Below, piece after piece: positions 1 to 32,066 of a DNA stretch of 32,066 nucleotides. The DNA comes from Actinomycetota bacterium (GTDB lineage: Bacteria; Actinomycetota; Aquicultoria; Aquicultorales; Aquicultoraceae). The notes below the pieces were generated by a model. It saw only the letters and a list, made by a program, of their open reading frames with translations, was not told where the DNA came from and did no database searches. The stretch spans positions 1 through 32,066 of the forward strand of contig JASEGT010000022.1 of assembly GCA_030018005.1 (NCBI GenBank), given 5' to 3'. How positions within the stretch are numbered: position 1 is the stretch's first letter; every line of letters begins with the position of its first letter. Both the position numbers and the translations under genes were made by a program.

Positions 1-34
1 GAGCCGGCATAGCCGGGTCGTCGAGGGAGCCAAG

Positions 35-122
35 GTCAGGGCTAAAGCTCTGAGCTACGGGAGTGAGGATAGTCTATTAGCCGATAGCTGAGAACTTGAT
101 CGGGGCTGAAGCCCTAAGCCAC
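35..122. repeat. Two degenerate hairpin-forming repeat units
   Basis: Two related 24-base units lie at 35-58 and 99-122, differing at about six positions. Each can form a small hairpin around a GGGC-N4-GCYC core (39-50 and 103-114). In the first copy one G-C pair is replaced by G-U, so pairing is retained despite substitution. The rest of bases 1-180 holds no gene that I can see. The role is unknown; the units could be remnants of a dispersed repeat or the tail of an upstream transcript. Confidence 0.3.
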
Positions 123-180
123 TAGTACTTGAGCCACTATTAGTAATATATGTACGGTTAGCCAACCTGAGGTATGCGCT

Positions 181-1653
181 ATGAGCACAACTAGAAAAAT
201 TCCGCGCTGCATGAGCACGCAGCACCCCGACAACGTCACCGCGCCCTTCTTCTCTGCCGACGCGCTGCTCGGTGGCGAGGACGAGATAAAAGAGGCGTAT
301 TATGCCTATTCGCACCTCGGATGCGACGAACAGATGTGGGATTGCGAGGGAAAAGAGGTCGACAACTACGTCGTAAGGAAGCTTCTCACCCGCTACAAAG
401 AGTACTTCATCGACAACAAGCTCGGCGAGGACGTCTTTCTGACTCTGCGTGTGCCCAACCCGACCGTCGAGCGCGAGGAGGCCAAAGTCTTGCTGGAGAC
501 GCTAGAGGGCATACCGCGAGCCTTCGACACGGCCAGAGCGCTAAGCTTCGATAGCCCGGCTCCCGTCTTCGAAGTCATCTTGCCGATGACGACCTCGGCG
601 CGCTGCCTCTACCGCATTTACGTATACTACCGGGACTTCGTAGCCGGCAAGCAGGACAAACTTTTCTGCGAGGGCGATGTCAGTATCGCCGATTGGATAG
701 GCAGCTTCGAGCCGCACGAAGTACACGTCATCCCGCTCATGGAAAACAAGGAAGGGATGCTCAACGCGCACAATATCGTCGAAGAATATGTCTCCAAGGT
801 AAAACCGCCGTACCAGCGGGTCTTCCTGGCGCGCTCGGATCCGGCGATGAACTACGGCCTGATAAGCTCGGTGCTTTTAAATAAGATAGCGCTCCAGCGC
901 CTCCATCGTCTTTCGAAGAATATCGGGGTCGAGATATATCCCATTATCGGTGTCGGTTCGGCGCCGTTTCGCGGCAACCTCAAACCAACCAACGTGATGA
1001 ATTGTCTAGAGGAATACCCGAGTGTGCAAACCTTCACCGTGCAGTCGGCCTTTAAATACGATTACCCGGAGCGCCAGGTCATGAGCGCCATAGATACCAT
1101 CAAAGCGTGGGAGCGTAAAGACCCGACCGAAGTCGATGAGGCCGCTTGCCTGCACGTCATGGATAAGCTCTCCAGGGAATATATGCGCCAGGTGGAATTG
1201 CTGGCGCCGCTCATCAACACGGTAGCGAAGTATGTGCCGGCCCGGCGCAAAAGGAAGCTCCATGTCGGTCTCTTTGGATACGCGAGAAGTGTCGGCTCGG
1301 TCTCGCTGCCGCGCGTTATAAGTTTTTGCGCGTCGCTCTATTCGATAGGCCTGCCGCCCGAGCTACTGGCGCTCAACTCGCTAACCGATGACGACCGGGC
1401 GTGCCTTAAATCGACCTACATTCATTTCGAGGACGACCTGCGTGACGCCATGGCCTACTTCAACGAGGATGTCCTCGACATCTTACCCGCCGACCTCGGC
1501 GACAAGATTCGCCGCGACATCGTCGACTATGAGGTAAACCGGCAACATCGCGAGATTACCTCGAGGATTATCGTCAACATCAAAAGGGAAAGGTTCGCCG
1601 ATATCCAGGAGCAAGTTGTTGAGGCGGCGTGGACCAGGCGTTTCTTAGGATAA
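181..1653 (+). CDS. ppcA: Phosphoenolpyruvate carboxylase, archaeal type
   Basis: This cytoplasmic enzyme carboxylates phosphoenolpyruvate with bicarbonate to oxaloacetate and phosphate, replenishing the TCA branch. The 490-residue length fits the short archaeal-type family (about 500) rather than the roughly 900-residue bacterial type. Recognisable family stretches are the N-terminal MSTQHPDN (residues 11-18), the GSAPFRGNL segment near residue 260, and FGYARSVGSVSLPR near 365. The ATG at 181 follows a GAGGT ribosome site at 169-173. A second in-frame ATG lies ten codons in, but the conserved start of the family favours the first. In an acetyl-CoA pathway organism it would work downstream of pyruvate formation. 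A hairpin without a T tract follows the stop. The family call is confident. Confidence 0.93.
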   Translation: MSTTRKIPRCMSTQHPDNVTAPFFSADALLGGEDEIKEAYYAYSHLGCDEQMWDCEGKEVDNYVVRKLLTRYKEYFIDNKLGEDVFLTLRVPNPTVEREEAKVLLETLEGIPRAFDTARALSFDSPAPVFEVILPMTTSARCLYRIYVYYRDFVAGKQDKLFCEGDVSIADWIGSFEPHEVHVIPLMENKEGMLNAHNIVEEYVSKVKPPYQRVFLARSDPAMNYGLISSVLLNKIALQRLHRLSKNIGVEIYPIIGVGSAPFRGNLKPTNVMNCLEEYPSVQTFTVQSAFKYDYPERQVMSAIDTIKAWERKDPTEVDEAACLHVMDKLSREYMRQVELLAPLINTVAKYVPARRKRKLHVGLFGYARSVGSVSLPRVISFCASLYSIGLPPELLALNSLTDDDRACLKSTYIHFEDDLRDAMAYFNEDVLDILPADLGDKIRRDIVDYEVNRQHREITSRIIVNIKRERFADIQEQVVEAAWTRRFLG

Positions 1654-1669
1654 CAGCCGCTCGCTCTAT

Positions 1670-1693
1670 GTGCCGGCCGGCGACCTCCGGCAC
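1670..1693 (+). terminator. Hairpin after ppcA, possible terminator
   Basis: A perfect 7-base-pair stem (GTGCCGG at 1670-1676, CCGGCAC at 1687-1693) with a 10-base loop lies 17 bases after the ppcA stop. No T tract follows, so it would be a weak or non-canonical terminator, or only an mRNA 3' end stabiliser. Confidence 0.35.
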
Positions 1694-1771
1694 GCCAAGA
1701 AAAGATCGCTGACGCATCACCTCACAGCTCATTTTTTGCGCTTGTGCATATGAAACCGGTGCTGATTTAGA

Positions 1772-1777
1772 TATAAT
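1772..1777 (+). promoter_or_regulatory. Candidate -10 box for the sensor kinase operon
   Basis: A perfect TATAAT lies 20 bases upstream of the GTG start of the kinase, in a locally AT-rich stretch. I see no good -35 hexamer at 16-18 bases. If it is used, the leader would be very short (about 13 bases), which fits the lack of a clear Shine-Dalgarno site there. Confidence 0.35.
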
Positions 1778-1797
1778 TAGAGTATTCTCGAAAGTCG

Positions 1798-3159
1798 GTG
1801 ACCGGGGTTAAAAGAAATTTTGTTATCTTAAGTGAACTAAATACGAACACGTTTTATTACTTCATAGGCAGCCTTGTCTTCGGCAGCCTGCTCGCCCTGG
1901 CCGTCGTCTATCTCGGTACTTACTTCTTCGACCTGGAGGCCGGCTACTTCTTTTTCTTCTTGCTTGCCGCCTCGGCGACGGCCACGATATTTGTGGCGCT
2001 TATTCTCTTCAGATTCATGAGCCAGTCCGAACATTTTAGGGCGAAGCAATCTTACCATGTCCTTGAAATCACGCGAAAAACCCTGCCACACCTGAGAAAA
2101 GGTTTGAGTATAGAGTCGGCGTCACAGGTCGTCGAGATAGTATACAACTACACCGACGCGGTTGCGGTCTCGATAACCGACCGGACGACGATTCTTGCGT
2201 TTCATGGCGTCGGCAAAGACCACCACCTGCCGGGTAAGCCGATTCTAACCCGCGCGACCAAAGAGTCTATCGAGACCAATACGACGCGGATACTCGGTTC
2301 TAAATCGGAGATCGGGTGTCCGGTGGTAAATTGCCAGCTGAAAGCGGCGGCGGTTGTGCCGCTTACGCAGATGGGAAAAGCGATAGGTTCGCTAAAATTT
2401 TATTATAGCAACCCATCGAAGCTGACTGAGAGCAGGATAGCGTTGGCTGAGGGCCTTGCGCAATTGCTGAGCACGCAGATAGCGCTCTCCGAACTCGACC
2501 GGCAGACCGAACTCGCGTACCATGCCGAGCTGCGAGCGTTGCAGGCGCAGATAAATCCGCATTTCCTCTTTAACACGCTCAATACCATCACGGCATTTAT
2601 CCGGACCGACCCGCAGAAGGCTCGCAAGCTGCTCATCCAGTTTTCAGACTTCTTCCGAAAGTCTCTCGAATGGAAAGAGGGTTTCATAACGCTCGCGCAG
2701 GAACTCGACTATATCGCAACCTATCTCGTGCTGGAGAAGGCGCGGTTCGGGGAGCGCCTCAACATAAGTTTCGATATCGACCACGAGGCCCAGACCTGTA
2801 TTTTACCGGGGCTGACTATCCAGCCGATCGTCGAGAACTCCATCAAACACGGTTTCTGTGAAGAAAAACCGCTGGAGATTGAGATAGAAGTAAAAATAGT
2901 CGATGATAATCTACAGATAACCGTCATCGACAACGGCAAAGGAATTGCTGAAGAAGAGCTAGACCAGGTGTTAAATATTGGTTATGGTAAAGGTATCGGG
3001 ATTGGTCTAAGTAATGTCAACGAACGCCTGAAGGGTCTTTACGGGGAAGACCATCAGATAACGCTTGAAAGCCGGCCCGGCGCGGGCACGACGGTTCACG
3101 TGAATATTCCCGTATCCAGGAGCGAAGAACATGAAGTTGAAAACACTTATAGTCGATGA
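1798..3159 (+). CDS. LytS-type sensor histidine kinase with GAF-like domain
   Basis: This membrane sensor kinase probably phosphorylates the LytTR regulator that follows. Two hydrophobic helices (about residues 19-42 and 48-73) are followed by a GAF-like region (about 95-235). Next comes a His_kinase-type (PF06580 family) phosphoacceptor motif INPHFLFNT with His255, then an ATPase domain with the N box around Asn347, DNGKG at 378-382 and a glycine-rich GKGIGIGLSN at 397-406. The GTG at 1798 is the furthest in-frame start, but no ribosome site precedes it, so the exact N terminus is uncertain. The 3' end overlaps the regulator by 29 bases, which indicates translational coupling. The signal sensed cannot be read from sequence. 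Its position before the Wood-Ljungdahl genes makes control of carbon flux plausible, but this is only inference. Confidence 0.88.
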   Translation: MTGVKRNFVILSELNTNTFYYFIGSLVFGSLLALAVVYLGTYFFDLEAGYFFFFLLAASATATIFVALILFRFMSQSEHFRAKQSYHVLEITRKTLPHLRKGLSIESASQVVEIVYNYTDAVAVSITDRTTILAFHGVGKDHHLPGKPILTRATKESIETNTTRILGSKSEIGCPVVNCQLKAAAVVPLTQMGKAIGSLKFYYSNPSKLTESRIALAEGLAQLLSTQIALSELDRQTELAYHAELRALQAQINPHFLFNTLNTITAFIRTDPQKARKLLIQFSDFFRKSLEWKEGFITLAQELDYIATYLVLEKARFGERLNISFDIDHEAQTCILPGLTIQPIVENSIKHGFCEEKPLEIEIEVKIVDDNLQITVIDNGKGIAEEELDQVLNIGYGKGIGIGLSNVNERLKGLYGEDHQITLESRPGAGTTVHVNIPVSRSEEHEVENTYSR

Positions 3160-3877
3160 TGAGGCGCCGGCACGCTCCGAGCTCCGGTACATGCTCGAGA
3201 AAGCGCCGGAGATTCACGTAGTCGGTGAGGCGACGAACGCCAGCGAAGCCCTGGAGTTGATTCGCGCTCTCAACTACGACCTCGTCTTCATAGACATACA
3301 TATGCCAGGCTTAAGCGGACTCGATGTTGTCGCTGCCCTGAAGGATTTAGAGCAGCTACCGGCCGTTGTATTCGTGACCGCTTACGGGGAGCACGCAGTC
3401 CAAGCATTTGAGCTGGATGCCGTCGATTATCTGGTCAAGCCGATAGATGAAGACCGTCTGATGAAAGCCATCAACAAGGTGACTAAGCACCGCGAGACAA
3501 AGCCGGCGCCGCAAGTCCCGGCTAAAGCCGAGCCGGTCATCGAGATAGAGAGAATACCGGTCGAGAGCAAGGGTAAGACGCTCCTTTTGGCGCTCCAGGA
3601 CGTAGCCTATATATCGAGCCGGAATGATATCGTCTTCGTCCACACGGCGGACAATACATATATAACTAAGTTCACCCTTAAAACTCTGGAAGATCGCTTG
3701 AAGAACAAGTCTTTCCTGCGGGTCCACCGCAGCTACATTGTCAATCTTGCGCACGTCATCGAGATTGTGCCGATGTATGGGCGAAGCTATATCCTGAAGG
3801 TCCGCAGCACCCAAAAGAACGAGATCCCGGTGAGCCGCAGGCGGGGTCAAAAGCTCAAAGCCATGCTTGGTATGTAA
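3131..3877 (+). CDS. LytTR-family response regulator
   Basis: This two-component DNA-binding regulator has 248 residues. The N-terminal receiver domain carries DDE at residues 9-11, the phosphoacceptor Asp55 in FIDIHMPG, and a TAYGEHA switch region with the conserved lysine in YLVKPID. A proline- and charge-rich linker leads to a C-terminal LytTR DNA-binding domain (about 148-248) with the typical FLRVHRSYIVNL segment. The ATG at 3131 lies inside the end of the kinase gene and has an AGGAG site at 3118-3122. The pair forms a LytS/LytR-type system. Candidate LytTR half sites lie in the following intergenic region, upstream of fhs. The actual regulon is unknown. Confidence 0.92.
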   Translation: MKLKTLIVDDEAPARSELRYMLEKAPEIHVVGEATNASEALELIRALNYDLVFIDIHMPGLSGLDVVAALKDLEQLPAVVFVTAYGEHAVQAFELDAVDYLVKPIDEDRLMKAINKVTKHRETKPAPQVPAKAEPVIEIERIPVESKGKTLLLALQDVAYISSRNDIVFVHTADNTYITKFTLKTLEDRLKNKSFLRVHRSYIVNLAHVIEIVPMYGRSYILKVRSTQKNEIPVSRRRGQKLKAMLGM

Positions 3878-3894
3878 CGGCTAACTTGCCTAAA

Positions 3895-3923
3895 AAGCAC
3901 GCGGAAGTGCTTGCTAACTTTTT
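3895..3923 (+). terminator. Rho-independent-type terminator after the LytTR gene
   Basis: A 6-base-pair stem (AAGCAC 3895-3900, GTGCTT 3907-3912) with a 6-base loop is followed, after six bases, by TTTTT at 3919-3923. It lies 18 bases after the regulator stop. The stem is short, so the terminator may be leaky. Confidence 0.5.
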
Positions 3924-3981
3924 CGCTTACTCCAAGAATGGTACGCTCACCTCTAAAAATCGACCGTTTGCTAAATCATTG

Positions 3982-4009
3982 TTGCCGAGTATGAAATTAT
4001 CAGTATAAA
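3982..4009 (+). promoter_or_regulatory. Candidate sigma-70-type promoter upstream of fhs
   Basis: TTGCCG (3982-3987) and TATAAA (4004-4009) are separated by 16 bases, a reasonable -35/-10 pair. Transcription from here would give a leader of about 530 bases before fhs. It is an alternative to the box pair at 4081-4110. Confidence 0.35.
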
Positions 4010-4059
4010 CTTAAGGCTTAACACGGTCATTCGCGGGGTGCATAAACCGATTGAACAGA

Positions 4060-4117
4060 ATACGTAACAATGTTGCAGTTTTGTTACGTATAGGTATTAC
4101 CACGTATAACTTATACG
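4060..4117 (+). promoter_or_regulatory. Operator-like inverted repeats overlapping a promoter
   Basis: Two perfect dyads lie next to each other. The first has 11-base arms (4060-4070 and 4081-4091) around a 10-base centre. The second is a 15-base palindrome (4103-4117) with 7-base arms and one central base. A promoter-like pair sits on them: TTGTTA at 4081-4086 in the right arm of the first dyad, and TATAAC at 4105-4110 inside the second, with an 18-base spacer. TGTTAC recurs at 4313-4318 and 4323-4328 as a direct repeat one helical turn apart. This looks like a repressor- or activator-controlled promoter for the fhs operon. The binding protein is unknown. No credible gene is present in 3878-4545. 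Confidence 0.45.
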
Positions 4118-4476
4118 GGACGCAAGCCTCGAAAGCGACCTAGAGTTATTCGAAACCGTTTAATCCGATATCGTAACGCTCGCAGGTCGATTCTAACCGT
4201 TCACCAGTTTTAAGTTGTTGTTGTTTGAAGCCCGGCCTATCTTTAAGGTTTACTTCAAATAGCTTGACTGGTATGCGGGTTTGAGCTATATTATTGCATG
4301 GTTTGTAGTCATTGTTACGTACTGTTACAAACTGCGGAACCCTGAAGAAACCATGACGAGCGCGTCCTACAAGGACCCCTGACGCATGTCTGTATGTGGT
4401 CGCTGGCTGCGCGCTCTGTTGCCGCAACCAAGTTAAAAATTTCACATACTCATGTTAATAGCAAGACAATCGATTT

Positions 4477-4496
4477 CCTCCGGGCTTTGCCGGAGG
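4477..4496 (+). promoter_or_regulatory. Leader hairpin just upstream of the fhs ribosome site
   Basis: A perfect 7-base-pair stem (CCTCCGG 4477-4483, CCGGAGG 4490-4496) has a 6-base loop. Its left arm contains CCTCC, which could instead pair with the fhs ribosome site AAGGAGG at 4535-4541. The two pairings are mutually exclusive, so the leader could in principle modulate translation of fhs. No T tract follows, so a terminator is unlikely. It resembles no riboswitch class that I recognise. Confidence 0.35.
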
Positions 4497-4545
4497 GTTG
4501 AAGGCTTAAGCTAAAAACGGTAGGCAGGAGCACCAAGGAGGTTGT

Positions 4546-6333
4546 ATGGGAGCAAAAGGAAAGTACGAACCGCGTTCAATGGACCCAACGAAGTTCAAGG
4601 ACTATCAGATAGCTCAGGAAGCTGAGAAACATCTGCCGACGACTGAGGAATGGATCGACAAGCTGGGGCTCGAGAAAGAAGAGATGATTCCCTACGGGAA
4701 GACTCCGAGACTCGACTTCATCAAAATCATGAACCGGCTCAAAGACAAGCCGGATGGAAAGTACATCGAAGTCACCGCCATCACCCCGACACCTCTCGGC
4801 GAGGGCAAGACCACAGTATCCATGGGTCTCGTTCAAGGCCTCGGTGTCAAGGGTATCAACGTGGGTGGCGCGCTTCGCCAGCCATCGGGCGGCCCGACGA
4901 TGAACGTTAAGGGTACCGCGGCGGGCGGCGGCAACGCGCTGCTTATCCCGATGACCGAGTTCTCGCTCGGCCTTACCGGTGACATCAACGACATCATGAA
5001 CGCTCACAACCTCGCCATGGTCGCGCTTACCTCGCGCTACCAGCACGAGTGCAACTACACCGACGAGGAGCTCACCAGGCGCGGGCTTAAACGCCTCGAC
5101 ATCGACCCGAAAAACGTTGAGATGGGCTGGATCATCGACTTCTGCGCGCAGGCGCTTCGCAATATCACGATCGGCCTTGGCGGTAAGAAAGACGGCTATC
5201 CGATGTCATCGCGGTTTGGCATCGCAGTCGGTTCCGAGCTGATGGCGATTCTCGCCGTCTCTAAAGACCTGGCCGACTTGCGCGACCGCCTGGGCAAGAT
5301 CACCGTCGCTTACGACCGGACGGGCAAGCCCATCACCACATCCGACCTCGATGTAGCCGGCGCCATGACGGCGTGGATGCGTAATACCATCAACCCGACG
5401 CTCTGCTACTCGGTCGAGGGCCAGCCGGTCCTTATCCACGCGGGCCCGTTCGCAAATATCGCCATCGGACAGAACTCGATTATCTCCGACCGTTTGGCGC
5501 TGAAACTCTTTGATTACACCGTAACCGAGTCCGGCTTCGCCGCCGACATCGGTTTCGAGAAGTTCTGGAACGTCAAGTGCCGCCTCAGCGGTAATGTCCC
5601 GAATGTCTCGGTTATCGTTGCGACCATCAGGGCGATGAAGATGCACGGCGGTGGTCCGAAAGTCGCGCCGGGACGCCCGCTTCCGGAAGAGTACACCAGA
5701 GAGAACCTCGACTTGGTCGAAAAGGGCTTCGAGAACCTGCGCCACATGATAGGCGTCGTCAAGAAGTCGGGTATCGTCCCGGTCGTCTGCGTAAACGCGT
5801 TCTACACCGACACCCAGGCCGAGACCGACCTGGTCAAGAAACTCTGCGACGAGATAGGCGTTCGTTGCGCTAGGTCCGATCACTGGATGTACGGCGGCGA
5901 GGGCGCGGCCGAGCTGGCGGATACCGTCATGGATGCCGCCAACGAGCCGTCCAACTACAAACCGCTTTATCCGCTGGAGTTGCCGTTGCGCCAGCGTGTT
6001 GAGATGGTCGCTAAAGAGGTCTACGGTGCGGATGGCGTTCAGTGGTCACCGGTTGCCGAGGAGAAAGCGAAGCGGTTCGAGTCAGACCCGCAGTTCGCCG
6101 ACTTCCAGACCATGATGGTCAAGACGCACTTGAGCCTCTCGCACGACCCGACACTCAAGGGTGTGCCGAAGGGCTGGACATTGCCCATTCGCGACATCCT
6201 GGTCTACAGCGGTGCGAAGTTCCTCTGCCCGGTGGCGGGCGATATCAGCTTGATGCCTGGAACCGCATCCGACCCGGCTTACAGAAGGGTCGATGTCGAT
6301 GTCGAGACCGGCGAGGTAAACGGATTGTTCTAG
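4546..6333 (+). CDS. fhs: Formate--tetrahydrofolate ligase
   Basis: This enzyme activates formate with ATP onto tetrahydrofolate to give 10-formyl-THF, the second step of the methyl branch. The protein has 595 residues, longer than the usual 555-560, because of an N-terminal extension rich in charged residues. The nucleotide-binding motif [11 protein letters not shown] lies at residues 80-90. It is followed by the family signature [16 protein letters not shown] and the segment [12 protein letters not shown]. The ATG at 4546 has a strong AAGGAGG site at 4535-4541. The gene opens the Wood-Ljungdahl cluster after a long regulated leader. A 13-base-pair hairpin follows the stop. Identification is secure; the reason for the longer N terminus is not evident. 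Confidence 0.97.
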
Positions 6334-6363
6334 GAGCGCAGGTTTCACCCTAAAGCAAATACG

Positions 6364-6396
6364 GCTTGGGCGGGCTTAACTAGAGCCCGCCCAAGC
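6364..6396 (+). terminator. Strong hairpin after fhs
   Basis: A perfect 13-base-pair stem (6364-6376 and 6384-6396) encloses a 7-base loop, 30 bases after the fhs stop. It is followed by AAAA rather than a T tract, so it is either a T-less terminator or an mRNA-processing or stability hairpin within the operon. Confidence 0.5.
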
Positions 6397-6432
6397 AAAA
6401 CTTGTAGCCGGGTCAAGGTTTTTATGTTAATA

Positions 6433-6450
6433 GCCGCGCTCAAGCGCGGC
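6433..6450 (+). promoter_or_regulatory. GC-rich hairpin in the acsV leader
   Basis: GCCGCGC (6433-6439) pairs perfectly with GCGCGGC (6444-6450) across a TCAA tetraloop. It lies about 66 bases before the acsV start, which itself has a poor ribosome site. It could stabilise the downstream message or take part in termination with the preceding hairpin. Confidence 0.35.
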
Positions 6451-6516
6451 CTGAGCTGTGACAGGAGCTTTGCGTAAGAGCTTGAATCCAGCAGAAGAAA
6501 GTCGGTAAGTTTCAAT

Positions 6517-8481
6517 ATGCCTAAGGTTTATTTCTACCCCGACAACAGAGGAGTCGAAGTAGAAGAAGGTGAAAACATCATCCGGGCGGCGATGCTGGCC
6601 GGGGTTCATATAAATGCATCTTGCGGTGGAACGGGCACCTGCGGAAAGTGCCGCGTCGTCGTCGACAAGGGTGAGGTAGTTAAGCATGCGACCGCGAAGC
6701 TCACACCCGAGCAAGTCGGGGAGGGCTACGTTTTGGCATGCACTACGCAGGTCAAAAGTGACATAGAAGTGCGCATACCGGTCGAGACCCAGATGGGCGA
6801 TAGCGGGGCGGCCCTCGAAAGAGAGCATCGCCCTGTCAGCCGTGGGTCGGTCTTGACTAGCAAGGATCTGAGCGAGCTTTTCGGCGATTTCGAATTAGAA
6901 CCCGCGACGAACAGGTACTACATCGAAATCGCGCCGCCGACACTCGAAGACAACCTCAGCGACCTCGAGCGACTCAAGCGTGAGCTGACGCGCACCCATA
7001 AGGTCGGTGAATTCACGGTCGACCTCGGTTGCTTACGGCAGATGGCGGTAAGGCTTCGCGAAGCCGACTGGAAGGTCACCGCGACCATCATGGAGGGTGC
7101 CGACGGCGAATGCCCGCGTTTAATCCGGCTCGATTCGGGCGACCGCGTGCAAACGCATTACGGTCTGGCGGTGGACATCGGCACCACCTCGGTCTATGTC
7201 GAGCTTGTCGACCTCAATACCAGGGAATCGCTTGGAAGGGTCTCTGAATATAACGCCCAGGTCAGCAGTGGCGAAGATATAATCTCGCGCATCGTCTACT
7301 CGCTCAAGAACGACGGGCTCGAGAGATTGCAGGCGCTGGTAGTCCAAACGATAAACGGTCTTATAGACAGGCTTCTCGATAAAACGGGCGTACAGCGAGA
7401 TGACATCGTCTACATGGTCGCCGCCGGCAACACGACGATGGTCCATCTCTTCTACGGAATCAACTCGCGCTATATCCGCGAGGAACCATATATTCCGACG
7501 GTCAACTTTACCCCCACGGTAAAAGCGTCCGATCTCGGCGTAAAGATCGCCGCCGGCGCCCGCGTCTATTGTATCCCCGGACGGGCGAGCTACGTAGGCG
7601 GCGACATCACCTCGGGCCTTTTGGCCTCGGGCGTGTATAAAACAGATAAACTCACCCTCTATATAGATGTCGGCACCAACGGCGAGATGGCACTCGGTAA
7701 CGCCGAGTGGTTGCTCTCTTGCGCGTGCTCGGCGGGCCCCGCTTTCGAGGGCGGTTCGGTAAAGCACGGCATGCGTGCGGTAAAAGGCGCGATAGAGACG
7801 GTCCGCATCAGCACCGAGACGCTGGAGCCGATGATTTTGACGATTGGCCAGACCAAACCCAAAGGCATCTGCGGCTCGGGTCTGATAGACACGCTGGCGG
7901 AGCTCTTCTTAACCGGCATCATCGACGAAAGAGGAAAGTTCAAGCTCGAGCTTGGGCACCCGAGAATCCGCGAAGGCGGAGGCCAGGGTGAGTATGTGCT
8001 CGTCTGGGCCGACGAGTCGGCAACGAAAGAGGATATCGTTATCACCGAGGCCGACATCGACAACCTCATCCGCACCAAAGGTGCGATATACGCAGGTATC
8101 ACGACGCTTTTGGATTCAATGCAGATGCCGGTAGAAGCGATCGAGCGGGTGCTTATCGCCGGTGGTTTCGGGCGTTACTTGGAACTCGACCAGGCGATTA
8201 CCATAGGCCTGCTCCCCGAATTCGCAGAAGAACAAGTGATGTATGTCGGTAATGGCTCGCTGATGGGCGCGCATCTGGTACTCCTGTCGCAGTCCGCGCG
8301 TCGTTCTGCAAAGGATATCGCGCAACGGATGACCTACCTGGAGTTGAGCACCCACCCGGGTTTCATGGATAATTACGTCTCGGCGTTGTTTCTACCCCAC
8401 ACCGATATCGGGGCGTTCCCGTTGGTGGCGGAGAGAGTCAAAGAGCGCAGCGGTGTCTATGGTCGTCGGGATGTTCGCTAA
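6517..8481 (+). CDS. acsV: Reductive activator of corrinoid iron-sulfur protein (RACo-type)
   Basis: This protein restores catalytically dead Co(II) corrinoid protein (AcsCD) to Co(I), using ATP and an electron from its own cluster. An N-terminal plant-type [2Fe-2S] domain has Cys36, Cys42, Cys45 and Cys75. A linker and middle domain lead to an ASKHA-type ATPase beginning at about residue 216 (AVDIGTTSVYVEL, Asp220), with AGPAFEG in the centre and IAGGFGRYLELD near residue 550. The 654-residue length fits the RACo family. The ATG at 6517 has no clear Shine-Dalgarno site, but the ferredoxin fold begins immediately (PKVYFYPDNRG), which supports this start. It lies between fhs and cooC, as expected for a maintenance gene of the methyl-transfer system. 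Similar activators serve other corrinoid methyltransferases, but the context favours AcsCD. Confidence 0.88.
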   Translation: MPKVYFYPDNRGVEVEEGENIIRAAMLAGVHINASCGGTGTCGKCRVVVDKGEVVKHATAKLTPEQVGEGYVLACTTQVKSDIEVRIPVETQMGDSGAALEREHRPVSRGSVLTSKDLSELFGDFELEPATNRYYIEIAPPTLEDNLSDLERLKRELTRTHKVGEFTVDLGCLRQMAVRLREADWKVTATIMEGADGECPRLIRLDSGDRVQTHYGLAVDIGTTSVYVELVDLNTRESLGRVSEYNAQVSSGEDIISRIVYSLKNDGLERLQALVVQTINGLIDRLLDKTGVQRDDIVYMVAAGNTTMVHLFYGINSRYIREEPYIPTVNFTPTVKASDLGVKIAAGARVYCIPGRASYVGGDITSGLLASGVYKTDKLTLYIDVGTNGEMALGNAEWLLSCACSAGPAFEGGSVKHGMRAVKGAIETVRISTETLEPMILTIGQTKPKGICGSGLIDTLAELFLTGIIDERGKFKLELGHPRIREGGGQGEYVLVWADESATKEDIVITEADIDNLIRTKGAIYAGITTLLDSMQMPVEAIERVLIAGGFGRYLELDQAITIGLLPEFAEEQVMYVGNGSLMGAHLVLLSQSARRSAKDIAQRMTYLELSTHPGFMDNYVSALFLPHTDIGAFPLVAERVKERSGVYGRRDVR

Positions 8482-8609
8482 GGGCTTGGTTGTTGATATT
8501 TGGATTTGGAGTTCATAATCTCAAGGTGAGACTGCGAAAATTGGCAGCCGATACCGGCGGTCGGAGTTCTAATATCGCCGTAAGTATAGCAAGTGGAAGG
8601 TGTTAAGTT

Positions 8610-9371
8610 TTGAGTTTTACAATCGCGGTCGCCGGCAAGGGCGGCACAGGAAAGACCACGCTGACGAGTATGATCATCGGTCATCTTCTGCGAACGGGGA
8701 AGACACCGGTATTTGCGGTCGACGCGGACGCTAATATAAATCTAAACGAGCAGCTCGGCGTAGAGGTCGATTCGACCATCGGCGGGATGCGCGAGGAGCT
8801 GAAGGTCAAAATCGGAGCCAACGAGGTTCCGGCCGGCATGACCAAAGACATGTACATGGAATACCTGCTCCAGGATACCGTGGTTGAAAGTACCGGGTTC
8901 GATCTGCTTGTCATGGGTCGCCCGGAGGGGCCCGGATGCTATTGCGCCGCTAACAATATGCTCAGGCGCTACATCGAGATACTCGCGAAGAACTACCCGT
9001 ATGTAGTCATCGATAACGAAGCCGGAATGGAGCACTTGAGCCGTCGCACGACACAAAAGATAGACCTGCTGCTTCTGGTTTCCGAGCCGAGCCCGATAGG
9101 GATTATGACTGCGGCCCGGATTCGCGATCTCGCTAAAGAGATGGAAGTCAGCGTCGCGAAAGTCGGTCTCATCATTAATAGAGTCAACGGGGAGCTACCC
9201 GTCAGCCTGGTGGAAGAGGCGGAGAGCCACAACTTGGAAGTGCTTGGAACGGTCCCGCTCGACGACAGTGTCTTCGAGCATGCGCTCAACCGTATCCCGG
9301 CGGTCAAAATCCCCGAGAGCTCGCCTGCGGTTCAGGCAATAGACAATATACTTGGCAAGTTGGACATCTAA
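8610..9371 (+). CDS. cooC: CooC-type nickel-insertion ATPase (first copy)
   Basis: This MinD/ParA-like P-loop ATPase helps load nickel into CO dehydrogenase or acetyl-CoA synthase. The deviant Walker A motif GKGGTGKTT lies at residues 9-17, followed by DADAN. The metal-binding CxC pair sits in PGCYCAANN (near residue 113), followed by VVIDNEAGMEHLSR. It has 253 residues, normal for CooC. The start is a TTG at 8610 with GGAAGG at 8595-8600; the conserved fold begins at the fourth residue, so no longer protein is expected. A second copy lies at 21057. This copy is upstream of folD, acsD and cooS. Which client each copy serves cannot be decided from sequence. Confidence 0.9.
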   Translation: MSFTIAVAGKGGTGKTTLTSMIIGHLLRTGKTPVFAVDADANINLNEQLGVEVDSTIGGMREELKVKIGANEVPAGMTKDMYMEYLLQDTVVESTGFDLLVMGRPEGPGCYCAANNMLRRYIEILAKNYPYVVIDNEAGMEHLSRRTTQKIDLLLLVSEPSPIGIMTAARIRDLAKEMEVSVAKVGLIINRVNGELPVSLVEEAESHNLEVLGTVPLDDSVFEHALNRIPAVKIPESSPAVQAIDNILGKLDI

Positions 9372-9387
9372 CCTAGGAGGAATGTGA

Positions 9388-10257
9388 ATGACGGCTAAAA
9401 TTATTGATGGTAAAGCGATTTCGGCCCAGATTCGGGCTGAGCTTGTCGATGAGGTCAAGAAGCTCCAAGCGGAAACCGGTGTTACCCCGGGTCTTGCGGT
9501 GGTTCTGGTAGGCGAGGACCCGGCTTCTAAAGTCTATGTCGGCCAAAAGGAGAAAGCTTGCGAAGAGCTCGGACTAGTCTCGAAAAAGTTTGTTCTTTCG
9601 GTAGACACATCTGAGCAAGAGCTGCTCGACCTCGTTGCGAAGTTAAACAACGACCCGGAAGTCGACGGCATTCTCGTTCAGTTGCCGCTGCCCAAGCAGA
9701 TTGACGAGAACAAGGTCATCGCGGCTATCGACCCCGACAAAGACGTCGACGGGTTCCATCCGGTAAACGTTGGTCGTTTAGTAATAGGAACCGAGGGCTT
9801 TAAGCCTTGTACCCCGTATGGTGTTATCCACCTGCTAAAGCGGTCTAACGTTCAGCTTGCGGGCGCCGAGGCTGTCGTCGTAGGCCGGAGCAACATCGTC
9901 GGCAAGCCGGTTGCGCTGATGCTTATACAGGAGAGCGCTACCGTCACCGTCTGTCACTCGAAGACCAAAGACCTCGGCGAAGTATGTCGCCGTGCGGATG
10001 TGCTCGTCGTCGCGACGGGGCGTCCGAACATGGTCACCGCGGATATGGTAAAAGACGGCGTAGTCGTAATCGACGTCGGTGTAAATCGCCTCGAGACCGG
10101 CAAACTCTGCGGCGACGTCGATTTTGAGGCGGTCTCGCAGAAGGCTTCCGCTATAACTCCGGTTCCGGGCGGCGTAGGCCCGATGACGATTGCCATGTTG
10201 ATGTACAACACGGTAAACTCAGCTAGACGCCGTGCCGGTGTTCCGGCTCTTGCATAG
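9388..10257 (+). CDS. folD: Bifunctional methylene-THF dehydrogenase / methenyl-THF cyclohydrolase
   Basis: FolD interconverts 10-formyl-, methenyl- and methylene-THF, covering two steps of the methyl branch; no separate cyclohydrolase (fchA) is present in the window. It has 289 residues, the standard length. Signature stretches include [15 protein letters not shown] (catalytic lysine), [10 protein letters not shown], the Rossmann segment [11 protein letters not shown] and [10 protein letters not shown] near the C terminus. The ATG at 9388 follows AGGAGG at 9375-9380. It is 16 bases downstream of cooC and likely co-transcribed. NAD versus NADP preference cannot be read reliably. Identification is secure. 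Confidence 0.96.
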
Positions 10258-10270
10258 CGCAGGTTAAAAC

Positions 10271-10343
10271 CGGGTGCGACCCCCGTGCTTCCGCGGCATG
10301 GGTTACGCACAACGTTCGTGTAATAGGCACCCGCGCTGGGTGC
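10271..10343 (+). promoter_or_regulatory. Possible attenuator-like leader of acsD
   Basis: Three elements in the folD-acsD gap could pair in alternative ways. A 7-base-pair stem with one G-U lies at 10282-10288/10296-10302. A perfect 6-base-pair stem lies at 10327-10332/10338-10343. The GCACCCG at 10327-10333 can instead pair with CGGGTGC at 10271-10277. The two uses of the GCACCC segment exclude each other, as in attenuators. No T tract follows. The function is inferred only from base pairing. Confidence 0.35.
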
Positions 10344-10390
10344 AGTACATATAGACTATAAGAGGAAGTTTCGAAGAAGGGGGAGAACAT

Positions 10391-11332
10391 ATGGCAATTC
10401 AGGCACCGACTGAATCATACACCGGTAAGATCAGGGAATTGATCTTGGGTTCCGATACCCAAGTGGCTGTTGGCGGCGAGAACACCCTGCCGTTTTACGG
10501 ATTTGAAGGCAACATTCCCAACGGGCCAAAAATCGCGATGGAGGTATTCGATACCGAGCCGGTTGGCTGGGCGGATGAGCTCCAAGCGGTTATCGGCGAT
10601 GTATGGGGAGACCCGGTTGCGTGGGCGAAGAAGTGCGAGAGCGAGTTCGGCGCGGACATGATATGCCTGCAGCTCGCCGGAACCGACCCGAATGGCGCCA
10701 ACAGGAGCCCTGAGGAAGCGGTCGCGACCGTCAACGCTGTTGTGGACGCGGTGAAGATTCCGGTAATCATCTATGGAAGCGGCAACGCAGACAAAGATAG
10801 TGAAGTGTTGAAAGCGGTAGCCGAGGCTACCCAAGGCAAGAATGTCGTCATCGGCCCGGCCGTTGAGGATAACTACAAATCGGTAGCGGCGGCGGCGATG
10901 GGCTTTAATGCGAAGGTAGCGGGCGAGACCCCGATCGACGTCAATATGGCCAAACAGCTCAACATTCTCATGAGCAACCTCGGTGTTCCCGTCGAGAGTA
11001 TTCTTGTCGATCCGTCGACCGGCGCTCTCGGGTACGGTCTCGAATACTGTTTCTCGGTCAACGAGCGCATCAAACTCGCCGCGCTGACCCAGAACGACAA
11101 CATGCTCCAGTCGCCGACCATCAGCAACCTCGGCAAAGAGGTATGGAAGGCTAAAGAGGCCAAAATCACCCAGGCAGAGGCGCCGCAGTGGGGCGACCAG
11201 AAGAAGCGCGGCATCATCTGGGAGACGCTGACCGCCATCTCGGTCATGATGGCCGGCGCAGACCTGCTCATCATGAGACATCCGGAGTCGGTCAAGCTTA
11301 TCAAGCAGACCGTTGCTGAGCTTATGGCTTAA
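10391..11332 (+). CDS. acsD: Corrinoid iron-sulfur protein small (delta) subunit
   Basis: AcsD is the TIM-barrel small subunit of the corrinoid iron-sulfur protein. With AcsC it carries the methyl group from methyl-THF to the A cluster of acetyl-CoA synthase. The protein has 313 residues, close to known bacterial AcsD (about 310-325). Recognisable stretches are GGENTLPFYGFEG near residue 28, LQLAGTDPNG near residue 95, IYGSGNADKD, and the C-terminal IMRHPESVKLIK. The ATG at 10391 follows a purine-rich GGGGGAG site. A bulged hairpin lies in the gap before cooS. In several acetogens acsC and acsD are adjacent; here cooS and acsB separate them. Confidence 0.94.
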   Translation: MAIQAPTESYTGKIRELILGSDTQVAVGGENTLPFYGFEGNIPNGPKIAMEVFDTEPVGWADELQAVIGDVWGDPVAWAKKCESEFGADMICLQLAGTDPNGANRSPEEAVATVNAVVDAVKIPVIIYGSGNADKDSEVLKAVAEATQGKNVVIGPAVEDNYKSVAAAAMGFNAKVAGETPIDVNMAKQLNILMSNLGVPVESILVDPSTGALGYGLEYCFSVNERIKLAALTQNDNMLQSPTISNLGKEVWKAKEAKITQAEAPQWGDQKKRGIIWETLTAISVMMAGADLLIMRHPESVKLIKQTVAELMA

Positions 11333-11358
11333 GATAGTAGGCATCATTTAGGAAACAC

Positions 11359-11381
11359 GCGGCCGACCGAAGTCGGACCGC
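11359..11381 (+). promoter_or_regulatory. Bulged hairpin between acsD and cooS
   Basis: A 9-base-pair stem with one bulged A (11359-11367 and 11372-11381) is capped by a CGAA tetraloop. It lies about 30 bases before the cooS start, without a T tract. It may stabilise the cooS message or set relative expression. Confidence 0.35.
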
Positions 11382-11412
11382 AAGATCACTAGATCGAAAG
11401 TAAGGAGAGACT

Positions 11413-13353
11413 ATGTCAGACAAGATCAGAAGCGTGGATCCAGCGACAGTCGAGATGCTGGAGAAAATCGGCGACATGTCGACCATGTTTAGCCGAGCTG
11501 AGGAGATGAAGGTTTGCACCTTCGGCTCCGAAGGCAGCTGCTGCCGGGTTTGTGCCATGGGCCCATGCCGCCTCGGCGGGAAGAGCAAAAACGGCAGAGA
11601 AAAAACAGGAGTCTGCGGCGCGACGATGCACACCGTTGCCGCTCGTAACCTCGCGCGCTCCGTTGCCGCCGGTGCGTCCGCACACGCGGACCATGGTCGC
11701 GCGGTAGCTATGACGTTCCTCGCCGCCGCAAAAGGTGAGGCGCCGGGCTATGGAATCAAAGACGAAACAAAATTGATGGTGGTAGCAGGCCATTTCGGTA
11801 TCGAGACCGAAGGCAAGACCGTCCAGGAGGTCGCTATCGCTCTCGGCGAGGCCGCCCTTGCGGAGTACGGCAAGCAAACCGGTACCCCGATGATGTATGT
11901 CAAGCGTGCGACCGAGAAGCGCAAGAAAATATGGGAAGAGCTCCAAATATTCCCGCGCGGGTTCGACCGCGAGGTCGTACAATTGATGCACCAGACCCAT
12001 GCCGGTACCGACCAGGATGCAGAGCATATCCTGATGTCATCGGTACGCTGTGCCTTAGCCGACGGCTGGGGCGGTTCCATGATGGCAACCGACCTTCAAG
12101 ACATCATGTTCGGCACCCCGAAGCCGCTTCGCGCAGAGGCGAACCTCGGTATTTTGAAAGAAAAAGAAGTAAATATCATCCTCCACGGTCACGAGCCGCT
12201 TCTCTCAGAGAAGATCGTCGATAGCGCGACCAGCCCGGAGATGATCGAATATGCTAAGAGCAAAGGTGCCGAGGGAATCACGCTCGGTGGTATCTGCTGT
12301 ACCGGAAACGAAGTCCTGATGCGCCGCGGTGTCGGCCCGGCAGGTAACGTCCTCCAGCAGGAGCTCGCTATCGCGACCGGCGTCGTCGATGCGATGATAG
12401 TCGATGTGCAGTGTGTCTTCCAGGGTCTCGTCGAGGTCGCCGAGAAGTATCATACGAAAGTAATCACGACCAACGAGCGCGCGATGATGACCGGCGCCGA
12501 GCACATCCAGTTCGATGAGCACAATGCGATAGAGACTGCCAAGACCATCGTTAAAGCGGCTGTCGATAACTTCGCAAACCGCAAGGGTGATGTCTTCATC
12601 CCCGACCACAAGAAACCGATGGTCGCGGGCTTTAGCCACGAGTACATCAAGTACATGCTCGGCGGCAAGTTCCGCGGCTCGTTCCGTCCGCTAAACGACG
12701 CCATCATCAGCGGCCGTATCCAGGGTGCGGTGGCCATCGTCGGGTGTAACAACCCGCGTACCACGCACGACGATTCGCACAGGTTCCTCGTCGAGGAGTT
12801 TCTAAAACGAGACATTCTCGTCGTCGTGACCGGCTGTGCCGCTCAAGGCGCCGCAAAGGCCGGCTACCTGACACCGGAGACGATGGAGATGGCCGGACCG
12901 GGCCTAAAAGAGATCTGCGAGACCGTCGGTATCCCGCCGGTACTCCACCTCGGCTCCTGCGTCGACAACAGCCGCATACTTACCGTCCTCAACGAGGTCG
13001 TTACTGAAGGCGGCCTTGGCGAAGACGTCAGCGACCTGCCGGCTGTCGGCCTGGCCCCAGAGTGGTATTCGGAGAAAGCGCTCACCATCGCACTCTACTG
13101 TGTTGCGAGCGGCGCGGATGTCATCTTCGGCGGCGTCGGAGCTCCGTATCGCGCGAGCAGCGAGATGATGAGACTTACGACCGAGGGCTTTAAAGAGAAG
13201 TTCGGCGCAACGTTTGAATTCTACCCGACAAAAGAGGAGATTCTCGAAGCGACGATCGCAAAGATTCAAGCGAAGAGAAAAGCTCTAGGTATTGATACCC
13301 AGAAAGAAAGAGTCCTCTTCGATATGGAGATGAGGAGGGAACTGAATGTCTAA
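11413..13353 (+). CDS. cooS: Anaerobic carbon monoxide dehydrogenase catalytic subunit
   Basis: This Ni-Fe CO dehydrogenase (also called acsA) reduces CO2 to CO for acetyl-CoA synthesis, or oxidises CO. It has 646 residues. The N-terminal cysteines fit the D and B clusters: Cys35, Cys43, Cys44, Cys47, Cys52 and Cys68. HADHGR (residues 91-96) follows. C-cluster motifs are visible as HGHEPLLSEK, GICCTGNE, VQCVFQGL, GCNNPRT, VTGCAAQGA and HLGSCVDNSR. The ATG at 11413 has a GGAG site about five bases upstream. The stop overlaps the start of acsB by eight bases, so the bifunctional CODH/ACS partners are translationally coupled. Assignment is secure. Confidence 0.97.
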   Translation: MSDKIRSVDPATVEMLEKIGDMSTMFSRAEEMKVCTFGSEGSCCRVCAMGPCRLGGKSKNGREKTGVCGATMHTVAARNLARSVAAGASAHADHGRAVAMTFLAAAKGEAPGYGIKDETKLMVVAGHFGIETEGKTVQEVAIALGEAALAEYGKQTGTPMMYVKRATEKRKKIWEELQIFPRGFDREVVQLMHQTHAGTDQDAEHILMSSVRCALADGWGGSMMATDLQDIMFGTPKPLRAEANLGILKEKEVNIILHGHEPLLSEKIVDSATSPEMIEYAKSKGAEGITLGGICCTGNEVLMRRGVGPAGNVLQQELAIATGVVDAMIVDVQCVFQGLVEVAEKYHTKVITTNERAMMTGAEHIQFDEHNAIETAKTIVKAAVDNFANRKGDVFIPDHKKPMVAGFSHEYIKYMLGGKFRGSFRPLNDAIISGRIQGAVAIVGCNNPRTTHDDSHRFLVEEFLKRDILVVVTGCAAQGAAKAGYLTPETMEMAGPGLKEICETVGIPPVLHLGSCVDNSRILTVLNEVVTEGGLGEDVSDLPAVGLAPEWYSEKALTIALYCVASGADVIFGGVGAPYRASSEMMRLTTEGFKEKFGATFEFYPTKEEILEATIAKIQAKRKALGIDTQKERVLFDMEMRRELNV

Positions 13354-15553
13354 GATTATTGCAACCTCAGCTATCAGGGGCGCGCATGAAACCGTTAATC
13401 TCGCGGAAGCGAAGATTAAAGAGGCCATCGATTCTAAAGGCGCGAATCATGAAGTAGCCTTCCCCAACACCGGCTACTTCCTCCCGGTCATCTACGCGTT
13501 GACCGGCGAGAAAATCGAGAAGGTCTCCGATATGGAGAAGGTTCTCAAGATCGCGAAGGACCTCCTTCCGGAGGAGCCGAGCGAGAGCCTATGGCTCCCG
13601 TACCTCGGCGGTACTCTCGACGCAGGTATCGCAACGCTCTTCGGCGCAGAGATGATAATGGCGCTGCGCTACATCGGCATCGGTGACGCACCGGTGACCG
13701 ACCTCTACGTCGGTGCCGCTGATGACGTCATCATGCGCGCCCGCGGCGTCGAGTTCGTAGATGGTTCCGCTCCGGGTTTTGCCGCGATAGTCGGCGCCGC
13801 CCCCAGCGTTGAGCAGGCCGTCGCTATGGCGCGCGACCTGCAGCAGAAGAACCTCTACACCTTTATCGCCGGTTCGACCGATGGCGTGTGCTTCGCCGAC
13901 CAGCTGGTAGAGGGCGGCGTAGAAATCGGTTGGGACACGCGTCTCGTACCGTTCGACCCGCATGTCTACGGGCATATCTACTCGATCGGTTTTGCCACCA
14001 GGGCCGCTATGGCCTTCGGCGGTGTCCAGCCGGGCGATTATGAGAGAACCCTTCGCTACAACAAGAACCGCGTCTTCGCGTTCGTCGTCGCACTTGGCGA
14101 AGTCGACCCGGTCAAATATGCGGCAGCCGCCGGCGCCATCAACTACGGCTTCCCGGCTATCGCCGACACCGATATCCCGGAAATACTTCCGACCGGTGTC
14201 TGCACCTACGAGCATGTCGTCGCAAACGTGCCGTTTGAGGACATCATCCAGAAATCGATCGAGGTTCGCGGCTTGAAGATTAAGATCGACAAGGTGCCGA
14301 TCCCGGTTGCCTATGGTGCGGCCTTCGAGGGCGAGCGTATCCGTAAGGATGACCTCTACTGCGAGTTCGGCGGCTCCAAGAGCGAAGCGTTCGAGCTTCT
14401 GCTTATGAAAGATATGGAAGAAGTCGAGGACAACAAGATCGAGCTTGTCGGTCCCGACCTCAAAGATATGGAAGAGAAGAAGGCTTACCCGATGGCAATC
14501 GTCGTCGAGGTCGCCGGCCGCAAGATGCAAAAAGACTTCGAGCCGATTCTCGAGCGCCAGATACACCACCTCATCAACGGTGCGGAGGGCGTCATGCACG
14601 TCTCCCAGCGTGATGTCATGTGGATTCGCGTCGGCAAAAAAGCCGTCGAGAAAGGCTTCGGCCTCGCCGACATCGGCCGCATCCTGCACACCAAGATACT
14701 CAACGAGTTCCCGGCAATCGTCGACAAGGTCCAGGTGACTATCATCACCGAGGCCGACAAAGTTCACGAGTTGCTCGAGGTAGCCCGCAAGGAGTATCAC
14801 GACCGCGATGAGCGCGTCTCCGGCTTGACCGACGAGAACGTCGATACCTTCTACAGCTGCACGCTCTGCCAGTCGTTCGCCCCGACCCACCTCTGCATTA
14901 TCACACCGCAGCGCTTGGGTCTGTGCGGTGCCTACAACTGGCTCGACGGCAAGGCGTCCTTTGAGATCAACCCGACCGGTCCGAATCAGCCTGTCCTCAA
15001 GGGCGAGACCCTAAACGAGGAAAAAGGCGAGTGGGCGGGGATTAACGAATATCTCTCGCGGGCGTCGAACGGCGCTATCCAGAGGCTCTATGCCTACTCC
15101 ATGATGGAGAACCCGATGACCTCCTGCGGTTGCTTCGAGGCCATCATCGCCCATCTGCCGCTCGTCGACGAGGATACCGGAGATGTCAGAAGCGGCTTCA
15201 TGGTCGTTAACCGCGACTATGCGGGCCAGACACCATTCGGTATGACCTTCTCGACCATGGCGGGTCTCGTCGGCGGCGGTCTCCAGAACCCGGGTATGGC
15301 CGGCGTTGGAAAGTACTTCCTCGGCAGCCCGAAATTCCTATCGGCCGACGGCGGTTTCGCCCGCGTTGTTTGGATGCCGAAAGAGCTTAAAGAGCAGCTC
15401 GCCGGCATTCTCGAAGGGCAAGCGGAGCGTACCGGAGACCCCGACTTTCTCAATAAGATAGCGGATGAGACTAATGCGCTCACCATGGAAGAGGTCGGGG
15501 CGTTTGCCAAGTCCAAGAGTCATCCGGCATTGTCGATGGACATGCTCGGCTAA
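13346..15553 (+). CDS. acsB: Acetyl-CoA synthase (CODH/ACS beta subunit, bacterial type)
   Basis: AcsB condenses CO, a methyl group and CoA into acetyl-CoA at its Ni-Ni-[4Fe-4S] A cluster. It has 735 residues, close to the Moorella enzyme. The A-cluster ligands are all visible: Cys505, Cys508, Cys517 and Cys527, plus the Cys594-Gly-Cys596 pair that binds the distal nickel. This register is one residue off the Moorella numbering as I remember it. The N-terminal domain that contacts CooS is present, so it is the full bacterial form rather than the truncated archaeal one. The ATG at 13346 overlaps the cooS end and follows a strong AGGAGG site. A canonical terminator follows the stop. Confidence 0.97.
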   Translation: MSKIIATSAIRGAHETVNLAEAKIKEAIDSKGANHEVAFPNTGYFLPVIYALTGEKIEKVSDMEKVLKIAKDLLPEEPSESLWLPYLGGTLDAGIATLFGAEMIMALRYIGIGDAPVTDLYVGAADDVIMRARGVEFVDGSAPGFAAIVGAAPSVEQAVAMARDLQQKNLYTFIAGSTDGVCFADQLVEGGVEIGWDTRLVPFDPHVYGHIYSIGFATRAAMAFGGVQPGDYERTLRYNKNRVFAFVVALGEVDPVKYAAAAGAINYGFPAIADTDIPEILPTGVCTYEHVVANVPFEDIIQKSIEVRGLKIKIDKVPIPVAYGAAFEGERIRKDDLYCEFGGSKSEAFELLLMKDMEEVEDNKIELVGPDLKDMEEKKAYPMAIVVEVAGRKMQKDFEPILERQIHHLINGAEGVMHVSQRDVMWIRVGKKAVEKGFGLADIGRILHTKILNEFPAIVDKVQVTIITEADKVHELLEVARKEYHDRDERVSGLTDENVDTFYSCTLCQSFAPTHLCIITPQRLGLCGAYNWLDGKASFEINPTGPNQPVLKGETLNEEKGEWAGINEYLSRASNGAIQRLYAYSMMENPMTSCGCFEAIIAHLPLVDEDTGDVRSGFMVVNRDYAGQTPFGMTFSTMAGLVGGGLQNPGMAGVGKYFLGSPKFLSADGGFARVVWMPKELKEQLAGILEGQAERTGDPDFLNKIADETNALTMEEVGAFAKSKSHPALSMDMLG

Positions 15554-15572
15554 TATGAACCGTGCGCGGGCG

Positions 15573-15611
15573 GCGGGGCGCTTAACTGCGCCCCGCTCCG
15601 CGTGATTTTTT
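15573..15611 (+). terminator. Intrinsic terminator between acsB and acsC
   Basis: A perfect 9-base-pair GC stem (15573-15581 and 15588-15596) with a TTAACT loop is extended by an outer CGCGG/CCGCG pairing and followed by TTTTTT at 15606-15611. This is the most canonical terminator inside the cluster and should limit read-through from cooS-acsB into acsC. Confidence 0.8.
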
Positions 15612-15666
15612 CTAGCGATGGCCGTATGGCCGAATGAACGATTAACCTTTTTGGAGGTGAGTGAAT

Positions 15667-17019
15667 GTGGCTTTAACCGGAATGGATATTTTTAAACAGC
15701 TCCCAAAGACTAACTGCGGCGACTGTGGGATTCCCACCTGCCTGGCGTTCGCGATGAAGCTTGCCGCCGGCGGCGCTTCTCTCGAACAGTGCCCGCATGT
15801 TAGTGAGGAAGCAAAAGCACTGCTCTCCGAGGCGTCTGCGCCTCCGATGCGCGGTGTGACGATAGGTGAGGGTGAATACGCGCTCAAGATTGGTGAGGAA
15901 CTCGTAATGCACAGGCACGAGAAGACCTTCTTCAACCCGCCTGGCCTGGCACTCCTTGTTGAGGACACGGAAGACGGCGCGGCCGTCGACGCGAAACTTG
16001 CCGCGCTCAAGGAGGCTACCTATGAGCGTGTCGGCCAGACTATGCGCGCCGACCTCGTCGCGGTCAAGAATTCTTCGGGTGACGCGAACACCTTTAGTGA
16101 TATGGTGAAGAAAGTCATGGCAGGCATCCCATATCCGCTCGTTTTGATGGCGGATGCGGCGGCAATCGACGCGGCGATGTCGGCCGCCGGTCCCGCAAAA
16201 CCATTGCTCTACGCGGCGACCGCCGACAACCTCGACGCGATGGCGGAGCTTGCCAAGAAATACGGCGCCCCGCTCGCCGTCAAACCGGCCTCCCTTAATG
16301 AGCTGGCCGAGCTTACGACGAAACTCAATGGCATGGGCCTTAAAGACCTCGTCATCGATATGGGTACGCGCACTCTCAAAGAGACCTTCCAGAACCTGGT
16401 CTTTACGCGGCGCCTGGCTCTCAAGAAGAAACAGCGCCCGTTCGGGTATCCGACGATAACGTTCCCCGCCGAGGAGACAGCGGACGATATGATGGAGACC
16501 GTCCATGCGGCCGTCTATACTATCAAGTACGGCGGTATCATGGTGCTCAAAGACCTCAGTCCCGAGAAGGCCTATGCCCTCTACGTCCTGAGGCAGAACA
16601 TCTATACCGACCCGCAGCGTCCGATGCAGGTGGATCAGGGCGTCTACCCAATCAACAACCCGACGGAAGACTCGCCGTTCCTCATCACGACCAACTTCTC
16701 GCTGACGTACTTTATCGTCTCGAGCGAGGTCGAGGGCAGCAAGATGCCGGCATGGCTCGGTATCGTCGACGTCGACGGCCTCTCTACGCTTACCGCGTGG
16801 GCGGCCGGCAAATTTGTACCGGAGAGAATCGCCGCCTTCGTCAACAAGAGCGACATTCTCGATAAGATAAAGCATAAAACCGTGGTCATCCCAGGCTATG
16901 TCGCTCAGATAAGCGGCGAACTCGAGGAAGAACTCCAGGGTTGGAAGATAGTCGTCGGCCCGCGCGAAGCCGCCGATATCCCGGCCTTCCTGAAGAGTTT
17001 TCAACCGGTAACAGCTTAG
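15667..17019 (+). CDS. acsC: Corrinoid iron-sulfur protein large (gamma) subunit
   Basis: AcsC is the large subunit of the corrinoid iron-sulfur protein. It carries the N-terminal [4Fe-4S] cluster that feeds electrons to cobalt, and the C-terminal cobalamin-binding domain. With the GTG at 15667 the cluster cysteines are 17, 20, 25 and 42 (NCGDCGIPTC...QC). An in-frame GTG at 15661 is possible, but it leaves only three bases after the GGAGG site at 15653-15657. The 15667 start gives nine bases and is preferred, yielding 450 residues. The central TIM-barrel and C-terminal domain (PGYVAQISGELEEEL) are present. It is separated from acsB by a strong terminator, so it probably has its own promoter or depends on read-through. 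Confidence 0.95.
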   Translation: MALTGMDIFKQLPKTNCGDCGIPTCLAFAMKLAAGGASLEQCPHVSEEAKALLSEASAPPMRGVTIGEGEYALKIGEELVMHRHEKTFFNPPGLALLVEDTEDGAAVDAKLAALKEATYERVGQTMRADLVAVKNSSGDANTFSDMVKKVMAGIPYPLVLMADAAAIDAAMSAAGPAKPLLYAATADNLDAMAELAKKYGAPLAVKPASLNELAELTTKLNGMGLKDLVIDMGTRTLKETFQNLVFTRRLALKKKQRPFGYPTITFPAEETADDMMETVHAAVYTIKYGGIMVLKDLSPEKAYALYVLRQNIYTDPQRPMQVDQGVYPINNPTEDSPFLITTNFSLTYFIVSSEVEGSKMPAWLGIVDVDGLSTLTAWAAGKFVPERIAAFVNKSDILDKIKHKTVVIPGYVAQISGELEEELQGWKIVVGPREAADIPAFLKSFQPVTA

Positions 17020-17040
17020 CAAGCATGTGAAGGACGAGCC

Positions 17041-17080
17041 ATTAGTGGGTTAGGGATAAGCCGATCACTAACCCACTAAT
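17041..17080 (+). terminator. Hairpin with 13-base-pair stem after acsC
   Basis: Perfect 13-base arms (17041-17053 and 17068-17080) surround a 14-base loop, 21 bases after the acsC stop. No T tract follows. It may be a T-less terminator or the first element of the structured region extending to 17331. Confidence 0.5.
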
Positions 17081-17109
17081 ACCGCTTTGGTTGCGGCGTG
17101 ATAATTGAG

Positions 17110-17331
17110 AATTGCAAATTATTGGGGAGTCGAGCGATTTGCAATTGACAATAGCTTTTGTTGCGTTACAGGGCTCGTTAGTATTTTGAACCACAAATCA
17201 GCGCTTAGGATTGGGAGCGATATGGATGGGCGACGGAAGCCGTGACGCGTCGCTGCGTCACGGATAATCTGTCAGCATAAGGGAGATATGGCCCGGACAG
17301 AAGAATCTCAAACCGGTTGCGGACAACCGGT
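17110..17331 (+). ncRNA. Candidate structured RNA or leader upstream of the fused flavoprotein
   Basis: The gap before 17385 contains a series of perfect stems: 10-base arms at 17110-17119/17136-17145 region (AATTGCAAAT and its complement), a 9-base-pair stem at 17240-17248/17255-17263, a 5-base-pair stem closing 17269-17273/17296-17300, and an 8-base-pair stem at 17312-17319/17324-17331 with a CGGA tetraloop. The last three are stacked within 92 bases, as in a riboswitch or small RNA, and end 53 bases before the flavoprotein start. I do not recognise any known riboswitch class. No gene is evident in this stretch. Confidence 0.4.
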
Positions 17332-17384
17332 CATAGGGTCGCTGATAGCTATTTTAAGTAGTAGGTAAAGGAAAGGTTGCTACT

Positions 17385-19481
17385 ATGGCGAGTGAAGCTA
17401 CGAACGTAAATTCTCAGAGCGAAGCCTTTGAGACATGGATAGAAGACCAGCCGCTCAAGCCGCCGTGCGCCGCCGCGTGCCCGGTCAATGCGGATATCCA
17501 GTCGTTTGTGAGCCTTGTAGCCCAGGGCAGGTTCAAGGAGTCGCTGGAAGCGGTGCGGGAGCGCTGCACGTTGCCGGGCTCACTTGGGCGCATCTGCCAC
17601 CACCCGTGCGAGGGCGAGTGCCGCCGCAACGACGTGGAGGGCGCGGTAAATATCAGGGCCATCAAACGTTTTGCCTCCGACGTCTGCGCGGATGAGCCGG
17701 TCTCGGACGCGGTTCCGAAGACGAGAGGCAAGAAGGTCGCCATCATCGGCGGCGGCGTCGCCGGTCTGACCGCCGCCTACGACCTGGCCAAGGACGGCTT
17801 CGATGTCACCATCTACGAGCAGAACGACGCCTGCGGCGGCGCGATATATACCGGCGTTCCCAAGTACCGCCTGCCGAAAGACGTTGTCGCGCAAGATGTC
17901 GCGGCTATCGAATCGCTCGGGGTGACGATTAAGACGAACACCGCAATCGGCAGGGATGTCGCCTTCGACGACCTCGCCAAAGACTATGACGCGGTCCTTA
18001 TAGCCATCGGCCTCACGGTGAGCAGGGGTATTCCGATACCCGGCCATGACGCCGACGGCGTCCTCTTGGCGCTGCCCGTCTTGAAAGAGGCGAACTTTAA
18101 CGATAACGTCGTCATCGGCAAGCGGGTCGTCGTCATCGGCGGCGGCAATGTCGCGTTTGACGTGGCGCGCTCGGCGAAGCGTATGGGCGCCGAGGAGGTC
18201 AGTCTCTGCTGCCTCGAGTGCGAGGACGAGATACCGGCGTTCAGCTGGGAACTGGTCGAGGCGCGCGAAGAGGGCATAATTATCAACCCCTCCTGGGGTC
18301 CGAAAGAGATAAAGGTCGAGGACGGCAAGGTAGCGGGCATCAGCTTTAAGCGCTGCGCACGTGTCTTCGACGAAAAAGGTATGTTCAACCCGGCCTACGA
18401 CGAGAACGAGATTCTTGGAATCGAGGCCGATAATGTGGTCTTCGCTATCGGCCAGGGCGCCGATATGAACGGCTTTACCGGGACCTCACTCGAGGTCGAT
18501 GAGCGCGGCCGCATCAAGTGGGATGCGCTCACCCTCAAGACCAACCTCCCGAATGTCTTCGCGTCCGGTGAGGTTGTAACCGGACCCGGTTCCGCGGTCG
18601 CGGCGATGCGAAACGCGCACCACGCGGCCACCGCCATCGAGCGTTTCTTGACCACTGGTACGGCCGGCGCGGTCGTCGTGCCGGAGCCGCTCGCTATCGG
18701 CCGACTTCCGCAGCACACCATCGACGCGATAGTGCGCAAAGAGAAGAACCATGTGCCCATCGTCGACCCGGCGGAGCGTGTCAAAAGCTTTATAGAGGCC
18801 GAGGGTGGCTTCGATATCGATATGGCCATTTACGAGGCCGGGCGCTGCATGAACTGCGGTCGCGGCGCCGAGATAATCGCCGAGAAATGCGCAGCGTGTC
18901 TTACCTGTGTGCGGGTCTGCCCGTTCGGCGCACCGTACATCTCCGAGGCGCGCGTAGCTGATTTTAATTGGGATAGCTGCCAGTCCTGCGGTATTTGCGC
19001 GGCGGAGTGCCCGGGCATGGCGATACACGTAGGTTTCAATGATGATACACTTATAAATGAGCGGATAGACGCCGCCACGAGCGGTATTACCGCCTTCGGG
19101 TGCCAGCTCGGCAAACCGGAGATATATAATCCGCTCTCCAAGGCGACATCGAGCCCACCGGGCCTTAACTTCGTCAAGCTGATGTGTGCGAGCCGCCTCG
19201 ACATGCAACACATCCTGCGCGCGATTGAGAACGGTGTCGACGGCGTAGCCGTCATGGCTTGCCCCGACGACAAATGCCGCTATCGCAAGGACGTCAACTG
19301 GGCCGAGGTTCGCGCCAATCGCGCCAAGAGGCTCCTCGAAGAGATAGGCATCGGCGGCGACCGTGTCGAGTTCATGGGCTCGTTCGCGACCCCGGAAGAG
19401 GCGCAGCAGGCCATAGGTGCGTTCAAGGCCAAGCTCGCCGAGCTGGGGCCGAATCCTCTCAATAAAGTGATGGTGAAATAA
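17385..19481 (+). CDS. Fused flavoprotein: GltD-like domain, ferredoxin domain, MvhD-like domain
   Basis: This 698-residue electron-transfer protein is probably the redox partner of the MetV-MetF methylene-THF reductase. The N-terminal GltD/NfnB-like part has Fe-S cysteines 28, 32, 71, 75 and 79, FAD motif GGGVAG at 122-127 and a second Rossmann motif GGGNVA near 251-256 for NAD(P). A two-cluster ferredoxin follows (Cys502/505/508/512 and Cys532/535/538/542). Residues about 560-698 resemble MvhD, the hydrogenase/heterodisulfide reductase linker subunit (GCQLGK, MCASRLD, ACPDDKCRYRK). The start ATG at 17385 lacks a strong ribosome site (AAAGG). metV begins one base after the stop. In Moorella, MetVF associates with separate HdrCBA and MvhD; here one polypeptide may replace them. 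Flavin-based electron bifurcation is possible but unproven. Confidence 0.82.
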   Translation: MASEATNVNSQSEAFETWIEDQPLKPPCAAACPVNADIQSFVSLVAQGRFKESLEAVRERCTLPGSLGRICHHPCEGECRRNDVEGAVNIRAIKRFASDVCADEPVSDAVPKTRGKKVAIIGGGVAGLTAAYDLAKDGFDVTIYEQNDACGGAIYTGVPKYRLPKDVVAQDVAAIESLGVTIKTNTAIGRDVAFDDLAKDYDAVLIAIGLTVSRGIPIPGHDADGVLLALPVLKEANFNDNVVIGKRVVVIGGGNVAFDVARSAKRMGAEEVSLCCLECEDEIPAFSWELVEAREEGIIINPSWGPKEIKVEDGKVAGISFKRCARVFDEKGMFNPAYDENEILGIEADNVVFAIGQGADMNGFTGTSLEVDERGRIKWDALTLKTNLPNVFASGEVVTGPGSAVAAMRNAHHAATAIERFLTTGTAGAVVVPEPLAIGRLPQHTIDAIVRKEKNHVPIVDPAERVKSFIEAEGGFDIDMAIYEAGRCMNCGRGAEIIAEKCAACLTCVRVCPFGAPYISEARVADFNWDSCQSCGICAAECPGMAIHVGFNDDTLINERIDAATSGITAFGCQLGKPEIYNPLSKATSSPPGLNFVKLMCASRLDMQHILRAIENGVDGVAVMACPDDKCRYRKDVNWAEVRANRAKRLLEEIGIGGDRVEFMGSFATPEEAQQAIGAFKAKLAELGPNPLNKVMVK

Positions 19482-19482
19482 G

Positions 19483-20133
19483 ATGATTGTTGCAGAGCCA
19501 AAGAGCCTGGATGAGATAAAAGCAATGGTCGACGGATACGACCGCGTTCTTATGGTAGGTTGCGGAACCTGTGTGGAGGTCTGCCTTACCGGCGGCGAGC
19601 GCTCCGTCAACCTAACCGCGACCGCCCTGCGCCTCGCGCGCAAGGTCGACGGGCGCGATATCGAGGTCGGCGAGCAGACCGTCATCCGCCAGTGCGATTT
19701 CGAATACCTCGATGAGGTCAAAGATACCGATAAGTACCAAGCCATCGTTTCCCTGGCGTGCGGTGTAGGGATCCAGGGCATTGCCCGCAGGTTCCCCAAT
19801 ACACCGGTCTTTCCCGGGGTCAATACCACCTTTATGGGATTTAACGAAGAATACGGGTACTATACCGAGATGTGTAAAGGCTGCGGCGAGTGCATTCTGC
19901 ACCTGACCGGCGGCGTTTGCCCGGTCGCCCGCTGCGCGAAGAGCCTGCTTAACGGGCCGTGCGGCGGCACCAACAACGGCAAGTGTGAGATAGGCAGCGA
20001 TAAGGACTGCGGTTGGGTCCTTATCTATAATAAGATGGAGCAGCTCGGCACGCTCGACAAGTTCAAGGAGATAAACGCTCCGAAGAGCTACGGCAAAGCC
20101 GGGAATATCCGCTCGATGGACTTGAGGAAGTAG
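19483..20133 (+). CDS. metV: MetV-type zinc/iron-sulfur partner of methylene-THF reductase
   Basis: MetV is the small MTHFR_C-domain protein that pairs with MetF in acetogens and passes electrons to its flavin. It has 216 residues. The N-terminal segment holds GCGTCVEVCLTGGE (from residue 26). The C-terminal half is cysteine-rich: MCKGCGECILHLTGGVCPV, RCAKSLLNGPCGG, NNGKCEIG and KDCGW, consistent with two Fe-S clusters or Fe-S plus zinc. The ATG follows the upstream stop by one base, with GGTGA as a modest ribosome site. metF starts 12 bases after the stop, giving a tight flavoprotein-metV-metF unit. Identification from the family pattern and context is firm. Confidence 0.9.
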   Translation: MIVAEPKSLDEIKAMVDGYDRVLMVGCGTCVEVCLTGGERSVNLTATALRLARKVDGRDIEVGEQTVIRQCDFEYLDEVKDTDKYQAIVSLACGVGIQGIARRFPNTPVFPGVNTTFMGFNEEYGYYTEMCKGCGECILHLTGGVCPVARCAKSLLNGPCGGTNNGKCEIGSDKDCGWVLIYNKMEQLGTLDKFKEINAPKSYGKAGNIRSMDLRK

Positions 20134-20145
20134 GAGGGTAGCGCA

Positions 20146-21018
20146 GTGGGATTCAAGGAAGAGATTCAACGTGGGAATTTTGTGGTCACCGCTGAAGTCG
20201 GCCCTCCGAAAGGCACCGACATCAGCGAGATGGTTCATCATATTAAAGGACTAAAAGGCAAGGTTACGGCGCTCAACGTCACCGACAACCAGAGCGCGGT
20301 CATGCGTATCTGCACCCTGGCGGTGGCTAAAGAGATAATGGACATCGGTATCGAGCCGATTTATCAGATGACCTGCCGCGACCGCAACCGCCTCGGGCTC
20401 CAATCCGACTTGCTCGGTGCGGCCATCATGGGGATTAAGAACGTCCTCGCGCTCACCGGCGATCATCCGGTCCTCGGCGACCACAAGGATGCCAAAGCGG
20501 TCTTCGATATCGAGTCGGTCCAGCTTCTCGAGGTCATTAACGGCCTCAACGAAGGGCGCGACATGGCCGGACTCGAGCTGCAAGGCGCGACCGATTTGTT
20601 CGCGGGCGCGATTGTGACGCCCGAGTCGATTCCGCTCGAGCCGCAGCTCGCGAAGTTTGAGAAGAAGGTCAACGCCGGCGCAAAGTTCTTTCAGACGCAG
20701 GCCATATACGATATGCCCAAGTTCATGACCTTCATGGAGCGGGCCAAAGAACTCGATGTCCCGATTCTCGCGGGCATCTTGCTCTTGAAATCGGCGGGCA
20801 TGGCCAAGTATCTCAATAAGTTCGTAGCCGGTGTTTCGGTGCCGCAAGAGCTTATAGACGAACTCGCGCCGCTTAAGGGCGAGGATGCGCTCAAGAAGGG
20901 CATTGAGATCGCGGGCAACCAAATCGCCCAGTTAAAAGAGGTTTGCGCAGGTGTCCACGTCATGGCCATCGGCGCCGAAGACCGGGTGCCGGATATTCTG
21001 GCGGCAGCCGGTCTATAA
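20146..21018 (+). CDS. metF: Methylenetetrahydrofolate reductase
   Basis: MetF is a TIM-barrel flavoprotein that reduces 5,10-methylene-THF to 5-methyl-THF, the last reduction of the methyl branch. It has 290 residues. Visible family stretches are VVTAEVGPPKG with the catalytic glutamate (residue 17), ALNVTDNQSA, QMTCRDRNRL, NVLALTGDHP and FFQTQAIYD. The start is a GTG at 20146 with GGAGGG at 20133-20138, seven bases upstream. It lacks an NAD(P)-dependent extension, as expected for MetF that relies on MetV and an external electron carrier. It is directly coupled to metV and followed closely by the second cooC. Confidence 0.95.
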   Translation: MGFKEEIQRGNFVVTAEVGPPKGTDISEMVHHIKGLKGKVTALNVTDNQSAVMRICTLAVAKEIMDIGIEPIYQMTCRDRNRLGLQSDLLGAAIMGIKNVLALTGDHPVLGDHKDAKAVFDIESVQLLEVINGLNEGRDMAGLELQGATDLFAGAIVTPESIPLEPQLAKFEKKVNAGAKFFQTQAIYDMPKFMTFMERAKELDVPILAGILLLKSAGMAKYLNKFVAGVSVPQELIDELAPLKGEDALKKGIEIAGNQIAQLKEVCAGVHVMAIGAEDRVPDILAAAGL

Positions 21019-21056
21019 TAAGTGGGATTCTGATATTTTGAATAGGATGATTCGGT

Positions 21057-21845
21057 TTGAAGATAGCCGTTACCGGTAAAGGCGGCGTCGGTAAGACGAC
21101 AGTCGCGGCGGGCCTGGCCAGGCTTCTCGCGCAGGAAGGCTACAACGTCATAGCAATCGATGCCGACCCGGACGCCAACCTGGCAGCCGCGCTCGGCATC
21201 GATGCGAACGATGCCGCAAATATAGTGCCGATCGCCAGGATGAGCGAGCTTATCGCCGAGCGCACGGGCGGCATTCCGGGGACCATGGGGGGCTTTTTCA
21301 AGCTCAACCCCAAGGTCGATGATATCCCGGATGAGCTGAGCGTCGAGGCCGACGGGGTGAAACTCCTCGTTCTAGGCACGGTGGAATCGGGTGGTGCGGG
21401 GTGCATCTGCCCCGAATCGACGATGCTCAAAGCGCTTCTAAAGCACGTCATCGTGCGTCGTAACGAAGCGGTCATCATGGATATGGAGGCCGGCATCGAG
21501 CACCTCGGACGGGGTACCAGCGAGTCGGTCGACGCCATGCTCGTAGTGATAGAGCCGGGCCAACGCAGCATCCAGACCGCGCGCCAGATAGAGAAGCTGG
21601 CGAAAGACTTAGGCATACCGCGCATCTTTCTCGTCCTCAACAAGGTCCACGACCGTGACGAGGAAGCGACGATGCGCAAGTACATACCAGACCTACCCGT
21701 CATCGGCACGCTCATCGAGCGCGAGTCGATACGCAAGGCGGACCTTGAGGGGAAATCGCCGTTCGACAGCGACGCGGAGTATGTCGAGGATATACGGGCT
21801 ATCAAAGAGCGGCTCCAGGCCGAAATCGGCGATAGCGGCGCGTAG
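21057..21845 (+). CDS. cooC: CooC-type nickel-insertion ATPase (second copy)
   Basis: This second CooC/AcsF-like ATPase has 262 residues. Walker A GKGGVGKTT lies at residues 8-16, followed by DADPDAN. The CxC metal pair is in GAGCICPES (near residue 121), followed by IMDMEAGIEHLGRG. The start is a TTG at 21057 with AGGA at 21044-21047. It differs clearly from the copy at 8610, for example by a longer insert with GTMGGFFKLNPKVDD, so the two are old paralogues rather than a recent duplication. One may serve CooS and the other AcsB (the AcsF role), but the sequence does not settle this. It lies between metF and acsE. Confidence 0.9.
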   Translation: MKIAVTGKGGVGKTTVAAGLARLLAQEGYNVIAIDADPDANLAAALGIDANDAANIVPIARMSELIAERTGGIPGTMGGFFKLNPKVDDIPDELSVEADGVKLLVLGTVESGGAGCICPESTMLKALLKHVIVRRNEAVIMDMEAGIEHLGRGTSESVDAMLVVIEPGQRSIQTARQIEKLAKDLGIPRIFLVLNKVHDRDEEATMRKYIPDLPVIGTLIERESIRKADLEGKSPFDSDAEYVEDIRAIKERLQAEIGDSGA

Positions 21846-21900
21846 GCCGTATTACATTTGAGAGCAACCGGGGTCTTGAGCCTGGATACGTGAGAGCACA

Positions 21901-21948
21901 GCGAGACGCGACGAACAGCGTGATTCATCGCGTCGTCACATTTCTCGC
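21901..21948 (+). promoter_or_regulatory. Imperfect hairpin between cooC and acsE
   Basis: GACGCGA (21905-21911) pairs with TCGCGTC (21928-21934) across a 16-base loop; alternatively GCGAGA (21901-21906) pairs with TCTCGC (21943-21948). The 178-base gap 21846-22023 holds no gene. No T tract follows, so its role is uncertain. Confidence 0.25.
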
Positions 21949-22023
21949 GGTATGTAGGGGTGAAGGACTGCTCGAGTTTCCGGTATCTGATATACAAAGC
22001 TTACGAGGGAAGGAGAAACAAGT

Positions 22024-22839
22024 ATGCTGATTATTGCCGAGAAGATCAATATTATGTCGAAGACGATTGGCCCGGCTATGCGGGAGCGCAACGCCAAGCC
22101 TATCCAGGACCTGGCGCTCGCCGAGGTCGCGGGCGGCTCGCGTTGCCTTGATCTTAACCTTGGACCGGCGACCAAAGACGGTCCGGCCATGATGGAGTGG
22201 CTCGTGAAGACGGTGCAAGAGGCGGTCGATGATTCTATCCAGCTCTGTCTCGACACCAAGAACATCGAGGCGATGGAGGCGGGCCTCAAGGTCGTCACCA
22301 AGCACAAACCGATGATCAACTCGACCAACGCCGACGAGGATGTGCTCGACAAGTACATGCCGATGGCGGCAACCTACGATGCCGACATCATCGCGCTCGC
22401 CATGACTTCCGCAGGCATCCCGCGCGATTGCAACGAGCGCCTTGTAAATGCCGCAACCATCATGGGTAAAGCGATGGAGCACGGCGTGGGTCTAGAGAGA
22501 ATCTATCTTGACCCGCTCGTTCTGCCCATCGGGGTAGCTCAGATGGATGCGATGGAGGTCGTCGAGACCATCCGCCAGTTCCAGATGCTCAACGACCCAC
22601 CGATGAAATCGGTCGTCGGCTTGAGTAATATCTACAACGGTACGCCGAAGGACCTTCACACGCGTTTCGGCTACACCTTCATGACCATGCTGGCCGCCGC
22701 GGGTCTTACCGCCGCAATCGCCGACTCGCTCGATAAAGAACTCATGGCGGTCGTCAAGACTGTCGAGGTCCTCAAGAACGAGATGCTCTATGCGGCGTCA
22801 TACCTCGATGACATTCTTGGCGCGAAGGCCGAAGCATAG
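22024..22839 (+). CDS. acsE: Methyl-THF:corrinoid iron-sulfur protein methyltransferase
   Basis: AcsE transfers the methyl group from 5-methyl-THF to Co(I) of the corrinoid protein AcsCD. It has 271 residues, close to the Moorella MeTr length (262). It is a pterin-binding TIM barrel with the stretches IIAEKIN (residues 3-9), CLDLNLGPA, LCLDTKN, NSTNADED, the long ALAMTSAGIP segment, and SVVGLSNIYNG. The ATG at 22024 follows GGAAGGAG. It sits 178 bases after the second cooC. Identification is secure from sequence and context. Confidence 0.96.
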   Translation: MLIIAEKINIMSKTIGPAMRERNAKPIQDLALAEVAGGSRCLDLNLGPATKDGPAMMEWLVKTVQEAVDDSIQLCLDTKNIEAMEAGLKVVTKHKPMINSTNADEDVLDKYMPMAATYDADIIALAMTSAGIPRDCNERLVNAATIMGKAMEHGVGLERIYLDPLVLPIGVAQMDAMEVVETIRQFQMLNDPPMKSVVGLSNIYNGTPKDLHTRFGYTFMTMLAAAGLTAAIADSLDKELMAVVKTVEVLKNEMLYAASYLDDILGAKAEA

Positions 22840-22892
22840 CAGGCACTATACGCGACGAATGAGTAATCGACGAATAGAAGGACAGACCGGAG

Positions 22893-22915
22893 AGGGCGGA
22901 CTACGCGTCCGCCCT
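22893..22915 (+). terminator. Hairpin after acsE, probable T-less terminator
   Basis: A perfect 9-base-pair stem (22893-22901 and 22907-22915) with a 5-base loop lies 53 bases after the acsE stop and 118 bases before fdhA. No T tract follows. It resembles other GC-rich hairpins in the cluster. Confidence 0.5.
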
Positions 22916-23033
22916 TCCGACACGTCTTCTGCGAATAAGAAAAACACCGGAGCACATCGCTGAAGCCCGAGTTTTTCTTGTTTCCATAAGGTTTTGGCAC
23001 GTCCATATCTGATCGCAAAAGGCAGGAGGATTT

Positions 23034-26000
23034 ATGTCAGAGACATCGATACGCGAACAACTCAACATCGCAATAGACGGAGAGTCCCTTACGGCACAGT
23101 CGGGCCAGACCATCCTCGACGTCGCGCGGGCACGCGGGGTCTATATCCCGAGCCTCTGTAGCGACCCTCGCCTTAAACCGAACGAGCGCTGCGGCATGTG
23201 CGTCGTAGAGGTATCCGGTGAAAGCGAGCCCGTTAAAGCGTGCACGACGGCGGTTGTCGAAGGTATGAGCGTGAGCACCGACACCACTGCTCTTCTCGAA
23301 ATAAGAAAGAGCCGCCTTGAAGAGATCTTTGCCGACCACTGGGCAGACTGCATCGCGCCCTGTACTCTGGCGTGCCCCGCCGGCACCGACGCCCAGGGCT
23401 ATATCGGCCTCATCGCGCAGAAACGCTACCGCGACGCGGTTGAGCTTATAAAGCGGACCAACCCGCTGCCCGGCATCATCGGGCGCGTCTGCACCCGTCC
23501 CTGCGAGGACGCATGCCGGCGCAACCTGGTGGAGGATCGCGTAAGCATCTGCTGGCTCAAGCGCTTCACCGCCGACCGGGATAAATTCTCGGCGATGCGC
23601 TTTCGACCCGATGTAAAACCCGCGACCGGCAAGAAGGTCGCGATAATCGGCGCCGGCCCGGCCGGCCTCTCCTGCGCGTATTATCTCGCGATCGAAGGCC
23701 ATAAACCGGTCATCTTCGAGGCGATGCCGCAGGCCGGCGGCATGCTCCGTTACGGTATCCCGGCCTATCGTCTCCCGAAAGAGATCATCGACGATGAGGT
23801 CCACGAGATACTCGAGCTTGGCGCTAAGCTTCACACCAGCAAACGCCTCGGCACGGATTTTACGCTCGAAGAGCTCCAAGGCGAATACGACGCGGTCTTC
23901 CTGGGTATCGGCGCGCAAGCCGGCACCAAGATGTGGATCGACAATGAAGATATCCCCGGCGTGATGAGCGGCGTTGATTTTTTGCGCTCCATTGGGCTCA
24001 ACGACCCGATAAAAATCGGCAAAACGGTCGCGGTAGTCGGCGGGGGCAACGTCGCCATCGACGCGGCGCGAAGCTCGCTCCGCCTCGGCGCGGAGAAGGT
24101 CTACCTCATCTACCGCCGTGGCCGCGCCGAGATGCCGGCCCACGATATAGAGATAGAAGAAGCCGAGCACGAGGGCGTCGAGCTGCTGCTCCTGGCGAAC
24201 CCTACCCGCGTCATCGGCACCGACAAGGTCGAGGCGGTCGAGTGTGTACGGATGGCGCTTGGCGAGCCCGACGCATCGGGGCGCCGCCGCCCCGAGCCGC
24301 AGGCGGGAAGCGAGTTCGTCCTTGAAGTAGATAACCTCATCGCCGCAATCGGCCAGGCCGTCGACGGCACCGGCGCGGAAGGCGCGATGGACGGAAAATA
24401 TATGGCGGCCGATGCCGCCACCATGCAGACCTCGCTTACCGGCGTTTTTGCGGCGGGTGACGCGGTGACCGGCCCCGACGCCGCTATCCAGGCGGTCGCC
24501 GGCGGTCGCGACTCGGCGTTCGCGATAATCCAGTACCTCGACGGCGAAGAGATAGACCTCGGCGTGCGGAAACCCTTTAGCGCCGTGCGCGGCGGGGTAT
24601 CCAAAGAAGACCTCGCAGTGCCGGAGGCCGTGCGCGTGAAAATGCCCGACCTCGAGACGGCCAAAAGGCTCGGCGTCGGCAACTTCACCGAGGTCGAATT
24701 GGGCCTGAGCGAGGAAGACGCGCTCAAAGAGGCGCAGCGCTGCCTCGAGTGCGGCTGCATCAAGCAGAACGACTGCGACCTGCGCGACGCCGCCATGGCC
24801 TACGAGATAGAGCCAAGCGATGATTATGCGGCCATGCGCCGATTCAAGATAGACAAGAGCCACCCCATCGTACTGCGCAACCAGAACAAGTGTATCCAAT
24901 GCCGGAAATGCGTGGATATCTGCGACTCGGTCGTCGGCGCTTTTGCGTTGGAGTACCGCGAGGGTGAAAACGACATCGTGCCGACCGGTAACATACCGCT
25001 CGCCGAGACCAAATGCGAAGCGTGCGGCCAGTGTATCTCGGCTTGCCCGACAGCGGCGCTCGTCGAGAACCGGCCGGAATTCGCCCGCGAGTTTCTTTGG
25101 CCGCCTACGGTCACGACAACGACCTGCACTTATTGCGGTGTTGGCTGCACGCTCGAACTCAACACCGACCGTACCGGCAAGGTTTTTCGTGTCACGCAGA
25201 CGCTGGGCGAAGGCGTCAACAAGGGCAACCTCTGCGGCAAAGGCCGCTTCAGCTATCACTTTATTAATCACCCCGACCGCCTGACCCACCCGCTGGTGCG
25301 AAAAGACGGCAAGCTGGTCAAAGCCTCTTGGGATGAAGCGATAAACACGGTCGCCGAGAGGCTCTTCGACGCGAAGAGCACGCACGGGGCCGACACCGTT
25401 GCCGGGTTCACCTCGGCGCGTTGCACCAATGAGGAGAATTATCTCTTCCAAAAGCTTCTGCGGGCGGTGATCGGCACCAACAACGTCGACCACTGCGCCA
25501 GATTGTGACACTCCGCTACTGTGGCCGGTCTGGCCAAAGCGTTTGGTAGCGGTGCGATGACCAACACCATCGAGGACCTGGCGGAAGCAAACGTCATCCT
25601 CGCGATAGGAACGAATACGACCGAGGCGCACCCCATCATCGGCTATCAGATGAAGAAGGCGGTCCGCGAGGGCGGCGCGAAGATAATCGTGGCCGACCCG
25701 AGACGCATCCCGCTCGTCGACTTCGCCGAGGTGTGGCTTGAACTCAAGCCCGGGACTAACGTGGCGCTCTTAAACGGCCTCATGAACGTGATTCTCGCCG
25801 AGGGACTGGCCGACCGCGATTTCATCGCGGGGCGCACCGAGGGTTTCGCGGCGCTCGAGGCGGTCCTTCCGAAATACACACCCGATGTGGTGGCGAAGAT
25901 AACCGGTGTGCCGGCCGAGAATATCAGGCAAGCGGCCAGGCTCTACGCGAACGCGGAGCGGGCGGCCATCTGCTACACGATGGGCATCACCCAGCACACG

Positions 26001-27137
26001 ACCGGTACCGACAACGTGCTCGCTATCGCCAACCTCGCGATGATGACGGGCAATCTCGGCCGGCGCGGAACGGGCGTCAACCCACTGCGCGGGCAGAACA
26101 ACGTCCAGGGTGCCTGCGACGTGGGCGGCCTGCCCAACGTCTTTACCGGCTACCAGCAGGTCACCGATGAGGCGGCGCGCAAAAAGTTTGAAGATGCCTG
26201 GGGCGTCGTGCTCTCGGGCACACCCGGCCTCACCCTCTCCGAGGTCATGAAAAAAGCCGGTGAAGGTGAGATCAAAGCGCTCTACATTATGGGCGAGAAC
26301 CCGGCCGTCTCCGACCCCGACATAGACCATGTCAAGAAAGCGCTAGACAAACTCGATTTTCTCGTGGTGCAGGATATTTTTCTCACCGAGACGGCCGAGT
26401 TTGCCGACGTGGTTCTCCCTAGCGCGTGTTTTGCTGAGAAAGACGGCACTTTTACCAACACCGAACGTCGTGTCCAGCGCGTGCGCAAAGTGACCGAGCC
26501 GCCCGGCGCGGCCAAGCCTGACTGGCAGATCATCGCCGAGATAGGCCTGGCGCTTCGCTATCCGATGCGCTACAATTCCGCCGAGGAAATCTTCGAAGAG
26601 ATACGTTTGCTGACGCCGAGCTATGCGGGCATCAGCTACGAGCGTTTAGAGGAGGGCGGCTTGCACTGGCCATGCCCCTCGGCCGGGCACCCGGGCACCC
26701 CGATTCTGCACACGCAAGCCTTCACCCGGGGCAAAGGGCTCTTCAGCCCAATCGAACACCGCGCCTCGGCAGAAGAAACCGACGCCGCATACCCGATGAT
26801 TTTGACGACCGGGCGCAGTTTGTGGCAGTATCACACCGGAACGATGACCCGGCGCTCCGAGGCGCTCAGCTCGCTCGCGCCGAAAAGCTGGGTTGAAATA
26901 AACCCGGCGGACGCGGCCAAACACGATATCGCCGATGGCGACGGGGTGGTCTTAACCAGCCGACGTGGTTGCCTCACCAGCACTGCGATGGTCACCGAAG
27001 GCATCCGCGAGGGCGTGGTCTTCATGCCGTTCCACTACGCCGAGTCGGCGGCAAACGTCTTGACCAACACCGCCATCGACCCGGTCGCCAAGATACCGGA
27101 GCTTAAAGTCTGCGCGGTGAAGCTGGCGAAGGCTTAA
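23034..27137 (+). CDS. fdhA: Selenocysteine formate dehydrogenase fused to GltD-like flavoprotein
   Basis: This enzyme reduces CO2 to formate, the entry of the methyl branch. Reading through TGA at 25506-25508 gives 1,367 residues. The order is: NuoG-like [2Fe-2S] domain (Cys42, 53, 56, 70); GltD/NfnB-like part with Fe-S cysteines 106, 110, 114, 153, 157 and 161, FAD motif GAGPAG (206-211) and NAD(P) motif GGGNVAID near 335; two [4Fe-4S] clusters (about 620-680); and a molybdopterin/tungstopterin catalytic domain from about 696 with CTYCGVGC. The TGA is codon 825 in DHCARL-Sec-HSATVAGLA, exactly where the metal-binding Cys or Sec sits in formate dehydrogenases. A SECIS hairpin follows it. ATG 23034 has AGGAGG at 23024-23029. 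The built-in flavoprotein suggests direct NAD(P)H coupling. It will be wrongly split at 25508 by standard gene callers. Confidence 0.93.
25509..25552 (+). promoter_or_regulatory. Bacterial SECIS element for selenocysteine insertion
   Basis: Immediately after the UGA, an outer 7-base-pair stem (25513-25519 with 25546-25552) encloses an upper stem GGCC/GGCC (25523-25526, 25532-25535) whose loop is GGUCU (25527-25531). The loop sequence and the 18-base distance from UGA to loop match the E. coli fdhF element as I recall it. The hairpin lies in the coding sequence, as usual in bacteria, and would recruit SelB. Confidence 0.85.
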
Positions 27138-27180
27138 AGCGCGCCGGGCGGGTATGCGGTCGGGCAGAGAGGAGCATAAG

Positions 27181-27210
27181 AAAACGGGGGCTGTACCGAC
27201 CCCCGTTTTT
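27181..27210. terminator. Bidirectional intrinsic terminator
   Basis: A 10-base-pair stem (AAAACGGGGG 27181-27190 with its complement 27200-27209) has a 9-base loop and a T5 run at 27206-27210. The upstream A run provides the T tract on the opposite strand. It separates convergent fdhA (plus) and the hemerythrin gene (minus). Confidence 0.85.
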
Positions 27211-27234
27211 GTGCGTTTTAGCTTATCTTAGAAG

Positions 27235-27657
27235 TTAGGCTACTTTGCCGCTCGGTACGCAAGCGATAAAACCAGCCATTTCCTTATCCGTCTTGGTGAA
27301 ATGCTCGGTCAACCAGGGGACCATGTAGTTTTGAATGCTTTCATTGAGCGTGCCGTTGTCGCCGGTCTCGTCAAAACGTTGTACTACGTTAGCCACCCTT
27401 CCGGCGAATTCATCGTGCTGTTTTTTGTGGGACTCATAGGCCGGATAACTTATGTCGCGCATTGTCTTTTCTTCGCACTGGAAGTGCTCGACGACGAAAT
27501 CCGCAAGCAGGCTCGCCGCTTCGGATACGACCTCGCGATCCTGGCTCTTCTCCGCTATCGAGTAGAGACCGCTGAGCATCCGGATGAGCGCCTTATGTTG
27601 GCAATCGACTCCACACACACCGGTTTTGAAATCATCGCTCCACTGGACTACTGACAT
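27235..27657 (-). CDS. Bacteriohemerythrin
   Basis: This is a small cytoplasmic non-haem di-iron protein that binds O2. It has 140 residues, a standard single-domain length. The di-iron ligands are visible in the family spacing: His21, His58, Glu62, His77, His81, His119 and Asp124. The ATG at 27657 (minus strand) has AGGAGG seven bases upstream (complement of 27665-27670). It is the only clear minus-strand gene in the window and stands alone behind a bidirectional terminator. A role in oxygen sensing, scavenging or storage that protects oxygen-labile enzymes is plausible but inferred. C-terminal residues after position 130 are variable. Confidence 0.93.
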   Translation of the reverse strand: MSVVQWSDDFKTGVCGVDCQHKALIRMLSGLYSIAEKSQDREVVSEAASLLADFVVEHFQCEEKTMRDISYPAYESHKKQHDEFAGRVANVVQRFDETGDNGTLNESIQNYMVPWLTEHFTKTDKEMAGFIACVPSGKVA

Positions 27658-28043
27658 GTTACAACCTCCTGGAATCGGGGTAGCTCAGCACTGATTGCCA
27701 ATACCACCTGGCTTTCCTACTACATCGGCGACAGAGAAGATTACTTGACTCTATAGCGGATACATATTTGCTTAGTCCACCTGCCACAGAAATATATCGA
27801 GGAGTGTGTATGGTTGTCGCGCCGATTTCGCATCATGACACAGGTTTCTGCCTACGTAACGACAGATGAAAGCGGTAACGCCAACCGCATAAGCCGCCGC
27901 TGTTTTGGACATATTGTTAAACTGAAGCGGGTACGCGAAAATTACATGCATCATATATTATAATTTATAAATATGTTCTAAACCGCGCCGTGTTTTTGCC
28001 GAGAACAACTAGTAACGGAAATCCACTCGAAGGAGATTTAGAA
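27658..28043. other. Intergenic region between divergent genes
   Basis: This 386-base, partly AT-rich gap carries the ribosome site of the hemerythrin gene at one end and that of the DUF5317 gene at the other. A TATAAT at 27959-27964 could be a -10 box for the plus-strand gene, but no clear -35 is present. A 60-codon minus-strand reading frame (27772-27954) has no ribosome site or recognisable similarity and is not called. I see no RNA gene here. Confidence 0.5.
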
Positions 28044-28649
28044 ATGTTTATTCTTGACTTCATCATGCTTGCATTACTCTTCGGTTACTTACAGGGCGGA
28101 AGATTAAGTGCCCTTTCTCAAGTTCGCCTCCGCTATGGGGTCCTTGTCTTTTTAGCACTCGCGATTCAGATAGCGCTTCTTGCGTGTGAGCCCTCATCGA
28201 ACAGCGCCCTGGAGAGGGTCGGTTTTGCGGCAAGCGCGGCTTCGTATCTATGTATCGTCGTGTTCATGGTAGCCAACCGCCACATCGTGGGGACTCGTGT
28301 GCTCGCGGCGGGCCTTGCTCTCAACTTCCTGGCTACTACCTCATTTAGTAGCGCCATGCTCTCAGCTATGGCGAGCTCCGGTGTCGACATGGCTTCGCTT
28401 GGGGTCCCGTCTGCGCTTGTTGGTTCGGCGCTCTGGTATATGGGGGATATTCTCTCGATGCCCAAAGGCATTCCGTTCGCCGCTGCGTTTAGCGTTGGCG
28501 ACGTTATGGTCGGACTGGGCATTTTTGTCGCGCTGCGGGAGATGATGCAGCCCGTAAGTGCTGATATTCAGATAATAAGACCACGCTATCAGCCGAAACA
28601 CCTTGTGAGGGCGGGCAGCAGGATGCAGACGGCGCGCCGCGCCGGGTAG
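28044..28649 (+). CDS. DUF5317 family membrane protein
   Basis: This 201-residue integral membrane protein has about five hydrophobic segments. The start is ATG 28044, with AGGAG at 28031-28035 eight bases upstream. A longer frame opens at 27990, but its extra residues look non-coding and have no ribosome site. The C-terminal part (MGDILSMPKG, SVGDVMVGLGIF) matches my memory of the DUF5317 family, whose function is unknown. The NGG-type loop usual for the family seems replaced by a serine-rich stretch (TTSFSSAMLSAM). It ends 19 bases before the HdrA-like gene, with no visible functional link to it. Confidence 0.65.
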   Translation: MFILDFIMLALLFGYLQGGRLSALSQVRLRYGVLVFLALAIQIALLACEPSSNSALERVGFAASAASYLCIVVFMVANRHIVGTRVLAAGLALNFLATTSFSSAMLSAMASSGVDMASLGVPSALVGSALWYMGDILSMPKGIPFAAAFSVGDVMVGLGIFVALREMMQPVSADIQIIRPRYQPKHLVRAGSRMQTARRAG

Positions 28650-28668
28650 CGGAGTCTTCGAGGACAGC

Positions 28669-29823
28669 ATGGCATATACACATGACAGCCCCTCCATCGA
28701 GGGGGCTATGGTCGCGGAGCGGCTGCTAAGCCACGGCTACCGGGTTTATTTAATAGACAAAGAGCCGAAAGCACGGATTTCCGAAGAGGAAATGTCGCAG
28801 CTGCGTACCTCTATCGGCTATATCCTCGGGCATAAGAACCTGAAGGTGCTATCCGAGACGACCATCGACAAGTTAATCGGCCATGAAGGCGATTTTGTGC
28901 TGACTGTGGATAAAAACGGTCAGACCGAGCAGTTGCCGGTCGGCGCGGTCGTAATTACGGCTGGGGATGACTCAGCTTACATAAACGACCTGCGCTCGGT
29001 CTTCTACTTAGACGTCGATGAAAACGGTAGCTTGCGCCCGATAAACCGGGACACGATGGTAACCACTACACTGCGCCTCGGCATCTTCATGGTGCCGGTC
29101 ACCGGCGAACTCCGCTTCAAAGCGGCCTACGCTGATAGCGCGGCGCTCAACGTAATCTCCATTCTTGACTCAGAAGAGGTCATCTTCGAGGTGCCGGTCT
29201 CCCAGGTCGATGAGCGGCTCTGCGGCGGCTGCGGCACCTGTATAAAAACTTGTATGTTCAAAGCATCAAACATCGACGAGTCGAAGCGGCTCGCCAGCGT
29301 CGATGTGATGCGCTGCCGCGGTTGCGGCAATTGCGTAACCTCTTGCCCTACCGGCGCGCGTGACCTGCTGACCTATCCGACAAAATATCTCCATTCGGCC
29401 ATTGAGATACTCGCGGAGTATCCGTCAAAGGGCGACCCCAAGCTGCTCTTCTTGCTCTGTGAGAGCTGTGGCTACCCGTCGCTCGATCACGCGGGGACGT
29501 CGGGCATGGAGTACCCGGCGAGCATCCTGCCGCTGGGCGTAAAATGCGGGGCGCGAGTCGACACGCAGTTGATTCTCGAGGCGTTCGCCAAGGGATTTGA
29601 CGGCGTTATAATCGGCAAGTGCAAGGAAGATCGTTGCCAGAACCTGGTCGGCTCGGTCGACCTCGACCGGAGGGCAAACCTCTTCCGTGAGATATTGCGC
29701 AGTCGCGGCATTAATTCAGAGCGGCTGCGGATCGTCGGGCTCGACGGCTGTGAAGGCGGAAAAGCCGCTGAAGAAGCAGGCGCCTTCTTTAAGGACCTAA
29801 AAGTGATGGAGGTTGTTGTATGA
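28669..29823 (+). CDS. Shortened HdrA-like / MvhD fusion (hydrogenase iron-sulfur subunit)
   Basis: This 384-residue electron-transfer protein begins a hydrogenase locus. Residues 1-180 resemble pieces of HdrA (Rossmann-like helix and strand around GYRVYLIDKEP, GAVVITAG, and a C-terminal FAD-domain stretch), but the N-terminal GxGxxG is replaced by SPSIEG and the HdrA insert domain is missing. A two-cluster ferredoxin follows (Cys185/188/191/195 and Cys216/219/222/226), then an MvhD domain (about 256-384) with LCESCGYP and GKCKEDRC. ATG 28669 has GAGGA five bases upstream. Its last four bases overlap the small-subunit gene. It may be a genuine flavin-less adaptor or an N-terminally deleted HdrA-MvhD, given the damage downstream. 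Confidence 0.7.
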   Translation: MAYTHDSPSIEGAMVAERLLSHGYRVYLIDKEPKARISEEEMSQLRTSIGYILGHKNLKVLSETTIDKLIGHEGDFVLTVDKNGQTEQLPVGAVVITAGDDSAYINDLRSVFYLDVDENGSLRPINRDTMVTTTLRLGIFMVPVTGELRFKAAYADSAALNVISILDSEEVIFEVPVSQVDERLCGGCGTCIKTCMFKASNIDESKRLASVDVMRCRGCGNCVTSCPTGARDLLTYPTKYLHSAIEILAEYPSKGDPKLLFLLCESCGYPSLDHAGTSGMEYPASILPLGVKCGARVDTQLILEAFAKGFDGVIIGKCKEDRCQNLVGSVDLDRRANLFREILRSRGINSERLRIVGLDGCEGGKAAEEAGAFFKDLKVMEVVV

Positions 29824-30077
29824 AAACGGTAGCTACGGGTATTTTGGAAGGCTGCTTTGGCTGCCATATGTCGCTCCTGGATTTGCACGAAGAGGTCCTC
29901 GATGTTCTCGGGGCGGTCAAGCTAGTCTACTCGCCGGTAATCGATACCAAAGATTTTGACCGAGCGGATGTCGGAATTTTGGATGGTGCGGTCGCTACCG
30001 ATGAGAATGTGGAGACCGCGAAGAAATTTCGCGATAAATGTGATGTACTAATCGCACTTGGCACGTGCGCGAGTTAG
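29820..30077 (+). pseudogene. NiFe hydrogenase small subunit, truncated remnant
   Basis: The 85 residues match the N-terminal half of a group 3-type (HoxY/MvhG-like) hydrogenase small subunit. The proximal-cluster CxxC is in GCFGCHMS, followed by DVGILDGAVATDEN and LIALGTCA. Intact family members are about 170-185 residues and continue after GTCA with further cluster ligands. Here the frame ends at TAG (30075-30077) and the sequence switches directly to the large subunit. The start overlaps the HdrA-like gene by four bases, as in functional operons. The missing half removes cluster ligands, so a working subunit is not expected unless the sequence is an assembly error. Confidence 0.8.
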
Positions 30078-30966
30078 TGCGGCACGCTTCCATGTCATGG
30101 AGTTTCGCGGCTTCGAGAAGTTCTGCGAGGGCAGGATGGTCTGGGATATGCCGCTGATTACGACCCGTATCTGCGGGATATGCCCGACCGCGCATCATTT
30201 AGCATCGGTCAAAGCGTGCGAGGCGGTCTTCGATGTCGAGATACCCTCAGCGGCCAAGAAATTGCGCGAGCTGCTGGTATACGGCTCTGGTCTTGAAGAC
30301 CAGGCGCTCCACTTCTTCTTCCTGGCCGCGCCCGACCTCGTCCTGGGGCCGGCATCCGACCCGCTGATGCGCAACGTTCTCGGCATCGTCGACGCGGACA
30401 AAGACCTCGCCATGAAAGCGATACGCCTCCGCAAGATAGGCAAGAACATCGTCGAGCGCGTCGGCGGCAGCTCGATTCACCCGGTCACCGCGATTCCCGG
30501 CGGGATGAGCAAGGGCATCACCGGCGAGGACCGCTATGACATGTTGAAATCCGCGGACGAAGCGATAAATTACGCGGAGATCGCGCTCACAGTAGCCAAG
30601 GATCTCTTCCGTAAATACAGCGACTTGGCGCCCGACTTCGCTAGTTTCAATACGATGTACATGGGTCTGACCGATGACGGCATGCTCGAGGAGTATGACG
30701 GTCTTATCCGCGTTGTCGATAAAGACGGTAAAATCGTCGCCGATTTTTCGCCGCAGAACTATACCAAATATATCGATGAGCGCGTCGAAGACTATACCTG
30801 GACGAAGTTCCCTTACTGGAAGATGGGCGAGGAGACCTACCGGGTAGGTCCATTGGCGAGGTTGAATGTCGCGACTGGCGTCTCCACGCCACTCGCTAAA
30901 GAGGCTTTCGACGAGTTCAAAGCGATTAGCGGGGGCAAACCTATACTACCACTATGCGGCCGATGA
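30058..30966 (+). pseudogene. NiFe hydrogenase large subunit, 5' fragment
   Basis: From about 30073 the sequence encodes a group 3-type (HoxH/MvhA-like) large subunit: [18 protein letters not shown], the L1 nickel motif RICGICP, and the body up to VSTPLAKEAFDEFKAISGGKP. The family N terminus (about 25-30 residues including the RIEGH motif) is missing, because the gene is joined to the middle of the small subunit. The nominal TTG at 30058 lies inside the small-subunit sequence and is not a natural start. At about 30931-30942 the homology jumps ahead by some 75-85 residues with a frameshift, and this frame ends at 30966. Confidence 0.82.
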
Positions 30967-31228
30967 TTTCGGTAAGCTCACCAAAGCAAACCTTATAGTG
31001 CCTACGACCCACAACAACAAGGCAATCGATACGGCTATCGAGATGGTTGCAAAAGACCACGTCAGGGAAGATCGTCTCGACGAAGGCGTTCTCAACATGG
31101 TAGAGATGGCGGCTCGCTGCTACGACCCGTGTCTGTCTTGTGCGACACACGCGCTCGGCAAGATGCCGCTGGAGGTTATCCTCTATGACCAGGATGGAAA
31201 AGTCCTCGATTCGATAAGGAGGGCGTAA
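30932..31228 (+). pseudogene. NiFe hydrogenase large subunit, 3' fragment
   Basis: In the next frame the large subunit resumes at NLYYHYAADDFGKL and continues through ANLIVPTTHNN to the C-terminal nickel motif DPCLSCATHA, ending at 31228. The region usually lying between SGGKP and the HHY-like motif is absent. The two frames overlap at GGGGGCAAACCT (30931-30942), which can be read as the end of one segment or the start of the other and suggests a microhomology junction. The C-terminal extension removed by maturation proteases is short or absent (KVLDSIRRA). Confidence 0.8.
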
Positions 31229-31229
31229 G

Positions 31230-31475
31230 ATGACAGTCGATGAACTAAAAGACAAAATCAGGCCGGACATCGAGTCGACATTCGGCGGCGTCATGGCAAA
31301 TGTTTTCTTCACTAATGCGCGACTTAAATTAATGAGCGAAGGCAAGGGCATGGACGAGCACGCTCGCTGCAAACTCTTCCTGGAATGTATAGGCAAGGAC
31401 GACAAATTCGTCGGCATGCTCGGAGCGGCCGGTGCCAGCAGCAAAGTCTCATCCTGGATGGGGTTGATACGGTAG
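31230..31475 (+). CDS. Unrecognised 81-residue protein
   Basis: I do not recognise a family. The ATG at 31230 has an excellent ribosome site (AAGGAGGG, 31217-31223) and follows the hydrogenase stop by one base, so it was built as part of the hydrogenase operon. The protein is mainly alpha-helical in appearance. Its C-terminal half has two cysteines (in ARCKLFLECIG) and a small-residue stretch GMLGAAGASSK. It has no signal peptide and no maturation-protease motif, so it is not HoxW- or FrhD-like by eye. It seems intact despite the broken genes upstream. It ends 125 bases before a terminator. Confidence 0.65.
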   Translation: MTVDELKDKIRPDIESTFGGVMANVFFTNARLKLMSEGKGMDEHARCKLFLECIGKDDKFVGMLGAAGASSKVSSWMGLIR

Positions 31476-31600
31476 GGTAGCGGCGGGTTAGATTCGTCAT
31501 AACCTAGGCAGCTTGTTTGACCGGCGGTTTTGACGTTGTCCGATAGGCGCTACGGACGTTAAGTTCAAAAATGATAATTAAGACTAATTAAATCTAAGGG

Positions 31601-31632
31601 AGCCCTGTAAAAACGGGGCTTCTGTTGTTTTG
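31601..31632 (+). terminator. Intrinsic terminator after the hydrogenase locus
   Basis: AGCCCTGT (31601-31608) pairs with ACGGGGCT (31613-31620) through eight pairs, one of them G-U, across an AAAA loop. A T-rich tail follows (31620-31632). It would end the transcript that includes the 81-residue gene. Confidence 0.7.
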
Positions 31633-31688
31633 GCGTTCGTACGGGGTAGCATCTCAACACCCCAAACTCAAGCGCATGCACGGATTAT

Positions 31689-31717
31689 GTTGATATCCCT
31701 CAGAATGAGATATCAAC
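31689..31717. promoter_or_regulatory. Inverted repeat in the 31476-31926 gap
   Basis: Perfect 9-base arms (GTTGATATC 31689-31697, GATATCAAC 31709-31717) surround an 11-base centre. It may be an operator or a hairpin. The 451-base gap otherwise contains the terminator at 31601-31632 and the ribosome site of the next gene. I see no gene in it, and promoter boxes are not clear. Confidence 0.3.
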
Positions 31718-31926
31718 CGGCATAATATACCACGAACAAATAATACGCGAACTCTTTACATTTATCCCCCCCCTCTGGTAGGCTATGAACGTAGCGCTAC
31801 ATTGCGATCGTTTGTTCTCCATTAAATTAGAGTCAATTTATGAGGGTATATCATGGGATGAATCTTGTCTTTAACGCAGCGATTGTTTTCTATGTTTGAT
31901 CAAGTGTATGCTAGCTAGGAGGGAAC

Positions 31927-32066
31927 ATGAAGAAATTGTTTGTTGCTTTGTTGGTGGTAATGATTGGCGGGACTTTAGGGGTTGGCATTGCTTATGCCGC
32001 TTATACGCATACTTTGCTAACAAAATGGGGTAGTAGTTACCAAACATGCACGTTTCAAGCGCAAAA
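31927..32066 (+). CDS. Exported or membrane-anchored protein, 5' partial
   Basis: This is the start of a gene that runs off the window. ATG 31927 has GGAGGG at 31918-31923. The first 46 residues show a Sec-type signal: KK at positions 2-3, a hydrophobic core LFVALLVVMIGG..., and a possible signal peptidase site after AYA (residues 22-24). The mature part visible (YTHTLLTKWGSSYQTCTF) is not enough to name a family. The base composition is more AT-rich than in the pathway genes. Confidence 0.65.
   Translation, partial: MKKLFVALLVVMIGGTLGVGIAYAAYTHTLLTKWGSSYQTCTFQAQ

Follow-up and report, generated by a model that had tools for sequence, protein, structure and literature searches.

Genus-conserved hairpins and a lineage-specific folded segment in the acsC/flavoprotein gap of a Wood-Ljungdahl gene cluster from an uncultured actinobacterium

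Introduction

Gaps between the genes of a metabolic cluster may carry RNA structures that belong to the gene upstream, to the gene downstream or to neither. Which of these applies is the question raised by the gap at 17020-17384 (365 nt) of the window, that is, of the whole 32,066-nt stretch of DNA from an uncultured actinobacterium that was analyzed here. This gap contains a series of strong hairpins, which a preliminary description of the same DNA had interpreted as a possible riboswitch-like leader or small RNA controlling the operon downstream. The upstream gene, acsC (15661..17019, + strand), encodes the gamma subunit of the CODH/ACS corrinoid protein (NF003195, E 1.2e-179; PF03599, PF04060). 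The downstream gene (17385..19481, + strand) encodes a fused Fe-S flavoprotein composed of an NAD(P)-binding protein and a FlpD/MvhD domain (PF07992, PF02662, and NF009410 with a match below the curated cut-off of that model). It is the first gene of the methylenetetrahydrofolate reductase (MTHFR) module and is followed by the gene for a protein with an MTHFR C-terminal domain and then by that for MTHFR. The surroundings form a Wood-Ljungdahl cluster that includes fhs, acsV, folD, acsD, CODH and acsB.

Three named relatives belong to Candidatus Aquicultor, and their flavoproteins are 97% (Aquicultor sp. and A. primus) and 71% (A. secundus) identical to that of the window. The genes flanking the gap keep their strand and order in the relatives whose gap was readable. 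The acsC gene of Ca. Aquicultor primus matches the window in two separate pieces; between them (L044, 2270-2314) it is 55 nt shorter, owing to either a deletion or an assembly fault.

A densely hairpinned gap composed of two parts

The four perfect inverted repeats listed in the preliminary description are present at the coordinates given there. Hairpin 1 has perfect arms of 13 bp (17041-17053/17068-17080), hairpin 2 of 10 bp (17110-17119/17137-17146), stem 3 of 9 bp (17240-17248/17255-17263) and stem 4 of 8 bp (17312-17319/17324-17331), the end of the latter lying 53 nt before the ATG of the flavoprotein gene at 17385. If repeats are counted whose arms reach 8 bp or more and whose loops span 3-20 nt, the gap has four, compared with a mean of 0.068 in dinucleotide-shuffled sequences, none of 1000 of which reached this number. 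The view that the gap holds more structure than one terminator is upheld. The further remark that the last three stems stack compactly is correct if it refers to stems 3 and 4 together with a shorter one, which lie within a single closed fold (17197-17346), and incorrect if hairpin 2 is counted among them, which groups with hairpin 1 by conservation. Searching the gap against 60 genomes (the genome of origin and 59 relatives), followed by alignment, divides it into two separate things, namely hairpins 1 and 2, which are conserved in the genus, and stems 3 and 4, which are part of a segment found in the window only.

Strong hairpins are also found at other junctions of the cluster. Among the 14 other gaps of at least 40 nt in the window, as delimited by our choice of genes and with loops of up to 39 nt admitted, six contain an arm of 9-13 bp (3878-4545, 6334-6516, 15554-15660, 22840-23033, 27138-27300 and 30967-32066). 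When ten gaps were compared in fixed windows of 150 nt, three had a more stable + strand window (z -5.9, -4.6 and -4.6) than the best one of the acsC/flavoprotein gap (z -3.5 on the + strand and -4.9 on the - strand); 40 control windows from 4600-21000, mostly coding, gave mean z values of -0.24 (+) and -0.43 (-). The hairpins described here are a modest and mostly ordinary finding.

Two of these other gaps deserve a separate mention. The gap between fhs and acsV (6334-6516), with z values down to -5.9 and a perfect hairpin of 13 bp, is 84-95% identical in three congeners (in G002 and G003 from 6364 on) and has no Rfam match at the gathering threshold. The gap at 22840-23033, located after a gene for a pterin-binding (AcsE-like) protein, contains a conserved hairpin, AGGGCGGAC/GTCCGCCCT, and another one that terminates in TTTTTCTT; both occur in the window and in the congeners G003 and G002, and neither has a match in G001, a genome that is 77% complete.

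Conservation of hairpins 1 and 2 in the genus and the family

Hairpin 1 (17040..17081, + strand) consists in the window of 13 perfect base pairs, one internal mismatch, three inner base pairs and a 6-nt loop, reaches 14 perfect base pairs in G001 and G002, and is followed by a 12-nt tail, ACCGCTTTGGTT, with no U-tract. Hairpin 2 (17104..17152, + strand) has 10 plus 4 bp and a 17-nt loop in the window; in G003 this loop differs in sequence and length, changing the spacing by one base. The hairpin 2 tail is AGCTTTTGTTGC in the window and TTAATATTCTT-like in the congeners. The region with both hairpins (17020-17170) folds with a z of -4.10, and the block 17021-17152 matches all three congeners (G001-G003) at 86-90% identity. 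Outside the genus matches to the gap are weak, the best one (E 0.002) being to the ribosome-binding-site segment in G008. Matches to hairpin 2 in G014, G029 and G025 are nearly identical to each other and appear to be coding by eye, and were taken as chance.

Variation within the block is concentrated outside the stems. In the four-genome alignment (columns 17026-17152, one gapped column dropped), 3 of 62 paired positions vary versus 22 of 64 unpaired ones (Fisher p 3e-5). Of the four-fold sites of acsC, 66 out of 216 vary, which differs from the stems (Fisher p 9e-6) and not from the unpaired positions (p 0.65), indicating that the stems are constrained and that the rest of the block is drifting. 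The corresponding number for the flavoprotein gene, obtained mostly from three genomes, is 83 of 347. The 3/62 count adds an outer pair seen in the relatives, so that its absence from the window is scored against the hypothesis; with stems defined on the window alone, 2 of 54 paired and 23 of 72 unpaired positions vary. Two of the 34 paired positions of hairpin 1 vary, one of which keeps the pair as G-U, and the other (17081) disrupts the outermost pair, in the window alone. In hairpin 2 one paired position out of 28 varies and the pair is kept (A-U/G-U), so two of the three stem changes preserve pairing through G-U on the + strand. The preliminary description had proposed an alignment of the gap in relatives as a test for covarying pairs. 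The relatives bear out the conservation of hairpins 1 and 2 in the four genomes of the genus, but no pair of either hairpin was altered on both sides in them, and the evidence is consequently one of constraint on the stem sequence and not a proof of an RNA helix by covariation.

The position of hairpin 1 is equally regular. It starts at nt 20-22 past the acsC stop codon in all four genus genomes, and for this reason fits better as a 3' element of acsC than as part of a leader; in the window, more than 300 nt separate it from the next start codon. We give a probability of roughly one in two (about 0.48) to the reading in which hairpins 1 and 2 are intercistronic mRNA elements that protect or mark the 3' border of acsC and the segment behind them is a separate insertion. 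Its basis is the position of the hairpins, their single copy, the concentration of conservation in the pairs and the lack of a U-tract behind hairpin 1.

A wider comparison covered ten of the 11 genomes of the family, G006 being left out as its contig stops short of acsC; the gene starts in the relatives are our own reading, and the end of the gap is uncertain in one of them. The gap of 365 nt in the window corresponds to 190, 192 and 190 nt in G001-G003. In six of the ten genomes, namely the four of the genus, G005 (nt 15) and G008 (nt 13), a hairpin whose arms are 8 bp or longer starts at nt 13-22 past the acsC stop codon, those of G005 and G008 having different sequences, and G007 has a hairpin at nt 74. 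The gaps of G004 (24 nt), G009 (31 nt) and G010 (73 nt) contain no hairpin with arms of at least 6 bp, and those of G004 and G009, which belong to two other genera, have no room for hairpins 1 and 2, so these hairpins are dispensable in the family. Since acsC still precedes the flavoprotein gene in these three genomes, a leader RNA is not needed for the downstream genes either. The gap sequences thus suggest that the recurrent feature of the family is a predicted hairpin close behind acsC, hairpins 1 and 2 themselves being carried by four closely related genomes only.

Termination, operator and repeat functions

A role of the hairpins mainly in partial transcription termination (attenuation), lowering expression of the MTHFR module relative to the acs genes, is possible although rather unlikely. 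They share with intrinsic terminators a strong stem past a stop codon at a gene junction, and the neighboring acsB/acsC gap contains a GC-rich hairpin resembling an intrinsic terminator (15565..15611, + strand), followed by TGATTTTTT (T6), of which all 14 pairs are unchanged in the four genus genomes and which is a candidate internal attenuator. The hairpin that G008 has at the place of hairpin 1 also precedes a TTTT, and in the window a TTTT run (AGCTTTTG) located three bases past the stem of hairpin 2 leaves some room for termination. However, unlike the acsB/acsC hairpin with its U-tract, hairpin 1 has no T-run in its tail, and the short TTTT behind hairpin 2 is not kept in the three congeners, in which the tail differs and there are at most two T in a row beside the stem. 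A terminator scan of the + strand at 16900-17500 was empty, although it allowed loops of 3-8 nt only and was therefore blind to hairpin 2.

The dyads might instead function as DNA, as operators bound by a dimeric transcription factor, a promoter of the flavoprotein operon lying downstream, which we consider improbable. Conservation of both arms as sequence, with unpaired sites drifting at the rate of the acsC four-fold sites, would agree with such a role, as would the TTGACA that the window and G001 have on the right side of hairpin 2. This motif is nevertheless lost in G002 and G003, and a simple scan of 16900-17500 found no sigma-70-like promoter. Also the geometry argues against operators, given that 14 and 17 nt separate the perfect arms and that hairpin 2 has its spacing shifted by one base in G003, and so does the fact that two of the three stem changes are tolerated by RNA pairing.

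That the hairpins arose through the arrival in this gap of a dispersed palindromic repeat of the REP/MITE kind, the insert being another such element, is very improbable. The palindromic make-up of the hairpins and the occurrence of a lineage-specific insert bounded by AATAGCT/AGCTATT are compatible with it, but hairpin 2 is present in single copy in each of the four genus genomes. Hairpin 1 also occurs once in each of them, besides isolated matches to a single arm with one mismatch (one in G000 and two in G002), which are no more numerous than those of a reversed control pattern (0-6 per strand and genome). The insert occurs once in its own genome and, in the other 35 genomes of the class, has no match except for one of 22 nt at E 0.06. 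Hairpins 1 and 2 are hence not dispersed repeats, whereas a match to a repeat family with many copies is what the preliminary description had named as refuting its proposal, and for the genus this origin appears to be largely refuted.

The folded segment in front of the MTHFR module

The segment with stems 3 and 4 (17150..17353, + strand) is absent in G001-G003 and has AATAGCT (17150-17156) and AGCTATT (17347-17353) at its ends. From the conserved block to the ribosome-binding site there are about 30 nt in the congeners and about 200 nt in the window, and the net excess of the window gap over the three congeners is 173-175 nt. Within the segment, 17197..17346 (+ strand) is predicted to form a compact multibranched fold with a base helix (17197-17203/17340-17346), an arm (17211-17311) that holds a stem at 17232-17237/17268-17273 and stem 3 (17240..17263, + strand, 9 bp), and then stem 4 (17312..17331, + strand, 8 bp with a CGGA loop), both numbered stems being absent in the three congeners. 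The tails of stem 3, stem 4 and the base helix are ATAATCTGTCAG, CATAGGGTCGCT and AGCTATTTTAAG, respectively. The + strand of 17196-17347 has a minimum free energy of -63.9 kcal/mol, with none of 200 shuffles as stable and a z of -5.06 that overstates the case because the boundaries were picked after seeing the fold; the - strand gives a z of -4.01. For the longer 17150-17384 the z values are -3.13 (+) and -4.05 (-), and the strand preference of the segment is thus inconsistent, with the lower z on the + strand in the shorter region and on the - strand in the longer one.

Searches for relatives of this segment gave little. In agreement with the statement of the preliminary description that the gap could not be matched to a known class, no match to Rfam at gathering threshold was obtained anywhere in the window, nor any to the gap at E<=10; on 17150-17384, CRISPR-DR29 (E 1.6) and mir-4887 (E 9.6) appear at E<=10 as chance matches. 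A covariance model built from the single sequence and run with stricter filters found no convincing homologue among 395 other genomes of the phylum. In these and its own genome (396 in all) it returned its own match and two weak ones, at E 0.0086 and E 0.055 per genome, which is about chance level for so many genomes; the match with E 0.0086 is palindromic, can be aligned on either strand and lies across long open frames. The segment has no match in phages, one of about 33 bp at the level of chance (E 0.6) in plasmids, and none in viral contigs searched with two exact probes (21 and 20 bases). As to a gene remnant, all six frames of 17150-17360 contain a stop codon, + frame 0 only one.

The segment is missing from the three congeners and from every other family genome with a readable gap, which points to a gain in the lineage of the window. 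The gene trees disagree in this respect, the acsC tree placing the window with G003 (support 0.71) and the flavoprotein tree placing it outside G003 and G001 (0.96). On these comparisons, segment 17150-17353 is best read as a separate, lineage-specific insertion with a strong fold, without which the congeners live. As to its origin, this one sequence may represent an insertion, a fault of the assembly or an RNA element. There is a remote chance that it works as a structured RNA of a class not yet described, either an aptamer acting in cis or a small RNA, that has newly come to lie ahead of the MTHFR module. Such an RNA could compete with hairpin 2, the outer arm of which is overlapped by 3 nt by the AATAGCT that would close it.

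It is hardly credible that the whole series forms a riboswitch-like leader of the flavoprotein/MTHFR operon since, although the sequence ahead of this one-carbon operon is structured and the insert resembles riboswitches and other structured 5' leaders of Rfam in being one closed multibranched domain ahead of a start codon, it differs from them in having neither an Rfam match nor relatives in the phylum sample, stems 3 and 4 are missing in all three congeners, and the gaps of G004 and G009 are so short (only 24 nt in G004) that no conserved leader of the MTHFR operon can be recognized in the series. The single leader suggested by the preliminary description is accordingly not supported, and neither is a riboswitch or small RNA at hairpins 1 and 2.

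Between the segment and the flavoprotein gene lies a ribosome-binding-site segment (17357..17387, + strand; AGTAGT...GGAAAGGTTGCTACTATG) with DNA matches in G001, G002, G003, G005 and G008. Unlike the rest of the gap it is conserved across three genera, and an exact 18-mer of it occurs in 5 of the 11 family genomes (own included). In this segment AGUAG...CUACU can pair so as to place the Shine-Dalgarno bases in a loop, and the 3' arm is conserved. A hairpin shared across genera is nevertheless not claimed, since only 4 of 10 sequences fold better than at least 95% of their shuffles.

Discussion

Coming back to hairpins 1 and 2 as intercistronic elements at the 3' border of acsC, their mode of action would involve several steps. 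The transcript of the Wood-Ljungdahl operon would run through the acsC/flavoprotein gap and the operon mRNA would be cut within it, after which hairpins 1 and 2 would block 3'-to-5' exonucleases, or else mark the processing site. As a result, the acs part of the mRNA would be stabilized relative to the MTHFR part. The set of RNases of Actinomycetota differs from that of E. coli, and the effect of the hairpins in this phylum is assumed.

The closest described mechanism appears to be that of the protective intra-operon hairpins of Dar and Sorek (2018; PMC5927463): stable hairpins within operons that lack a uridine tract protect the upstream gene. Among the E. coli gene pairs with a stabilized upstream gene, a 3' end just behind a stable hairpin was reported in 26 of 34, and 17 of these 26 fall within the coding sequence of the downstream gene, the intergenic malE-malF case being recounted in the same text. 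With the hairpins so described, malE-malF included, those of the acsC/flavoprotein gap share that stable hairpins occupy a junction of a gene cluster, that hairpin 1 lacks a uridine tract and that the stems are conserved more than their surroundings. They differ from them in being predicted from sequence only, in forming two hairpins in series, in occurring in another phylum and in the short TTTT behind hairpin 2 of the window, and they differ from the majority (17/26) in lying in a gap. In the excerpted part of a Term-seq study of Sporomusa (PMC12456013), the Wood-Ljungdahl genes constitute one transcription-unit cluster and cobalamin riboswitches are the most abundant class; hairpins at the acsC/flavoprotein junction are not mentioned in that part. 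The open-licence literature on Aquicultor, on the regulation of the Wood-Ljungdahl pathway and on intercistronic stem-loops yielded no report on this gap.

In a broader sense, this locus serves as a caution that a densely hairpinned gap in a single genome can be the sum of a conserved element and an unrelated insertion. If the reading preferred here is true, the same Wood-Ljungdahl cluster would contain a terminator-like hairpin after acsB and protective hairpins after acsC, and RNA hairpins at gene junctions would tune the ratio of acetyl-CoA synthase to the enzymes of the methyl branch in these uncultured actinobacteria.
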